64,000 nt of DNA, taken from contig JRNA01000010.1 in assembly GCA_000758905.1 (NCBI GenBank), forward strand, positions 1 through 64,000, written 5' to 3'. The notes beneath the pieces were generated by a model. It was not told where the DNA came from. It was given only the letters and a program-made list of their open reading frames with translations, and searched no databases. This document shows positions 1-64,000 of this stretch, piece by piece. Both the position numbers and the translations under genes were made by a program. This DNA comes from Clostridiales bacterium S5-A14a. GTDB lineage: Bacteria; Bacillota; Clostridia; Peptostreptococcales; Anaerovoracaceae. Position 1 is the stretch's first letter. Every line of letters starts with the position of its first letter.

Positions 1-7
1 TGATTTA

Positions 8-83
8 TGGTGGGCGCAATAGGGCTCGAACCTATGACCCCCTGCTTGTAAGGCAGGTGCTCTCCCAGCTGAGCTATGCGCCC
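8..83 (-). tRNA. tRNA-Val (anticodon UAC)
   Basis: The minus strand folds as a complete 76-nt cloverleaf with the CCA end encoded. The acceptor strands GGGCGCA and TGCGCCC pair fully. The anticodon loop CTTACAA gives UAC, which reads valine GUA and related codons. Two near-consensus promoters lie just upstream, so this may be the first gene of a tRNA transcript that continues beyond the window start. Confidence 0.96.
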
Positions 84-107
84 TTGGCACATTTAACGTG
101 CTCGTAT

Positions 108-136
108 ATTTTATAACCCTCACGTCGAAATGTCAA
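108..136 (-). promoter_or_regulatory. Proximal promoter of tRNA-Val
   Basis: On the minus strand a perfect -35 TTGACA is followed after 17 nt by TAAAAT (TATAAA overlaps it at 15 nt). Transcription would start about 18 nt before the mature tRNA end. Confidence 0.7.
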
Positions 137-203
137 GTATTTTTTAAAACATTTTTAACGTATTTTTACATATATATGCTCTTAAAAGACCACAACAACT
201 GGA

Positions 204-232
204 ATCATAGCATAAAAACAGGTTGATGTCAA
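204..232 (-). promoter_or_regulatory. Distal promoter of tRNA-Val
   Basis: On the minus strand TTGACA, a 17-nt spacer and TATGAT form a near-consensus vegetative promoter about 95 nt upstream of the proximal one. Tandem promoters are common in front of stable RNA genes. Confidence 0.6.
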
Positions 233-308
233 ATGGTTGACTCTTTAGGGCCGCGTCAAGTTTTTGTGGAGTTTTTGGTTGACATCTCCAAAATGCTAAT
301 TTAAAGAA

Positions 309-339
309 ATATGCGCCGACATTTTATGTCGACGCATAT
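309..339 (-). terminator. Terminator after the 112-aa gene
   Basis: A 14-bp stem (ATATGCG.CGACAT against its complement, with a single G:U pair in the minus-strand RNA) and a very short loop lie 28 nt after the stop codon of the small minus-strand gene. A short T-containing tail follows. Confidence 0.65.
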
Positions 340-366
340 ACCTCTTCATTAATCTTGTTTTTTATT

Positions 367-705
367 TTACATTATAGATAAATTTTTAGCTACGTTGTAC
401 AGGAATCTTTGTTTCCAAATCTTATACATGACATCAGGGAATTCGCTTCCAGTATACCTTAATTTGATGTTTCTCAGGATTGGCTCTCTGTATATATCAG
501 GCACATCTTGCAAAGCCTGTTTTATACTGTTAACTCTTGACTGCAGTGAAAGATTTTCGATTGTACCATATTTCCCATCTTCCTCCATTAGCACAAGTTG
601 ATCTTCCATTCGTCCAAGATCTCTAACAGCCCATAAAGTCTGATAATACACCTCGTCAGGCATAACATATTCCCTCTGCCTTTTTTGTTGCCATTCTCTT
701 GCCAT
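367..705 (-). CDS. Conserved-looking small protein of unknown function
   Basis: A 112-residue, charged, probably all-helical protein without signal peptide or membrane segment. The start is supported by a strong GGAGG site 7 nt upstream, and the gene has its own terminator, so it is very likely expressed. The C-terminal half (PDIYREP, then a YKIWKQRFLY-like segment) reminds me of small proteins seen in clostridial phage or integrative-element clusters, but that is a weak impression and I cannot name a family. It stands alone between a tRNA and a transporter, which would fit a leftover of a mobile element. Two inverted repeats lie in its 5' region. Confidence 0.6.
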   Translation of the reverse strand: MAREWQQKRQREYVMPDEVYYQTLWAVRDLGRMEDQLVLMEEDGKYGTIENLSLQSRVNSIKQALQDVPDIYREPILRNIKLRYTGSEFPDVMYKIWKQRFLYNVAKNLSIM

Positions 706-721
706 CTTACCTCCTTTCAGG

Positions 722-782
722 CAAACTACATAAAATACATTTAACTTTGTTTTTGTAGTTTGAACTGATTTGATTAAATCAA
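722..782. promoter_or_regulatory. Two inverted repeats upstream of the 112-aa gene
   Basis: CAAACTACA (722-730) is matched by TGTAGTTTG (754-762), a perfect 9-bp arm pair. Next to it is the palindrome TTGATTAAATCAA (770-782). Both lie just before the ribosome site of the small gene and could be operators or a 5'-UTR hairpin. The rest of 706-960 shows no gene. Confidence 0.4.
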
Positions 783-960
783 TTCATTCTACTAGCGGAT
801 ATTTTCAACAAAGTATTTATTTGCCTATAATATAGCATAAGGGGCAAGGGTAATCATCAAAAAAATAATGAAATGTCGATTTTTGATACATTTTTGTACA
901 ATAATGATATTTTAATGTAAAAAAAACAAAATAAATTTAATGTTTTAGTATATCTCTAAA

Positions 961-1896
961 TCATCTTATGACTTCATTTGGGTCCATTGATTCCTCAATT
1001 GATGCAAGCCAAATACCTCCTATTGTCATTAAAAGGCCAACTACTGTATACCATCCAAATGGATCACCAGCCAGCACAACTCCAGAGATAACGCCAATGG
1101 CAGTAGTTGAGTTTGAAATTAGGTTGCTTGCAGATGCCGCATTCATCACACTCAACACATAATTAAAAATAATATAGCAAATACAGGAACAGCAAACACC
1201 TAGGAAGATGACTGCGGAAATAACCCTAAGATCGGCATCTGCAAGCGGTGCCCACGCGAACCTGCCCCCTACGGCCAGGTTCGCAGCGTTGAAGAACGCT
1301 GCACCCGAAACCGTCATCACAAACGTCATCTCCATCGCGGAGAAGGTTTCGGAGGCGTGGGCGCTGGCGTGGCAGTATAGTGCGCCTAGGAATACTGCCA
1401 CGCTTATAATCAAATATCCAAAAAACTTACCTTCGAATGTAAAACCATCAGCAAAAACAATGCAGGTTGACACGCCTATCAAAGCTATTATAATGGAAAT
1501 TCCTGTTTTTCTACTAAACTTCCTCTTATAGAATAATCTTCCGGTTATGAGAACCATTAGCGGAATAGTTGCAATAAAAAGTGATGATTCGGACGTCGTA
1601 ATAAGCCCTATTCCCCATGTCTCAAATATTGAATAAAAGCAAGGCTGAAACATCGCAACATATATTGCTGTTTTTATTGATTTGCCTTTAAAATTTACCT
1701 TAACCACTCCAAGGAGTGTCATAGAAACAAAGGCTATTGCTCCAATTGTCCACCTTATACTGAGAAGCTCCATTTCGCTGATTCCAGCATCAAGAGCAAT
1801 CTTTGTTGTATAAAACGACAAGCCCCAGAAACATGCACATGTGAATACAAGAAGAGCCACCTTCAGGCGGCTCTGATTTGAATGTTTTGTTACCAT
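961..1896 (-). CDS. EamA/DMT-family permease
   Basis: A 311-residue, highly hydrophobic protein with about ten predicted membrane helices arranged as two EamA repeats (roughly residues 12-145 and 160-300). This is the usual size and layout of drug/metabolite-superfamily exporters. The N-terminal region has the typical ACFWGLSFYTTKIAL helix and the second repeat ends in a GLLMTIGGIW-like helix. The substrate cannot be told; amino acid or metabolite export is typical. The gene stands alone. A stretch in the middle (about 1230-1410, residues 163-222) is visibly richer in G+C and alanine codons than the rest of the gene, which may mark recombination with another source. Confidence 0.85.
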   Translation of the reverse strand: MVTKHSNQSRLKVALLVFTCACFWGLSFYTTKIALDAGISEMELLSIRWTIGAIAFVSMTLLGVVKVNFKGKSIKTAIYVAMFQPCFYSIFETWGIGLITTSESSLFIATIPLMVLITGRLFYKRKFSRKTGISIIIALIGVSTCIVFADGFTFEGKFFGYLIISVAVFLGALYCHASAHASETFSAMEMTFVMTVSGAAFFNAANLAVGGRFAWAPLADADLRVISAVIFLGVCCSCICYIIFNYVLSVMNAASASNLISNSTTAIGVISGVVLAGDPFGWYTVVGLLMTIGGIWLASIEESMDPNEVIR

Positions 1897-1977
1897 ACCC
1901 TATTATAACTCTCCATACATAGAAATCTTAAAATCTAACTCTATGTCAAAATCATAAACAATCTATGTGACACACAA

Positions 1978-3666
1978 TCAGTGCTGTGAGCCACTGAATA
2001 ATTCTTCGTCAGATGTCCTGTCCTCAAGCGCAACAGATGCACCAAGATTTAGTGCTACATTTTTCAGCTCCTGAGCATAATTATTTATATCATTTGCCTT
2101 CTTCTCAGAGATTTCATCAGACATAGCTGCATCAACATTCTTGAGTATTATTTTGAGGTCGCTGCTTATTTGATCAAGCTGCTTTCTTAAATCTTCAACT
2201 TCCTCCTTATCTGCCAAAGGAATTGAGGTTTCGCTGCTGAGCTGATGAATTTGATCCTTCTCAAGTTCAAATTCAGAAATTCCTTCAATTATTTGCACCT
2301 TATACCCTAATTTCTCTTCTATGAGACCGCCGAGTACTTTCTTGGAATCTCCTTCACCATGTACCAGGAATACCTGCTTAGGCGGCTTCTGAAATCCTGA
2401 AACCCAGTTAATAAGTCCCTTCTGATCAGCATGTCCTGAAAAACCCTCTAGATTGTGAATCTGAGCCTGCACCTTGATAGGCTCACCCATTATACTAACC
2501 TCTTCAGCTCCTTCTACAAGGCGCCTTCCCAGCGTTCCCTCAGCTTGGTATCCGACAAAAACGATGCTGTTTCTGCTATCCCAAAGTCCGTGTTTTAGGT
2601 GGTGTCTAATACGACCTGCTTCACACATGCCACTCGCAGATATTATGACCTTAGGAGTCTTGTTATTGTTAAGTGCCATCGAATCCTGTGTTGATTTTGT
2701 GAATCTGAGATTAGGGAAGTCTAGCGGATTATCCCCTTTGAGAATATATTCTTTTGTTTCATCGTCGAAGACCTGGGCATTGTTTCTAAAAACCTCAGTT
2801 GCCATGTTAGCCATAGGACTATCTACATAGACAAGAACATTTTCAATTTTTTTCTTTGCTTCGCCGCCCTCTTGAAAAAATTTATTGAATTCATATATGA
2901 GTTCCTGGGTCCTACCGACTGCAAAAGATGGAATGATTACGCTTCCACCGCGTTTTGTGGTTTCCTCTACAATATCAAGCAACCTAGATATTGAATCCGA
3001 ATTTTCTGGATGGTTCCTGCTACCATATGTCGATTCCATAATGACATAGTCAGCTTTTTTGATAATTGTAGGGTCCTGTATAATCGGTCTATCAGTCATA
3101 CCAAGGTCGCCAGAGAAAACTATTTTGCTCTCTCCGTCGTCCTCTTTTGCCCATATTTCAATAATTGAGGAACCCAAAATATGTCCCGCATCATTAAAGA
3201 CTATTCGCATCTCGTCATTTAGTTCTATGAGCTGATTATACAAAACAGGAACGACAAGTTTCAGGGCTTTTTCGGCATCCTCAATCGTATAAAGTGGATC
3301 AACGTGTTTTCTACCAAGTCTGTCTGCTTTTTTGTTCTTCCACTCAGCCTCTTTTTCGTGTATGTATGCACTGTCTCTTAGCATTACCTGCAGAAGATCA
3401 GCGGTAGGTTTCGTCGTATAAATCGGTCCATCATAGCCTCTCTTGACAATCAGAGGAAGTCTGCCACAGTGATCTATGTGCGCATGACTCAATACAACTG
3501 CTTCTATATCGTTAACAGCAAAGGGGAATGGCATAAAATTCATTTCATCCTGGTCTTTACCTCCCTGATACTGCCCGCAGTCCAAAAGAATTTTGTGATT
3601 ATTAGTTGTCAGTAAATGACAAGAACCTGTTACACCTTCTGCAGCTCCGCAAAACTTAATCTTCAT
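1978..3666 (-). CDS. Beta-CASP metallo-beta-lactamase RNase
   Basis: A 562-residue MBL-fold protein with the zinc motif HAHIDH at residues 61-66, the GHILGSS and FSGDLG motifs of the lactamase domain, an inserted beta-CASP domain and the C-terminal RNA-specificity segment (GFSGHAD, then FLVHGE). The family, related to eukaryotic CPSF-73 and to Thermus TTHA0252, acts as an RNA exo/endonuclease in the cytoplasm. About 100 residues follow the core and look helical and charged; shorter family members lack this. The start is set by AAGGAGG 9 nt upstream. No partner gene is adjacent, so its RNA targets are unknown. Confidence 0.88.
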   Translation of the reverse strand: MKIKFCGAAEGVTGSCHLLTTNNHKILLDCGQYQGGKDQDEMNFMPFPFAVNDIEAVVLSHAHIDHCGRLPLIVKRGYDGPIYTTKPTADLLQVMLRDSAYIHEKEAEWKNKKADRLGRKHVDPLYTIEDAEKALKLVVPVLYNQLIELNDEMRIVFNDAGHILGSSIIEIWAKEDDGESKIVFSGDLGMTDRPIIQDPTIIKKADYVIMESTYGSRNHPENSDSISRLLDIVEETTKRGGSVIIPSFAVGRTQELIYEFNKFFQEGGEAKKKIENVLVYVDSPMANMATEVFRNNAQVFDDETKEYILKGDNPLDFPNLRFTKSTQDSMALNNNKTPKVIISASGMCEAGRIRHHLKHGLWDSRNSIVFVGYQAEGTLGRRLVEGAEEVSIMGEPIKVQAQIHNLEGFSGHADQKGLINWVSGFQKPPKQVFLVHGEGDSKKVLGGLIEEKLGYKVQIIEGISEFELEKDQIHQLSSETSIPLADKEEVEDLRKQLDQISSDLKIILKNVDAAMSDEISEKKANDINNYAQELKNVALNLGASVALEDRTSDEELFSGSQH

Positions 3667-3772
3667 CGTAATTTTCCTCCTTAGATTATGAGAGTTTGAC
3701 GTTTACTTGAAATCATCTACTATCTTTTACTGTTTTTCAATTCATAAAAGTTAAAATAAGATTTAGCAAAAT

Positions 3773-4333
3773 CTAATAAACTTTTTGATCCCAGAGGTCA
3801 ACTTCTCCCGTTGATACAACAGTTGCTCCAGCCTCAAGTGCTGCTCTAACCTCATCAATGGTTTCCACAATACCGCCTGCAATTATCGGCATATCCACCA
3901 CTTTTGAAAATGCCCTAATTTTCTTCGTAACTACACCCGGCATTATCTCAATTAGGTCAGGATTTGAAATCTTAATTGAATCAAGCGATGTACCAACCGA
4001 ATGAGAATCAACGACAAAAAATCTTTGAACTGTTATGAGCCCCAAATCTTTAGCCATCTTCACAATCCCTGTTCTCGTTGTCAAAATCCCATCAACACCC
4101 TGTTTCTTCAGGAACTCAAGACCTGCTCTATCCTTTCCTATTCCCTCCGCAAAATCCACGTGTATAAAGGCTTTCTTACCTGCGCTGTGAATTTCTTTCA
4201 CACAGGGTCTTACAGTATTAATACTTGCATGAAGCAAAAAAACCATATCAACCTGTGATCTAAGCGCTGCACTAAAGTCCTTATCAGTCCTAATTGCAGC
4301 AGAAATCGGTGCTTTAATAAAATCTACTTTCAT
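3773..4333 (-). CDS. glpP: GlpP-family glycerol-3-phosphate-responsive antiterminator
   Basis: A 186-residue TIM-barrel-like protein that matches GlpP along its whole length: the KAPISAAI start, the HASINTV and FIHVDFAEGI segments, the DGILTTR motif and the phosphate-binding C-terminus IIAGGIVET plus STGEVDLW. In Bacillus, GlpP with bound glycerol-3-phosphate stops termination in the leaders of glycerol genes. Neither glpF, glpK nor glpD is in this window, so its targets lie elsewhere. AAGGAG is 8 nt before the start. Confidence 0.88.
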   Translation of the reverse strand: MKVDFIKAPISAAIRTDKDFSAALRSQVDMVFLLHASINTVRPCVKEIHSAGKKAFIHVDFAEGIGKDRAGLEFLKKQGVDGILTTRTGIVKMAKDLGLITVQRFFVVDSHSVGTSLDSIKISNPDLIEIMPGVVTKKIRAFSKVVDMPIIAGGIVETIDEVRAALEAGATVVSTGEVDLWDQKVY

Positions 4334-4381
4334 CTCTCTTTCTCCTTAAATAGACTTACTAAAATTATAATATAAAAATTT

Positions 4382-5233
4382 TTAACCGTGATAATCCGAT
4401 CCCCTTGTAATATGCATTTTTAATTTCTCAGCTATGCCAACAAGTCTAGCCGAATCATCTTCTGTAGCAGAGGGATGATAGCACTCTATGCCTCTGAGAC
4501 CCGCTGCCTTAAGTTTCTTCAATTCCTCACATAGCCATTCAAAAAACTTTTCTTTAGCATCTATCTCATCCTTTTCAGATTTAACACTTTCCACAAAATA
4601 TTTTTCTTCCTCAAAGATTTCCATTGGGTGTGCCATAACGGCTATTCCACCTGAATTTTTTATTAGTGAAATCGCATCATTGATGTGCATTTTTTTCTTT
4701 CTTATGTTTTTGATTTCCGGACTCTCTAGGATCTTACCATCCTCAAATGCTTCTGCCCTGCTTTTTATATATCCCTTGTCTACGAGCGTATCGGCTATAT
4801 TTGGCTTACCTATATATGTTTGATTAGACCTATTTGTGCTATTTAAAATATCTTCAAATGAGATATCATATCCCATTTCATTTAATTTTTTAATGAGCAT
4901 CTCATTGCGCCTAGCTCTAAACTCCTTCAATTCGTTTAATTTAGAAATGAGTTCTGGATTATTTTCATCAAACCTATAACCAAGTATATGAACATCTATG
5001 GGTTTCTTGCTAAAGTCTACATATAAATCCGTTGATATTTCAAGTCCTGATATGACCTGAATTCCAAGCGCTTCGCCGGCAATTTTAGCCTCGTTAATTC
5101 CATCAATTCCGTCATGATCCGTCAAAGCAATTTCATCATACCCGTTATTTTTGTACCATTTTACAAGTTCCGTTGGTCTCTTTGCTCCGTCCGAAAATGT
5201 AGAATGGAAATGATAATCGACCTTGTATTCCAT
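4382..5233 (-). CDS. PHP-domain phosphoesterase (TrpH/RNase AM-like)
   Basis: A 283-residue PHP-family hydrolase. All metal-binding motifs are visible: HFHSTFSDG at residues 8-16, TDHDGIDG near 40, MAHP near 200, GIECYHP near 250, and SDYHG at the very C-terminus. The stand-alone bacterial members of this group include the 5'-nucleotidase/RNase AM (YciV/TrpH), acting on nucleoside 3',5'-bisphosphates or short 5' RNA ends. The exact substrate cannot be read from the sequence. AAAGGA stands 7 nt before the start. Same strand as glpP, with a 48-nt gap. Confidence 0.87.
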   Translation of the reverse strand: MEYKVDYHFHSTFSDGAKRPTELVKWYKNNGYDEIALTDHDGIDGINEAKIAGEALGIQVISGLEISTDLYVDFSKKPIDVHILGYRFDENNPELISKLNELKEFRARRNEMLIKKLNEMGYDISFEDILNSTNRSNQTYIGKPNIADTLVDKGYIKSRAEAFEDGKILESPEIKNIRKKKMHINDAISLIKNSGGIAVMAHPMEIFEEEKYFVESVKSEKDEIDAKEKFFEWLCEELKKLKAAGLRGIECYHPSATEDDSARLVGIAEKLKMHITRGSDYHG

Positions 5234-5276
5234 TTAGGGTTCCTTTCATTAATGCATCATAATCGACAAAATCAAT

Positions 5277-5939
5277 TTATGAGAAAAGCCTGTTTGGCTT
5301 AGTCATTTTATTCTTAAAATATATCGCTATTACAATCAATACAATAGCTATAATTGTGGAAAATAATAAATAACTTTTATAAAACGGATCTCCGAATATA
5401 GGTATTAGAAGCGAGTGCTTATCGACCTTAATTCCAACCATCTGCATGTACAAATTATGTCTGAAAGCTTTGATTGAAAATGCTAAGATTCTCGCAACCA
5501 CAAATCCTGAGGTCAGATATATGGCAAACCTCATCCTATCATTCAGAGCCTCCTTGAAGCCGTTTGAATAGAGATATCTATATAAAGCAAAGAAAACCAC
5601 TGCAGTTAATGCACTGGCTAAAAGTTCAATGCTAAAAATAATTTTAACTTTTTTCATTATTCTTTGCTCTTTTTTATCAAAAATCGGATCTTTGAATCTG
5701 CCGTTGACCTCATATATTTGGAAGTCTTTTTTTGAGGTAGAAACAAAATATTTTGTTACTCCACTTGACAGTTTATGAGGTTCAACTGGTGAATTTATCT
5801 TGCTGAATGCGACTCCATCGTTAAAATGAAAATTATATGTCGTTTTTGTATGAAGAGCCAAAGTAGATGAAATTGTTAAAACAGAAATTAGAAAGCATAC
5901 AACTAATAAATATGAAATTATGTAGTTGACTTTCTTCAT
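5277..5939 (-). CDS. Integral membrane protein, DUF1461-like
   Basis: A 220-residue membrane protein with an N-terminal helix (about 6-28), an extracytoplasmic region of about 75 residues, and three further helices (about 100-122, 138-156 and 190-208). The overall plan, with small size, an external loop between helices 1 and 2 and a lysine-rich tail, resembles the TIGR01906/DUF1461 group of Gram-positive membrane proteins, whose function is not established. It starts after an AGGGGA site. It follows hpt by 9 nt and may be read through from the clp-lon operon. Confidence 0.55.
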   Translation of the reverse strand: MKKVNYIISYLLVVCFLISVLTISSTLALHTKTTYNFHFNDGVAFSKINSPVEPHKLSSGVTKYFVSTSKKDFQIYEVNGRFKDPIFDKKEQRIMKKVKIIFSIELLASALTAVVFFALYRYLYSNGFKEALNDRMRFAIYLTSGFVVARILAFSIKAFRHNLYMQMVGIKVDKHSLLIPIFGDPFYKSYLLFSTIIAIVLIVIAIYFKNKMTKPNRLFS

Positions 5940-5948
5940 ACTAATCCC

Positions 5949-6482
5949 CTAACCTTCCAAATAGCTTACGTAAGGTAAATTCCTGTATTTTTGGTCATAA
6001 TCAAGGCCATATCCTATTACGAAAAGATCGTCGACAGTAAAGCCTATATAGTCACCCTTTACATCTGCCTTCCTTCTCGATGGTTTGTCCAAAAGCGTAC
6101 AAATTTTAACAGATTTAGGATTTCTTTCAGCAATATAATCTTTGAGGAATTTTAGCGTTGTTCCAGTATCGATTATATCTTCAATGATCAAAATATTCTT
6201 GTGAAAGAGATCCATGTCAATATCCTTGGTTATCTTAACAACACCTGTGCTCATTGTCCCAGATCCATAACTTGAAGCTGATACGAAGTCGATTTTGGTA
6301 TCGAGCGTCAGATTTTTAAGTATATCACCCATCCAAATAACTGCGCCCTTTAATGTTCCAAGTACAATCAGTTCCTCACCCTCATAGTCCTTAGATATTT
6401 GTTCTCCAATTTCCTTGGCACGTTCCCATATCTGCTGCTGTGTAAAAAGAATCTTGCCCTTTATTTCTACATCCTTATCCAT
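5949..6482 (-). CDS. hpt: Hypoxanthine phosphoribosyltransferase
   Basis: Purine salvage enzyme converting hypoxanthine or guanine with PRPP to IMP or GMP. The PRPP-binding motif IIEDIIDTGTTL (residues 99-110) and the SYGSGTMSTG loop (71-80) are intact, and the protein is 177 residues, normal for the family. I chose the start at 6482 (MDKDVEI) because AAAGGTGA lies 8 nt upstream and the ATG follows the ysxC stop by one base; an upstream TTG start would add 14 residues inside ysxC. Last clearly assigned gene of the tig-clp-lon-ysxC cluster. Confidence 0.93.
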   Translation of the reverse strand: MDKDVEIKGKILFTQQQIWERAKEIGEQISKDYEGEELIVLGTLKGAVIWMGDILKNLTLDTKIDFVSASSYGSGTMSTGVVKITKDIDMDLFHKNILIIEDIIDTGTTLKFLKDYIAERNPKSVKICTLLDKPSRRKADVKGDYIGFTVDDLFVIGYGLDYDQKYRNLPYVSYLEG

Positions 6483-6483
6483 T

Positions 6484-7089
6484 TTACATATCACCTTTCT
6501 CACATAGACAAAACAATTTTTCAATCAGGGGTTCATGGCCCGTTTTATTTAGGGCTGAAACCGGATAAATTTCATCAGACGCCTTCATTCCAAGCGTTTG
6601 TCTTATAAGTTTAATAGATTTTTCTCTATCATTATTTGAAATTTTATCAGCTTTTGTTGCAACAACAATGCCATCGAGCTGATAATACTTCAAAAATTCA
6701 TACATTTGAATATCTTGTTTCGTTGGTTTATGCCTTATGTCAACAAGTTGAATAACCTTAATTAGATTAGGTCTTTCTATCAAGTATTCCTCAATCATCT
6801 GTCCCCATTTTAAAGTCTCTGCTTTGGAAACCTTGGCATATCCATACCCGGGGAGATCTACAATTCGAAAACTATCGTCATTTATTGAGTAGAAATTGAT
6901 CGTTCTAGTCTTGCCTGGGCTGCCACTGGTTTTCGCGAGTTTTCTACGACCCGTTATTAGATTGAGTAGCGATGATTTTCCGACATTTGATCTGCCAGCA
7001 AATGCAACTTCAATGGGACCAACCTCTGGGTATTGCTGTTTTTTTACAGCAACCGCAATTATATCAGAATTTTTGATTTTATTATCCAT
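6484..7089 (-). CDS. ysxC: Ribosome biogenesis GTPase YsxC/EngB
   Basis: Essential small GTPase acting in assembly of the large ribosomal subunit. The G1 loop GRSNVGKSS (residues 32-40), G3 DLPGYGYAK (78-86) and G4 TKAD (about 140) are all intact. The length of 201 is typical. The start codon directly follows the lon stop, an arrangement (lon-ysxC) also seen in Bacillus, so translation is probably coupled. Confidence 0.95.
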   Translation of the reverse strand: MDNKIKNSDIIAVAVKKQQYPEVGPIEVAFAGRSNVGKSSLLNLITGRRKLAKTSGSPGKTRTINFYSINDDSFRIVDLPGYGYAKVSKAETLKWGQMIEEYLIERPNLIKVIQLVDIRHKPTKQDIQMYEFLKYYQLDGIVVATKADKISNNDREKSIKLIRQTLGMKASDEIYPVSALNKTGHEPLIEKLFCLCEKGDM

Positions 7090-9444
7090 TTATACTAGTG
7101 CATCCTTTAATGCATCTTTTGCTTCGTCCAAGAGTACAAACGCAAGTTTATTCCTCACGCTCTGTGGTATCTCGTCGATATCTCTTTCATTTTCTCTTGG
7201 TAGCAAAATTGTTTTGATGCCTGCTCTATGTGCAGCCAAAACTTTTTCTTTAATTCCTCCAACAGGAAGTATTTTACCTCTAAGCGTTATTTCTCCAGTC
7301 ATTGAAACATCATTTTTAATTGGTTTATGAGTCAATGCTGAAACTACAGATGTAAACATTGTAACACCTGCAGACGGTCCATCCTTTGGTACGGCACCCT
7401 CTGGAACATGAATGTGAATGTCCATTGTTTTGTAGAAGTCTTCAGGTATACCAATCTCATCTGAAATTGATCTTATATATGTTACAGCGGCCTTTGCAGA
7501 CTCCTGCATCACATCACCTAGATTTCCCGTAAGCTGAAGTTTGCCTGTACCCTTAACGCACGAGGTTTCTATGGAGAGGGTGTCTCCACCAACCTGCGTC
7601 CAAGCCATGCCTGTAGCTACACCAACCTGAGCCTTCGAAGATATTGTATCGTATCTGAATTTTTTCTTACCCAGATATTCTTCAAGGTCCGATGGACTTA
7701 TCCTGTATGAAATCTCAGATATGTCGCTAACTTCTCCGTCAGACATTGACTCTGTTACAACCTTCCTTGCAACCTTCCTGCAGAGATTTGCAATTTCTCT
7801 TTCAAGGTTTCTGACACCTGACTCCCTGGTATAATAGTTTATTATGTCAGAAAGCGTCTTTTTGCCGATTTTCAAATTGTTTTTAGTTAGCCCATGCTCC
7901 TTAAGTTTCTTTGGAATCAAGTATTTCTGAGCAATTTTAATTTTTTCTTCTTCTGTATATCCAGACACCTCAATTACTTCCATCCTATCAAGAAGAGGTC
8001 TTGGAATTGTATCAATTGTATTTGCCGTCGTCACAAACATTATTTTTGACAAGTCAAACGGCACATCAATAAAGTGATCCTTAAATGTGTTGTTTTGTTC
8101 TGGATCTAAAACCTCAAGCAGTGCATCTGCAGGATCTCCTTTGAAGTCTGCCCCAATTTTGTCGACCTCATCGAAGAGGAATAAAGGATTATTAGTTCCA
8201 ACGTCCTTAAGCGATGTTATAATTCTGCCTGGAATTGCACCTATGTATGTCCTTCTGTGGCCTCTGATTTCGGCCTCGTCCCTGACTCCTCCAAGAGACA
8301 TTCTCACAAAGTTCCTGCCCGTAGCATTCGCAATGGATTTTGCAATTGAAGTTTTACCAACTCCCGGAGGACCTACAAGGCACAAAATAGGGCCCTTGAT
8401 ACCCTTTGATAGATGAACTACAGCAAGGTACTCGAGGATCCTCTCCTTAACCTTTTCAAGCCCATAATGCTCCCGTTCGAGAATTCTTTCGGCTTTTTTG
8501 ATATCTGAATTGCCCTCGGAAGATGTGTTCCAAGGAAGTTCAAGTATTGTCTCAACATAGTTTCTGATAACGGAACTTTCTGGCGAAGATGGTGGCATCT
8601 TAGAGTATTTGTCTATTTCTCTTTGCACCTTCTTGGTTATTTCATCATCAAGGTTCAGTTCTTTAAGTCTTGACGACCAGTTTTCACTCTCAACAACCTC
8701 ATCCCCGATTCCAAGTTCTGACTGAATAACCTTCATCTTCTCTCTGAGAACATACTCTTTCTGGTTTTCGTCCATGCTCTTTTTAAGTTCTTCTGAAATC
8801 TGATTCTCCATCTTGGCGATTTCGATTTCTTCGCTCAAAATATTAGTTATGTGTATGAGTCTCTGATGGAAATCGCTTTCCTCCAGAATCTTTTGTTTCC
8901 TCGTATATGTTATGTCAAGCTGGTTAGCAATGCAGTCTACTATAAAGACAGGGTCTTCCGACGTGAAAACAAGTCTTGCTGAGTCAGGTTCCCTGAGAGA
9001 AAAAATCTCAGCATATTCCATGAATAGATTCCTTAAAAATCTAATCATAGTCTTGTCTTCGATTATCAGATCCTCCATCGCTATTTCAGTTTTAAGTTCA
9101 TAAATAGTTGCCGCAAGATAGTCATCATCTGATATAACTTCCGCCACCTTAGCTCTTGTAATACCTTCAACCAAAACTCTTGCAACATCTCCATGCATCT
9201 TAAGCACCTGTTTAACGTAAACCAGGGTACCTATTTCATACATATCGTCAAAAGTAGGTATTTGAATATCTTCATCAGTCTGTGTTGCCACATATAGCAA
9301 CTTATTACCTTCTACCGCCTTATCGAGTGCACGAAGAGATTTTTCTCTTCCCACATCAAAAGTCGTGATTGTGCCTGGAAAGGCTGTAACTCCTCTTAAT
9401 GCAATGCAAGGAAAAATCAACTTTGTATCATCTTTTTTCTGCAT
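7090..9444 (-). CDS. lon: ATP-dependent protease Lon
   Basis: Cytoplasmic AAA+ serine protease that degrades misfolded and regulatory proteins. At 784 residues it has the full LonA layout: N-terminal substrate domain (1-200), coiled coil (200-290), AAA+ module with Walker A GPPGVGKTS (about 357) and Walker B FLFDEVDK, and the C-terminal peptidase with the catalytic serine in PKDGPSAG (about 680) and lysine in GGIKEKVLAAHR. AAAGGGG precedes the ATG by 6 nt. It is 19 nt from clpX and in one operon with tig-clpP-clpX. No HrcA or CtsR box was recognised upstream. Confidence 0.97.
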   Translation of the reverse strand: MQKKDDTKLIFPCIALRGVTAFPGTITTFDVGREKSLRALDKAVEGNKLLYVATQTDEDIQIPTFDDMYEIGTLVYVKQVLKMHGDVARVLVEGITRAKVAEVISDDDYLAATIYELKTEIAMEDLIIEDKTMIRFLRNLFMEYAEIFSLREPDSARLVFTSEDPVFIVDCIANQLDITYTRKQKILEESDFHQRLIHITNILSEEIEIAKMENQISEELKKSMDENQKEYVLREKMKVIQSELGIGDEVVESENWSSRLKELNLDDEITKKVQREIDKYSKMPPSSPESSVIRNYVETILELPWNTSSEGNSDIKKAERILEREHYGLEKVKERILEYLAVVHLSKGIKGPILCLVGPPGVGKTSIAKSIANATGRNFVRMSLGGVRDEAEIRGHRRTYIGAIPGRIITSLKDVGTNNPLFLFDEVDKIGADFKGDPADALLEVLDPEQNNTFKDHFIDVPFDLSKIMFVTTANTIDTIPRPLLDRMEVIEVSGYTEEEKIKIAQKYLIPKKLKEHGLTKNNLKIGKKTLSDIINYYTRESGVRNLEREIANLCRKVARKVVTESMSDGEVSDISEISYRISPSDLEEYLGKKKFRYDTISSKAQVGVATGMAWTQVGGDTLSIETSCVKGTGKLQLTGNLGDVMQESAKAAVTYIRSISDEIGIPEDFYKTMDIHIHVPEGAVPKDGPSAGVTMFTSVVSALTHKPIKNDVSMTGEITLRGKILPVGGIKEKVLAAHRAGIKTILLPRENERDIDEIPQSVRNKLAFVLLDEAKDALKDALV

Positions 9445-9463
9445 GTGTTACCCCTTTCTATAC

Positions 9464-11071
9464 TTATTTTTCTACAGCGCTATTTTCTTTATCTTTAATC
9501 CCAGACTTTCGTCTGCTACTACTCTTCCTTTTAATAACCTTAGGCTCGCATCCGTCAAGCACAGATTTCTTCGTTATAACGCATTCCTCAATATCGGATA
9601 GTGATGGAATATGGAACATTTGATTTCTTAATAGATTTTCGAATATGCTCCTGAGGCCACGAGCCCCTGTTTTTCTATCCATAGCCATCTTAGCAATGGC
9701 TTCAAGCGCCCCCTTCTCGGCGGTCAACTTAACATTATCCATTTCAAATAGACTCTGATACTGCTTCAAAATAGCATTCTTTGGTTTGGTCATAATGTTT
9801 ATCAATGCTTCTTCATCAAGTTCATGTAGTGCGACAAGTACTGGAAGTCTCCCTATAAACTCAGGTATGAGCCCGAAGTGCAGGAGATCCTCAGGTTCAA
9901 CGTTTGAGATTATCTCATCGTCTGATAAAATTCGAGTTTTCTTTTCAGCATTAAACCCTATAGTCTTATCGCCCATTCTCTTCTTGATTACTTCATCAAG
10001 ACCTGCAAAAGCTCCGCCGCAGATAAACAAAACATTGGTCGTGTCAAACTGGATAAATTCCTGATGTGGATGCTTTCTTCCACCCTGAGGAGGCACGTTT
10101 GCCACAGTTCCTTCAAGAATTTTAAGCAGCGCTTGCTGTACACCCTCACCAGAAACATCCCTTGTGATAGATGGATTGTCACTTTTTCTTGCTATTTTGT
10201 CGATTTCATCCACATATATGATTCCACGCTGAGCCCTTTCAATATCGTAATCTGCAGCCTGAAGTAGCCTTAGCAAAATATTCTCAACATCCTCGCCAAC
10301 ATATCCTGCCTCTGTAAGCGCAGTCGCGTCTGCTATAGCGAACGGGACCTCAAGGAGTTTCGCAAGCGTTTGAGCAAGCAAGGTCTTTCCAGACCCCGTT
10401 GGACCGAACATTACAATATTGCTTTTCTGAAGTTCAACACCTTGATCCTTGTGTTTTTCCAAGTACAAAATACGTTTGTAGTGGTTGTAAACGGCTACGG
10501 CTAAGCTTTTTTTCGCTTCCTCTTGACCTATTACATATTCACTCAATGCATCGAAAATCTCCTCCGGTGTTATCAGGTGAAATTTTTTTTCCTCCTGCAT
10601 GAAACCTGAAGATTTTTGGTTGTAGTTTTTCTGGAGCCCCTGATCCATTTGATCCAGCTGAAACATTCTAAGACTCTCTAGAAGATGTAGTGCATCCGGT
10701 GACAAATTGGCTATATCAAAATCTTCTTCATCAAAATTACCGTCGAATCTATAAACATCCTCATCATCATATTCGCTGTAGTCCTCATCATCATCAAAAT
10801 CCGAGTCCATAATATCATCATCAAGAAAACGCCTGATAGCTCTGCTCTCATTTTCAAGATCCATTGACGAGATAACAGGATCTCCGCCAGATCTACTTGC
10901 TTTAAGGATTTCTCCTAGGCAGTCCGAACATATGAAGGTTCCATCACTTCCATACAAAAACGGTACATCTGCTCTAGATCTTCCGCAAAAACTACAGTTC
11001 TGATCCATGGTATTATTCTTTTCTTTATTGTCCTTATTATCTTTTTTCTCGCTATTATTCAAACTACTCAT
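9464..11071 (-). CDS. clpX: ClpX unfoldase with a long acidic insertion
   Basis: AAA+ ATPase that unfolds substrates and feeds them to ClpP. The zinc finger (Cys26, Cys29, Cys48, Cys51), Walker A GPTGSGKT, Walker [10 protein letters not shown], the GYVGED pore loop and the sensor regions are intact. The protein has 535 residues where about 420 is usual. Two extra parts explain this: a charged N-terminal extension of about 22 residues, and about 90 residues inserted between the zinc finger and VIGQEEAKK (residue 180), containing an Asp/Glu-dense tract at about 84-119. The gene overlaps clpP by 8 nt. A start at Met22 is possible and would drop the extension but not the insertion. Confidence 0.95.
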
Positions 11072-11645
11072 TCCCGATTACTTTATCAATCAAACCATAA
11101 GATACAGCCTGAGTGGCATCCATGAAATTATCACGATCTGTATCTTTTTCAATTTTTTTAATACTCTGTCCCGTGTTCTTCGCTAATATTTTGTTGAGTT
11201 TCTCACGAGTCTTCAAAATCCAATCTGCATGAATTTTAATATCCTGTGCCTGTCCTCTTGCTCCACCAAGTGGTTGGTGAATCATAATTTCAGCATTTGG
11301 CAATGCAAATCGCTTCCCTTTTGTGCCCGCAGATAGCAACACAGCTCCCATGCTAGCAGCCATACCGATACATATAGTGGAAACATCAGGTTTAATATAA
11401 TTCATGGTATCATAAATCGCTAGCCCAGCGGTTACAGAACCTCCTGGGCTGTTGATGTAAAGCGATATATCTTTCTCCGGGTCTTCAGCTTCAAGATGTA
11501 GAAGCTGCATTGTGACAAGAGTTGCAACGTGGTCGTCAATTTCTTCGCCCAGAAAAATTATTCTATCCTTAAGCAGGCGGGAATATATGTCGTATGATCT
11601 CTCACCCTTTCCTGTCTGCTCGATAACATATGGTATTAATGCCAT
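11064..11645 (-). CDS. clpP: ClpP protease subunit
   Basis: Serine protease forming the double heptameric chamber that works with ClpX. The catalytic triad is visible: Ser98 in GMAASMGA, His123 in MIHQPLGG and Asp172 in DTDRDNF. The length of 193 is typical and the first residues match the usual [17 protein letters not shown] start. Its ATG overlaps the stop of tig (TAATG) and its end overlaps clpX by 8 nt, so the three are probably translated together. Confidence 0.97.
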
Positions 11646-13015
11646 TATTTTTCCTCTGTTTTTTCAACGTCTTCGGCCTTTTTAGATTCTTTGTCATATT
11701 TAATTTCAGCCGGATCTATTTTCTTTGGTTCAACTTCTGTGATTTTTGCATTATCATAAAGCATGTCAATAACCTTAGTAATCTGTATATCTTTTTGGAA
11801 ATATGTTAGATTTTCAATTCCAATCATATTCTTGATTTCATCAACATCTTTTTTGTATGCCTCTGCAATTTTTGCAAGTTCTGCTTCCATTTCATCTTCA
11901 GAAACCTTAATGTCTTCTTTGTCTATGATTGACATTAGCACGATTCTAGTGCCGACCTTTTTAGCAGCATCTTCTTTTAGCTCGTTTCTCAGGTCTGACA
12001 TATCTTTACCCATGTACTGCAGGTAATTTTCAACAGTAAGGCCCTGGTAAGATAGCTGCTGTCCGATTTCCTGGATCATTCTTGTAATCTCATCTTGTAC
12101 CATTACATCAGGAACATCAACTGGATTATTTTCATAAACCTTAGAAACTACAGCGTCTTTTGCTCTGCTAAGAACCATGTTTTTAGCATTTTCAAGTTGT
12201 CTCTTCTTGATATCTTCTTTTAGTTCATCAACAGTATCAAACTCGCTTACGTCCTTGACAAATTCATCATCAAGTTTAGGAATTTCTTCTTCCTTAACTT
12301 CGTGCACAAGGCACTCGAATGTGGCATCCTTGCCAGCTAGTTCTTCAGTATAGTTTTCAGGGAATTTAACCTCTACATTTTTGGAATCACCTGCTTTAAG
12401 GCCTTCAAGTTGTTCTTCAAATCCTGGGATAAACATTCCTGATCCTAGCTTAAGCTCATGCCTTTCATCTGTGCCACCTTCGAACTGTTTTCCGTCTACA
12501 AAGCCCTTAAAATCAAAGATGAGGGTGTCACCATTTTTTGACTCTCTCTCTACAGTCACCATTCTAGCGTTTCTCTTAAGCATGTTGTCAATTTCAGCCT
12601 GTACGCTCTCATCGCTAACCTGAGCTTTCTCCTGCTCAGCCTCTACTCCCATGTAGTCTTTAACTTCAACAACAGGATATACAGGAACGGTTATTGTGAT
12701 TGTCATCGGCTTACCCTTACCGATTTCGCTGAATTCTGCAGCTGGGCTATCGATGATGTCAAGATCAAGTTCCTGCACCGCATTCAAATAATTCTGCTGG
12801 AAGAGCTGATTAACAGCTTCTTCAAAGAATACGCCTTCCCCGTAATGTTTTTCTATAATTCCTCTTGGAGCCTTGCCCTTCCTGAATCCGTCAATTGAAA
12901 ATTGATCCTTGGTTGCTTTGTAAGCATCAATGCAAGCCTGATCGAATTCATCTGCAGTAAACTCCATAGTAAACTTTGCTACATTCTTTTCTTTTGATAT
13001 TAAATTTGCTTTCAT
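11645..13015 (-). CDS. tig: Trigger factor
   Basis: Ribosome-bound chaperone and peptidyl-prolyl isomerase for nascent chains. The ribosome-docking loop GFRKGKAP lies at residues 43-50, the FKBP-type domain at about 160-240, and the long helical C-terminal arms follow. At 456 residues it is slightly long because of an acidic lysine/glutamate-rich tail. GGGAGG is 11 nt before the ATG. It leads the clp-lon operon and has a well-formed promoter about 90 nt upstream. Confidence 0.96.
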
Positions 13016-13056
13016 TATTTAAAATTCCTCCCGTTTGGATATTCTTATCTAATTGC

Positions 13057-13092
13057 TGCACACCTTAGCATATCAACTTATTTGAGTGTGCA
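13057..13092. promoter_or_regulatory. Inverted repeat in the tig leader
   Basis: TGCACAC (13057-13063) and GTGTGCA (13086-13092) are perfect arms. They begin about 5 nt after the predicted tig transcription start, so the tig mRNA could carry a 5'-terminal hairpin. It could equally be an operator. Confidence 0.4.
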
Positions 13093-13103
13093 TAATGCTA
13101 TAT

Positions 13104-13132
13104 ATTATATAATTTTTCGCATAAAATGTAAA
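13104..13132 (-). promoter_or_regulatory. Promoter of the tig-clpP-clpX-lon operon
   Basis: On the minus strand TTTACA, a 17-nt spacer and a perfect TATAAT lie about 90 nt before the tig start codon. No other promoter of similar quality was seen before clpP, clpX or lon. Confidence 0.7.
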
Positions 13133-13140
13133 GTTTTCGC

Positions 13141-13908
13141 CTAATTACCATAGTATAAATTTAAACCTCTCTGGAATTTTGACACTTCATTTGGTGTTAG
13201 GTTAAATTTTTTTGATAAACAGTCTGCTACGCACTTCAAATCATCCTCGTTGCCATGATTCAATTCCAATTCAATTTCTGAAAGAACATGCTCTTTGCTG
13301 ATATCAGAAACCTCCTCGTCCTTTACCAAAAATCCCTTATCAATACAAACTTCTATATCGCTGTCATTAAATCTCACAAGCACCTTGATTCTTCTAACCA
13401 TAGTGGTAAATAATGCAACTATTCCTTCTTTGTCGACCATCTTGTAAAGTCTGTAAACCTCTGAGTCGAGCCTTGAAAAATCTATATCTCCTCTATCAGA
13501 CTCAAATTCAACTTCGCTCCTCTTGTGTAGACCATCTTCAGCAGATCCGCCCCACTTAAAAGACAAAATATGCCTAGCATAACTAACCCTTTGATTCTCG
13601 AGTTGGTTTTTAACTTCAGCACAAAATCTTTGCCAAGACTCTTCCTCAATGGCATGCAAATCATAATTTATAAAATTATAATCTAAATCATTATTTGAGA
13701 AAAATTCGCTATTTTCTAGCCGTTCTCTAAGTGCTATTTTTGAATTTCGAAGAGTCCCCTTAGTGCTATCAAGATATTTTGTTGATATATGCTCAAAATC
13801 AACCGACAAAATATTTGTTTCGCTTGACATATTCAGAGTACCGATGATATCCATCGTTTTCTGATGATCTAACTCCCCTGGGCACAAAAATTTATACTCA
13901 ACTTCCAT
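13141..13908 (-). CDS. CYTH-domain protein (triphosphate-binding)
   Basis: A 255-residue protein starting with the EVEYK (ExExK) signature of CYTH-fold enzymes at residues 2-6. Basic and acidic strands typical of the tunnel fold follow (KIALRERLE near 77, a TTMVRRIK strand and a SEIELEL strand), and the C-terminus has the SKFQRGLNLY segment often seen in these proteins. Bacterial CYTH enzymes commonly hydrolyse inorganic triphosphate or thiamine triphosphate; the substrate here is undetermined. It is longer than the minimal domain because of an insertion around residues 85-125. It stands alone upstream of the tig promoter. Confidence 0.75.
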   Translation of the reverse strand: MEVEYKFLCPGELDHQKTMDIIGTLNMSSETNILSVDFEHISTKYLDSTKGTLRNSKIALRERLENSEFFSNNDLDYNFINYDLHAIEEESWQRFCAEVKNQLENQRVSYARHILSFKWGGSAEDGLHKRSEVEFESDRGDIDFSRLDSEVYRLYKMVDKEGIVALFTTMVRRIKVLVRFNDSDIEVCIDKGFLVKDEEVSDISKEHVLSEIELELNHGNEDDLKCVADCLSKKFNLTPNEVSKFQRGLNLYYGN

Positions 13909-13950
13909 ACAATCTCTAAATCCTATTTTTTTAATCTGTCATATGATATA

Positions 13951-13960
13951 ATTATACCAC
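13951..13960 (-). promoter_or_regulatory. Extended -10 element before the CYTH gene
   Basis: TGG-TATAAT on the minus strand, about 40 nt before the start codon at 13908. No good -35 box is present at the right distance, as is common with extended -10 promoters. Confidence 0.45.
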
Positions 13961-14050
13961 AAAATATAAATTTATATCAGCCTGTCTTCAAGGCTTTTCG
14001 AATATAGAAAGGAGTATCTCAGAAAACAAATTTTGAGAATATGAATTATT

Positions 14051-14719
14051 ATGATCGATAAAAAATTAAACAAATATTTCGACCACACTCTTCTGAAACC
14101 AGAAGCTACACCAGATCAGATTGATGCACTTTGCAAGGAGGCAATCTCTGCGGATTTTTATTCAGTCTGCGTCAACTCATGTTATGTGCCACAGGTTTCC
14201 AAGGCATTATCAGGCAGCAGTGTTAAAACTTGCTCTGTTATTGGGTTCCCACTCGGCGCATGCTCCACCGAAGTTAAGGCTTTTGAAACAAAATACGCAT
14301 GTTCAAACGGTGCTTCTGAGGTCGACATGGTTATTAATGTCGGAATGTTAAAATCCAAAAACTACGAATATGTAAAAAATGACATTTCTGAGGTTGTAAA
14401 AACGGCTCATTCTTTTGATGCATTAGTCAAGGTTATAATTGAGACTTGCCTTCTTTCAGACGATGAAATTGTAAAGGCTTGCGAACTGTCTGAGGCTGCA
14501 GGTGCAGATTTTGTTAAAACGTCAACTGGGTTCAGCACTGGCGGAGCCAAGGCTTCTGATGTTCGTCTGATGAAGGAAACTGTCGGAGACAGGCTTAAGG
14601 TTAAAGCTTCAGGTGGTATACGCGATTTAAAAACTGTAGAAGCAATGCTTGAGGCAGGCGCTGACAGAATCGGTGCAAGTGCTGGTGTGAAAATCATTGA
14701 TGAGTTTGAAGGAAGGTAA
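14051..14719 (+). CDS. deoC: Deoxyribose-phosphate aldolase
   Basis: Cleaves 2-deoxyribose-5-phosphate to glyceraldehyde-3-phosphate and acetaldehyde in nucleoside catabolism. The Schiff-base lysine is Lys156 in FVKTSTGF, the catalytic Asp92 sits in VDMVINVG, and Lys185 is in the VKASGGIR segment. The 222-residue length is normal. The ribosome site before the ATG is weak (GAGAAT); a better AAAGGAG lies about 40 nt upstream without an in-frame start. It is followed by a Crp/Fnr regulator on the same strand. Confidence 0.95.
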
Positions 14720-14736
14720 TTCCAAGAAATTACCTT
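14713..14736. terminator. Inverted repeat at the end of deoC
   Basis: AAGGTAATT and AATTACCTT are perfect 9-bp arms with a 6-nt loop spanning the deoC stop codon. There is no clear T-run after it, so it may be a weak terminator, an mRNA 3' stabiliser or an operator. Confidence 0.35.
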
Positions 14737-14791
14737 AAGATTTACATGCATGGCATGGTAATATTTTAATTATCACAGTGAGGTTTAGGAT

Positions 14792-15439
14792 ATGGATAAG
14801 AGACAAATTTTATACAATATTTCTGATGAGAGTCTTGAACAAATGATTCCCTGCTTCAATCCTGTCGTTAGAAATTATATGGCTGACGAAATTATCCTCT
14901 CCTATACCTATGATAAGCCAGGGAAAGTCGCAGTAATGCGCAATGGATCTGCTAAGCTTGAAATACTCAATTCTGACGGCGAAACATTCCTTCTAGAACA
15001 TTATTTTGCAGGAGATATTTTTGGCGAATTTTTCTCTCTCCCCATAAGCAATTATGAATACCTTGTTACCGCAATTGATGATTGCGAAGTAGTATACATA
15101 GATTATAATCATATAATTAAACCGTGTGAGAATCTTTGTAACCACCATAGCCAGTTAATTAGTAATCTCTTCATTATGAGTGCACAGCGTACTCAGGAGC
15201 TTTCTCTTCACATTTCAATTCTCGGCCAGTCTAGCACTAGGAGCAAACTTACTGCATATTTTAAATATATTTCAGGTGTTAACTCTAATTCTTCAGATGG
15301 CTACTTTGAAATTCCAATGAAGCTTACAGACCTCGCAAAATATCTTCACGTTGACAGGAGTGCTATGATGCGAGAAATCCGTCGAATGATATCCGACGGA
15401 CTTATTGAAGGCGGTAATGGTAGATATAGGATGCTGTGA
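14792..15439 (+). CDS. Crp/Fnr-family transcriptional regulator
   Basis: A 215-residue regulator with an N-terminal cyclic-nucleotide-binding-like beta-roll (about 20-115, including the GDIFGEFFSLP segment), a dimerisation helix and a C-terminal winged helix (about 160-205) with recognition helix in DLAKYLHVDRSAMMREIRRM. No Fnr-type cysteine cluster is present at the N-terminus, so it is not an iron-sulfur oxygen sensor of that kind. The ligand and targets are unknown. A GAGG site precedes the start. Position after deoC suggests, but does not prove, a link to sugar or nucleoside metabolism. Confidence 0.88.
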   Translation: MDKRQILYNISDESLEQMIPCFNPVVRNYMADEIILSYTYDKPGKVAVMRNGSAKLEILNSDGETFLLEHYFAGDIFGEFFSLPISNYEYLVTAIDDCEVVYIDYNHIIKPCENLCNHHSQLISNLFIMSAQRTQELSLHISILGQSSTRSKLTAYFKYISGVNSNSSDGYFEIPMKLTDLAKYLHVDRSAMMREIRRMISDGLIEGGNGRYRML

Positions 15440-15485
15440 ACAAAACTAGCAAACACTCTTATTTTACTCGATATTTAAATATGTA

Positions 15486-16586
15486 TTACAAAATAAATTT
15501 AAATACTGGTATATTTTTGATGCACCTAGTTATTATATAAGACAAGAATAAATTCAAAATAACTAAAAGCGGCAATATAACATAAATTGAATTATTGTTA
15601 ATTAACGTCTTTACAAAATCCATTGTCACAAATACACGTATGAAAATTATATGAATTAAGTAAATTCCAAAAGAGCAATCATCAATTTTTATTAAGAAGT
15701 ATGAAAACACTCTTTTTAGTTTTGAATTTGTAGTCACGGCTTTTTCAATCCTATTTTGTTCTTCCTGCCATTCTAAATTGTACGTGCTCCCCATTATTAA
15801 ATTGAACATTCCAATACTTTGAAGTATTACAAGAAACGAAGAATAACTCCAAAATACTTCAAGATTTTCATTGTTGTTTTCCCATCTAATAAATGTTAAA
15901 AACGATATCAAGGTTGTTGAAACAATGAATAATGCAACTCCTTTGTAGCGATCTATCTTCACTATTCCTTTATTCAAAACATATCCTACAAACATGTAGA
16001 ATGGGTATATTGTCAATTCATGTATGTAAAATCCGCTTGTAAATTTAAATGTTCCTATTGCAGGTATGATTGAAATAAAGATGATATAAATAATTAATAT
16101 GAATTTGATTTCTGTTTCGTGGCCTAACCTAACAAAAGCTCTGTACATAGGCATCATCAGATATAAACCGATTAACATGTAGAGATACCACATTGGACTA
16201 TAGGTTTTTCCCCTATACAAATTCTCAAAATATAATAAAATTTGATTAAATCCAAATGATTGATGATTTATGAATATGTCGATGACTTGATAAATAGCAA
16301 TAAATATAGCAATGGCTATAAATATCCTTGCTATATATTTTTTTATTAACTTTTTAAGCGGAAGATCCTTTTGGGGATTTAAATTAAGAACTCCTGTAAC
16401 CATCAAAAAAATTGGAACTGCCCACATGGAACAGTTCACAAATAGTCTTAAGATAATATTGTCATCCGTACTGAATTTAAAGGTTGTACTCAAAATAAAT
16501 CCAGTATGTAGGACAATTATTGCAATAGTTGCTAGTGAACGACAATAAGAGAGTCCAAAATTTTTCTTAGTTAAACATTGCGTCAT
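15486..16586 (-). CDS. Acyltransferase 3 family membrane protein
   Basis: A 366-residue polytopic protein with about ten membrane helices and the acyltransferase-3 N-terminal pattern (YCRSLATIAIIVLHTGF, with the conserved His near residue 27). Family members O-acetylate or acylate cell-wall and surface glycans at the outer membrane face. It overlaps the preceding lipoprotein gene by 20 nt and has GAGGGG before its ATG, so it closes the choline/surface operon. Its target could be peptidoglycan or the polysaccharide made by the neighbouring locus; this is inference. Confidence 0.85.
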   Translation of the reverse strand: MTQCLTKKNFGLSYCRSLATIAIIVLHTGFILSTTFKFSTDDNIILRLFVNCSMWAVPIFLMVTGVLNLNPQKDLPLKKLIKKYIARIFIAIAIFIAIYQVIDIFINHQSFGFNQILLYFENLYRGKTYSPMWYLYMLIGLYLMMPMYRAFVRLGHETEIKFILIIYIIFISIIPAIGTFKFTSGFYIHELTIYPFYMFVGYVLNKGIVKIDRYKGVALFIVSTTLISFLTFIRWENNNENLEVFWSYSSFLVILQSIGMFNLIMGSTYNLEWQEEQNRIEKAVTTNSKLKRVFSYFLIKIDDCSFGIYLIHIIFIRVFVTMDFVKTLINNNSIYVILPLLVILNLFLSYIITRCIKNIPVFKFIL

Positions 16587-16938
16587 TTAGACACCCCTCT
16601 TGATTTCCACCCTGAGCTGGCGCTTGTTCCTGATTTGGTGCTGCCTGCTCAGATGGTTGCTGAGGTTGAGATGCCGGTTGCTGGCTGCCTTGTGACCCCT
16701 GTGTCGTTTGATTTTGAGCAGGAGCAGTTGATTCTTCTGGTTTCTCGGAGTCTTGCTTCTTCTCCTTATCACCCTCCTTAGAGTCTTTGGGTTTTGATTT
16801 TTCCTCAACCTGAGTTTTGTTTTTCTCTTTTGATTCATCCTTATCATCTTTGCTACCACAAGATATTAATGCAAGTGACAATATGCAAATCATCAGTATA
16901 GAAACTATTATTTTTAAATCAAACTTTATATTTTTCAT
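16567..16938 (-). CDS. Short low-complexity lipoprotein
   Basis: A 123-residue protein with a signal peptide and a lipobox (LISC, cysteine near residue 27). The whole mature part is low complexity: a Lys/Glu/Asp-rich stretch (about 30-68), then a Gln/Pro/Ala/Ser-rich stretch, ending in EGCLNDAMFN. No folded domain can be recognised, so it looks like the lipid anchor and spacer of a lipoprotein whose functional domain was lost, or a simple wall spacer. Two cysteines are present, one at the lipid site and one near the end. It overlaps the acyltransferase gene. AAAGGGA precedes the ATG. Confidence 0.7.
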   Translation of the reverse strand: MKNIKFDLKIIVSILMICILSLALISCGSKDDKDESKEKNKTQVEEKSKPKDSKEGDKEKKQDSEKPEESTAPAQNQTTQGSQGSQQPASQPQQPSEQAAPNQEQAPAQGGNQEGCLNDAMFN

Positions 16939-16950
16939 CGAATATTCCCT

Positions 16951-18216
16951 TTATAAATTCATATATTGGTTTTTAGATAATATATACTTTAGTGTTCCCC
17001 TTTGTCCATATGTGCTTCCATAGATAGTTCTGCCAGTTTCCTTTAAAATATCCGGATCATAAATGTATGTATTTCCGTTCATACGAATCTCACACCAGGA
17101 GTGAGCCCATACCTTATAGCGGCCCTGGTGAAATCCCGAAACCTGATATACATCATATCCCAAAGCAGATGCCATATAATAAAATGTCGACGCCATTGTA
17201 TAGCAGTTTCCACTTCTCTGATTAAAACCAACATTTGCAAAATATGAAATGCCATTGCTTGCATCCGTAGTCATATTTCTATAAGTAATTGCGGAACCAG
17301 ACCATTTATATGCCTCCCACAGAGAATATCCAACCTGCTTTAAAATAGAGTTCGCACTTTCCATAGCCTCAATTTGTGGCCTGTATGAATTATACTCTGC
17401 CCAGCTTATTAAGCCATTGCTGTCAGGATTGAGGGTTACATTCTTGATATATTGAAATGGAGTTGTTTTCAACGCTCCATCGTATCCTACATACTGCACA
17501 CCATCGCCAGACTGGATCATCTTATTACTTTCCATCGCTCCGTTTGAATGCAAAAAGTATGATTTCCCGTCAACGTTTTGCCAGCCCGTTGCCATAACGC
17601 CAGTCTCAGGATCAAGGTAATACCAGGTTCTGCCTACTTTGATCCAACCAGTTGCCCTGGCTCCTGAGCCATTAAAGTAATACCAAGAACCATCTATATA
17701 ACTCCAACCTGTTTGCATTGCTCCGTTGGAATATAAATAGTACCACGTATTACCAACTTGCTTAAAGCCCGTTGCCATCACACCTGTCTCTGGATCAAGG
17801 TAATACCAAGTTCCGCCAGTTTTAAGCCATCCTGTCACTCTGGCTCCTGAATTATTAAAATAATACCAAGAGCCATCTATATAATTCCAGCCTGTTTGCA
17901 TTGCTCCACTGGAATTCAAATAGTACCACGCATTTCCAACTTGCCTAAAGCCAGTTGCCATCACACCTGTCTCAGGATCAAGATAATACCAGGTTCCGCT
18001 AGCTTTAAGCCAGCCTGTAATCTTGGCTCCTGAGCTATTAAAGTAATACCAAGAGTCATCCATATAATTCCAGCCTGCCTTAACATCCTGATTTTGCGAA
18101 AGCTCCTGAGAATTGCTTGTACCATATGAATTATTTGCTTCATTAAAATAGATTAAAGGCATTAGTATGACAAGACATATTAAAATTAATCTAACCCTTT
18201 TAGAAAAACACTCCAT
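16951..18216 (-). CDS. Choline-binding protein with transglutaminase-like domain
   Basis: A secreted 421-residue protein. Residues 1-27 form a signal peptide. Residues 49-231 are choline/cell-wall-binding repeats (WYYLD, WYYFN, GxMxTGW patterns), organised as three 61-residue super-repeats. Residues about 260-421 are a transglutaminase-like cysteine-protease domain with a plausible triad Cys338 (RSGNCYTM), His372 (WAHSWCEI) and Asp387 (YIYDPD). Such domains are thought to act as peptidases or cross-linkers at the cell wall. The repeats would hold it on phosphocholine-bearing polymer, which the adjacent lic genes could make. An AAGAGG site precedes the start. Confidence 0.88.
   Translation of the reverse strand: MECFSKRVRLILICLVILMPLIYFNEANNSYGTSNSQELSQNQDVKAGWNYMDDSWYYFNSSGAKITGWLKASGTWYYLDPETGVMATGFRQVGNAWYYLNSSGAMQTGWNYIDGSWYYFNNSGARVTGWLKTGGTWYYLDPETGVMATGFKQVGNTWYYLYSNGAMQTGWSYIDGSWYYFNGSGARATGWIKVGRTWYYLDPETGVMATGWQNVDGKSYFLHSNGAMESNKMIQSGDGVQYVGYDGALKTTPFQYIKNVTLNPDSNGLISWAEYNSYRPQIEAMESANSILKQVGYSLWEAYKWSGSAITYRNMTTDASNGISYFANVGFNQRSGNCYTMASTFYYMASALGYDVYQVSGFHQGRYKVWAHSWCEIRMNGNTYIYDPDILKETGRTIYGSTYGQRGTLKYILSKNQYMNL
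17524..18072 (-). repeat. Three 183-bp tandem repeats coding choline-binding modules
   Basis: Three successive units of 183 bp (61 codons each) encode residues 49-109, 110-170 and 171-231 of the transglutaminase-like protein. Each unit holds three roughly 20-residue modules. Similarity is high at DNA level, so recombinational gain or loss of units is likely. Confidence 0.85.
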
Positions 18217-18268
18217 ATTAACCTCTTATTTTTATTTGGGAACCGGATAAGTCCAAAATAAATATATT

Positions 18269-19921
18269 TTACTGAAAATTATCAAACATAACATTCATAT
18301 CGACATTTCCCCTGATTCCAGGCACTGAACCCTTGGAACTATACTGCCAATATTTGTACTGTCCTCTGTAGGTAGGCTTATAGTAGTATTGTGCAAGCCA
18401 AAGAGGGTAATTATAAACGATCTGTGCATCATGAACACGTGTAGAAAGTTCACTCGGATTAGAATAAAATCCCGCGGTATAACCTGCATTCCTAACTTCG
18501 CTTAAGAAAGCATGTGCAACCTTTGTCATCTGATCTCTTCCAGTTGAAACGGTTCGTCCCGTATATCCATTCCCATCTCGCCAAACAACTTCCATATCCA
18601 TAAAGATTGGAAGATCTAGACTGTATTTTCTAGCCTGGTTTATAGCCATCCTTGCTTCTTCTCTTGCTTCATCTTCAGTAATAGCCTGCGAGAAATGGTA
18701 TATACCAACCTTTAAACCAGCATTCTTTGCACGCCTCATAAAATCATCATATTTGCGATCTAAAAATTTTCGTCCTTCAGCACCATAACCAGTACAGGAA
18801 GATCTAACAATCACATAGTCTACACCAGATTTCTTAACCTGATTGAAGTCATAAACATCATTATGTGAAGATATGTCTATTCCAACACTTGATGCCAGAT
18901 ACCCATTGCTGTCAAAATAATATCTATATCCGTTTATATCTTTAAACCCTTTCGCAAGCCCATACTTAGTAACATACACCCTTCTGCCGTTTCTTGTTGA
19001 CCATCCTTCGTTACCTGAAGAATAGGATTGTGAATTTGAAGATTGAACCCATGCACCTGAACTATTAACAAAATAGTTTCCTATCCATTTATTACTAGCC
19101 ATAGATCCGTCAGATTCAAAATAATACCATGTCCCACCAATTTGACTCCATGTATTTTGAAGCATTGCACCTGAGGAATTCATCCAGTACCATCTTCCTC
19201 CAGACTTTAGCCAACCGGTTTCCATTGAACCTGAGGAATTCAGGAAATACCATCTTCCTCCAGTATTTAGCCAGCCGGTTTGCATCGCACCTGAGGAATT
19301 CGTGTAATACCATCTTCCCCCTGACTTAATCCATCCAGTTTCCAGTGCTCCATATGAATTTAAATAATACCATCTACCTCCACTATTTAACCACCCGGTT
19401 CTCATAGTCCCATCAGAGTTTACAAAATACCATCTACCTCCATGTGAAAGCCATGTGTTCCTCAGCATTGCTCCCGATGAATTCATGTAGTACCAGTCAC
19501 TTCCATCCCATTGCCATCCGGTTCTCATATATCCATAATTATCGAAATAATAATATGTGCCATTGATTCGCACTAATCCATTCCGAGCGTAAGATCCGCC
19601 GTTTCCATACCACCAGCCATATTCATTCCTATACCAATTCCCTACCAGCCAGTGGCCAGATTTTGTTACATACCAGCCATCAACAATTTCATCTGAAGCC
19701 ATTTCTCCATTATAATTGAAATAATAGTATTTCCCACCTATGTTATACCAATTATTGGAAGCCATTGTCCCATTCATATAATAGTACCATGTCCCAAATT
19801 GATAGACCCATCCGTTCTGATTGCTATATCCATGCACATTCTCTAATAAACTTTGATGGATACCTAATGATGAAAGAAAAGCGCAAACTAACAGAATTGT
19901 TAATACTCTTTTAAGACTCAT
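18269..19921 (-). CDS. Choline-binding GH25 lysozyme
   Basis: A secreted 550-residue muramidase. A signal peptide (about 1-25) is followed by a dozen or so cell-wall-binding repeats (about 35-300), a linker, and a C-terminal GH25 domain (about 345-550). Catalytic residues fit the family: Asp349 in GIDISSH and the MDME pair (Asp442, Glu444). It would cleave the MurNAc-GlcNAc bond during wall turnover or autolysis. The module order (binding first, catalysis last) is the reverse of pneumococcal LytC-like or Cpl-1-like GH25 enzymes. Its ATG overlaps the end of the BCCT transporter gene by 11 nt, so the two are translationally coupled. Confidence 0.93.
   Translation of the reverse strand: MSLKRVLTILLVCAFLSSLGIHQSLLENVHGYSNQNGWVYQFGTWYYYMNGTMASNNWYNIGGKYYYFNYNGEMASDEIVDGWYVTKSGHWLVGNWYRNEYGWWYGNGGSYARNGLVRINGTYYYFDNYGYMRTGWQWDGSDWYYMNSSGAMLRNTWLSHGGRWYFVNSDGTMRTGWLNSGGRWYYLNSYGALETGWIKSGGRWYYTNSSGAMQTGWLNTGGRWYFLNSSGSMETGWLKSGGRWYWMNSSGAMLQNTWSQIGGTWYYFESDGSMASNKWIGNYFVNSSGAWVQSSNSQSYSSGNEGWSTRNGRRVYVTKYGLAKGFKDINGYRYYFDSNGYLASSVGIDISSHNDVYDFNQVKKSGVDYVIVRSSCTGYGAEGRKFLDRKYDDFMRRAKNAGLKVGIYHFSQAITEDEAREEARMAINQARKYSLDLPIFMDMEVVWRDGNGYTGRTVSTGRDQMTKVAHAFLSEVRNAGYTAGFYSNPSELSTRVHDAQIVYNYPLWLAQYYYKPTYRGQYKYWQYSSKGSVPGIRGNVDMNVMFDNFQ
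19022..19819 (-). repeat. Cell-wall-binding repeats of the GH25 lysozyme
   Basis: Degenerate repeats of about 60 bp (20 residues, GGRWYYLNSSG-type) cover residues 35-300. Five consecutive units at about 19180-19440 are the most alike, suggesting recent expansion. Confidence 0.85.
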
Positions 19922-21446
19922 TCCTCATACTCCTATTTTTATTTGCTTCAATGTATTCTTTAGCATCTTTAAAGAAACTTATTACAATTAAAAACATAAT
20001 TAAACCTATTGGAAAAGCTGCGATAATACTCACTGATTGGAGATTGTTCAAGCTGCTTTGCGAAAAAACAAGTGCAATAGGTAAAACTATTAACAGTATA
20101 CACCATAGCAATTGTATAGTAAAGTGCGGATGTTCTTCCTCAGATAGTTGATAATAACTGTAACAAGCTGCCGTATATGCAATCGAATCAAATGATGTTG
20201 CATAGAAAGCTATCATTGTAAAAAGGATTACAAGGAACAAAATATCTGAATTAGGCATGGTTTCTATTATTGATATAATAATTTTGTATAAATCATCCCC
20301 ACTTTCATACATTCCGATAAAATCCTTTATGCCATTCACCTGCATTCCAAGTGAGTAGTTTCCTAGAACTATGAAACTGACAATCGTAGATCCTACACCG
20401 AATATATATCCCCCAATTACAACTTCTCTAATTGTCCTTCCTTTTGATATATTACCAATGAAAAATGGAGCTGCGACACACCAAACCATCCAGTATGCCC
20501 AGTAATATATAGTCCAGTCTTGAGGGAAATTGTTTTGTCGCAAAGGATCGGTATGTGTTGATAATGAGATGAAATTTTGGACTGTTCTGCCTAGCGATTC
20601 AAGCCCTGTGTCAATAATGTATTTTGTGCTGCCAGCAAATAATAATACATATAATATCAATCCAAAAAACATATATATGCATGCCTTCGCTAGGATGTTT
20701 ATTCCCTTAAAGCCGTGAATCAGAGCGTATGTATATATCGCACATGTTATTATTAGAATAATAATAGTTATACTTGTTCTGCTAAGACTGATATTGAATA
20801 TACTCGAAACTATTTCTGCAATCAATGGAGTTGCAACGCTGAAAGTTGTTGCGGTACCTGCTAAAAGCGCAAATACTGAGAGCAAATCAATTATTTTTCC
20901 AGGGATGCCATCAGAATATTTACCTAGTAGTGGTCTACAAGCCTCCGAGAATTTTTTGCGATTCCTCTTCCTTACGTGAAGCATAAATCCGAATGAGACT
21001 GCAAGCACCAGATAGAATGACCAAGGTATGAAACTCCAATGAAAAATTGGGAAGACCCCAGACCATTCCTGAATTGATCCCAATGATTTAATATAGTCGT
21101 TTGATCCATACATAATCCATTCTGAGAATGAGTAAAACAAAATATCAGCGGCTAGGCCACAGGTAAACATCATGCTCCCCCATGAGAAGAATGAATATGC
21201 AGGTTTCTCGTTTGGACTTCCAAGAACAATGTCCCCATACTTTGAAAATATTAATACAAGAGATGCCGTGAAAAAAATTATTCCTATTACTAGGTAATAC
21301 GCACCAAATGTATCGCCAAAGAAAAATCTAACCTTAGACAAAGCATCATTCGATGTTTTTGGAGATGCAAGAAATATTGTGCTCAGTATCACAATTGTCA
21401 CAAGTGGCAATATAGTTGTCAACCAGTCAATTTTTTTCCTAATCAT
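19911..21446 (-). CDS. BCCT-family choline/betaine-type transporter
   Basis: A 511-residue secondary transporter with about 12 membrane helices. The BCCT signature region is present as YYWAYWMVWCVAAPFFIG followed by ISKGRTIREVV. Family members import quaternary ammonium compounds such as choline, betaine or carnitine. Context points to choline, since choline kinase and cytidylyltransferase genes precede it. I chose the ATG at 21446, with GGGAGA 7 nt upstream and an 8-nt overlap with the preceding gene, over a TTG 36 nt earlier. It takes the place held by the DMT-type permease LicB in Haemophilus and pneumococcus. Confidence 0.9.
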   Translation of the reverse strand: MIRKKIDWLTTILPLVTIVILSTIFLASPKTSNDALSKVRFFFGDTFGAYYLVIGIIFFTASLVLIFSKYGDIVLGSPNEKPAYSFFSWGSMMFTCGLAADILFYSFSEWIMYGSNDYIKSLGSIQEWSGVFPIFHWSFIPWSFYLVLAVSFGFMLHVRKRNRKKFSEACRPLLGKYSDGIPGKIIDLLSVFALLAGTATTFSVATPLIAEIVSSIFNISLSRTSITIIILIITCAIYTYALIHGFKGINILAKACIYMFFGLILYVLLFAGSTKYIIDTGLESLGRTVQNFISLSTHTDPLRQNNFPQDWTIYYWAYWMVWCVAAPFFIGNISKGRTIREVVIGGYIFGVGSTIVSFIVLGNYSLGMQVNGIKDFIGMYESGDDLYKIIISIIETMPNSDILFLVILFTMIAFYATSFDSIAYTAACYSYYQLSEEEHPHFTIQLLWCILLIVLPIALVFSQSSLNNLQSVSIIAAFPIGLIMFLIVISFFKDAKEYIEANKNRSMRNES

Positions 21447-22164
21447 GAATTTCTCCCGTATATTTTGCATATTTTTTGTCAATTTCTGCTAGTTCTTCAA
21501 TGCTGTCAATTTCCATCATATCGCCACTATTTATTCTATGTATATTTAAGTCAAATTCATCTGGATATAAAAATATTGGGATGTCGTCCCAGTAAATATC
21601 ATGGTTCTGCTTATCTTCAAATTCTATTTCCAGAAATTTCTTTAGTTTTTTCCCATCTTCCGCATTCCATCTTGAGGCACTATATAATCTCCAGCCTTTA
21701 TCAGCGCCCTCCCTCTTACATCCGATTATTTTGTTGTCGTCTACATCCAATATCCATTCATTAGTGAATTCTGATATTTTTTCAGCATTGTATCCGGATT
21801 TTTCGAAGAATGGCGACAGTGCATCCTTGCTTTTTATAATCTGATCAGCGTCCAAAATAATTGAATTCTCAACATATTCACGAGCCACATATAGCGAAGA
21901 GATATTATTGCATGAATCGTAGTAAGGGTTTTCAATAAATTTAAGATTTTGATATTTTGAATTTAACATATGAAACTTTTCTTTTAAATAGCCAGTTACA
22001 ATATAAATATCGTCTATGCCATTTTCGTGGAGCGCGTCTATTATAGTTTCAATCATTCTTTTCCCATTAACCTCAACAAGGGCTTTGGGAGTATCTAAAG
22101 TAATTGGCCTCATCCTGCTACCAACACCTGCAGCCATAATTATTGCTCTTTCAATCTTATACAT
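21439..22164 (-). CDS. LicC-like nucleotidyltransferase
   Basis: A 241-residue sugar-nucleotidyltransferase-fold protein. The nucleotide-binding signature AAGVGSRMRPITLDTPK is at residues 11-27, and the acidic metal site ILDADQI near 100 is present. It resembles LicC, the CTP:phosphocholine cytidylyltransferase, and related enzymes for aminoethylphosphonate. Because the preceding gene already has a LicC-type domain, this one may use a different phospho-substrate or be the main phosphocholine enzyme. It overlaps the preceding gene by 8 nt and the BCCT gene by 8 nt. Both signatures look intact, so neither is an obvious dead copy. Confidence 0.85.
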   Translation of the reverse strand: MYKIERAIIMAAGVGSRMRPITLDTPKALVEVNGKRMIETIIDALHENGIDDIYIVTGYLKEKFHMLNSKYQNLKFIENPYYDSCNNISSLYVAREYVENSIILDADQIIKSKDALSPFFEKSGYNAEKISEFTNEWILDVDDNKIIGCKREGADKGWRLYSASRWNAEDGKKLKKFLEIEFEDKQNHDIYWDDIPIFLYPDEFDLNIHRINSGDMMEIDSIEELAEIDKKYAKYTGEIHD

Positions 22165-23959
22165 AATATTTTTCCATTTCTTTTTTTGCTAATTTATAAT
22201 AGTCCCTCGCATATCTATATTGTCTCAATGAATATTCACCAAACTCAACACCTATGTGGCGTTTATACTCGCACCAGTTGCTCCAGAGAAGTCCACAGGC
22301 TGCAATATAGCAATATATCTTGATTCTCTCAATTTGTGTGCATCCATTAACAAAATACAAATCTATAAAATGATCGATTTCTTCTTCGTCATACATTGCA
22401 TATATACAAAACATCGCTATGTCAACGAGAGGGTCTTGCATTGCTGCATACTCCCAATCGATAAGATATACATTATCAGATTCATCTATAATAAAATTAT
22501 CAGGATTGGCATCGATGTGGCAGAGAGAAAACTCATCAGTATTATCATCAATGAAATCCTTAAGTCTGAATACATTCTCTTTTGTTTCCTCATAATTTTT
22601 GAAAATCGAACTCTCCTGCCCCCATAAGTCCTCATAAAAATTTATATTATCAAAAATCGAAAAAAAATTATCAACCGTATAATCGGAGTTATGCAATTTC
22701 CGAATAACGTCCAAACACATATTCAGATCTCGATCAGACTTGCTGTCACAGTTTCGAGAATTATGTATATATTCAGTTATCTTATAACCATTATCTGGAT
22801 TAATATAAAGCAGGTTATCTGAGATTTTGAGCGGCCTTATTTTTTGATATATATTTGCCTCTGATTCCCTATCTATCAGATTTTCAGTGCCTTCGCCTGG
22901 GATTCTCATAATGTAATCTTTATTATTTACAGAAAACTTAAAAGATCTATTTGTCATCCCCTTTTTCAATATTCTAATATTCTTTATATCTTGTGATCTT
23001 ACGCCAAAGGTTTCCTTAATCACTTCTATCGCATCATCTTTTAGATTATATGAATCTCTATCAAGATCTCTCAATTGTTCGTATGTATTAATTTCCGCAA
23101 CGACATTTCTATCTATAATCTTTGCTGGGAGTAGAAATTTATCCCCATCATACATTGCTTCTTCCCAAAAGCAGTTTAATAGTTGGTTTTTCTCAACAAA
23201 ATATTTGATTTTTTCCACAAAATATTTTGAAACATCAAAATTAACATATGCAACACCAGCTGGCCACACATGTTTCCCATTTTTAAAATCTTTTTTTATT
23301 TCATTTTTTCTATTGACTCTCAGATTTCTTTTGGTATAACTTCTACTTTGAATTGGATTGCGTAAATCGCTCTGAGATTCAATGCTATCCAAGTTTTCTA
23401 CCATATACCATGAATTAATTTCAATCTCATTAAACGGATTATCCGCAAACCAAAGGTCGCATGGGACTATATATGTGTTTGAGATAAAATTTCTAGCCAG
23501 ATATAGAGAGTAGATGTTATTAAATCTGCTATAATCTTCATTTATTATTAAATTTACGCCATATTCGTCTATCAGATATTCGTATTCTTCCTTCATGAAA
23601 CCTACAACAATATCAATCTCCGATACGCCAACATCTCTAAGTTGCTTAATTATCCTCTCTATAAGTGGTTCTCCATGGATTTCAAGCAGCCCCTTCGGCG
23701 TCTGAGTATTGATTGGAACCATCCTCATCCCAATACCTGCTGCTAGAATGATTGCATTCCTAGGTTTAGAAGATTTTATTAAATCCTTAGTCTTTTGTGT
23801 TGGATTCAATTCATCGTCAAGATAATTTTCTTGAGCAAGTGCTTTGATGGATTTATTTACACTTCCTATTGAAATGCCAGCTCCCTCTGATATTACACGC
23901 TGATTTGTTTCCTTTTTTTCGATGATAAATTTTAGTACTTTAGTTTCGTTTGTGTTCAC
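22157..23959 (-). CDS. Winged helix + LicC + LicA fusion protein
   Basis: A 600-residue, three-part protein. Residues 1-60 are a winged-helix DNA-binding-type domain (ISEGAGISIGSVNKSIKAL). Residues 67-290 are a nucleotidyltransferase with signature AAGIGMRMVPINTQTPKG. Residues about 310-600 are a choline-kinase/APH-fold kinase with HIDANPDN (481-488) and DWEYA (501-505). It should phosphorylate choline and activate phosphocholine to CDP-choline. A LicCA fusion is known from Treponema denticola. The start is GTG, after AAGGGGCGG. It is the first gene of the operon running down to 15486. The HTH may let the enzyme sense choline and control its own operon; this is inference. Confidence 0.88.
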   Translation of the reverse strand: MNTNETKVLKFIIEKKETNQRVISEGAGISIGSVNKSIKALAQENYLDDELNPTQKTKDLIKSSKPRNAIILAAGIGMRMVPINTQTPKGLLEIHGEPLIERIIKQLRDVGVSEIDIVVGFMKEEYEYLIDEYGVNLIINEDYSRFNNIYSLYLARNFISNTYIVPCDLWFADNPFNEIEINSWYMVENLDSIESQSDLRNPIQSRSYTKRNLRVNRKNEIKKDFKNGKHVWPAGVAYVNFDVSKYFVEKIKYFVEKNQLLNCFWEEAMYDGDKFLLPAKIIDRNVVAEINTYEQLRDLDRDSYNLKDDAIEVIKETFGVRSQDIKNIRILKKGMTNRSFKFSVNNKDYIMRIPGEGTENLIDRESEANIYQKIRPLKISDNLLYINPDNGYKITEYIHNSRNCDSKSDRDLNMCLDVIRKLHNSDYTVDNFFSIFDNINFYEDLWGQESSIFKNYEETKENVFRLKDFIDDNTDEFSLCHIDANPDNFIIDESDNVYLIDWEYAAMQDPLVDIAMFCIYAMYDEEEIDHFIDLYFVNGCTQIERIKIYCYIAACGLLWSNWCEYKRHIGVEFGEYSLRQYRYARDYYKLAKKEMEKYYV

Positions 23960-23979
23960 AAAAACCGCCCCTTACAACT

Positions 23980-24011
23980 TTCACGAAATTAGTTTTTTTG
24001 CTTTACGTGAA
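23980..24011. promoter_or_regulatory. Inverted repeat (operator candidate) at the lic operon start
   Basis: TTCACG (23980-23985) and CGTGAA (24006-24011) are perfect arms 20 nt apart. The outer arm covers the predicted transcription start and the whole repeat lies between the -10 box and the ribosome site. This is the normal place for a repressor site; the winged helix of the first gene product is a candidate binder. Confidence 0.5.
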
Positions 24012-24013
24012 CA

Positions 24014-24042
24014 ATGATATGCCTACATGCGTATTTTGTCAA
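24014..24042 (-). promoter_or_regulatory. Promoter of the choline/lic operon
   Basis: On the minus strand a perfect TTGACA, a 17-nt spacer and TATCAT. It is the best promoter in the region and sits 55 nt before the GTG start of the fusion gene. Confidence 0.8.
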
Positions 24043-24096
24043 GGGTAAAATTTATTTTTATACTAGCCATTTATTTTTCAGAGATATTTAACTAAT

Positions 24097-25826
24097 TCAA
24101 CTTGCAAGCATTGATCCATTTTCATTGAATCTATAAATTTTGTTTCCTTCACTCAAGTCATCGGTTCTCATTGATCCATCAGAATTCAAGTAATACCACT
24201 CTCCTCCGCTTTTGACCCAACCTGTTCTCATCGAACCATTTGAATTCATAAAGTACCAATCATCTCCATCTTTAACCCAACCAGTTCTCATATCACCACT
24301 TATACTCATATAATACCAAGCCGAGCCAGACTTTATCCATCCTGTTGCCATAGAACCATCTTCACCAAGGTAATACCAAGCACCCCCAGACTTTATCCAA
24401 CCTGTTCTCATAGCACCATTTGAATTCATAAAATACCAAGTATCTCCATCCTTAACCCAGCCAGTCATCATAGCGCCATCTTCACCAAGATAATACCAAG
24501 TATTACCTTCTTTTACCCATCCGATTTTCATAGCGCCATCTTCACTGAGATAATACCAAGCACCCCCGTACTTTATCCAGCCTGTTTGCTTTAAACCATC
24601 TGAATTTAAATAGTACCATTTACCACTTGAAAATCTCCATCTTTCTCCTTGATAAGAACCAGATCCTGCTATCATACCACCACTAACTAATGATATTATT
24701 TTCTCGTAATAATTTCCATTTGAATATACCCCTACGAAGTTATGCTTAAAATTATTTGGTATATTATTTGTCAATTCATTATCTAATGCTATTACAACAG
24801 CATCTAATCCTGCATCACTCCCATCTCCTGCTGAAAATATTCTGGTTCCCTTATAAAGCTGTTTCTTGATTGAATTGAATGAGCATATTTCTTCATCCTT
24901 TTGAAAAGGATCCTTATTTAATGAAGAATATGAAAATTTATTTGGGCACAAAAGAATCTTTGCATCCAATATACTTATCCATTCTTGAGTATTGCTCCCC
25001 CAGTAACCATGATGATTTAGTGATGCTACATCCACTTTCCCAATTCTATGGGCATAATCACTTTCCCCATGCAAAAAGTCATCGAAATCTCCACCGATAA
25101 CTGCAGTTCTACCGTTACTAGCCTTAAGTTTCACAACAAGTGACATAGAATTGCATCATCAAAAGTACGGTTATGATGAGTGCTGAATGTATTATATATA
25201 GTTAACGTTGATGAGCCCAATCTTAAGGTTATTGGGTCAGATTGAAATTGGGTCGTAATTTTAGCGTTACATTTTTTAGCCGCATCTATAAGATTGTTAT
25301 AAACTATCTGGTTATCCCAGTGTCGTCTTGAATTTGAAATCATACTATCGCTATATTCTGTTATAATCACTTCTTTAGCAGGTATCGCATTTAAGACCTC
25401 ATCACCAGAACCTATATGGTCTGAATGTGCATGAGTACCAATATAATATATGAAATTATCTTTTGTAATTCCGATTCTTTTCATATATGAAATCACTCTA
25501 TCCTCAACGCCATAACCTGGACCAGTAACCCCTAAAATACCAGGGGTATAATCCTCGTCCTCACCAGAATCCACAACGGCAAATTCATTGTCGGATTCTA
25601 GAATGAAGGAGTTACCAGATGTTTTATTTGCAATCATGTGCACCTTTACCGGGGATTTTGTATTCAGATTATTTACTTCAACATAATTTGGGCCGTAATT
25701 AAAATGCTTTGAGTCAATAGCATACAAAGTAGTAGTTTTAAAATTGAATATAATATACATAAATACTGTTATTGTTAAAAAAAGTATAGTCTTAAATATA
25801 AATTTAGTCATATTTTTAAATATCAT
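24097..25826 (-). pseudogene. Pce/CbpE-like phosphorylcholine esterase, frameshifted
   Basis: Two overlapping frames form one protein. The upstream part (25131-25826) has a membrane/signal segment and the MBL zinc motif HAHSDHIGSGD. The downstream part (24097-25146) supplies the rest of the MBL domain (IGGDFDD and SLNHHG metal ligands) and then about nine choline-binding repeats. This is the layout of pneumococcal Pce (CbpE), which removes phosphocholine from teichoic acid. Adding one base near 25150 joins the frames as DANSMSLVVKL, with nothing missing. It is therefore a single-base deletion, a phase-variable or disabled gene, or a sequencing error. The start at 25826 has GGAGAG 8 nt upstream. 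Confidence 0.85.
24112..24648 (-). repeat. Choline-binding repeats of the Pce-like protein
   Basis: About nine 60-bp units coding 20-residue modules of the GWVKDGDTWYFMNSNGAMRT type. Neighbouring units are strongly alike at DNA level, favouring copy-number change. Confidence 0.85.
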
Positions 25827-25922
25827 AATAAATGCTCTCCAATATAGACATCTTTGATCATTAAATAAAATAATACTTGCACCAAATAATATTACAAACC
25901 GAGTTGGCATGAGTATACATAA

Positions 25923-26777
25923 TCATTTGCAATATTTATTCCCCTTGTACACTTTATACGGTGAATCCAAGTCTATGAATTCATATGCATGATGATTTTC
26001 CCTTTTTTCAAGCGGTGGTAACATCATGTAATCTCCAAAGGCTTTGGTTAAATATCTATTATAACCTTCTGGTATTGGTAATTGCGTATCCTCAAATTCA
26101 ACATAAACAGCATTGTCGAAAATATCCTTATCATAATCGTTTTTCATGTAATGCGGCCCGGCACATAACTCTGTAATGTAATTACAATTTTTTTCCTTAT
26201 ATTTTGACATCTGTTTTTCCGCAAATTTTGCTATTTTGTATCTAGCTCTCATCGACGGAACGACGCCAAGAAGAATATTCCCGATTGTTTTAATCAAGTT
26301 ACCATGATTTAGTGGTGCCCTGCTCACAGAGTATATTGAAAAAATAATAGCCCAAAACATCTGGATTTTGCGTTTTATTCCTTGGGGGGCATAATCCAAT
26401 GGGAAAATGTCCATGGCTACACCCTGAGATACATCCCTATCGTGAAAACCTGTTTTTATATAGGTCGTATTTTTATCATGAATAGTTAAAATCGTACTAT
26501 AGGCTGGTTTATCTAATCGATTGTACTGTATCTCATAATCTTCAGTGTCCTTCCATAGGTATTTTAATTTTTCAAAATCCTCTCTCATCATGAAGATATC
26601 AACATCATCATCCCATGGTATAAAACCCTTATGCCTTATTGCGCCTATGCAACATCCTCCACATAAGAAATATTTCAAATTATTTTTTTTACAAAATAAA
26701 TCGAAACATTTTACCATTTCTAGTCCAATCTGTTGCATTCTCATAGTATTTTTTTCTGAGATTTCGTATTTTGTCAT
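25923..26777 (-). CDS. LicD-family phosphotransferase (first copy)
   Basis: A 284-residue LicD protein with the family signature IRHKGFIPWDDDVDIFM (about 47-63), which binds metal and CDP-substrate. LicD enzymes move phosphocholine (or a related phosphoalcohol) from CDP-choline to a sugar of a surface polymer at the cytoplasmic membrane. It follows a glycosyltransferase with an ATGA overlap and is upstream of the Pce-like gene. A run of eight A bases on the sense strand (26683-26690) lies about 90 nt inside the gene and could cause slippage. Confidence 0.88.
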   Translation of the reverse strand: MTKYEISEKNTMRMQQIGLEMVKCFDLFCKKNNLKYFLCGGCCIGAIRHKGFIPWDDDVDIFMMREDFEKLKYLWKDTEDYEIQYNRLDKPAYSTILTIHDKNTTYIKTGFHDRDVSQGVAMDIFPLDYAPQGIKRKIQMFWAIIFSIYSVSRAPLNHGNLIKTIGNILLGVVPSMRARYKIAKFAEKQMSKYKEKNCNYITELCAGPHYMKNDYDKDIFDNAVYVEFEDTQLPIPEGYNRYLTKAFGDYMMLPPLEKRENHHAYEFIDLDSPYKVYKGNKYCK

Positions 26778-27772
26778 TTCAAATTCCTTTTATTATTGAA
26801 CTTAACTGATTTAAATATTCCCACAAGTGACCCTACACCATATGAAATGTGAAATACTGGGAACAAAATAAATAAGACAAAAAATTGATAGAACTCTTTT
26901 GTAAGTTTAAGAGAATAGAATAGATCAATAATTAAATAAAGTAATAATATTCCCATTCCAATTTTGCCAAGCATGCTGCTAATTAAGTATGCTATGGGAA
27001 TACCTAGCACTCCTAGGGTGAAAGCTAATGGTATAAAATGTCTTGCTCCCATAGAACCAGGGATTTTCTTCGCAGAAATCACAGTCCAGTAACCATTGTC
27101 AAATGCCATCTTTGCTATGCCTGAAATTGTTTCTCTGCAGTAATACGTGAAGAAAATGTCGTTGGACAAAAATATTTTGCCACCACTCTTCCTAATCCTA
27201 TAATTTATCTCATTATCTTCATTCCTAACTAAGGACTCTTCGAATAGGCCAATTTTCTCAAACAAATCTTTTTTAAATGTCCCAAATGGGACAGTATCAA
27301 CATATCCGCTATTTTGTGATATACGAAACTGTGAATTTCCTACCCCAAAAGGGCATGTTAACATCTTAGCTATACACCTGCCAACCCTAGTAAACGCCTT
27401 TGTTTTAGCCATTCCGCCCACATTGTCGGCTCCGCTTTCTTTGATCCAGTAAATGCATTTGCTTACATAATCTTTGCTATACTCAGAGTGTGCATCCAAT
27501 CTGATTATATATTCATTCCTTGCAAAGTCGATTCCAATATTCATTGCACTTGATGCAATTTTTTTCGGATTATCTAACAAAAAAATCAATTGAGGGAATC
27601 GATTTTTATATTCAGAAATAATTTTAGTTGTTTGGTCGCTTGATCCCCCATCAACAAAAATCCATTCCATCAGATCCTTTGGATAATCTTGTTTAAACAT
27701 CGAATCAATGCACTGCCTTATATATTTTTCTTCATTCAAAGTCGGAATGATAACCGATACTGTACTGTCCAT
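26774..27772 (-). CDS. Family 2 glycosyltransferase
   Basis: A 332-residue GT-A fold enzyme with the start VSVIIPTLNEEKYI, the nucleotide-binding FVDGGSSDQT and a DAH at the position of the DxD metal motif. The last 80 residues hold two to three membrane helices that anchor it. It should add one sugar to the lipid-linked repeat unit; the sugar cannot be told. It overlaps the first licD by 4 nt, so the acceptor it makes may be what that LicD decorates. Confidence 0.85.
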   Translation of the reverse strand: MDSTVSVIIPTLNEEKYIRQCIDSMFKQDYPKDLMEWIFVDGGSSDQTTKIISEYKNRFPQLIFLLDNPKKIASSAMNIGIDFARNEYIIRLDAHSEYSKDYVSKCIYWIKESGADNVGGMAKTKAFTRVGRCIAKMLTCPFGVGNSQFRISQNSGYVDTVPFGTFKKDLFEKIGLFEESLVRNEDNEINYRIRKSGGKIFLSNDIFFTYYCRETISGIAKMAFDNGYWTVISAKKIPGSMGARHFIPLAFTLGVLGIPIAYLISSMLGKIGMGILLLYLIIDLFYSLKLTKEFYQFFVLFILFPVFHISYGVGSLVGIFKSVKFNNKRNLK

Positions 27773-27801
27773 CCAATTACCCTCTTATTTCAATACGCCC
27801 A

Positions 27802-28869
27802 TTATACCATTTGTGATATTTTATCATCAATCTTATATAGCAAAGTGTTGATCCTGCAAAGCTCAAACAATTTTATCCTAAGTTTATCAATGAATGCGGA
27901 AAGAATAACAAATGCAAACGAAAATGCTATAACTATCAATATCATAAATGGTGCACTCAATTTTAAAGTAAACTTAAATGCATCAAGCATAACGTGATGA
28001 TATGAGTAATAATTTGTATTTATTAAATATGCAGCAAATACATTGCCTGATATTAGGTTTATATATTTTGTATATTTCTCTTTTATCCTAAGCTTACTGA
28101 ATATAACTAGATATGCTATAGCGATTGAAAAAATTGTAGGCGAAGTATAGTTCACAAAAGAAGTCTTATTTACACTTAATCTGCTGAATTCAATATCAAA
28201 TCCGTATTTTATATATAATAATGTAAAAACAAACGAAAATATAGCAAAATATATAACATATCGAGATTTTATATATTTCCCTACATTACACTTTTTAACT
28301 ATGCCTCCTATAATATAGCATATTAATAACCAAAACACAGAATAACCTTCGGCTAGATTAAAAATTGGAGTAATGGTCCCGTATATTGAGAAAAACATGA
28401 AAAGTATGAACATCAAAATCATCGCTTGTCTATTACTCATCGCCCTTACTCCTGCATCTACTAATGGAGCTAAGGCCATTACGCCCGAGAAGGCAGTAAA
28501 ATACCAATATGCATTGGTTGTTATAGGAAAGAACATAGACCAGATTCCCTCGTTTGGAACGCTCTTAGTTAAAATCAAAATAGCAGCAACTACTACATTG
28601 TAGAAAACAACCTGTAACCAAAGTTTTAAATAAGAAGAGATTTTAAAACTATATATTTTACTATCATTATATTTAACATAACCAGATATTAAACCAAAAA
28701 TATTTACAGCACAAAATGCGAAAACTTCCAATGCATACGCTGCATAGGAATTATATGAGCCCGTTTTAGAATTAAACAAAATACCTCCCTGGCTCAATGT
28801 ATGCAAAATAATAACATACGTCATCGATATAATTCTTAGTAATTCTATGCCCTGATTTTTATTCTTCAT
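27802..28869 (-). CDS. Acyltransferase 3 family membrane protein
   Basis: A 355-residue polytopic protein with about ten helices and the family start GIELLRIISMTYVIILHTL (conserved His near residue 22). It probably O-acetylates a sugar of the polysaccharide repeat unit. I prefer the ATG at 28869 to an upstream TTG at 28893. GGGAG stands about 14 nt before that ATG, a long spacer, so the exact start is open. Placed between the two licD genes. Confidence 0.82.
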   Translation of the reverse strand: MKNKNQGIELLRIISMTYVIILHTLSQGGILFNSKTGSYNSYAAYALEVFAFCAVNIFGLISGYVKYNDSKIYSFKISSYLKLWLQVVFYNVVVAAILILTKSVPNEGIWSMFFPITTNAYWYFTAFSGVMALAPLVDAGVRAMSNRQAMILMFILFMFFSIYGTITPIFNLAEGYSVFWLLICYIIGGIVKKCNVGKYIKSRYVIYFAIFSFVFTLLYIKYGFDIEFSRLSVNKTSFVNYTSPTIFSIAIAYLVIFSKLRIKEKYTKYINLISGNVFAAYLINTNYYSYHHVMLDAFKFTLKLSAPFMILIVIAFSFAFVILSAFIDKLRIKLFELCRINTLLYKIDDKISQMV

Positions 28870-28937
28870 ACAATATATTTGGGCTCCCTTCAAATAAATC
28901 TATTATTGAACACATTTTGAACTTATTATGAAAATCT

Positions 28938-29750
28938 TTATATGAATTCTACTTCTACCGCATTATGCTGATACCGCTCTTCCTCTGGTGGCAACTTCAT
29001 ATAATCATCGCCATATGTAATTTCAAGATATTCATGTATATTTTTAGATATTCTAAATTTGTTTCCTTCAAATTCAATATCCTCAGTTTCAAGGATGCGG
29101 ACAGGATATAAATAATATTTTCCCATTCCAAAAGAAAATGAGGTTGTCAGGAATGTATCATCGCAAAACTCATTATATTTAATACATTCCTTATTAAAAC
29201 GTTCAAATAATTTGTCCCGAGGTTTCATGTGTAAAAGCAAATACCTAATATATCTTCCCAAGGATCTTATTTTGTACGAAATAGTTTTTTGGGGCATTGA
29301 TGCGAGGCTTGGAACTCCCCATTCGTATATTTCATATCTTAGTTTACTCATAAACTTATATCGTTCTTTTGCGCCCTCTCTTGGCAAAAAATCATACGGA
29401 AAGATATCAACAAAAATACCCTGATGCATTTTTATTTTTTTTGTTGCAGATTCCACGTATTTTGTGTTATTTTTTCTAACTTTTGCATATGTAAGAAAGT
29501 AATTCGGCTCTGATTCAGGGATCTGCAAAAAATATTTAGAGTTTAGTTCTTCCCTCGCAACAGTTATAAATTTTTCATAATCTTCTCTAGGCATGCCAAT
29601 ATCTGCATCGTCATCCCATGGTATAAAACCTTTATGCCTTATGGCACCTAAAGCTGTGCCTCCATCCAAAAAATAATTTATATTATGTTTGCGGCATATT
29701 CTATCAACTTCTATTATAATTTCTAATAAATTTTCTTGTAATCTGTTCAT
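28938..29750 (-). CDS. LicD-family phosphotransferase (second copy)
   Basis: A 270-residue LicD protein with the signature IRHKGFIPWDDDADIGM near residue 37. It differs clearly from the first copy outside the signature, so it is a paralogue with its own acceptor rather than a recent duplicate. Pneumococcus likewise uses two LicD proteins to place two phosphocholines per repeat. It overlaps galE by 4 nt. Confidence 0.88.
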   Translation of the reverse strand: MNRLQENLLEIIIEVDRICRKHNINYFLDGGTALGAIRHKGFIPWDDDADIGMPREDYEKFITVAREELNSKYFLQIPESEPNYFLTYAKVRKNNTKYVESATKKIKMHQGIFVDIFPYDFLPREGAKERYKFMSKLRYEIYEWGVPSLASMPQKTISYKIRSLGRYIRYLLLHMKPRDKLFERFNKECIKYNEFCDDTFLTTSFSFGMGKYYLYPVRILETEDIEFEGNKFRISKNIHEYLEITYGDDYMKLPPEEERYQHNAVEVEFI

Positions 29751-30766
29751 ACTCTCTCATCTTGAAACATCATTTTTTCAAAATTCCATGTATCCCTACA
29801 TATATCTTCAATCCCATATCTAGGTCCCCAATTTAGTATTTGATTTGCTTTTTTTATATCTGCGTAGCTTATTGCAATATCTCCAGCTCGTCTTTCACTA
29901 AATTTTTTATTTATCTTGATATTATTTGTGCTTTCAAATGCCTTAACTATCTCTAAAACAGAATATCCATTGCCTGATCCTAAATTAATTGCATCGAAGC
30001 CATTATTTTTTAAAGCATATTCAATGGCTTTAACATGACCATCGGCTAAATCGCATACATGAATAAAATCTCTAATACACGTGCCATCTCTAGTATCATA
30101 ATCATTTCCATAAATATTTAAAACCTCATATTTACCTGATGCAACTCCAGATATATATGGCATTAAATTATTTGGAACCCCTCTTGGAATTTCTCCTATT
30201 AGGCCTGATGGATGGGCACCTACAGGGTTAAAATATCTCAATGCAATTGCTGAAAATTCCGGATTTGAGACTGTTATATCCTTAAGGATTTCTTCAGTCA
30301 TTTGCTTACTTCTGCCGTAAGGATTGGTGCAGGTCCCCATATTCATATTTTCTATCAACGGAGATATATTCTCTATCCCATATACTGTTGCCGATGAGCT
30401 AAAAACAAGATTTCTACATCCTGTCTTATTCATTGCATCAATCAATCGAATAAGGCAGTTTAAATTGTTATCATAATATTCTATTGGTGATTTTATTGAA
30501 TCATATACTGACTTATATCCCGCAAAGTGTATTACTGCTTCAACATTCTGCTTCAAAATCTCAATCAAAAGGCCCTCGTCTCGTGCATCTCCAAAATAAA
30601 ATTTTGGCATGACCTTTGTTATTTTTTTAAGTTTTTCAAGCACATCTTTTCTGGAATTGCTAAGATTATCTAAGATAACAACATCGTAGCCTGACTCAAT
30701 AAGCGAAACAGCTGTATGTGAACCTATATACCCTAATCCACCAGTTAATAGAATTTTCTTGCTCAT
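29747..30766 (-). CDS. galE: UDP-glucose 4-epimerase
   Basis: A 339-residue extended short-chain dehydrogenase. The NAD motif GGLGYIGSHT is at residues 9-18, the SSSATVYG segment and the YGRSK catalytic Tyr-x-x-x-Lys are present, and the C-terminus has the RAGDIAISYADI segment typical of GalE. It interconverts UDP-Glc and UDP-Gal (or the N-acetyl forms) and would supply galactose or GalNAc to the polymer. AAGGGA precedes the ATG. Confidence 0.93.
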   Translation of the reverse strand: MSKKILLTGGLGYIGSHTAVSLIESGYDVVILDNLSNSRKDVLEKLKKITKVMPKFYFGDARDEGLLIEILKQNVEAVIHFAGYKSVYDSIKSPIEYYDNNLNCLIRLIDAMNKTGCRNLVFSSSATVYGIENISPLIENMNMGTCTNPYGRSKQMTEEILKDITVSNPEFSAIALRYFNPVGAHPSGLIGEIPRGVPNNLMPYISGVASGKYEVLNIYGNDYDTRDGTCIRDFIHVCDLADGHVKAIEYALKNNGFDAINLGSGNGYSVLEIVKAFESTNNIKINKKFSERRAGDIAISYADIKKANQILNWGPRYGIEDICRDTWNFEKMMFQDERV

Positions 30767-30779
30767 TTTAGAATTTCCC

Positions 30780-31373
30780 TTATGCTTCTGAAGTTATATA
30801 TTGTTTCCTGAATGCAAACATAACAATTACTATACCTGCCAAGAAGCCTATAGCAATCCCCTTTTTCGTATGATTACTTCGTTCTGCTGTTTGGCTCTCG
30901 GATAATCTTGCATCTTCAATTACAATAGCTTCTGTATTTTGATCTATTTCATTAATTTTTTTAACAGCAATATCTTGAATTGTTGACACAATCTCTACTG
31001 CTTTTTCACGACTATTGTCACTAATGGATATTTTTATTATCCTAGAGTTAGTCACGTTTTCGACATTATATTTACTGCTTAAATCAGAAACGCTCATATC
31101 TAGATCTAGCTTCTGAATCGTAGATTCTAATACGTTTCTGCTTTTGATAATCTCTAAACAATCTTGGATATTCAAGTCTAAGTTTTGTTTATTGTCAGAT
31201 TCTTTCGAATGGCTAACATATATGCTCGATGTTGCGCTTGCACCTATGGTTTTGGCTCCAAATATACTTTGTAAATAGCCTGCACCACCTAATACAATTG
31301 CGCACAATACAATAATCCAGATTTTTTTAATCATGACTTTAATAAATGCGCTTACATTAATACTTTTATTCAT
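30780..31373 (-). CDS. Wzz/CpsC-type chain-length protein
   Basis: A 197-residue protein with a membrane helix near each end (about 12-30 and 167-187) and an extracytoplasmic coiled region between them, the plan of polysaccharide co-polymerases. The N-terminal Wzz segment (VSAFIKVMIKKIWIIVL) is clear. It would set polymer length together with the neighbouring polymerase. The cytoplasmic tyrosine-kinase partner (CpsD) is not encoded in this window. AAGGAG stands 6 nt before the ATG. Confidence 0.82.
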   Translation of the reverse strand: MNKSINVSAFIKVMIKKIWIIVLCAIVLGGAGYLQSIFGAKTIGASATSSIYVSHSKESDNKQNLDLNIQDCLEIIKSRNVLESTIQKLDLDMSVSDLSSKYNVENVTNSRIIKISISDNSREKAVEIVSTIQDIAVKKINEIDQNTEAIVIEDARLSESQTAERSNHTKKGIAIGFLAGIVIVMFAFRKQYITSEA

Positions 31374-31386
31374 GTCTTCTCCTTAT

Positions 31387-32796
31387 TCATCTTAATTTTA
31401 TTTTATAATTTCTTTCATAGATCAACAAATATACAAATATTGCAAGAGCAGAAAAAACTATTTTGTGCAGAGTGAAAAATTCTGTGATAAAGCCGTCAAA
31501 ATTATTTCTTGGAGAATATAATATTGAGAAGCAAACCACCAATAATATAGTGTCTGCGAATATGTTTTTGAAGTTTATTTGACTTGCTTTTTTCAAAAGG
31601 AATCCGTATATTATGTTACCTATCAGCACGCCTACAAAGCCAAAATCATGAAATAGTTCTGCAATGTATGAACTTCCTGTGCCATGACCGCTCAAATATC
31701 CACCTCCATAGACTAGATATGATAATCGATGGGGAAGCGAATTAGACAATGTCGCCGTTTCTATTGAGTTATTAGTATAAACCTTAATTTCGACAAATTG
31801 TCTTGCAATTGCATTTTCAAATAACGCGTTATGCAGGCTGTTTAATGAAACTAAATTTAAATCTGTTATACTATCTTTATAGTAAACAACTCTCTTGATA
31901 TTGTTAATACTTCCACCCTGCTGATCAAAAAAATCTATAGCGGAATATAGCAAGCCTCTTGACTCAAATGCTCTCCCAGTTCTGATAAACTCAAATAAGT
32001 ATAGTAATGCAAAGGCAACTGGTAAGGCTATTATACCCATGCGAATCATCCTTTTGCTTATCCATCCGCCCTCATGTCTATCTCTTAGTACAAAATATAT
32101 AATCATTATGAAATTACCAATAACAATCGTTGCTCTAATGCCTGTGAACATCGTTAAAACTAGGTATATCTCATATAATGCAAAAATTTTGATAGTTTCT
32201 TTTTTTTCAGGCTTTGAAGCCAAATACATACACAAAGCGAGATTAGAGAATGCTGAAAAATACATCAGAAATTCAAAACGCTCCGTATACTCAGTCGTAT
32301 ATGAATTCACATATCCTACAGTCATGACAAATTTTATGCGTTCTAAGGTTCTAATTATTGCAATCCCTATACAAAGCAGAAAAATATTCCTGGAATATTT
32401 TGAGAATGATTTATTATTCTGAATTAAACTTCTGTTGTATATAGCTTTGCAATTTTCGGCAATTATAAATCCAACAAAGAGACCTATTAATGATATGATC
32501 AGCAAATAATATGATTTTTCATCTATAGTAGTTGAATAGACATAATGTCTAGGAAAATCAAAGAAAAAATGAGCTACCTCTCTGCCCAATAATAATATGT
32601 AAAATGCTATTAAAAACAAAAAAACAGCTATATTATTTTTTATATCAAGAATAGTATATATAATTAAGCCAGTCCATACAGTAAGTGTTATTGAAAAAAT
32701 TAAATTAATTTCAAATGCAACACATACACAAAGAACTAGACCGCAAACTGATAATAATATTACATAATATTGAAGATTATCTCTGTTAAGTTGCAT
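31387..32796 (-). CDS. Wzy-type polysaccharide polymerase
   Basis: A 469-residue protein with about twelve membrane helices and one larger external loop (about 270-370), the layout of O-antigen/capsule repeat-unit polymerases. Sequence motifs in this family are weak, so the call rests on topology and on its place beside chain-length and flippase genes. It should join lipid-linked repeat units on the outer face of the membrane. Confidence 0.75.
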   Translation of the reverse strand: MQLNRDNLQYYVILLSVCGLVLCVCVAFEINLIFSITLTVWTGLIIYTILDIKNNIAVFLFLIAFYILLLGREVAHFFFDFPRHYVYSTTIDEKSYYLLIISLIGLFVGFIIAENCKAIYNRSLIQNNKSFSKYSRNIFLLCIGIAIIRTLERIKFVMTVGYVNSYTTEYTERFEFLMYFSAFSNLALCMYLASKPEKKETIKIFALYEIYLVLTMFTGIRATIVIGNFIMIIYFVLRDRHEGGWISKRMIRMGIIALPVAFALLYLFEFIRTGRAFESRGLLYSAIDFFDQQGGSINNIKRVVYYKDSITDLNLVSLNSLHNALFENAIARQFVEIKVYTNNSIETATLSNSLPHRLSYLVYGGGYLSGHGTGSSYIAELFHDFGFVGVLIGNIIYGFLLKKASQINFKNIFADTILLVVCFSILYSPRNNFDGFITEFFTLHKIVFSALAIFVYLLIYERNYKIKLR

Positions 32797-32820
32797 GTAA
32801 AATCCTCTCTGATTTAATAT

Positions 32821-33897
32821 TTAAAAAGATTCTATAAGTTCTATCCATTTTGATGTTATCAATTCTTTAGAAAAATTATTAATCGTAATATCAGAGTTAT
32901 TTGATAGTTCAAGTCGTTTTTGGCCCGAAGTCATTAATATTTTCATTTTATTTTGAAATCCTTCTAGATCATTCGGTTTTACTAGGTATCCATTAACGCT
33001 ATCAGTAACTATCTCTCTTGGCCCAGTCAATATATCAAAACTTATAATAGGGAGTTTTGCTTCCTGCACTTCTAGGAGTATGAGCGGAAATCCCTCTCTC
33101 AACGATGGCATTACAAAAAAGGCATAGTCTTGAAATATTTTCTCTAAATTATTCTGCCATCCCATAAAATGAAAAGAACTATCTATATTTTCTTTGATTA
33201 CAAGTTGCTTTAATTTTCCTTTTTCAGGGCCATCCCCATAAAGGTCAATACTCCATTCTGGAAACTGTTCAGCTAGATTTGACCAGATTTTGATGAGAGT
33301 ATCAAAACCTTTTTCATAATTAAGTCTCCCTACAGCAAGTATTTTTCTTGAATCCATATCATAATCTTTATATTTATTTTTTAAGTCAATCCAATTAGGT
33401 ATAGTCACAATTTTGTTTTTTGAATATTTGAACTTTTTAATGTAGTCCCTTCTATTTCTTTCAGTTAAAGTAATAGTTTTATTTGTCAAAAAAGAACTTA
33501 AAAATCTGATAAAAACTATGTCTTTCCTCTCCCACTGACTCATCAGTGAGCCATGTTCATGAAAAACTAATTTCGCCTTAGAAGTAAATCTAAGCGTTGA
33601 TCCTATAAAGCCAGGATAATCCCCTTCGAGGAAAACAGCGTCTATATTATTATCATTAACATATTCCTTTAGAGGTTTTTTAAGTTCTTTCCTCATTACC
33701 GAAAGCCTTTTGGATTCATTTGACAAAGATACAACCTTAACCCCAGCAGCAAATGAGTATCTTATCTCATCATTTAAAAATAATGATATTATGTGTATTT
33801 CATATTTTTTTGCTAATTCATTAGCAACATTAACTACTACCTGGTTTAGTCCGCCCCAATCGGAAATGTTATATACAACGAATGCTATTTTCTTCAT
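32821..33897 (-). CDS. Family 4 glycosyltransferase
   Basis: A 358-residue GT-B fold enzyme. The C-terminal half shows AVGRLNYEKGFDTLI, DLYGDGPEKGKL and the PSLREGFPLILLEVQEAK (E-x7-E) motif of retaining GT4 enzymes. It probably transfers a hexose or HexNAc from a nucleotide sugar in the cytoplasm. It overlaps the preceding glycosyltransferase by 4 nt (ATGA). Confidence 0.88.
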   Translation of the reverse strand: MKKIAFVVYNISDWGGLNQVVVNVANELAKKYEIHIISLFLNDEIRYSFAAGVKVVSLSNESKRLSVMRKELKKPLKEYVNDNNIDAVFLEGDYPGFIGSTLRFTSKAKLVFHEHGSLMSQWERKDIVFIRFLSSFLTNKTITLTERNRRDYIKKFKYSKNKIVTIPNWIDLKNKYKDYDMDSRKILAVGRLNYEKGFDTLIKIWSNLAEQFPEWSIDLYGDGPEKGKLKQLVIKENIDSSFHFMGWQNNLEKIFQDYAFFVMPSLREGFPLILLEVQEAKLPIISFDILTGPREIVTDSVNGYLVKPNDLEGFQNKMKILMTSGQKRLELSNNSDITINNFSKELITSKWIELIESF

Positions 33898-34886
33898 TTA
33901 TTTACTGCCCTTTTCTTAAGCCCTCTGCTTAGAAGTAATTTGTAGAAAGTAAGATTTATCATCAATGCCATTGCTAATATTTTACGTCCCCTTGAGAAAT
34001 AATTGCATTTTATTATATTCCCAAAATTGCGTTTTAGATATTTTACCAAACAGTTTCTTTTTTCTAGATCTGACTCATATTCACTCATAAGCATTCTATC
34101 TAGTACGACGAAATGCGCCCAGTAAAGTCTAAAAAGTATTTGTTTCTTTAACTGTGGTGCTATTTCCATAATCCTATCATATGAAAATTTATAAGCATCA
34201 ATTATATCCCAACTTTTTTCTGAGTATTTTTCAGTAGTTGTACTATTAGATCTATGCCAGTAATGATAGTATGCCTTGGTTGTGAAGTGGGCAATTTTAA
34301 CGTTTAATAAGATTTCTGTTGTAAAATATACATCTTCATATGTCTTTCCAACTGGGAATCTAATATTACTTAATAAACTTTTTTTAATTATCTTGGCACA
34401 TGCAGTACCTGGAATCAACTTCCCTTCAAGCAGAAGTTTTAGAGCCTCAATGCCATTTGAATCAAAATCTATAACTTGTCTGTTCGAATTTATTATCTTG
34501 CCATCATAATCGTCCTTGTGATGACAGCCTACAAGATCATATTTATCAGTATTACAATACTTCATAAGATCAGAAAACATGTATTGATCTATAAAATCAT
34601 CTCCATCTATAAAGATAATATAGTCGCCTTTAGCATCCTCAATTCCAATATTCCTTGCTTCAGATTGCCCTCCATTAGGTTTGTGAATAACTCTTACTAA
34701 ACTGTATTTTTCAGATAGTAAATCACACAGTTTTCCAGAATTATCTTGCGATCCATCATCAACTAGAATCACTTCAAAATTAGGATAGTCCTGAGCTAAT
34801 ACAGATTCTACACATCTTTCAATGTATTCTTCGATGTTATACACCGGAATAATTACGGAAAGTTTATATAATATTTCGTTGCTCAT
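33894..34886 (-). CDS. Family 2 glycosyltransferase
   Basis: A GT-A fold enzyme of about 330 residues with LSVIIPVYNIEEYI, ILVDDGSQDNSG, GGQSEARNIG and a FIDGDDFID (DxD) motif, as in many capsule glycosyltransferases. The start is taken as the ATG at 34886 (AGGAG 6 nt upstream, overlapping the flippase stop as TGATG); a GTG one codon earlier is possible. Confidence 0.88.
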   Translation of the reverse strand: MSNEILYKLSVIIPVYNIEEYIERCVESVLAQDYPNFEVILVDDGSQDNSGKLCDLLSEKYSLVRVIHKPNGGQSEARNIGIEDAKGDYIIFIDGDDFIDQYMFSDLMKYCNTDKYDLVGCHHKDDYDGKIINSNRQVIDFDSNGIEALKLLLEGKLIPGTACAKIIKKSLLSNIRFPVGKTYEDVYFTTEILLNVKIAHFTTKAYYHYWHRSNSTTTEKYSEKSWDIIDAYKFSYDRIMEIAPQLKKQILFRLYWAHFVVLDRMLMSEYESDLEKRNCLVKYLKRNFGNIIKCNYFSRGRKILAMALMINLTFYKLLLSRGLKKRAVNK

Positions 34887-36397
34887 CACCTACTCCTAGA
34901 TTTGATTATCTTATAAAAATAAGTCAGCTCTTGCCTATAAAAAACATAAGAAATCACCGTATATATAATAAGGCCAATAACGGTAGTAATTACAGCATAC
35001 AAAACCCAAGAAAAATAATTCACAGATATTTTGCTAATGTATAAGTAGCCAGACACATAATGTATTGCAAAGCCTATTGAAAATAGACCTACAAGTTTAA
35101 TCGTCTCATGTATTTTTTTATATATTATATGCTTCTCCAAATAATATATATGGCAAAAATATCTGATTCCAATTGATACTACAGTACCTATTGCAACACC
35201 GATAAGTCCCATCTTATATACCAGTACAAGTGATAAGACAATATTGATTATTGCCTCTGCATAGGCATAACGACTAGTTGCCTTATAATGATTTGCTGCG
35301 TAAATTACTGTGCTCGTTGGTTCTCTTAATGAATACATCATTTGCGAAAGCGTAATAATAAAAGCAAAAGCAGGTTGAATATAATTCGCATCTGTTACCC
35401 CATTTGTGTAAATCCTTACAAATGGAACAATTAACATCGAGCAAGTAGAATATATAAGAAATACGATATATGTCATAATAAATTCGTACGAATCATACGC
35501 TTTTTTCAATGTGTCAACGTTACCAGCAGCAATTTGTTCTCCAATAGATGGTGTTACGCCAGATACTATGGATGCTATGATGCTCCTTATAGCATTTACA
35601 ATCATGCTATATACAGAATATACTGAAACTACACTTAAACTAGATGCAATCGTCAGAACAACTATATCAGTGTTTCTGTGAATAAACGCCGCAGTCATTA
35701 TTCCCATGCCGTCCCATCTTTGACTTATAAGGTTGTTATCTGCCGACTCTGTATAGTCTATTATATAATTCTTAGTTACATATTTTTGTAATATCATGAG
35801 TTGAATGATATAAGCAAAAACAGTAATTAACTTTATTATATGAATCTCTGGATATATTTTGATACAAACTACAAAGCCTATAATCTCTAAGATTAAACAA
35901 AATGTCTGAACAAATGCAGTAACATATACCTTTTTATCGGCATTTAATAGCATCCTCCATATCAGCATTGAATAGTATCGTATAAAAAAGTTAACTCCCA
36001 ATATAATTGTAAGAGTAAATACGTAATAATAGCTAAAGGAGTTTTTTACTAACAATGGATATGCAATAGCAACCAATAACATGTATATGATAAATAGCAT
36101 TGCTATTTTCCTAAAAAACTTTGTTACAGTTACTATTATTTTGCTTACCTTTTGAATGTCCCCATCAAACAGCGGTTTATACAGTGAAGCTACGACAATG
36201 CCTCCAAGCCCGCCTTCTGCAAGGCTAAAATAATTGAGATACTGTTCTAATGACAGATACAATCCATTAACTTCAGAACCTAATGATCCTATAATTAATC
36301 GTGGCATAATAAAACCACCTATAATTGTAACAACATTAAGTATGAGCGAAGCAACTGTATTTATAAAAATAATGTTTTTATTCGATGTTATTTTCAT
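34886..36397 (-). CDS. Wzx-type polysaccharide flippase
   Basis: A 503-residue MOP-superfamily transporter with about 14 membrane helices. The N-terminus (IFINTVASLILNVVTIIGGF, then a PRLIIGSLGSEVNGLY segment) is typical of Wzx proteins that carry lipid-linked repeat units across the membrane. It has no close, strong ribosome site and probably relies on read-through from the upstream epimerase gene. Confidence 0.88.
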   Translation of the reverse strand: MKITSNKNIIFINTVASLILNVVTIIGGFIMPRLIIGSLGSEVNGLYLSLEQYLNYFSLAEGGLGGIVVASLYKPLFDGDIQKVSKIIVTVTKFFRKIAMLFIIYMLLVAIAYPLLVKNSFSYYYVFTLTIILGVNFFIRYYSMLIWRMLLNADKKVYVTAFVQTFCLILEIIGFVVCIKIYPEIHIIKLITVFAYIIQLMILQKYVTKNYIIDYTESADNNLISQRWDGMGIMTAAFIHRNTDIVVLTIASSLSVVSVYSVYSMIVNAIRSIIASIVSGVTPSIGEQIAAGNVDTLKKAYDSYEFIMTYIVFLIYSTCSMLIVPFVRIYTNGVTDANYIQPAFAFIITLSQMMYSLREPTSTVIYAANHYKATSRYAYAEAIINIVLSLVLVYKMGLIGVAIGTVVSIGIRYFCHIYYLEKHIIYKKIHETIKLVGLFSIGFAIHYVSGYLYISKISVNYFSWVLYAVITTVIGLIIYTVISYVFYRQELTYFYKIIKSRSR

Positions 36398-36406
36398 ACC
36401 AGATTT

Positions 36407-37474
36407 TTAATTCTCTGCTCTCATTATATCCAGCGTTCTTTTGATGCCTGATTTAATGTTGTAGAACGGTTTCCAGCCCAACTGTCTCAATTTACTGCCA
36501 TCTAGTCTAGCAATAGTGGCCTTGCTATATCCCTTTTCTTCAATTTCATCAGGTAACTCAATAACTACTTTCCTAGCACATTCACATGCAATAATCTCCG
36601 CCAAATCATTCAATCTAATATCAGAATCTATATCGGAAACATTGTAAGCTTCGCCTGTCTTTCCGTCCAACAAAATATATAGCAGCCCAAGAATTGCATC
36701 TGCCATATAAGTATATGAATAGTATTGGTTGCCTTTGCTTTTCAGTACTATATCCTCGCCATCAATTCCCTTCTTTAAAAATTGCGAAATAGCCTTGGTA
36801 TCTGATAATAACATTGTTGGGCCATAGGATCTAGTAAATCTGCAAATAACGGCATCTACATTCTTTTGAGAAATATAGGCCTGACATAATGCTTCTCCAC
36901 ATCTTTTGCTCTCGGGATAGCCTGCTCTTAGAGTATTAGAATCAATATATCCACAGTATTTTTCATCAAACAATTCGACATCACGCCTATTTTCGCCATA
37001 TATCTCATTTGAAGATGCAAAAATAAATCTTGATCCTTTGTTTTTTGAAGCGAGATTAAGCATTTTATCCAATCCAAGGACATTTGTCATTATAGTGCCA
37101 ATAGGATCCGTAGCGTATGAAACTGGATGCGTATTGCTTGCCAGATGCAAGACGTAATCTAGATGTTCATCAGATTTAATTTCATCTGCTTCATTGATGT
37201 CCATCTCTATAAATCTGATAAGATCGGAATTCAAATAATTATCAAACCTTTTTTCGAGTTGTTCTTTATTTCTTCCGAGCAAAACAAGTTTACAATTCAG
37301 ATTGGAAAACACGTTTTTATACATCAAAACATCTACAAGAAAACTCCCTAAAAGTCCTCTCCCACCTGACAAAAGCACAGTTTTATCTTGAAACTTATTC
37401 CAACTCAAATTGAGACTTGCGACATTTTTTACGTCTTCCATATACATTTTGTTGTCTGTTAAATTCTTTGTCAT
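36407..37474 (-). CDS. Extended SDR: NAD-dependent epimerase/dehydratase
   Basis: About 355 residues with Rossmann motif LSGGRGLLGSF and catalytic YPESK. The SSNEIYGE segment resembles nucleotide-sugar dehydratases and epimerases. I take the ATG at 37474, which overlaps the stop of the cytidylyltransferase gene (TAATG), instead of a TTG 12 nt earlier. The tight coupling suggests that the two enzymes act in sequence, perhaps on a CDP-linked sugar or alditol. It is not the zinc-dependent TarJ type used for CDP-ribitol. Confidence 0.82.
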   Translation of the reverse strand: MTKNLTDNKMYMEDVKNVASLNLSWNKFQDKTVLLSGGRGLLGSFLVDVLMYKNVFSNLNCKLVLLGRNKEQLEKRFDNYLNSDLIRFIEMDINEADEIKSDEHLDYVLHLASNTHPVSYATDPIGTIMTNVLGLDKMLNLASKNKGSRFIFASSNEIYGENRRDVELFDEKYCGYIDSNTLRAGYPESKRCGEALCQAYISQKNVDAVICRFTRSYGPTMLLSDTKAISQFLKKGIDGEDIVLKSKGNQYYSYTYMADAILGLLYILLDGKTGEAYNVSDIDSDIRLNDLAEIIACECARKVVIELPDEIEEKGYSKATIARLDGSKLRQLGWKPFYNIKSGIKRTLDIMRAEN

Positions 37475-38190
37475 TATTTTAGCCAATCATCTTTCTCAGT
37501 ATTTAGGTAAGCCTTAAAAATTTCTAAATCATCTTTTGTTGTAAGCTTAATATTTTTGTCAGAACCCTTTGCAAAGTATAGCCTTTCACCAAGTTCAACC
37601 ATCATGGTATTGGCATAAGAGGATCCGTATATCCCAATTTCTTTCTCAAAGGCTTCTTTGTACGCGGATGTTATTTTGTCGAATTCATAGGCTTGCGGTG
37701 TTGATACCCTTCTTAATGTCTCCCTTGGTATATATTCAACTGTAGAAATTTCATCGTCTATCTTAAATATCTGTTCGTTATATGGAAGCGAAGTGACACC
37801 ATTTCCATACTTCTTGCATTTCTCGATTACATCAGTTAAAACAGTTTCATCTACTAGGGGTCTAATTCCATCGTGGATAATTACAACATCACCCGTCTTG
37901 CATGTATCTGCTAGTGAGTAAACGCCATTCCTTATAGACTCCTGACCTGAGTTGCCGCCCTTAACTATTTTGTTCAACTTTGTTATCTTGAATTGCTTGC
38001 AGTAAGCTTCAAGCACGGCTTCCCATCCCTCAATGCAAACAATATTGATAATATCAATATCTTCATGTTCCTGAAAACCTTCAAGAGTATATATTATAAT
38101 CGGTTTGTCATATACATGTAAAAACTGCTTTGGTATATCTTGACCCATTCTATTACCGGATCCACCTGCTATAATTACGGCTGCATTCAT
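37474..38190 (-). CDS. IspD/TarI-type cytidylyltransferase
   Basis: A 238-residue nucleotidyltransferase with AAVIIAGGSGNRMGQDIPKQF at the start, the IHDGIRPLV segment and the TKDDLEIFKAYL end, as in the IspD/TarI group. Placed in a polysaccharide locus and coupled to an SDR gene, it is more likely to make a CDP-activated polyol or sugar for the polymer than to act in isoprenoid synthesis. The choice cannot be settled from the sequence. GGTGAT precedes the ATG. Confidence 0.82.
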   Translation of the reverse strand: MNAAVIIAGGSGNRMGQDIPKQFLHVYDKPIIIYTLEGFQEHEDIDIINIVCIEGWEAVLEAYCKQFKITKLNKIVKGGNSGQESIRNGVYSLADTCKTGDVVIIHDGIRPLVDETVLTDVIEKCKKYGNGVTSLPYNEQIFKIDDEISTVEYIPRETLRRVSTPQAYEFDKITSAYKEAFEKEIGIYGSSYANTMMVELGERLYFAKGSDKNIKLTTKDDLEIFKAYLNTEKDDWLK

Positions 38191-38202
38191 CGTTCATCAC
38201 CC

Positions 38203-38225
38203 ATACAACAGCAAAACTGTTGTAT
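38203..38225. promoter_or_regulatory. Hairpin before the cytidylyltransferase gene
   Basis: ATACAACAG and CTGTTGTAT form a perfect 9-bp stem with a 5-nt loop, within the 91-nt gap between the initiating sugar transferase and the cytidylyltransferase. There is no T-run in the direction of transcription, so an attenuator, processing site or protein site is more likely than a plain terminator. Confidence 0.45.
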
Positions 38226-38281
38226 TCTCCTTTCTTGAAATCAAACTCTTACAATCCAAAACTTTCGCCAAAATAGAAGGC

Positions 38282-38965
38282 CTAAAGGACCGCTGCAACT
38301 GTTTTGAATAAAACTTTAACTTCTTCTATAATTGAAAACTTTTCAATGCTATCAAGGTTGTATCGCATTTTCTCTGGGAGAATTTTTTCAATATAAAAAA
38401 GGTCAATATCATCGGCTTTTTCAAGCAATTTCGCCTCATCCTTATATTCTATGCTCGCTTTTGAGGTAATTCCTGCAGGGAGCAAAAGTGTCGCCCTCAT
38501 ATTTTTTGTATAACTTTCAACATATTTCACAGCCTCAGGCCTAGTGCCCACAAAAGACATGTCTCCTCTTAGTACGTTTATAAGCTGTGGGAATTCGTCA
38601 ATCCTTGCTCCTCTAATCTTCTCACCAACCTTGGTTATTCTGCTATCATTATTTGTCGTTACATGAGAACCGATTTTATCTGCGTCATTAATCATAGTCC
38701 TGAACTTATAGACTTTGAATTTTCTCCCATATTGGGTTACCCTCTCCTGCTTGTATATGGCTGGTCCTGGTGAATCGAATTTAATCAACAATGCAATAAA
38801 AATCATCAATGGAGAAAAAAGTATCAACAAAAATGCAGCCATAATAATATCAAATATTCTCTTAGCAGCAAGACTACATTTCTTTCTCTCAAGAATTCTA
38901 TAGTAAGGCTCTACCTCTTCAACCTTCATAAACTCAGGCAAGTCTTCCCACTTTTTCAATATCAC
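38282..38965 (-). CDS. Initiating undecaprenyl-phosphate sugar phosphotransferase
   Basis: A 227-residue bacterial sugar transferase of the PglC/WbaP type. One membrane segment (about 35-60) is followed by the cytoplasmic catalytic part with YKFRTM and RIDEFPQLINVLRGDMSFVG. It places the first sugar-phosphate on undecaprenyl phosphate. The two upstream genes make an amino-deoxy sugar, which is the likely substrate. It overlaps the aminotransferase gene by 4 nt. Confidence 0.92.
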   Translation of the reverse strand: MILKKWEDLPEFMKVEEVEPYYRILERKKCSLAAKRIFDIIMAAFLLILFSPLMIFIALLIKFDSPGPAIYKQERVTQYGRKFKVYKFRTMINDADKIGSHVTTNNDSRITKVGEKIRGARIDEFPQLINVLRGDMSFVGTRPEAVKYVESYTKNMRATLLLPAGITSKASIEYKDEAKLLEKADDIDLFYIEKILPEKMRYNLDSIEKFSIIEEVKVLFKTVAAVL

Positions 38966-40167
38966 TTTTCTAAATCCTTCAAAATTTGGAGTGTATTATC
39001 AATTATATAATCAACCTGCTCATCCGTAAGTTTTGTATGCAATGGCAAAGTAATTTCGTTTTCATACATTTCGTATGCATTTGGATAATCCTTTATATCA
39101 AAGCCAAAATTCTTATATGCACTCATCATTGGCAGTGGCTTGTAGTGAACATTTGTCGCAATTGTCTTTTCAGCTAATTTCTTTATCAGCTCATTCCTCA
39201 TTTCTACATCAAATCCAGGTATTCTAAGAAGATACAAATGCCCACTTGACTTTGAATCACTATCAAAATGTTTAAGTGGCATAAGTCCTGAATCGAGAAA
39301 TGCCTTGTCGTACTTCTCAATTATTTCTTTTCTTCTTGCCAACAATCCATCATATCGTTCAAGTTGCTTAAGACCTATTGCAGCATTGATATCTGTCATA
39401 TTGCACTTATATGCAGGGTACAAAATATCATACTCCCACGCACCTAGCTTCGTTTTTGCAAGTGCATCCTTGCTTTGTCCGTGAAGAGATGCCAGCATGT
39501 ATTGGTTGTATATCCATTCATCCTCTATCCCTTCAATTGACTTCCATACAACTGCTCCACCCTCTGCCGTAGTAAGATTTTTAACTGCATGAAAACTAAA
39601 AGAGGTAAAATCTGCAAAATTTCCACTTCTTAGCCCTCTTTTTTCTGCGCCAAACCCGTGTGCTGAGTCAGCAAGAATAGTTATTCTGCCAATGGATTTT
39701 TGAAGCTTATTACTTGGTTGAAATATTGACTTCTTCTCATTTATTATATCGTAGATCCTATCATAATCGCAAATTTTACCAGCAAGATCAACCGGCATGA
39801 TAACCTTAGTTTTAGAAGTAATTGCTTCTCCGAGTCTATCATAATCCATTTCAAAGCTATCTTTTGCGGTATCCAAAAATACAATTTTTGCTCCAACATG
39901 ATCAATAACTGATGCTGTAGCCGTATAGGTATATGCAGATGTTATTACCTCATCACCAGGGCCCACACCTAGTAGTCTAAGCGTTAACTCCATAGCTGCA
40001 GTTGCTGAATTCAAACAGGCACATCCATCAACACCAATATAGCTTTTGATTTGTCTTTCAAATTCTTTTGTTTTTGGTCCGGTTGTTATCCAACCTGACT
40101 TTAAAGCCGATACAACCTCCTGAATTTCGGTTTCAGATATGTCCGGCGGTGAAAATGGTATATTCAT
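38962..40167 (-). CDS. DegT/DnrJ/EryC1 sugar aminotransferase
   Basis: A 401-residue PLP enzyme. The lysine that forms the PLP aldimine lies in SFHAVKNLTTAEGG, and the NSATAAMELTLRLL and ITSAYTYTATA segments are typical. It aminates a 4-keto nucleotide sugar. Together with the upstream 4,6-dehydratase it would make UDP-4-amino-2,4,6-trideoxy-HexNAc (bacillosamine or AATGal type). GAGGAAG precedes the ATG. A short extra segment around residues 130-150 is seen next to the usual DLAG motif. Confidence 0.92.
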   Translation of the reverse strand: MNIPFSPPDISETEIQEVVSALKSGWITTGPKTKEFERQIKSYIGVDGCACLNSATAAMELTLRLLGVGPGDEVITSAYTYTATASVIDHVGAKIVFLDTAKDSFEMDYDRLGEAITSKTKVIMPVDLAGKICDYDRIYDIINEKKSIFQPSNKLQKSIGRITILADSAHGFGAEKRGLRSGNFADFTSFSFHAVKNLTTAEGGAVVWKSIEGIEDEWIYNQYMLASLHGQSKDALAKTKLGAWEYDILYPAYKCNMTDINAAIGLKQLERYDGLLARRKEIIEKYDKAFLDSGLMPLKHFDSDSKSSGHLYLLRIPGFDVEMRNELIKKLAEKTIATNVHYKPLPMMSAYKNFGFDIKDYPNAYEMYENEITLPLHTKLTDEQVDYIIDNTLQILKDLEK

Positions 40168-40194
40168 AATTAATACTTCCTCTAAATTTATTCT

Positions 40195-42072
40195 TTAAAC
40201 TTTCCCCTTAAATGTTGGTACAACTTCTTTTATAATTTTTCTAATTTCGCCTTTTTCTCCATATGAAACTCGGTAAAGTTTCCTCAAACCGGCCTCAAAT
40301 GTCTCTGTGTCAAACTTAATCGGTTTTCCGATGTAAATCAATTCGTTATCTGTCTTTTCAAGGCCCTCCTCATCCATGAGAAGTTCCTCATAAAGTTTCT
40401 CTCCGGGTCTCAAGCCCGTAAATACTATTTCTATGTCTGACCCGACTTCATGTCCACTAAGGGTTATCATATTCTTAGCAAGATCCAAAATCTTAACCGG
40501 CTCGCCCATATCTAGCACAAAGATTTCTCCGCCCTCTGCACTTGCACCAGCTTTTAGAACAAGCGAAACAGCCTCAGGTATAGTCATAAAATATCTTATA
40601 ATATCTGGGTGAGTTACCGTTACTGGGCCACCTTCTGCTATCTGCTTCTTGAAGTAAGGTATTACACTTCCGTTGCTTCCAAGAACATTTCCGAATCTTA
40701 CCGCAACAAAATTCGTATTGCTTCTTTCGTTATAGTATTGCACAAGCATTTCACAAATTCGTTTTGAAGCACCCATAACACTCGTAGGATTAACGGCTTT
40801 ATCGGTTGATATTAGTACAAGTTTTTCAGCTCCAAATTCATCAGCTGCCTTACATAATTCCATCGTACCGAATACGTTGTTTTTAATCGCTTCGTTTGGA
40901 CTATCTTCCATCAAAGGCACGTGCTTATGAGCTGCTGCGTGGAATATCAAATCTGGCTTATACTCCTTAAAGATATGAACAAGTCTTGATCTGTTTCTTA
41001 CTGACCCCACTAGTGTTATCAAATCCAGTCCAGGATAGTTTTTTAGCAGTTCTCTCTCTATGTCATATAGAGTGTTCTCATATATATCAAGCAAAATCAG
41101 TCTTCTAGGATAGTTTGCAGAAATTTGTCGTGAAAGTTCGCTTCCTATAGAGCCTCCTGCTCCTGTTACAAGCACGGTCTTTTCAGCAACATAGGTGCCT
41201 ATTTCTTTCGAATTAGCCTCTACTTGATCCCTGCCAAGAAGATCCTCTATCTGTATATTCCTAAGTTTTGAGACTTCTACTTCGCCTGTTACAAGTTGGT
41301 ATATACCAGGCAGAATCTTAATTTTGCTATCCGTCTCCTGACAGATATTTACGATGTCTTTGATATCCTTTTTAGAAACACTTGGCAAGGCAATTATTAT
41401 TTCATCAACATTATATTTTTTGACATATTCAGGTATTTTGTTCCTATCGCCTAAGACTTTAACTCCCTGTATATATGTCCCGTGTTTCTTCTTGTCATCG
41501 TCAATTACGCCAACAACCCTTGATTCAAGTTTGTTGCTCATTTCAAGCTCTCTAATAGCTAAATTGCCAGCATCGCCTGCGCCTACAATCAGTATATTCT
41601 TCTTCAGACCACTGAAGAAATGCATTCTATATACAGCCCTAACAAATCTATATGAGAACCTCTCTATAAAAATCAAAGAAAACAGTATGAGGAAATATAG
41701 AGGAAAATATGACCTGAAAATCGGAATCGAAAAGCCGAAATATACTAAGAAATTAGCTACGGTTGAAATCATTGTAGCTGCGAAAATATACATTATTTCC
41801 TTGATGCTTGCGAATCTCCATATACTATTATACAGCCTGCATAAATAAATTACTATGATAGTAAAAGCTATATTATACATAGACATCCCAGTTATTGCAT
41901 CATAATACTCACCAGGTATCCCTGAGACGGACGAATTAAATCTTGCCATCATAGCAAAAATAGAACTATAGTAAATTGCGAAAATATCCATCACAATTAA
42001 AATAGCTCTAAAAATTCGTGAACTGTCCCATTTATTAAAAATAATATTTTCAAGTTTTCTTTTAATATCCAT
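40195..42072 (-). CDS. CapD/PglF-type UDP-GlcNAc 4,6-dehydratase
   Basis: A 625-residue membrane-bound enzyme: four to five N-terminal helices (about 20-130), a first Rossmann domain (NILIVGAGDAGNLA) and a second, catalytic one with VTGAGGSIGSELSRQ and STDKAVNPTSVMGASKR. The Thr-Asp-Lys in place of the usual Tyr is normal in this family. It converts UDP-GlcNAc to the 4-keto-6-deoxy form. It is the first polysaccharide gene and follows psd by 32 nt, so it may be read from the phospholipid genes. Confidence 0.93.
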   Translation of the reverse strand: MDIKRKLENIIFNKWDSSRIFRAILIVMDIFAIYYSSIFAMMARFNSSVSGIPGEYYDAITGMSMYNIAFTIIVIYLCRLYNSIWRFASIKEIMYIFAATMISTVANFLVYFGFSIPIFRSYFPLYFLILFSLIFIERFSYRFVRAVYRMHFFSGLKKNILIVGAGDAGNLAIRELEMSNKLESRVVGVIDDDKKKHGTYIQGVKVLGDRNKIPEYVKKYNVDEIIIALPSVSKKDIKDIVNICQETDSKIKILPGIYQLVTGEVEVSKLRNIQIEDLLGRDQVEANSKEIGTYVAEKTVLVTGAGGSIGSELSRQISANYPRRLILLDIYENTLYDIERELLKNYPGLDLITLVGSVRNRSRLVHIFKEYKPDLIFHAAAHKHVPLMEDSPNEAIKNNVFGTMELCKAADEFGAEKLVLISTDKAVNPTSVMGASKRICEMLVQYYNERSNTNFVAVRFGNVLGSNGSVIPYFKKQIAEGGPVTVTHPDIIRYFMTIPEAVSLVLKAGASAEGGEIFVLDMGEPVKILDLAKNMITLSGHEVGSDIEIVFTGLRPGEKLYEELLMDEEGLEKTDNELIYIGKPIKFDTETFEAGLRKLYRVSYGEKGEIRKIIKEVVPTFKGKV

Positions 42073-42104
42073 AATGAATAAAATATCCTAACTATTTGGG
42101 ATAA

Positions 42105-42974
42105 CTATATTTGCCCTTTTACCCCTATCTTCTCGCCGTAAGAAACCTTCGTTTCAAGGCCTTGCTGGCTGTTAAGCAAAATATCCCGGTCAATTTCCAC
42201 TGTCCCCCTTCGGAATGCCAAAACAATAGTCGACCCTCCAAATTCGAACCGTCCCTTTTCCTTGCCCTTGCGGACATATGTAGGCCCCTCGTAGTTTATA
42301 ATTTTGCCTACCATCATGGCGCCCACTTCCATCATCATAACAAGTCCGAAATTTTCACTCTTAAGCATGGAAATTACACGCTCATTTTCTCTATAAACCG
42401 CGGTCTCTTCACAAGCCGCTGGATTAACCGTATGAAGAATCCCCGGAATTCTATAATTCTGAGATTTATCTCCGCTGTCCACATAGCAGTATCTGTGATA
42501 ATCATCAACCGATAATCTGAACACCAGCAATTGCCCTCCCGCAAAGACTTCTGCAAGTTTTTTGCTCTGCGTTAGTTCTGCAAGGTTATACCTTATTCCT
42601 TTTATTGTAAACTCGGCATCATCGTCGCAATCATAAACCATTACCTTTGAATCTGCGGGTGAAATCAAGACGTCCGGATTAAGCTCAACATTCCTTGCAC
42701 CGGGCGAAAGCCTTCTTGCAAAGAAGTCATTAAACGACCTATGCCCGCTCATCTCGTAGTCCCGAACCTTGATATTATTGTGTCGCACAAAATAAGGGAT
42801 TAGCGCTGAAGATACCTTCGTTGAAAGAATTGCACCGGCAAGTTTTGATATCCCCTTATGAGTTAGGATTTTTAACAGTCCCTCTCCAGGATATGTGCCA
42901 TACAAAAATCTAACAATAGATTCCTGCATCTTATCATCTTCTAAAATATTTCCCTGCCTATCCTTGTACTTCAT
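42105..42974 (-). CDS. psd: Phosphatidylserine decarboxylase
   Basis: Converts phosphatidylserine to phosphatidylethanolamine at the membrane. The self-cleavage site that forms the pyruvoyl group is FGGSTI near the C-terminus (the common form is LGST, and GGST occurs in the Gram-positive type II group). The DYHRYCYVDSG segment with its conserved histidine is present. At 289 residues it matches the family. It directly follows pssA. Confidence 0.94.
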   Translation of the reverse strand: MKYKDRQGNILEDDKMQESIVRFLYGTYPGEGLLKILTHKGISKLAGAILSTKVSSALIPYFVRHNNIKVRDYEMSGHRSFNDFFARRLSPGARNVELNPDVLISPADSKVMVYDCDDDAEFTIKGIRYNLAELTQSKKLAEVFAGGQLLVFRLSVDDYHRYCYVDSGDKSQNYRIPGILHTVNPAACEETAVYRENERVISMLKSENFGLVMMMEVGAMMVGKIINYEGPTYVRKGKEKGRFEFGGSTIVLAFRRGTVEIDRDILLNSQQGLETKVSYGEKIGVKGQI

Positions 42975-42988
42975 ATCTCATCCTCAAA

Positions 42989-43651
42989 CTATAGCTCCCC
43001 GAATTCAATAGTTGGAGAAGCTGGAATATATTTCTTATAAAGCAAGCTTGCAACCATTACGACAGCCACCAATATAACCAACGCAAAAAGCTCTTTGTTG
43101 TTTGGTTTTCTAAATTTAAAATCCCATATGAATGCAGTCCCCGTGCCTACAAGTGTTGCAACAAGTATCCAATAAAATACTTTGTCCGAAGTGATAAAGT
43201 TCAAGAGGAAGACAACTGGCAGAATAACAGAAATCGAAGTTACTGGCAGACCGTGATAGTATTTTGTGCCACCATCTTCGCCGGTCTGTCTTGTGATCTC
43301 AATCACATTGAAATAAGCTAGTCTGATAACCGCTGCAATTACATAGAAAATTATTGCAAGAACTCCGGCCTTGCCGTGCACACCTATGAGGTAGCAATAA
43401 ATTGCAGGATAAAACCCGAAAGCCACACAGTCACAAAGAGAATCAATCTGGACACCGAACATCTTTTCTTCGAAAGTCCTGTCTTTTTTGCGTCTTGCAA
43501 CCTTACCATCGAACATGTCGAAGAGTCCAGACAGGGCAAGACACACAAGTGCAATTCTATAATGCCCATTCACTGCAAACATCGTGCCCGCCGCCGCAGA
43601 CACTAGGCTTAAATATGTAAGTACAACTGTATAATTATATACACCAATCAT
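42989..43651 (-). CDS. pssA: CDP-diacylglycerol-serine O-phosphatidyltransferase
   Basis: Makes phosphatidylserine from CDP-diacylglycerol and serine. The CDP-alcohol phosphotransferase motif is visible as DGKVARR ... GVQIDSLCD, with a slightly longer central spacer than usual. About eight membrane helices. I place the start at the ATG 43651, one base after the previous stop, since the 8 extra codons would begin with TTG; the AAGGAG lies about 14 nt upstream. Confidence 0.92.
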   Translation of the reverse strand: MIGVYNYTVVLTYLSLVSAAAGTMFAVNGHYRIALVCLALSGLFDMFDGKVARRKKDRTFEEKMFGVQIDSLCDCVAFGFYPAIYCYLIGVHGKAGVLAIIFYVIAAVIRLAYFNVIEITRQTGEDGGTKYYHGLPVTSISVILPVVFLLNFITSDKVFYWILVATLVGTGTAFIWDFKFRKPNNKELFALVILVAVVMVASLLYKKYIPASPTIEFGEL

Positions 43652-43652
43652 G

Positions 43653-44702
43653 TTATTGTTTACGTCTCCTTCCAAAAATCACAATGTATGCCACGGCTGT
43701 CATTATCGCTGAGATAATCAATTGGGTATAGTATGCAAGTCCCCTGCTTACAATGAGTGCTGGAGTTGTAAGGTTGCTACCCAAAACAGGCCTGAAAATC
43801 AGATTAAAGATATGTTCACTTGCGCCCATTCCTCCTGGTAGAGGTAACATGTCGACAGCTAGTGAAATCAATCCCTGTAGCCACGTCGCAGTAGCCGGAC
43901 CGATGTCAGTATATCCAAAGCTTACTATAACAAGATACGTAGTAAAAAACAGTATCGTTCTCTGTATAAACGTGATGCCAAGCACTCTTGCCATAAGGGC
44001 CTTATGTTTCATCAAATTCTTTGATCGCACCACATAGTCACTCATGGCTTTTTCAGCCTTATTTTCAATTATATAAAACTTCCTTTTCTTAAATATCTTC
44101 GATAAACTTCCGAAAATCCACATTACGATTGTTTCAGCTAGTTTAGGCTTTATTGCCAAAGTTATCATAAACCACACAATTACCACATTCATCGCTAGTC
44201 CTAGGTAGATCCAAGGCATTGCAGAAGTAAGCAAGCCGTAAATGCCAGCTGGTTTAAATATAACAAGGGCAAATCCGTAAATCAGCAAAACTGTTTTGTA
44301 GTTAATTGTAACGATCAGTAGCGCTAAAGTCGATAACTGCACGGGCACCCCATCCCTGTTCATGAACCACGCCTGCATTGGTTGTCCGCCAGAAGCCGAC
44401 GGTGTCACGCAACAGAAGAAGAATCCCACAAAAGAGTAAAGGCTGCAATTCCACAAAGTTGTTTTGTACCCCAAGGCACGCAGAAGATATTTAAATATTA
44501 CCGCCTCGCCCAGAATGAACATGAGTACACAGACCGAGCCTATCACCCATAAAAACCAATATGCATCCTTGATGTAACTTTTGATAACATCAACATCCTC
44601 ATTATGAAAAACATAAAATAATGTAACCCCAATGCAGAATGCAAGAAAAACTGCATTTAAGAAAACTTTTTTAAATTTTTTCAAGTATGATTTAGATCCC
44701 AT
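43653..44702 (-). CDS. YbhN/UPF0104-type membrane protein (LPG flippase-like)
   Basis: About 349 residues and eight or so membrane helices, with the family pattern FFFCCVTPSASGGQPMQAWFM and LPLPGGMGASEH. The family resembles the flippase half of MprF (lysyl-phosphatidylglycerol synthase); its natural substrate is unknown. It lies between a PAP2 phosphatase and pssA, which fits a role in lipid movement. I prefer the ATG at 44702 to a TTG 30 nt earlier. Confidence 0.82.
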   Translation of the reverse strand: MGSKSYLKKFKKVFLNAVFLAFCIGVTLFYVFHNEDVDVIKSYIKDAYWFLWVIGSVCVLMFILGEAVIFKYLLRALGYKTTLWNCSLYSFVGFFFCCVTPSASGGQPMQAWFMNRDGVPVQLSTLALLIVTINYKTVLLIYGFALVIFKPAGIYGLLTSAMPWIYLGLAMNVVIVWFMITLAIKPKLAETIVMWIFGSLSKIFKKRKFYIIENKAEKAMSDYVVRSKNLMKHKALMARVLGITFIQRTILFFTTYLVIVSFGYTDIGPATATWLQGLISLAVDMLPLPGGMGASEHIFNLIFRPVLGSNLTTPALIVSRGLAYYTQLIISAIMTAVAYIVIFGRRRKQ

Positions 44703-44706
44703 TATT

Positions 44707-45384
44707 CTATGTAAAATTCTTCCTTCTAACAAAATACTCGCCGATTAAAAGCGATATTTCAGCAAGTGCAATCCCGCCAAACACATCCACAATATAATGC
44801 TGCTTGGTCAGCTGTGTGGAAATACAAACAGCAATTGCAAATGCATAAGAAAACACCTTATACCAAGTCGAGACTCTCGTCCCCCTCAGGCCAATTGCGC
44901 ACAGCCAGCTCACAAGGCAGTGAATGGACGGGAATAGGTTCGTCGGACTATCCATTATATAGATGAATTTGAGTAGAAACTCCCAAACGCCGCTGCCGAT
45001 AACATCCGGCCTCACATTCGTAGTAGGTATGATGATAAAAAACACTCCGCATACTATTTTCGAAAAATAGTCAGCAAACACTAATCTGTAACAAGTGCGT
45101 CTGTTTTGTCGCGCTATAACTATGTAATTGATTGCCCAAAACGCATAGCTCAAGATGTAAATTGAAATCCATCCAGGAATCACGGGGACCTTTCGGTCTA
45201 TAGGCAATGTAAAATCATAGTGATATGCACCCGCCATCAAAATTTGAGTTATCCAGTATACAAAGGCATTCAGCACAAAACATCCCACTAGCGGCAAGAA
45301 CGCCCACCACGGCAGGATTTTTGAGAATCTCAGCTCATACCAATGCTTGAATCTCAGCACTTTATTATACATGAAATTCACCAT
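44707..45384 (-). CDS. PAP2-family membrane phosphatase
   Basis: A 225-residue protein with about six helices. The phosphatase motifs are in FPSIHCLVSW and TKQHYIVDVFGG, each with the conserved histidine. Family members dephosphorylate phosphatidic acid, undecaprenyl pyrophosphate or similar lipids. Its first codons overlap proC by 7 nt; an ATG at 45372, which has GGTGA 6 nt upstream, is an equally good start. Confidence 0.85.
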   Translation of the reverse strand: MVNFMYNKVLRFKHWYELRFSKILPWWAFLPLVGCFVLNAFVYWITQILMAGAYHYDFTLPIDRKVPVIPGWISIYILSYAFWAINYIVIARQNRRTCYRLVFADYFSKIVCGVFFIIIPTTNVRPDVIGSGVWEFLLKFIYIMDSPTNLFPSIHCLVSWLCAIGLRGTRVSTWYKVFSYAFAIAVCISTQLTKQHYIVDVFGGIALAEISLLIGEYFVRRKNFT

Positions 45385-46172
45385 TTTCGCAAGGTCGCGT
45401 CCACTGCCTCAATCACGGCATTTCTGAACCCACAGGCCTCTAAAGCTGATACTCCGCAGATTGTGGTTCCTCCTGGGCTGCAAATTTCATCCTTAAGTTC
45501 TCCAGGATGTTTTTCGCTTGCGATTGCTAGCGAGCCGGCTCCCTCTATCATCTCCGCCGCTAATTTGTATGCTAATTTTCGTGACAAGCCGTTTTTCACT
45601 GCAGCATCTGCCATCGCTTCAAGGAACATGTACACAAAAGCTCCGCCGCATCCAGAAACTCCTGATGCAACTTCCATTAGGTTATCATCTACTTCCTCAA
45701 CATAGCCAAGCGAGTTCAACAAAATATTGGTTTTTTCGAAGATTTCTCCTTGCATTGAGTGAGTTTTTTCTCTAATTATTACGCCTCGTCCAACTTCAAC
45801 GGCTGTGTTTGGAATTATGCTGATATGTTGAGTGCCCTCATCCAGGAAATTCTCATACCAATCAAATCCTAGGCCCGCTGCAACCGATATTACAGCCTTC
45901 TCTTGGAGCACTTCTTTGTAATCCTCAAGTGCTTCCTCTACCTGGTGTGGCTTAACTGCTACAATAACAAGATCTGAATAATATGCACTCTCATACACAT
46001 CCCTGCACGGTATTGTATTCATTGATTCACAGTTTTTAACAAGCTTGTTCCAGTCCTTAGCACATGCTGTTATGTTTTTGGAAGGCATCCCTGCCTTGAT
46101 TAGCCCCATTGCAATCGCTTTGCCCATATTACCGAAGCCAATAAAGCCTACTCTTATATCTTTTAGTTCCAT
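45378..46172 (-). CDS. proC: Pyrroline-5-carboxylate reductase
   Basis: Last step of proline synthesis. The NAD(P)-binding motif GFIGFGNMGKAIAMG is split as usual at residues 9-23, and the C-terminal helical domain has the VSGCGGAFVYMFLEAMADAA segment and SPGGTT motif. The 264-residue length is normal. AAAGGT precedes the ATG, and an extended -10 element lies about 75 nt upstream. Confidence 0.95.
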   Translation of the reverse strand: MELKDIRVGFIGFGNMGKAIAMGLIKAGMPSKNITACAKDWNKLVKNCESMNTIPCRDVYESAYYSDLVIVAVKPHQVEEALEDYKEVLQEKAVISVAAGLGFDWYENFLDEGTQHISIIPNTAVEVGRGVIIREKTHSMQGEIFEKTNILLNSLGYVEEVDDNLMEVASGVSGCGGAFVYMFLEAMADAAVKNGLSRKLAYKLAAEMIEGAGSLAIASEKHPGELKDEICSPGGTTICGVSALEACGFRNAVIEAVDATLRKW

Positions 46173-46241
46173 AAATCGTTACCTTTCGTTTTAGGGTAAT
46201 TATTGTTATTAAGTTCTGACTATATAAGTTTAATCACATTC

Positions 46242-46250
46242 ATTATACCA
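46242..46250 (-). promoter_or_regulatory. Extended -10 promoter before proC
   Basis: TGG-TATAAT on the minus strand about 70 nt before the proC start. No convincing -35 box. It may drive proC and the lipid genes, perhaps even part of the polysaccharide locus. Confidence 0.5.
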
Positions 46251-46357
46251 TATATAAAGTGTCCAAAATATATTTGTTGCAAACTATTTTAGTGCTAAAT
46301 CATTTCTCAATGCTGGTTGTTGTCACGGTTGCTGTCAATTTGAATTTTCGGAAAATA

Positions 46358-46390
46358 AAAACGGCTGTAACCAAGCGATTGCAACCGTTT
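46358..46390. terminator. Terminator after tRNA-Ser, possibly bidirectional
   Basis: AAACGG...CCGTTT arms with inner pairing. T-runs stand on both sides (TTTTTATTTT on the minus strand, CATTTTTTTT on the plus strand). A G:U pair makes the hairpin slightly better on the minus strand, where it ends the tRNA-Ser transcript. Confidence 0.75.
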
Positions 46391-46403
46391 CATTTTTTTT
46401 ATA

Positions 46404-46493
46404 TGGCGGAGGACATGGGACTCGAACCCACGGGGCTGTTACACCTTACTTGATTTCCAATCAAGCTCCTTAGCCACTCGGTCAATCCTCCGC
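46404..46493 (-). tRNA. tRNA-Ser (anticodon GGA)
   Basis: A 90-nt cloverleaf with a long variable arm, as required for serine tRNA. The acceptor arms GCGGAGG and CCTCCGC pair, the anticodon loop gives GGA, and CCA is encoded. Confidence 0.96.
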
Positions 46494-46510
46494 ATAAAAT
46501 TACTTTTAAT

Positions 46511-46539
46511 AATCTATCACATCTATGACCGAAATTCAA
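46511..46539 (-). promoter_or_regulatory. Promoter of tRNA-Ser
   Basis: TTGAAT, a 17-nt spacer and TAGATT on the minus strand, starting transcription about 11 nt before the tRNA. Confidence 0.45.
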
Positions 46540-46561
46540 CACAAAACCCTAAATTTGTGTT
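46538..46561. terminator. Weak hairpin after thrC
   Basis: AACACAAA and TTTGTGTT are perfect 8-bp arms, 18 nt after the thrC stop. No clear T-run follows on the minus strand and it overlaps the -35 box of tRNA-Ser. Confidence 0.35.
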
Positions 46562-46578
46562 TTGCTAGTTTTCATATT

Positions 46579-48081
46579 TTATTTTTTTAGAGATTCCCTC
46601 ACAGCATCAGGCATTTCAGTCTTTTCAATAACTCCTTTGTGAAGGACAGGTCTTTGCTTTAGATCCGCAAAACTGCTCGGAATTTTAACCCCTGTGACTC
46701 TATTTATTTCTTGTAGATATTCAAAGTCATCGTCCATTTTTTCAATACCTATTGCATTAGCAACCGATGCAGGGAATTTATACGGACTTGCGGTAGAAGC
46801 AATCACAGTTTCAAAATCATCGCATACATGTTTTTTGTACTCAGAATATACATCATATGCAACAGCGGTATGAGTATCCATCAAATATCCGTGTTTGTTA
46901 TACATAGACTGTATAGTTTTGAGAGTCAATTCAGGGCCAACAAAACCTCCAACAAACATACCCATCTCTTTCTTGATATCGCCAGAAACCTCGTACTTAC
47001 CATTCTTCTCAAGATCAGCCATCAAGGCAGCAACTTCCTCGCTTGATTTTTCATGATCTTTGTAAACATTCATATTCAAATGGAACAAAAGCCTCTCCAA
47101 ATTGCTAGAAATCAATATATCCATAGACGGCGAGTTTGTTACATAAAAATCCCTATTCGCATCATATATGCCTGTTTCAAAGAAGTCTGAGAGAACCTTA
47201 TTCTTGTTTGATGCGCAGATAAATGTCCTAATCGGAATGCCCATCATTTTTGCATAATATGCAGCAAGTATATTCCCGAAATTTCCTGTTGGTACAACGA
47301 CATTCATAGGCTCACCAAGGTTAACAGCCTTTTCCTCAAGCAGTTTTAGATATGCATATACATAATATGCAACCTGCGGTACAAGTCTGCCGATATTTAT
47401 TGAATTTGCTGAGCTTAACAAAATATTTTTCTGAGACAACTCTTTTGCGAATTCCGAGTCAGTGAAAATAGATTTAACGCCTCTCTGTGCATCATCAAAA
47501 TTTCCCTTTATAGCAAAGACATGTGTATTTCTACCCTCCTGTGTCGTCATCTGCAACTCTTGGATCTTCGAAACCGCATTATGAGGATAGAAAACTATTA
47601 TCTCAGTTCCTTCAACATCTGCAAAGCCTTCAAGAGCGGCCTTTCCAGTATCGCCAGAAGTCGCCGTTAGAATGCAAACTTTTTTGTCGATGCCTTCTTT
47701 TTTCATCGCTGTAGTCATGAGGTATGGCAGAATGCTTAGTGCAATGTCTTTGAAAGCCGCTGTTTTGCCATGGAAAAGTTCAATAAAATGTACTGCTCCA
47801 GCCTGAACTATAGGAACAATTTCCTCTCTTTCAAATTTATCATCATATGCTGATTCTACACAATATCGCAACTCATCATCGCTAAAATCATCAAAAAACG
47901 ATTTTAAAATTATAAAAGCGACTTCCTTGTAACTTTTCCCAACCATTTCCTCAATAGTTAAAGGTAGCCTTGGGATTTCACAGGGCACGTAAAGGCCCTT
48001 ATTTGACGCTAGGCCCTTAATTATCGCAGCTGCACTTGAAATTTTCTCATTTCCGCCTCTAGTGCTAATGTATTTTGTCAT
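46579..48081 (-). CDS. thrC: Threonine synthase
   Basis: PLP enzyme making threonine from O-phosphohomoserine. The PLP lysine lies in FHGKTAAFKDIAL (near 110), with the phosphate-binding TATSGDTGKAAL segment at about 140. The 500-residue length fits the longer class of the enzyme. AAGGAG stands 6 nt before the start. No other threonine-pathway gene is adjacent. Confidence 0.95.
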   Translation of the reverse strand: MTKYISTRGGNEKISSAAAIIKGLASNKGLYVPCEIPRLPLTIEEMVGKSYKEVAFIILKSFFDDFSDDELRYCVESAYDDKFEREEIVPIVQAGAVHFIELFHGKTAAFKDIALSILPYLMTTAMKKEGIDKKVCILTATSGDTGKAALEGFADVEGTEIIVFYPHNAVSKIQELQMTTQEGRNTHVFAIKGNFDDAQRGVKSIFTDSEFAKELSQKNILLSSANSINIGRLVPQVAYYVYAYLKLLEEKAVNLGEPMNVVVPTGNFGNILAAYYAKMMGIPIRTFICASNKNKVLSDFFETGIYDANRDFYVTNSPSMDILISSNLERLLFHLNMNVYKDHEKSSEEVAALMADLEKNGKYEVSGDIKKEMGMFVGGFVGPELTLKTIQSMYNKHGYLMDTHTAVAYDVYSEYKKHVCDDFETVIASTASPYKFPASVANAIGIEKMDDDFEYLQEINRVTGVKIPSSFADLKQRPVLHKGVIEKTEMPDAVRESLKK

Positions 48082-48145
48082 TCATTTCTCCTTAAGCATC
48101 CATAGTTTATGCTAATATAACAATGCGCTTCTCTTTTGTTCTAGC

Positions 48146-48895
48146 CTATTCATCCGCAGTAATTATAATCGAGTCTAGCGTGAATTTTCCGTTTTTATTC
48201 TTCTTGAAAGTAGCACGGCATGGCTTGATATTCGTAACCTCATCTTCCCCAGCCATATTCTCATTTTTTTGATTCTCGAAATTAATTTCAAGAACGTCGT
48301 TATTGTATCGGCCATTCTTTATTACTATATGTCCCATATTTGTAGCTCCAATGATTTGAACATAATCATGATAGTTTTTGTCGTCAGTATAGCTTTGAAA
48401 ACCGTTTTCTTCCTGATATTTTTTGTTTTTCTCAAATTGAAACGTCGTTATTCCGGATATTGTTTTGTTAATCTCGTCAATATCATACACGTAATGAACC
48501 ATCCCTCCAGGTACGTCATTCACGGTATTTTCGGTCTTTTCAAAGATAAATGGGATCAAGCTGTTTCCGTAATCATTGAAAAGGTCCTTTATTTCGTCAG
48601 CGTTCTTAGGTGCATCGAGGAATAATAACGCGGTTTGCAGATTTTCAACGCTTACCTTTCCATCTATAAGTTTTGTATAATCCTCTTCATTCTTAACTTC
48701 AACCCATTCATTGGTCGCAGGTTTATCTTTGCCATCTTTATCTGTATCTGTATTTTTTGCATTATCGTCTTGCTTGCTATTATTTCCACATGCCGGCAGC
48801 ATAGCACAACAAAATATTAGTGCAATTATGGTTAATATTTTTAGTAGGCTTTTTCTATCTGCTTTTAACATATTTGAGTCATATTTATTATACAT
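48146..48895 (-). CDS. Lipoprotein of unknown function
   Basis: About 249 residues with a lipoprotein signal (hydrophobic stretch then LPAC). A charged Asp/Lys/Asn linker follows the lipid cysteine, then a folded-looking region of about 180 residues without a family I recognise. It is probably exposed outside the membrane. AAGGAG 6 nt before the ATG at 48895 decides the start; eight codons upstream are excluded. The 281-nt gap to tRNA-Glu holds only promoter-like elements. Confidence 0.8.
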   Translation of the reverse strand: MYNKYDSNMLKADRKSLLKILTIIALIFCCAMLPACGNNSKQDDNAKNTDTDKDGKDKPATNEWVEVKNEEDYTKLIDGKVSVENLQTALLFLDAPKNADEIKDLFNDYGNSLIPFIFEKTENTVNDVPGGMVHYVYDIDEINKTISGITTFQFEKNKKYQEENGFQSYTDDKNYHDYVQIIGATNMGHIVIKNGRYNNDVLEINFENQKNENMAGEDEVTNIKPCRATFKKNKNGKFTLDSIIITADE

Positions 48896-49127
48896 TATAT
48901 ACTCCTTAAACGATTTCATAATTTAAACTGAGTCAATATTTACAGTTTTAGTATATCACAACAGGATTCCATATTCTATTGCTAATTTATCGAATTATCT
49001 AGACGCATTGTTGCAATTACCTGGATAATCCCATAGCAAAGTTTTCAACCATTTACTAGAATTTACTTTGCTTATTATCAAACTTAAATATTATATCAAA
49101 AAATACTGGACAATTATATTATTTGAG

Positions 49128-49149
49128 TGTACAATATTCATGTTGTACA
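49128..49149. promoter_or_regulatory. Inverted repeat upstream of tRNA-Glu
   Basis: TGTACAA and TTGTACA are perfect arms 8 nt apart, 28 nt before the tRNA. The downstream arm contains TTGTAC, which with TTATAT 17 nt on could be the tRNA promoter, so the repeat may be an operator over the -35 region. Confidence 0.4.
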
Positions 49150-49176
49150 TAATTTCCTATAATATTTATATGATGT

Positions 49177-49251
49177 GTCGCCTTGGTCAAGTGGTCAAGA
49201 CGTAGCCCTCTCACGGCTGAGTCAGGGGTTCGACTCCCCTAGGCGATACCA
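49177..49251 (+). tRNA. tRNA-Glu (anticodon CUC)
   Basis: A 75-nt cloverleaf with the CCA end encoded. Acceptor GTCGCCT pairs with AGGCGAT (first pair G:U). The anticodon loop CTCTCAC gives CUC, reading GAG. The other tRNAs in the window are on the minus strand. Confidence 0.92.
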
Positions 49252-49256
49252 ATCTA

Positions 49257-49302
49257 AAAAGCCCTTGAAAACATTGGATTTTCCAACGTATCAAGGGGTT
49301 TT
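49257..49302 (+). terminator. Terminator after tRNA-Glu
   Basis: AAAAGCCCTTGA and TCAAGGGGTTTT form a 12-bp stem with one mismatch and an inner small hairpin (TTGGA/TCCAA). A T-rich tract follows (TTTTGATTTTTC). Confidence 0.75.
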
Positions 49303-49322
49303 GATTTTTCTTTTTCTTCCAA

Positions 49323-49402
49323 AATTTATGCTCCAAAAGTTCCCGAAAGTTCCCAAAATGCCCCAAAGTGTGGTACAGGGTGTGGTACCCCCTGTGTTAC
49401 CC
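49323..49402. repeat. Short direct and inverted repeats next to tRNA-Glu
   Basis: AAGTTCCC occurs twice 2 nt apart, then TGTGGTAC occurs twice 4 nt apart, with ACAGGG/CCCTGT forming an inverted pair around the second. No gene lies here. Position just after a tRNA 3' end and this repeat style could be the leftover of an integration site, but no integrase is present. Confidence 0.35.
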
Positions 49403-49441
49403 TTTACTTATCGCTGCATAATTTATAAATTAATATTCCAA

Positions 49442-50290
49442 TTACAAAACAAACCGCTCAATCGCTTTCGCTACGCCATCTTCATAGCAGGTATCCGTAA
49501 CATAGTCAGCAATGTCCAGAATATATGGATGGCTATCTGCCATGGCAACACCAACCTCCGCAAGTTCAATCATCTTGCCATCGTTTGGGCTATCACCGCA
49601 GGTCATTAAATTTTTTGGTGTCAGATTCAGCATATCAAGAAGGTACATCAAAGCCTGAGCTTTGCTTGTCGTCTTTCCTCCAATTTCAACGTTGTTTGAA
49701 AATGATGACGTCAAAGTCAGTCCGCCAATATCTCCGAGTTCATTGAATACCCGCCTTCTGTCACTTTCGCCTTCAAAAGTAATCGAAATATTCTCTATCC
49801 TATCACCATGGTTTTCTGTGAATGCATAAATATCCTCTATCGGCACTCTCGTCCTAAGCACATATTCAATATCCCTATATTTATACTTCTCTGGATTTTT
49901 CTGCATACCCTCATAAACAACTTTATCAATATATGCCGTGCCGTCGACAAAAGCCTCAAAAACATATCCCATAGTCCTCGCTCTTTCAACCACGATAGAA
50001 ACATCTTCAGGCTTAATTATGTTCTCATATATTGTTTCCATATCCGCAAGTCTTATGATATGAGCTCCATTTGAAGTTACAACATACTCAATTTCTGGTA
50101 CATCAAACAAAACAGGCGGCAGAGATCGCCCCGTCCTACCAGTTGCAATAACAATGTGTGTGCCCTTTCCCTTCGCCTTCTTGAAGACATCGCGAGTTCT
50201 CGCTGATAAAAAATCCCCATACTTTAGAGTTGTTCCATCTAGATCGAGTCCTATCATCTTTATGTCGAACTTTTCACTGAATTTTTTCAT
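49442..50290 (-). CDS. Cof-type HAD phosphatase
   Basis: About 282 residues. The HAD catalytic motif is GLDLDGTTL near residue 16, and the last motif is TCGDSPNDGKMIELA near 240. The alpha/beta cap between them is the Cof/type IIB kind, which usually acts on sugar phosphates or similar small substrates. The substrate is unknown. The start is taken at the ATG at 50290 in place of a TTG 6 nt upstream. Confidence 0.87.
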   Translation of the reverse strand: MKKFSEKFDIKMIGLDLDGTTLKYGDFLSARTRDVFKKAKGKGTHIVIATGRTGRSLPPVLFDVPEIEYVVTSNGAHIIRLADMETIYENIIKPEDVSIVVERARTMGYVFEAFVDGTAYIDKVVYEGMQKNPEKYKYRDIEYVLRTRVPIEDIYAFTENHGDRIENISITFEGESDRRRVFNELGDIGGLTLTSSFSNNVEIGGKTTSKAQALMYLLDMLNLTPKNLMTCGDSPNDGKMIELAEVGVAMADSHPYILDIADYVTDTCYEDGVAKAIERFVL

Positions 50291-50362
50291 AATCAACTTT
50301 ACCTACCATTACCTCTTTTATCCACATTGCCTATCATCATCTATGGTTTGAATTATCTGCCA

Positions 50363-50965
50363 TTACCGCTGTTTCCCATCTCTAAGCGCGATGAACTCCT
50401 TGTTGTGTTCCCTAATATACTTCATGCTCGCATGCACATCATGACCAGGATATACGATAACATCATCGTCCCACTTATCTATCACATTTTTGCACGACCA
50501 TGCGAGATCCTTCTCGGAGCCGCCCTCAAACGCTGTACTTCCAAGATCAATGTCGAAAATAGTATCGCCGGAGAAAACTGTTTTGTTCTCGTAAAAACAT
50601 AGGCATATTCCACCCTCTGTATGTCCTGGCGTGTGAAGTATCCGGATTTTTAGGCCCGCCAATTCGAGCTCCTCGCCCCCACTCAAGAGATAATCCACAT
50701 GCCCCTTAAAGCCCGCTGCATCCATTTTGTGCATAAATATAGGTGCAGAATACTTCTCCGAAAGCCACGTGGCACCGTGAACGTGATCAGGATGTCTATG
50801 GGTCAACAAAATAGCTGTGCAGCGAAGGTCGTGCTCCGATAGAAAATCTATGTATTTGCTCGACTTATAGCCGGGGTCAATCACAACGCAATCGCCTCCA
50901 TCTTTTTCGTACACTATGTAACAATTGGCTTGCAAATAACCACATGGGATTGCATGTATATTCAT
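50363..50965 (-). CDS. MBL-fold hydrolase (glyoxalase II-like)
   Basis: About 200 residues with the zinc motif THRHPDHVHG, a second ligand region LHTPGHTEGG, the bridging Asp in FSGDTIFD and the final PGHD histidine. This is the common small YcbL/glyoxalase II-like hydrolase, whose substrate is usually unknown. The ATG at 50965 has GAGGAG 11 nt upstream; an earlier ATG would put that site inside the gene. Confidence 0.88.
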   Translation of the reverse strand: MNIHAIPCGYLQANCYIVYEKDGGDCVVIDPGYKSSKYIDFLSEHDLRCTAILLTHRHPDHVHGATWLSEKYSAPIFMHKMDAAGFKGHVDYLLSGGEELELAGLKIRILHTPGHTEGGICLCFYENKTVFSGDTIFDIDLGSTAFEGGSEKDLAWSCKNVIDKWDDDVIVYPGHDVHASMKYIREHNKEFIALRDGKQR

Positions 50966-51106
50966 ACTAAAAATTCTCCTCATAAATCTTTAACTATATC
51001 AGAGTAATTATACCAAATTTTATTGCAAATTCCAACGTGTTGAATTAGAATAGAGGTAGTCTGTCTTCAGAATGAAATTGTCAAATTTATTTAGAAGGCA
51101 AACCTC

Positions 51107-51135
51107 TTGTCAAGACGAAATGCGAGACATACGAT
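51107..51135 (+). promoter_or_regulatory. Promoter of the trkA-trkH operon
   Basis: TTGTCA, a 17-nt spacer and TACGAT, about 40 nt before the TTG start of trkA. Confidence 0.6.
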
Positions 51136-51173
51136 ATATTTTGGAGCTAACTATTGAAAGGTAGGAAGTATAT

Positions 51174-52535
51174 TTGGAAATTCTTATTTTGGGTGCAGGT
51201 AAACTCGGGACCAGAGTTGCTGAGGCGCTGAGTGAGGGAAATCATTCTATAACCATTGTGGACAAGTCAAGTGACGTTATCAACAGAATTAACCAGCAGC
51301 TTGACGTGCTTACTGTGCACGGGGACGGAAGAGAAAGCAAACTGCTCAAGGAACTTAAAATTGCAAACTTTGATTTTTTTGTTGCGCTAACTCATTCTGA
51401 CGAGACAAACATCATAACGGCATGTATGGCAAAGAAAATGGGAGCAAAGATGGTCATGGCCAGGGTCAGAGATCCTGAGCACATGAATCAGATGGAGATG
51501 ATTAAAGAAACTTTTGGTATAGACGTCACTCTAAACCCGGATCTTGCTATCACCAACGAAATCTACAAATATCTTGTCGAAAAATACACACTTAGTAACG
51601 GCGTGTACACTAGCGGTCGCTTTGCAATTCTTGAATTTAAGGCTAACCGCATACCTGATTTTGTCGGCAATAATATGATTCATGTCAGGAATCTATATCC
51701 TAACCTTATCGTTATAGCAATTTCAAAAAAAGGCAAAATAATAATTCCTCACGGTGACGATGTTATCGATAGGGATGATTTTGTTTACATTGCTGGAGAT
51801 AAGGATGATATTGCGATTTTAAACAAAAAAGTTCACGAGAGAGGTAAGTATACCAATATATCTAAGGTAATGGTTGTCGGAGGCGGCAAGACAGGATTTT
51901 ATCTTGCAAAGAAACTTTCCGAATTCGGTGCATCTGTTAAAATGATCGAGAAAGATAAGGCAAGGTCCCAAATGCTCTCAACTCAACTTTCTAACGTTAT
52001 GGTCATTAACGGTGACGGCACTGATATAGAAATGCTCCTAGACGAAAATCTTGATGACATGGATGCCTTTGTAACATGCACAGGTTTTGACGAAGAAAAT
52101 CTTTTGTTGGCTCTAACTGCCAAAAATCACAATATCAAGGACGTTATCGCGAAGGTAAGTCATGAAAGCTACACTGGGCTCATAGAAAAAATGGGCGTTG
52201 ATATGGTGCTGAATCCGCTCGACATCACTGCGGGCAACGTTTTTCGCATTGTTCAGGGCAACAAAAGAATTCTTTCAGCGGTGCTAATACAGGGTCAAGC
52301 TGAACTTATGGAAGTAATTGCGCAAAACGACATGTCGATGTGCAATACCAAGGTTTCTGATCTTGCGCTGCCAAATGACGTACTTCTAACAGGCATAAGA
52401 CGTGGACAAGATTTTATAATACCCGATGGGGATACACTGATTGAGCCTGGTGATAGGGTTATTATCTTGAGCCTTTTGAGTGCCATCGATGAACTTGAGC
52501 GTCTTCTGAAGAAAAAGGATGTTTTAGTGATATGA
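51174..52535 (+). CDS. trkA: Potassium uptake regulator TrkA
   Basis: A 453-residue cytoplasmic protein with two RCK units, each an NAD-binding Rossmann domain plus a C-terminal subdomain (about 1-215 and 225-453). The nucleotide motifs are LGAGKLGTRVA and VVGGGKTGFYLA. It gates TrkH-type channels in response to nucleotides. The start is TTG, set by AGGTAGGAAG upstream and by the motif at residue 5. Its stop overlaps the first trkH (ATATGA). Confidence 0.94.
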   Translation: MEILILGAGKLGTRVAEALSEGNHSITIVDKSSDVINRINQQLDVLTVHGDGRESKLLKELKIANFDFFVALTHSDETNIITACMAKKMGAKMVMARVRDPEHMNQMEMIKETFGIDVTLNPDLAITNEIYKYLVEKYTLSNGVYTSGRFAILEFKANRIPDFVGNNMIHVRNLYPNLIVIAISKKGKIIIPHGDDVIDRDDFVYIAGDKDDIAILNKKVHERGKYTNISKVMVVGGGKTGFYLAKKLSEFGASVKMIEKDKARSQMLSTQLSNVMVINGDGTDIEMLLDENLDDMDAFVTCTGFDEENLLLALTAKNHNIKDVIAKVSHESYTGLIEKMGVDMVLNPLDITAGNVFRIVQGNKRILSAVLIQGQAELMEVIAQNDMSMCNTKVSDLALPNDVLLTGIRRGQDFIIPDGDTLIEPGDRVIILSLLSAIDELERLLKKKDVLVI

Positions 52536-54067
52536 CCGTGCATTTTAAGAGTATAACCAAGATGCTTGGAGCACTTATGATGCTCATAAGCACTGCGATG
52601 CTTTTGCCCGTTTTTACGGGTCTTTTCTATTATGAATACAGGACAATTACGGCATTTCTCATTGTGCTCATACCCTGCTTTATTGCGGGATTTTTCCTGT
52701 ACAAAAAAGTCGACACGCAGAGTGAACGATTTAATTCAAGGGACGGGTATCTGGCTGTATCTCTTTGCTGGCTTATTGCTGCGTTAATTGGAGCCCTACC
52801 CCTTACAATTTCTGGATCCATACCAAATTATATAGAAGCATTTTTTGAAATGTGTTCCGGATTTTCGACTACAGGTTCTACGATTCTTACAAATGTTGAG
52901 GTGCTTCCAAAATCTGCACTTATTTGGCGTTCATTTTCGCACTGGATTGGCGGTATGGGAATTATCGTTTTAGCTATGGTTTTCCTTTCCGCTTCGGGTA
53001 TCAAGGGGCAACATATTGCAAATGCTGAAACTCCAGGACCAACCATGGAAAAGCTTTCCCCTAAATACACTACGACTGCTAGAAATCTATACCTTGCTTA
53101 TTTTTTGTTTACGGCAGCCGAAACTATTTTGCTTATGACGGGTGGCATGAATCTCTACGACTCTATTTTGCACACATTCGGAACTGTTGGTACAGGTGGT
53201 TTTTCATCCTACAACGATAGTATCGCTCACTTCGACAGTCTTTATATACACTGGATTATCATTGTTTTTATGTTCCTATGCGCAATCAACTTTAACATTT
53301 ATTTCATTGCAATTAGACAGGGCATTAAAACGATTTTCAAAGACAGCGAATTTAAATTGCACCTGATTATTATTTTCTCTGCTATTGGTCTAATAACCTT
53401 AAATTTAGCTTTTAGCAGTAATATTTTCGGATTGGATAAAACTTCAGATGTGGGGACGTTCCTCGCGATCAATGGAGAGGATTCGACACACTGGAGCAGT
53501 TTCTTTAACTTGTTCACAGATTCTACTTTTCAGACTGTTTCCATAATGTCAACAACTGGGTATATGACAAGCGATTTTCAGCTTTGGCCTACTTTTTCAA
53601 AAATGGTTCTCTTGCTTCTAATGTTCGTCGGTGGCAGTTCGTCATCCACTGGCGGAGGAATGAAGGTTGGGCGACTTCTTGTTATGGGAAAGCTCGCTAG
53701 AAGAGGACTTCACAGGCAGTTGCATCCAAAGCAGGTATATCTTGTGAAATTAAACGGACAAAGGCTTAGAGAAGAAACTGCAATAAGCATCACAAATTTC
53801 GTATTTCTATACTTGCTTACTCTTACAGTTGGAACCTTAATTATTTCAATCAACGGATTCGATGTGATAACATCATTTTCAGCTACTCTGACCTGTCTAT
53901 CCAATGTAGGCCCAGGATTCAATCTAGTTGGACCGACGATGAACTTTCATCTATTCAATAATTTCTCAAAAATAGTGTTATCAATATTTATGATAGGTGG
54001 CAGACTTGAGCTTTACACGCTGTTCATTCTGCTCTCATCTAGATACTGGAACTCTAACAAAGTATGA
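52532..54067 (+). CDS. trkH: Potassium channel/transporter TrkH, first copy
   Basis: A 511-residue membrane protein with four M1-P-M2 repeats. The pore loops can be read as FSTTGST, TVGTGGFS, STTGYMT and SNVGPGFN, each with the central glycine of the selectivity filter. It imports K+ when coupled to TrkA. It overlaps trkA by 4 nt. Confidence 0.93.
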   Translation: MTVHFKSITKMLGALMMLISTAMLLPVFTGLFYYEYRTITAFLIVLIPCFIAGFFLYKKVDTQSERFNSRDGYLAVSLCWLIAALIGALPLTISGSIPNYIEAFFEMCSGFSTTGSTILTNVEVLPKSALIWRSFSHWIGGMGIIVLAMVFLSASGIKGQHIANAETPGPTMEKLSPKYTTTARNLYLAYFLFTAAETILLMTGGMNLYDSILHTFGTVGTGGFSSYNDSIAHFDSLYIHWIIIVFMFLCAINFNIYFIAIRQGIKTIFKDSEFKLHLIIIFSAIGLITLNLAFSSNIFGLDKTSDVGTFLAINGEDSTHWSSFFNLFTDSTFQTVSIMSTTGYMTSDFQLWPTFSKMVLLLLMFVGGSSSSTGGGMKVGRLLVMGKLARRGLHRQLHPKQVYLVKLNGQRLREETAISITNFVFLYLLTLTVGTLIISINGFDVITSFSATLTCLSNVGPGFNLVGPTMNFHLFNNFSKIVLSIFMIGGRLELYTLFILLSSRYWNSNKV

Positions 54068-54086
54068 TTAGCATAAGGGTGTATGA

Positions 54087-55562
54087 ATGTTAAATAGATT
54101 TTCTGAGACAAAAGTTGGCAGCATTATAATAATTAAGATAGTTGCGATGGTACTGGCTGTGGAAGGCCTTGCGATGATACCATCGATTTGTGCTGGCTTA
54201 TATTACGGTGAACATAGTGCGATTAAAGGACTTGTCATAACATTTATCATTACCATTTCCTTTGCTGCATTTGTCCTAAAAAAATACAAAAGTTATAATG
54301 TAAAACTAAATATCAGAGATGGCTTTTTTGTTGCATTCCTAAGTTGGTGTCTCGTTTGTTTGCTCGGTTCTCTTCCTTATTTTTTAGCGGGGCTTAATTT
54401 TTCATTTATCGATTCATTATTTGAGTCAACCGCAGGTTGGACAACTTCAGGTGCATTCGTTATACCAATTCGCAGGATGCCTAATACTTTGCTTTTATGG
54501 AAGGCTACAAGCAACTGGTTCGGCGGTATGGGAATACTCGTATTTACAATATCTCTACTGCCAACCCTCGGCAAAGGAGCACAAAATCTTGCGGCTTCTG
54601 AAACCACAGGGCCTAAGTTAACAAAATTCGCTTCAAAACTGAGCGATTCAACAAAGATTTCATACATTATCTATTGTGGGCTCACATTGCTCGAGCTCAT
54701 ACTGCTTTTGTTCGACAAAAAAATGACCAGTTTTCACGCTATTATTAACACCCTCAGCACGGTGAGCACTGCTGGAATATTTGATGTCGGTGGTGAGATT
54801 GCGTGGTCTTTCACCCCTTATGCCAAGTTTGTCATTTCAATATTCTCAGTAATAGGAGCAATGAACTTTGTAATATTCTTCCTCATAGTTACTGGCAATA
54901 TCAAGCGAGCATTTTCGAATATAGAAGCCAAAGCGTATCTTGTAATTTTGTCAATTGCATCAGTTTTAATATTCATCAATCTCATAATAGCAGACCAATA
55001 TCCTGTGTTGAAATCTCTAGGATATGCCATAACACAAAGCATCAGTTTCGGCTCAACAAGTGGTTTCTCCGTTACGGATGTTTCTCACTGGCCTGCATTT
55101 TCTCAGGCAGTTCTGGTCCTTCTGATGCTGATAGGAGGATGTGCAACATCAACTGCAGGTTCCCTAAAGGTCATTCGTGTACTTGTATTTATTAAGCTTA
55201 TAAGAAGAGGATTCTACAAAAGAATACACCCACTTGCAGTTAAGCCAATCATGCTTGGCAAAACTGCTGTGAGTGCTGATATCGCTAATAGAATTACAGT
55301 TTACATCACGCTTTATCTGGGGATTCTGCTTCTTGGCGCCCTGCTCATTTCATTTGATAACAAGGATATGTTTACTACGCTCACAGCTTCACTTGGCGCG
55401 CTTTCAAATAATGGTTCCGGGCTCGGAGATGTTTCCTCTGGTGATTTTTCGATATTCTCTCCATTGAGCAAATTTGTTTCTCTGTCACTGATGCTCATAG
55501 GTAGAACGGAAATTTATGCTACACTTATAGTATTCACCAAAGATTTCTGGTCTCGCGACTAG
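54087..55562 (+). CDS. TrkH paralogue, second copy
   Basis: A 491-residue TrkH/KtrB-family protein, 19 nt after the first trkH. Pore loops are TAGWTTSGA, STVSTAGIF, SFGSTSGFS and SNNGSGLG. They differ from the first copy, and the overall identity looks low, so this is an old paralogue rather than a fresh duplication. A single trkA serves both. The two subunits could form separate channels with different ion preference or one mixed dimer. Its end overlaps the end of rnr, on the other strand, by 29 nt. Confidence 0.9.
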   Translation: MLNRFSETKVGSIIIIKIVAMVLAVEGLAMIPSICAGLYYGEHSAIKGLVITFIITISFAAFVLKKYKSYNVKLNIRDGFFVAFLSWCLVCLLGSLPYFLAGLNFSFIDSLFESTAGWTTSGAFVIPIRRMPNTLLLWKATSNWFGGMGILVFTISLLPTLGKGAQNLAASETTGPKLTKFASKLSDSTKISYIIYCGLTLLELILLLFDKKMTSFHAIINTLSTVSTAGIFDVGGEIAWSFTPYAKFVISIFSVIGAMNFVIFFLIVTGNIKRAFSNIEAKAYLVILSIASVLIFINLIIADQYPVLKSLGYAITQSISFGSTSGFSVTDVSHWPAFSQAVLVLLMLIGGCATSTAGSLKVIRVLVFIKLIRRGFYKRIHPLAVKPIMLGKTAVSADIANRITVYITLYLGILLLGALLISFDNKDMFTTLTASLGALSNNGSGLGDVSSGDFSIFSPLSKFVSLSLMLIGRTEIYATLIVFTKDFWSRD

Positions 55563-57657
55563 CATTTTTCTGGACTAATTTAAAATCAATTAGTCCGCTG
55601 ATTTTGTCGGCACGTGCGACCTGTATCCTTACCGAATCTCCCAAACTGAAGCTTTCGCTGTCGTATCTGCTCACCAGTTTGAAGTTGTTTTCTTCAAAAT
55701 CAAATGTTCCTGCCAAAGTTGAGATGTGAACCAGGCCTTCTATAGTGTTTTCAAGCTGCACATAAAATCCAAACGATGTAACGCCGCTGATTACGCCTTC
55801 GAACTCCTCCCCCAGTCTCTCCTCCATGTACTGGGCTTTCTTTATTTTTTCTATCTTTCTCTCCATTTTCTGTGCTCTGATCTCTGTAAATGACGACTGT
55901 TCCGCCGCTTTATTTGCAACGCTTGAAAAATGTGAAAGTTTTCCGGAGTTTATTGTTTTGTTGATATGAGCCTTAATTATTCTATGTATCATCAAATCGG
56001 GGTAGCGCCTTATCGGTGAGGTGAAGTGGCAGTAATATTTGAAAGCAAGCCCGTAGTGACCTGTGCATTCTGTCGAATATCTGGCCTTCTGCATCGATCT
56101 TAGCATCACGGCTGAAACAACGGGAAGTCTGTTATCTCCCTGCATCTTATCAAGGATTTGCGACAAAGCCTTGGGGTGTACGTTGTCCGCGTTTACGGAT
56201 AGTTTGAGGCCAAGTCCAGCCATAAAAGACTTGAGTTTCATTATGCTGTCAGGGTCCGGTTTTTCGTGAATTCGATATACGAAGGGATAGTTCATCCAAA
56301 AATACTCTTCCGCCACTGTTTTGTTCGCCAAAAGCATGAATTCTTCAATCATACGGTTTGCGATTCTTCGGTCTATGCTCACGATATCCCTCGGTATGCC
56401 TTGTTCATCGACTTCAATTTCAGCCTCATCAAGGTCAAAATCCAAACTCCCGTCCTCATGTCTTTTTTTCTGCAACAAAAGAGCGAGTTCCTGCATTAGG
56501 AGCAATGTTTCTTCATGTTCTCCGGCATTCCCAAAATTATTCAAATCATTATCATTTGGATCCTTTTTGTCACCCTCTATTTGGCTTGTAGGGTTACTGT
56601 GGGATTCCAGATAATTCGAAACATCGTCGTACACCAGACGGCCCTTGGAACATATAATTGTTTCAGCGATTTCGTGATTTAAAACCACGCCCTCTTCGTT
56701 AACTTCCATTATACACGAAAGTGTCAGACGATCCTTCCCCTCGTTTAGGCTGCAGATCCCGTTTGAGAGCTCCTTTGGCAGCATTGGAACAACGTAATCC
56801 AAAAGATAGATGCTGTTTCCCCTGTCGAAGCTTTCATGATCAAGGGCTGAATCTTCTTTGACATAATGGCTGACATCAGCAATATGTACTCCCAAAATAT
56901 AGTTGCCCTTATCATTCTTTTCGATTGAAATCGCATCGTCCAGATCCTTGGAATGCGGTCCATCTATGGTAATGATGTCTAAGTCACGCAGATCCTTTCT
57001 TTTTGCCAATTCTTCCTGCAAAACATCTTTATTTAAATCCCCATTCCTGCAAGCATTTTTTGCCTCAGAGATGGCTGCCATTGAGAATTCTATCTCTACT
57101 TCGTTTTCCTTTAGTATGGCCTTAACTTCACTGTGAGGGTCATTAGCTGATGCAACAATCCGGGAAATAATGCCTTCCGGGCCCTTATGGCCCTTTGGAT
57201 ATTTTGTTATTTTAATTTCAACCATATCACCCTGCTTGGCGTTGGCTCTGTTTTTTCTCGGCACAAAGATATCGTCTGAGTTTTTTCCCAAGGGAGTAAC
57301 CACGCCAAACCTTCCGCAGTCCGTGTAGACGCCGACGGCACTTGTTAACGCTCTTGAGATAACATTTTTGATTCTTCCCTCAGGGCCCCTTGTATTACGT
57401 GCATCAGAGATAATCTCAACGCTTACCAAATCCCCATTCATTGCAGACTTTAAATTTCTCGCTGCTACAAAAATATCGTTTGATTTTTTATCTTTCTCGT
57501 TTGCCGTATCAGACACTTCAGGAGTGACAAATCCAACACCCGACTTTGTTATGGATATTTTTCCATCAACTGTTCGGATTTTTTTCTTAGGCCTTCTCTT
57601 TTGGGTGCCACGAGCAAAATATTTTTCTCTCTTCCCGGTCTTGTTATTTTCTTTCAT
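55534..57657 (-). CDS. rnr: Ribonuclease R
   Basis: A 707-residue 3'-5' exoribonuclease of the RNase II/R family. It has cold-shock-like domains (about 60-220), the RNB catalytic domain with the aspartates in DGPHSKDLDDAIS, and a C-terminal S1 domain (about 615-695). It degrades structured RNA and takes part in rRNA and tmRNA-linked decay. A basic Lys/Arg-rich N-terminus is present. An acidic, Asn-rich insertion lies at about 355-380. GAGGT precedes the ATG. Confidence 0.95.
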   Translation of the reverse strand: MKENNKTGKREKYFARGTQKRRPKKKIRTVDGKISITKSGVGFVTPEVSDTANEKDKKSNDIFVAARNLKSAMNGDLVSVEIISDARNTRGPEGRIKNVISRALTSAVGVYTDCGRFGVVTPLGKNSDDIFVPRKNRANAKQGDMVEIKITKYPKGHKGPEGIISRIVASANDPHSEVKAILKENEVEIEFSMAAISEAKNACRNGDLNKDVLQEELAKRKDLRDLDIITIDGPHSKDLDDAISIEKNDKGNYILGVHIADVSHYVKEDSALDHESFDRGNSIYLLDYVVPMLPKELSNGICSLNEGKDRLTLSCIMEVNEEGVVLNHEIAETIICSKGRLVYDDVSNYLESHSNPTSQIEGDKKDPNDNDLNNFGNAGEHEETLLLMQELALLLQKKRHEDGSLDFDLDEAEIEVDEQGIPRDIVSIDRRIANRMIEEFMLLANKTVAEEYFWMNYPFVYRIHEKPDPDSIMKLKSFMAGLGLKLSVNADNVHPKALSQILDKMQGDNRLPVVSAVMLRSMQKARYSTECTGHYGLAFKYYCHFTSPIRRYPDLMIHRIIKAHINKTINSGKLSHFSSVANKAAEQSSFTEIRAQKMERKIEKIKKAQYMEERLGEEFEGVISGVTSFGFYVQLENTIEGLVHISTLAGTFDFEENNFKLVSRYDSESFSLGDSVRIQVARADKISGLIDFKLVQKNASRETRNLW

Positions 57658-57767
57658 CTTTACCTCATTTTTGCATGATATTTCTAATTTGATTAAGGTT
57701 CCCTTGTTTAGGAGTTAATTTATTTCACGGTTTTTACATAGACTTTATTTCGGCGCTATATAAACGT

Positions 57768-57791
57768 AAAACGGGCCCTAAGACCCGTTTT
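57768..57791. terminator. Terminator after ispH-S1
   Basis: AAAACGGG and CCCGTTTT form a perfect 8-bp stem with an 8-nt loop, between the ispH fusion and rnr. It is symmetric and could act in both directions; the T-run is short. Confidence 0.7.
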
Positions 57792-57845
57792 ATAAACAAT
57801 GCTTTATTTATTTTTACAGTCAAAATATCGACCATATTGATTGTT

Positions 57846-60296
57846 TTATTCGCACTCAGCATTCTGCAGGTAAGCGTCGCAAGCCAATTTATCTGAACTA
57901 GCTTTTTCGTCTCTTGTTGCTGTTGCCTCACCGATTTCCTCAGCAGCCTCAGCCTTTTCTGCGCCTTCCTTAGCTGTCTTATCAGCTTCGTCTGCAAGAG
58001 CGTGATCCTCATGCTCTCCTTCTGCATCTTCAAGATAGTAGTCCTGATCGCCTTCTTCAACAGGCTCAGCAGATTCTTCTGCCTTTTCAGCCTTACTATC
58101 GTAGTGGCTCTCATATGCTTCTCTAGCGCCTGCTACTCTATCACGTTCAAGTGTAGCATCTGCAAGATCCTTAGCATCAGATTTATGACCACCTTCCTCT
58201 AGCAGTTCTTCCTTTTCCTTGTTTAGCTCAACGTCTTGGTTAGGAGCGGATTCAGTCTGGAAATAGTATTCTCCCTTAGAATCATCAGAATTATCAGAAG
58301 CGGAATCACCTGACTCAGTATATTCCATAGTGTCCCTTAAGCTCAAGCTGATTCTTCTCTTTTCAGTATCAATAGCTATAACCTTAGCATATACAATCTG
58401 ACCTACTTTAAGGACATCTGATGTATGCTCTATTCTCTCTCTTGAGATCTCAGAAATGTGAACTAGACCATCAAGTCCAGCTTCGATTTCAACGAAAGCA
58501 CCATAGTCCTTAATCTGAACTACCTTGCCCTTTACGATGTCTCCCTCTCTGATCTTGTCATCAATTACAGACCAAGGTTCAGGAGTTGTCTGCTTAAGTC
58601 CCAAAGAAATTCTTCCGTTTTCTTCGTTCATAGCGAGAACCTTAACATGGATAGTTTCTCCAAGTGTTAATACTTCCTTAGGGTGTTTAAGCTTACCCCA
58701 TGAAATTTCTGATATGTGAAGAAGTCCGTCTATTCCGCCGATATCAACAAAAGCACCGAAGTCTGTAAATCTCATTACTTTTCCTTCAATTATGTCACCT
58801 TCGTGGATATTCTGCCATATAGCTTCGATCTGCTTCTTTCTCTCTTCTCTAAGAACACTCTTCCTTGAGAAAATAGCTCTCTGCTTCTTGATGTCGCATC
58901 TTATAACTCGAGCTTCAAAGGTCTGTCCCACAAACTCCTCAGCGTTCTCAACGTATTTATTGGATAACTGAGACATAGGTATGAATCCTGTAATATCTTT
59001 AAACTCTGCAATCGCACCACTTGCAATCGCCTTAGTAACCTTTACGGTGATATTTTCCTTATTTTCATATGCTTCAGAAAGCTCTTTCCAGTGTTCAATA
59101 ATGGCCAAGCTCTTCTGAGAAATCAAAATGCCACCATCGTCATCTCCTGTTTTGATAACTCTGGCTTGAATCTCATCGCCTTCTTTAAATTTATCCTTAA
59201 GAGTTTCACCTTCAGATAATGATACTTCTTCTTTCTTCAAAATACCATCCTTCTTGAAACCAAGGTTTACAATAACTTCGTCGTCCGTAACCATATGAAT
59301 CTGTCCTTCGACGATGTCGCCATTCTTTGGCAATTTCAAAGAAGACTCGATCTCATCCATGAAATCTTCCATAGGGTTCTGCACATTGTTTTCTACTTGC
59401 TTATCAGTCATATTAGCAATAACCTCCTTAATTACGGTTTCAGGCGTCGATGCACCTGCCGCAATACCTATTCTATAATATTTTTGAATCTCTTGCAATG
59501 GTAAATCCCCAATATTTTCAGCAAAATACGATTTTTCGCAGTATTTTTGGGCTATTTCGAACAATTTACGACTATTGCTGCTATTTCTGCCCCCAAGTAC
59601 AATCATTACATCGACATTTTTGGCTAGTTCTCTGCAGCTGTTTTGTCTCACAGATGTTGCATTACAAATTGTGTTTTCGGTTTCGTATTCAATACCCCGC
59701 TCAGATAATACGCGAAGTATGTCCTCATATGTTTCCGCCTTAATCGTCGTTTGACATACAACAAAACATCCGCGCTCTCTAAGCATATCTATTCTCTCAG
59801 GAGATTCTAATTCAGTAGAAGAATTTACAATAATAGCATTACCATCACACCACCCATTGATTCCGATGACCTCTGGATGATCTGCAGTTCCAACGATTAC
59901 AATGGTTTTTCCTCTCTCATATGCATTTTGAACTAGTTTATGTATTCTAGCAACAAAGGGACACGTAGCATCAACAACGTTGAGATTTAAATTCTCAGCT
60001 CGATCATAAAAATCTTTGCCCTGCCCGTGAGACCTCACTATCACAGTATCTCCTGGCATTGCCTGCCCAGGATCATCAATTATATTGATTCCCTTTTCTT
60101 TTAAATCATCAATGACAGTCTGGTTATGTATTAGGGGCCCTAGTGTGTAAATTGATTCGCCATCCTTGGAATCTGAAACACCGCCTAGCTGCTCCATTGT
60201 TTTTTCGAGCGCCCTTTTGACACCAAAACAAAATCCAGAATTTTCACTTACAAATATTTCTCTTTTTTTCTTGCTTTGCAAAGTTTCCTTATTCAT
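57846..60296 (-). CDS. ispH: IspH-ribosomal protein S1 fusion
   Basis: An 816-residue fusion. Residues 1-285 are 4-hydroxy-3-methylbut-2-enyl diphosphate reductase, the last step of the MEP isoprenoid pathway, with the iron-sulfur cysteines in GFCFGVKRA, DATCPFV and RQNSC. Residues about 320-670 carry four S1 RNA-binding domains (for example GDIIEGKVMRFTDFGAFVDI and GDIVKGKVVQIKDYGAFVEI). The last 140 residues are a low-complexity Glu/Ala/Asp-rich tail. The IspH-S1 fusion is known in Clostridia. AGAGGA precedes the start. It follows rarA closely. Confidence 0.95.
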   Translation of the reverse strand: MNKETLQSKKKREIFVSENSGFCFGVKRALEKTMEQLGGVSDSKDGESIYTLGPLIHNQTVIDDLKEKGINIIDDPGQAMPGDTVIVRSHGQGKDFYDRAENLNLNVVDATCPFVARIHKLVQNAYERGKTIVIVGTADHPEVIGINGWCDGNAIIVNSSTELESPERIDMLRERGCFVVCQTTIKAETYEDILRVLSERGIEYETENTICNATSVRQNSCRELAKNVDVMIVLGGRNSSNSRKLFEIAQKYCEKSYFAENIGDLPLQEIQKYYRIGIAAGASTPETVIKEVIANMTDKQVENNVQNPMEDFMDEIESSLKLPKNGDIVEGQIHMVTDDEVIVNLGFKKDGILKKEEVSLSEGETLKDKFKEGDEIQARVIKTGDDDGGILISQKSLAIIEHWKELSEAYENKENITVKVTKAIASGAIAEFKDITGFIPMSQLSNKYVENAEEFVGQTFEARVIRCDIKKQRAIFSRKSVLREERKKQIEAIWQNIHEGDIIEGKVMRFTDFGAFVDIGGIDGLLHISEISWGKLKHPKEVLTLGETIHVKVLAMNEENGRISLGLKQTTPEPWSVIDDKIREGDIVKGKVVQIKDYGAFVEIEAGLDGLVHISEISRERIEHTSDVLKVGQIVYAKVIAIDTEKRRISLSLRDTMEYTESGDSASDNSDDSKGEYYFQTESAPNQDVELNKEKEELLEEGGHKSDAKDLADATLERDRVAGAREAYESHYDSKAEKAEESAEPVEEGDQDYYLEDAEGEHEDHALADEADKTAKEGAEKAEAAEEIGEATATRDEKASSDKLACDAYLQNAECE

Positions 60297-60323
60297 TCAT
60301 TTTCCTCTTTAAAGCTGCAGTCC

Positions 60324-61613
60324 TCATTTTTCTTCCTCTGCATCGATATTTTCAAGGCTTTTTAAGTATGCCGAAAATCCCTTCTCTACTCCGTTCTCTG
60401 TAGGGAAATAATACTTGGCTCCGCTTTCGTAAAGATCGTCAGGCAAATACTGCTGTTTCACGTAGCCTCCATAAGCATGAGGATAAAGATAGTCCTTCCC
60501 ATAGCCTTTATCTCTCGCTCCCTTGTAATGACTATCTCTAAGGTGGTCCGGAACAGGCCCTATTTCTCTATTCCTAACGTCTGACATTGCTTTTTGAAAA
60601 GCTTCATACGACTTGTTGGATTTTGGCGATGATGCTAACAAAACAACTGCTTCGGCTAAAATTATGCCTGCTTCGGGGAATCCTACCATTCTGGCAGCCT
60701 CAACGCATAAAGTAACCGTTGAAATTGCCGAAGGATATGCCATGCCTACATCTTCTGATGCCATAACCATTAGTCTCCTGCCAATTGTAATCAGATCTGC
60801 TCCACCGTCAACAAGCCTGCAGTAGTAATGCATAGCCGCATCGGGATCTGAACCTCTTACGGATTTTTGCAGTGCTGACAGCAAATCATATCTGTCGTCA
60901 CCTCTGTCATAGAATCCGACCTTTCTCTGTAGGGCCTCTGCAACCTTATCCGTCGTAATCCTCTCGCCCTCTGTTTGGTTTTCAATAATGAAGCCCAAGC
61001 TATCCAGGGCAACCCTCGCATCACCATTTGAATACTCCGCGAGAAGATTTACAGCGTCTTGATCAATGGCAATTTTTAAATTTCCGAAACCCTTTTCCTC
61101 ATCTTCTATACAGTTATTTATGATTTTTATGAGATCATCTACTGAGAGTTTCCTGAACTCATATATGTTTCTCACACGGCTCAGAACGGCGTTGTTTATT
61201 GAAAAGAACGGATTCTCGGTGGTACTGCCGATGAATTTCACTAGTCCTTCTTCCAAAGCTTTGAGTAGTGAATCCTGCTGCAGCTTGTTCCACCTGTGGA
61301 ACTCGTCTATGTACAGAAAAAGAGGCTTGCCAATCAGGCTGTTAAAACTCGTTTCAGCCTCCGATAGCAACTGTTTAAGTTCCTTGATGCCCGTTGTAGA
61401 AGCGTTGATCTCAATAAATTCATTGTCCATTTCATTAGCTATGATCCTAGCTAATGTCGTCTTGCCAGTACCTGAGTAGCCGTAAAAGATTGCTGATTTA
61501 AAATTCTTATTTTTGATGGAATTATAAAACAGTGAGCCAGGTTTTAAAAAATGTTCTTGGCCTACGAATTTATCCAAATTATCTGGGCGCATTCTTGTAG
61601 ATAGAGGAATCAT
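60324..61613 (-). CDS. rarA: Replication-associated recombination ATPase RarA
   Basis: A clamp-loader-like AAA+ ATPase (MgsA) that acts at stalled replication forks. It has Walker A FYGYSGTGKTT, Walker B LYIDEFHRW, and the C-terminal tetramerisation domain with DVGMAYPSA and GPVPDHLRD. About 429 residues. I prefer the ATG at 61613, with GGAG 8 nt upstream and the expected MIPLSTRMRP start; an ATG four codons earlier has only a weak site. Confidence 0.94.
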   Translation of the reverse strand: MIPLSTRMRPDNLDKFVGQEHFLKPGSLFYNSIKNKNFKSAIFYGYSGTGKTTLARIIANEMDNEFIEINASTTGIKELKQLLSEAETSFNSLIGKPLFLYIDEFHRWNKLQQDSLLKALEEGLVKFIGSTTENPFFSINNAVLSRVRNIYEFRKLSVDDLIKIINNCIEDEEKGFGNLKIAIDQDAVNLLAEYSNGDARVALDSLGFIIENQTEGERITTDKVAEALQRKVGFYDRGDDRYDLLSALQKSVRGSDPDAAMHYYCRLVDGGADLITIGRRLMVMASEDVGMAYPSAISTVTLCVEAARMVGFPEAGIILAEAVVLLASSPKSNKSYEAFQKAMSDVRNREIGPVPDHLRDSHYKGARDKGYGKDYLYPHAYGGYVKQQYLPDDLYESGAKYYFPTENGVEKGFSAYLKSLENIDAEEEK

Positions 61614-61674
61614 GTTAATCTCCATAAAAGTATATCTTCAAAAGTTTTAGAACGTTTGTTTGATTTCTATTTCT

Positions 61675-61703
61675 ATTATATATTATTCCCCATAGATAGG
61701 CAA
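61675..61703 (-). promoter_or_regulatory. Promoter of the rarA-ispH genes
   Basis: TTGCCT, a 17-nt spacer and a perfect TATAAT on the minus strand, about 60 nt before rarA. Confidence 0.65.
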
Positions 61704-61721
61704 AGGATTTTTATCAAAAAA

Positions 61722-61747
61722 AGACGCAGATGAAATGCTCTGCGTCT
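61722..61747 (-). terminator. Terminator after the surface protein gene
   Basis: AGACGCAGA and TCTGCGTCT pair perfectly with an 8-nt loop, followed on the minus strand by seven T bases. One of the clearest intrinsic terminators in the window. Confidence 0.92.
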
Positions 61748-61767
61748 ATATTTATTTATTATGTGCA

Positions 61768-64000
61768 TTAACTGTTTTTGCCTTGTTTCTTCCTGCGTTG
61801 CAGATATATTAATCCTAAACCTGCTGCTACAGCCATTATTGGCCATGCGTAGTCGAGATCGTTATCACCTGTGCCAGGTGCCTTTGGATTACCTTTGCCA
61901 TTCGGATGTCCTGGTTCTCCCGGCTTTCCTGGCTTTTCAGGTTTCTCAGGTTTTTCAGGTTTTTCAGGCTTAGTATTTGTAATAGTAAAGCCCTCTGACT
62001 GATTGCCTTTTATTTCGGATTTATATCCTTCAACACTCACTTCAGATACCTTATACTCATTAGAGTTTCCATCTCCATCTGTCGCAGGCAAATCCTTAAA
62101 TTTTCCTGACCAGCCGTTTTCTTTGTTTAGTTCTAATGTTTTGTCAGTTTCTACACCATTTTTAATTAGTTTAACAGTTATGCTTTCTGGGCGATCCTCA
62201 TCCTTATCGCCTACCCATTTTTTCGTAACTGGGATGTCTATGTAACGTAATTTGTAGTTCTTTAAAATGTATGGTTTCTTTGATGTGCCTTCACCTTGTA
62301 TTCCTGTTGGTGATATCAGTTTTGCTTTACCATTCTTAAATTTAACTTTAATTGTCTGAGTAAATCTTGCGTAGCCGCTCGGAGCTTTCGTTTCTTTTAC
62401 TTCAATAGTATCTCCAGGCTTAATATTTATCACATAAAAGAGTCCATCTTTTGTGGTTTTATTAATCACCTTATTTTTGTCTTTATCAGTATATTCGAAT
62501 ACAGCTCCAGCTAAAGGGTCACCATTTTCGTCAACCTTTTTAATGACAAAATATGGACTTTCTTTTATTGTAGCAAAAGCACCGTATCTTTGGGTGTAGG
62601 CATCTGCGATACCTACAGTTTCAGTCTCTTTACCATTTGCAATCATTTTAACTTTATTACGTATAGCTGATACCTTGTTTAAATCCTTTGGATTCATATT
62701 TAAATTTGTAGAATATGTAAACTTATATGAGTAAGAAGTTCCATCATCTGGGATTTTAAAGGTTAATTTGCGACTATCATCATCATAGCTTATATTTACG
62801 CCCGAAGAAGGAGTGGAAGAACCTCGATGCACATCAACTTTTTTCCATTCGCTGTAGTTACCATCTTTATCAAGTTTATTTGATCGCTTAACTTCAAAAT
62901 TATCCAGTTTAATATCACCATTGTCATCAATAGGAAGAGCAAGGTTATTATTTATCTCATCTTCAAATACTATATTTCCGAGCCCTTTTACACCCAATGG
63001 TTGATATGTGAAGCTCCACATAATATTTGTATCTTTAACTTCCTCTTTTGTAATATTCTCTTTTAGTAAAGGCTTTTTATTAATTGATTCGTAAGCATTC
63101 GCGTTTGCCATGTTTATTTTATTTACTGTCAAACTTACATTGTTGTTGAAAATTATATTCGGACCCCATTCCTTTGATTCCTTGATATATTTTTCCAATG
63201 CCTCATTCTTTACCTTTGCTTTAATTACGATTACGTAAGGTTTATTGTTATATTTACTAAACTTCCATGACTTATTATTTTTATCGAAAGTTACATTTGC
63301 TTCTTTCGGAGTAATTTTTTTGATTACCTGAGCCTGGCCCAAATCAGATAATTGTGACGGATCAGCTTCATAAATATAATAATAAACATCACCTTTGTCA
63401 TTAATCGGTACAAGTTCGAGATCTTTTGACAGTTCATCAGTTAACAGGTTATCAGTGACTGTCAGTTCATCAAATGTAAAATTCTTGGTATCGTCATCTT
63501 TTAGACTGAGTTTTTCAATATATTCTGCAAAGTTCATCCCCTGAGGATTCACATCTATACGGAACATAATTGTCTTATCCTGATAGTTGAAAGCACTGCC
63601 AGAACCGTCTCCTACGGTGCTAATATTTAGATAATTTTTGCTCGTGGAGTCGCCAGGATTTTCTTCTTTGAGAGGTTTGTTAATTTCCTTAAAATCAGTA
63701 TTCCTCGAAATTAATTCTTTGTTTAGCAAATTTAGCTGAAGTCGTTGAGATGCCTGATCAAACAAGGTCTTAAACGTATTACCCTTACCGATAGCAAGAA
63801 CTGCGGTATTATCATATGTTTTTTCCCCTGCTGTAATGTCCTTAAGAGATCCTATTATGTCTTGAGCTCTCGTCTTTAATGTAAATTCGTATCTCTTTAT
63901 TTCATTAAATCCACTGATTTTTACAATTTGCCCGACTTTATTGTTATTATCGTCTGTAAGAACAAAAACTTCCTCTTTTAGCTTATTTTGAGGCGCATGG
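61768..64000 (-). CDS. Sortase-anchored Cna-B/SpaA surface protein (5' end outside window)
   Basis: The reading frame stays open to the window edge (upstream codons read ...KTYDNTAVLAIGKGN...), so the N-terminus is missing. A large beta-rich region comes first. It is followed by a SpaA-like domain (FVIKKVDENGDPLAGAVFEY, with an ETKAPSGYA end) and a Cna-B domain (VTKKWVGDKDEDRPESITV). Then come a PEKP-repeat linker, a KAPGTGD sorting signal, a membrane helix and a basic tail. These are the marks of a wall-anchored adhesin or pilin-like protein of Gram-positive bacteria. The sorting motif departs from LPxTG (APGTG). No sortase is in the window. Confidence 0.9.
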   Translation of the reverse strand, partial: HAPQNKLKEEVFVLTDDNNNKVGQIVKISGFNEIKRYEFTLKTRAQDIIGSLKDITAGEKTYDNTAVLAIGKGNTFKTLFDQASQRLQLNLLNKELISRNTDFKEINKPLKEENPGDSTSKNYLNISTVGDGSGSAFNYQDKTIMFRIDVNPQGMNFAEYIEKLSLKDDDTKNFTFDELTVTDNLLTDELSKDLELVPINDKGDVYYYIYEADPSQLSDLGQAQVIKKITPKEANVTFDKNNKSWKFSKYNNKPYVIVIKAKVKNEALEKYIKESKEWGPNIIFNNNVSLTVNKINMANANAYESINKKPLLKENITKEEVKDTNIMWSFTYQPLGVKGLGNIVFEDEINNNLALPIDDNGDIKLDNFEVKRSNKLDKDGNYSEWKKVDVHRGSSTPSSGVNISYDDDSRKLTFKIPDDGTSYSYKFTYSTNLNMNPKDLNKVSAIRNKVKMIANGKETETVGIADAYTQRYGAFATIKESPYFVIKKVDENGDPLAGAVFEYTDKDKNKVINKTTKDGLFYVINIKPGDTIEVKETKAPSGYARFTQTIKVKFKNGKAKLISPTGIQGEGTSKKPYILKNYKLRYIDIPVTKKWVGDKDEDRPESITVKLIKNGVETDKTLELNKENGWSGKFKDLPATDGDGNSNEYKVSEVSVEGYKSEIKGNQSEGFTITNTKPEKPEKPEKPEKPGKPGEPGHPNGKGNPKAPGTGDNDLDYAWPIMAVAAGLGLIYLQRRKKQGKNS

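Follow-up and report, generated by a model that had tools for sequence, protein, structure and literature searches.

A probable phosphocholine-decoration system within an exchangeable surface-polysaccharide locus of Clostridiales bacterium S5-A14a

Introduction

Phosphocholine on glycans is known mostly from bacteria of the respiratory tract, and it matters for host mimicry, for the binding of C-reactive protein and for the control of wall enzymes. In work dated to Kent in 2004, a LicC–LicA fusion of Treponema denticola was reportedly found to serve phosphatidylcholine synthesis. Lic-1 genes have been described in streptococci, Gemella, Erysipelothrix, Haemophilus and others, with LicB as the choline importer (PMC10434233, PMC7136413). 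A study of TacF placed phosphocholine-bearing species in a streptococcal cluster, with Bacillus and Clostridium carrying other teichoic acids (PMC13385700). In the open papers searched, we found no direct description of a BCCT-linked locus bearing two LicC-type enzymes, or of a clostridial or gut phosphocholine locus.

The DNA analysed here (the window) is a stretch of 64,000 nucleotides, contig C10 positions 1–64000, from a genome assembly (G000) of 1.53 Mb in 19 contigs that is 99.96% complete. An initial annotation had proposed a complete phosphocholine-decoration system, in which choline is taken up, activated, transferred to the polymer made by neighbouring genes and used for docking wall proteins. 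This core reading fits the residues, the linkage in other genomes and the repeats of a prophage endolysin, and we judge, with a probability of about 0.8, that the genes belong to an exchangeable surface-polysaccharide locus that would make a phosphocholine-decorated, teichoic-acid-like polymer; the word complete proved too strong.

Results

Gene content, domain identity, residue conservation, linkage and exchange at conserved flanks were computed directly. Gene calls in the locus were verified by profile search, which returned the previously listed genes, all on the minus strand (Table 1). The BCCT importer gene, the second LicC-type enzyme, the two LicD proteins and the two further proteins with choline-binding repeats were recovered as annotated, as were two adjacent transcription units (30766–24097 and 23959–16951) in which genes mostly overlap or are separated by less than about 60 bases. 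In order of transcription, the genes of the locus run from the PglF-like protein through the aminotransferase, sugar-phosphate transferase, IspD-like and SDR proteins, Wzx, two glycosyltransferases, Wzy, Wzz, GalE, LicD2, the acyltransferase, a glycosyltransferase and LicD1 to the Pce-like esterase; the unit beyond comprises the fusion protein, the separate LicC, the BCCT protein and the GH25 and transglutaminase-like choline-binding proteins. The 137-base gap between the units (24096 to 23960) contains a promoter-like site matching at 11 of 12 positions, of a kind also common in shuffled sequence. Because the LicD genes lie upstream of this gap, among the polymer genes, they belong to the polymer unit and not to the lic unit.

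Table 1. Features of the locus, with coordinates in the window
Coordinates	Strand	Assignment	Evidence
16951–18216	minus	Secreted protein, choline-binding repeats and transglutaminase-like domain	Choline_bind_3 E 7e-53, Choline_bind_1 E 1e-46, Transglut_core E 1e-5
18269–19921	minus	Secreted protein, choline-binding repeats and GH25 muramidase domain	Glyco_hydro_25 E 8e-33, Choline_bind_3 E 3e-39
19911–21482	minus	BCCT transporter, probable choline importer in LicB role	PF02028 E 1e-119
21439–22164	minus	Separate LicC-type CTP:phosphocholine cytidylyltransferase (putative)	1jyk (pneumococcal LicC), full-length match, residues 6–229, E 3e-35
22157–23959	minus	Three-domain protein: winged HTH, divergent LicC-fold nucleotidyltransferase, LicA-type choline kinase	LicA 4r77 TM 0.87, LicC 1jyk TM 0.86
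24097–25146	minus	C-terminal part of Pce-like phosphocholine esterase: end of metallo-beta-lactamase domain and choline-binding repeats	Pce 2bib residues about 189–249 and repeats; frame-shifted relative to N-terminal part
25131–25910	minus	N-terminal part of Pce-like esterase, THAHSDH metal site	Pce 1wra/2bib E 4e-21 to 1e-20, residues 4–165
25923–26777	minus	LicD-family phosphotransferase, divergent (LicD1)	PF04991 E 2e-48
26774–27772	minus	Family 2 glycosyltransferase	Profile search
27802–28893	minus	Membrane acyltransferase (Acyl_transf_3)	Profile search
28938–29750	minus	LicD-family phosphotransferase (LicD2), best candidate phosphocholine transferase, orthologues in other lic-bearing genomes	PF04991 E 4e-44
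29747–30766	minus	GalE, UDP-glucose 4-epimerase	TIGR01179 406 bits, over cut-off
30780–31373	minus	Wzz-type chain-length protein	Profile search
31387–32796	minus	Wzy polymerase	PF14296 E 5e-75
32821–34889	minus	Two glycosyltransferases (GT4, GT2)	Profile search
34886–36397	minus	Wzx-like MOP flippase, in TacF role	Weak MatE match E 4e-4; 41% identity to L046 homologue
36407–38190	minus	Extended SDR and IspD-like cytidylyltransferase (37474–38190), probable CDP-polyol pair	D-ribitol-5-P cytidylyltransferase model 137 bits, below cut-off 166
38282–42072	minus	Constant end of locus (the three genes below)	Profile models; DegT and PglF 71–89% in G136, G171
38282–38965	minus	Initiating sugar-phosphate transferase	
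38962–40167	minus	DegT/PseC-like aminotransferase	
40195–42072	minus	PglF-like 4,6-dehydratase	

Two genomes of the same genus (G136 and G171) have the same flanks, namely LPG synthase-like, PssA, Psd, PglF and DegT genes on one side and a Crp-type regulator on the opposite side (beyond which DeoC, trigger factor and ClpP lie in G171), and a different glycan gene set between them, without lic genes, LicD or a close BCCT. Identity to these relatives falls from the values for PglF and DegT in Table 1 to 54–68% in the sugar-phosphate transferase at the cassette edge, and G+C content drops to 0.30–0.35 across 22–38 kb. The stretch at 15.5–38.9 kb is exchanged as a block between same-genus relatives, which bears out its earlier description as a self-contained module, though in a sense that the initial annotation had no means of seeing. 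Given the different cassette between conserved flanks, the fall in identity and the low G+C, the phosphocholine genes most likely travel within a serotype-like exchangeable cassette.

The LicD component of Lic-1-type decoration is represented by two PF04991 proteins with a W-D-D-D-x-D motif, the only LicD proteins in the whole genome. LicD2 is 38–42% identical to the LicD proteins of G060, G124, G132 and G161, and LicD1 falls in a different branch. Of 14 LicCA genomes, 12 encode LicD, the remaining two having assemblies of 70% and 78% completeness; all four same-genus genomes that lack LicCA also lack LicD. The LicD models do not tell phosphocholine transferases from polyol-phosphate transferases, and one of the pair may act on a different substrate. 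We give roughly even odds to a reading that is compatible with the phosphocholine-decorated polymer and not opposed to it, in which phosphocholine is added by just one LicD, and the other works with the IspD-like and SDR proteins to attach a polyol phosphate of ribitol or arabinitol type, leaving two phosphate substituents on the same repeat unit. The housekeeping IspD is encoded elsewhere in the genome, so the IspD-like protein of the locus is an extra one; it is matched by the ribitol-5-phosphate cytidylyltransferase model, and the trio of IspD-like, SDR and LicD genes recurs in lic loci L042 and L047. A CDP-polyol for one of the LicD proteins could come from this IspD-like/SDR pair, and the separate branches of LicD1 and LicD2 are consistent with such a division. 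Weighing against it, the IspD-like score lies below the curated cut-off, the SDR partner is not TarJ-like and the substrate of a LicD protein is not readable from its sequence. No TarI or TarJ was seen in the locus, and a search for a CDP-arabinitol gene pair returned nothing useful.

The first protein of the second unit had been annotated as a LicC–LicA fusion. A nucleotidyltransferase and a kinase are indeed joined in it, but an N-terminal winged HTH domain, helical in the predicted structure and matching Pfam HTH_24, had been missed, and the nucleotidyltransferase half differs from LicC. The predicted structure has a mean pLDDT of 87, and its best folds, scored by target length, are LicA and LicC. 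The kinase domain matches LicA 4r77 with an E value of 3e-38, providing the LicA choline kinase component of Lic-1-type decoration, and it keeps four aromatics of the LicA choline pocket (Y504, W559, W562 and Y576), the first three of which are invariant among 19 kinase homologues. Equivalents of LicA Thr29, Asp176, Tyr197, Trp251, Trp254 and Tyr268 are kept, with Val178 replaced by Asn and the pocket residue Glu213 by Tyr, the latter a point against the decoration reading; the roles of the LicA choline-pocket residues have been described (PMC4364537).

The separate LicC-type enzyme, which represents the cytidylyltransferase component of Lic-1-type decoration, keeps the T-N-E-W, S-x-W and Y-W-D motifs. 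When 25 separate and 18 fused nucleotidyltransferases were compared, T-x-E-W, common with pneumococcal LicC, was present in 23 of the separate and none of the fused domains, and S-W-Y-[MA]-[VL] was present in all of the fused ones. This contrast points to two distinct subfamilies with different second halves, kept side by side. The second half of the nucleotidyltransferase fold is its acceptor side. One genome (L059) has the kinase as a protein of its own, without the fused nucleotidyltransferase domain, next to a separate LicC, which suggests that the separate LicC is the phosphocholine cytidylyltransferase; one of the two LicC-type enzymes may serve another substrate. A second activation lane is an unlikely but conceivable extension: the separate LicC would make CDP-choline, the fused domain, whose acceptor half differs in all 18 homologues examined, would activate another phosphorylated compound or act in sensing with the HTH, and the two LicD proteins would place two different phospho-substituents, set by one choline-responsive regulator-enzyme.

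The transporter is a clear BCCT family member (Table 1). Its nearest solved structures are DddT first, followed by CaiT, BetP and the choline transporter BetT; the BetT subfamily model scores 187 bits against a cut-off of 695, and in profile search no curated substrate model passes its cut-off. The aromatic motifs FHW..PW..Y and YWaYW, which we take to be the BCCT transport-site motifs as in BetP, were read from the alignment with solved relatives. Since DddT is nearest, sequence alone leaves choline unfixed as the substrate, and genome linkage does better as a guide to choline as the probable one. A search of 248 family genomes returned 13 close matches (49% identity or more), all 13 in LicCA genomes (Fisher p 7e-20, indicative only, as the genomes are related and such p values overstate independence). 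In 391 class genomes, eight close matches were found outside the family, each with LicA/LicC nearby (at 1.5 kb or less in five, within about 6 kb in three), and the clade is linked to LicA/LicC in 21/21 genomes found through BCCT. Other BCCTs in the class are at most 35% identical to the locus protein, and LicA/LicC lay within 1.5 kb in none of 15 distant BCCT loci in the class. In G097, a distant BCCT (31%) sits beside a distant LicCA, and lic linkage is therefore not confined to the close clade. Conserved co-occurrence in related genomes, the check that the initial annotation had called for, was found for both the BCCT clade and LicD. No LicB was seen in the locus, where the BCCT protein is in its place; we therefore describe the locus as one that would work like Lic-1, not as a standard Lic-1 locus.

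Three gene products of the window carry PF01473/PF19127 repeat arrays that score above cut-off and are predicted on this basis to be choline-binding proteins; PF01473 totals of 116–165 bits per protein are far above chance. Genome-wide, only one protein outside the locus, on another contig, carries such repeats. This protein is an amidase encoded alongside phage holin and tail genes, i.e. a prophage endolysin; its repeats should require choline on the host wall, a line of support independent of the locus. Choline-binding repeats (E 1e-5) occur in 16 of 248 family genomes, nine of which are among the 15 LicCA genomes (p 6e-9, likewise indicative). Weighing against the decoration reading, same-genus species that lack lic genes also have weak repeats of this type in their GH25 proteins.

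The Pce-like esterase had been listed as a single feature; Pce homology is present in both of its pieces, but they do not form one ORF. The pieces overlap by 16 bases in different frames, and the break falls inside the catalytic domain, leaving HxHxDH in the N-terminal piece and the rest of the metallo-beta-lactamase domain in the C-terminal piece, with no single chain holding both halves of the metal site. In G195, a single 588-residue ORF aligns end to end over the break, covering the two pieces consecutively at 54% and 42% identity; a second intact homologue is encoded in G132. The gene is broken by a frameshift in this assembly, which may be a sequencing error. An interpretation as two genes was rejected, as each ORF matches a separate part of one Pce and the G195 homologue spans both. 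A metallo-beta-lactamase/choline-binding protein beside LicCA in G050 (L045) was also rejected as an intact orthologue; its catalytic part differs, and G195 and G132 are therefore the better intact comparisons. Close homologues of the Pce N-terminal domain were found in 3/248 family genomes, all three of them LicCA genomes.

These features bear on what the pathway handles. It could act on another substrate, such as ethanolamine, betaine, DMSP or another small phosphate, with the repeats binding something else, e.g. glucan; the closeness of the BCCT protein to DddT and the occurrence of the same repeat family in glucan-binding proteins and toxins would agree with this. We consider it improbable, given the pocket aromatics kept in the kinase, the LicC motifs of the separate enzyme, the constant position of the BCCT clade beside LicA/LicC and the Pce homologue in the same locus. 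Somewhat less probable again is that the acceptor of phosphocholine is a membrane glycolipid, as it is in Mycoplasma fermentans, and not a polysaccharide. The Mf1 diacylglycerol cholinephosphotransferase model does hit the two LicD proteins, but at 80–86 bits, far under its cut-off of 225; the LicD genes lie within a Wzx/Wzy operon, and the wall is indicated as the destination by the repeat proteins and the prophage endolysin. The genome encodes only two CDP-alcohol phosphotransferases, the PssA-like protein here and one strong match elsewhere that is probably PgsA, and no dedicated CDP-alcohol-type cholinephosphotransferase was found in it, making phosphatidylcholine by that route unlikely. 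That CDP-choline feeds phosphatidylcholine synthesis, as the T. denticola fusion reportedly does, with the wall-binding proteins unrelated, is very improbable, as the genome has no third enzyme of this class and the genes sit, together with LicD, inside a glycan locus.

Discussion

For the phosphocholine-decorated polymer, we infer the substrates, the order of steps, attachment to the wall and any phosphocholine on the cells. Choline would be taken up by the BCCT protein, phosphorylated by the kinase domain of the fusion and converted from phosphocholine to CDP-choline by the separate LicC-type enzyme. A LicD protein, most likely LicD2, would then place phosphocholine on a repeat-unit sugar before export and polymerisation, and the decorated units would be exported by the Wzx-like flippase and polymerised by Wzy. 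The GH25 muramidase and the transglutaminase-like protein would dock via their repeats on the exposed choline, which the Pce-like esterase, frameshifted in this assembly, would trim. The system is not complete, as had been claimed: besides the broken esterase gene, neither LicB nor TarIJ was seen in the locus, and one LicC-type enzyme and one LicD may serve other substrates.

If this reading is true, a linked version of the system in several clostridial families, with its own importer clade, widens the range of organisms to test for phosphocholine, with the BCCT clade next to LicA/LicC as a genome marker. It would also provide a second case, outside the streptococci, of polymer choline controlling wall hydrolases, and a case of decoration exchange between related species.

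Among described systems, the LicCA of T. denticola is similar in that a single protein reportedly carries both LicC and LicA. The present locus differs from it by the additional HTH, the retention of a second LicC and the linkage to LicD and polysaccharide genes, and the genome yielded no cholinephosphotransferase. The lic1/lic2 system of Streptococcus pneumoniae shares a LicA-type kinase, a LicC-type cytidylyltransferase, two LicD proteins, a MOP-type flippase, a Pce-like esterase, a GH25 choline-binding muramidase and aminosugar initiation genes. In contrast to it, BCCT replaces LicB in this locus, an HTH-nucleotidyltransferase-kinase fusion accompanies a separate LicC (two LicC-type enzymes, not one), an IspD-like/SDR pair is in place of TarI/TarJ, the operon also includes Wzz/Wzy genes, everything lies within a single exchangeable locus, and the Pce gene is frameshifted. 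Gemella, a non-streptococcal firmicute, likewise has both choline decoration and choline-binding proteins, but its LicA, LicB, LicC, TarI and TarJ are at least 60% identical to those of pneumococcus (PMC7136413), whereas here the importer and the fusion differ. The transporter shares its family and aromatic motifs with DddT, CaiT, BetP and BetT, and its close homologues (at least 49% identity) form a lic-linked clade.

Other features of the locus and its relatives

The phosphatidylserine decarboxylase and synthase genes immediately adjoin the glycan locus and keep this place in same-genus genomes. Also in the window, an ORF of 123 residues overlaps the acyltransferase gene and had no family match above the cut-off. 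In one relative, G161, the fusion is carried by two adjacent ORFs, encoding the HTH–nucleotidyltransferase and the kinase, respectively. G198, a relative lacking lic genes, has a distant BCCT protein (29% identity) within the same polysaccharide locus, adjoined by what appears to be a CoA-transferase.

Choline-binding repeats are also carried by the amidase endolysin of a prophage end that includes a tail protein and holin. In the relative G136, close to a contig end, a 991-residue protein with phage-lysozyme-like and GH25 domains and weak choline-binding repeats is flanked by two fragments, both of which match the Crp-type regulator in its C-terminal part.

Positions of the features described
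Feature	Genome and contig	Position
Acyltransferase	window	15486-16586
123-residue ORF	window	16567-16938
Phosphatidylserine decarboxylase and synthase	window	42105-43675
Prophage end	G000:C8:155021-159450	L064:22-4451
Split fusion	G161:C1	L054:7983-9781
Regulator pieces and 991-residue protein	G136:C66	L084:104-3079
Distant BCCT, polysaccharide locus	G198:C2	L087:5154-9159
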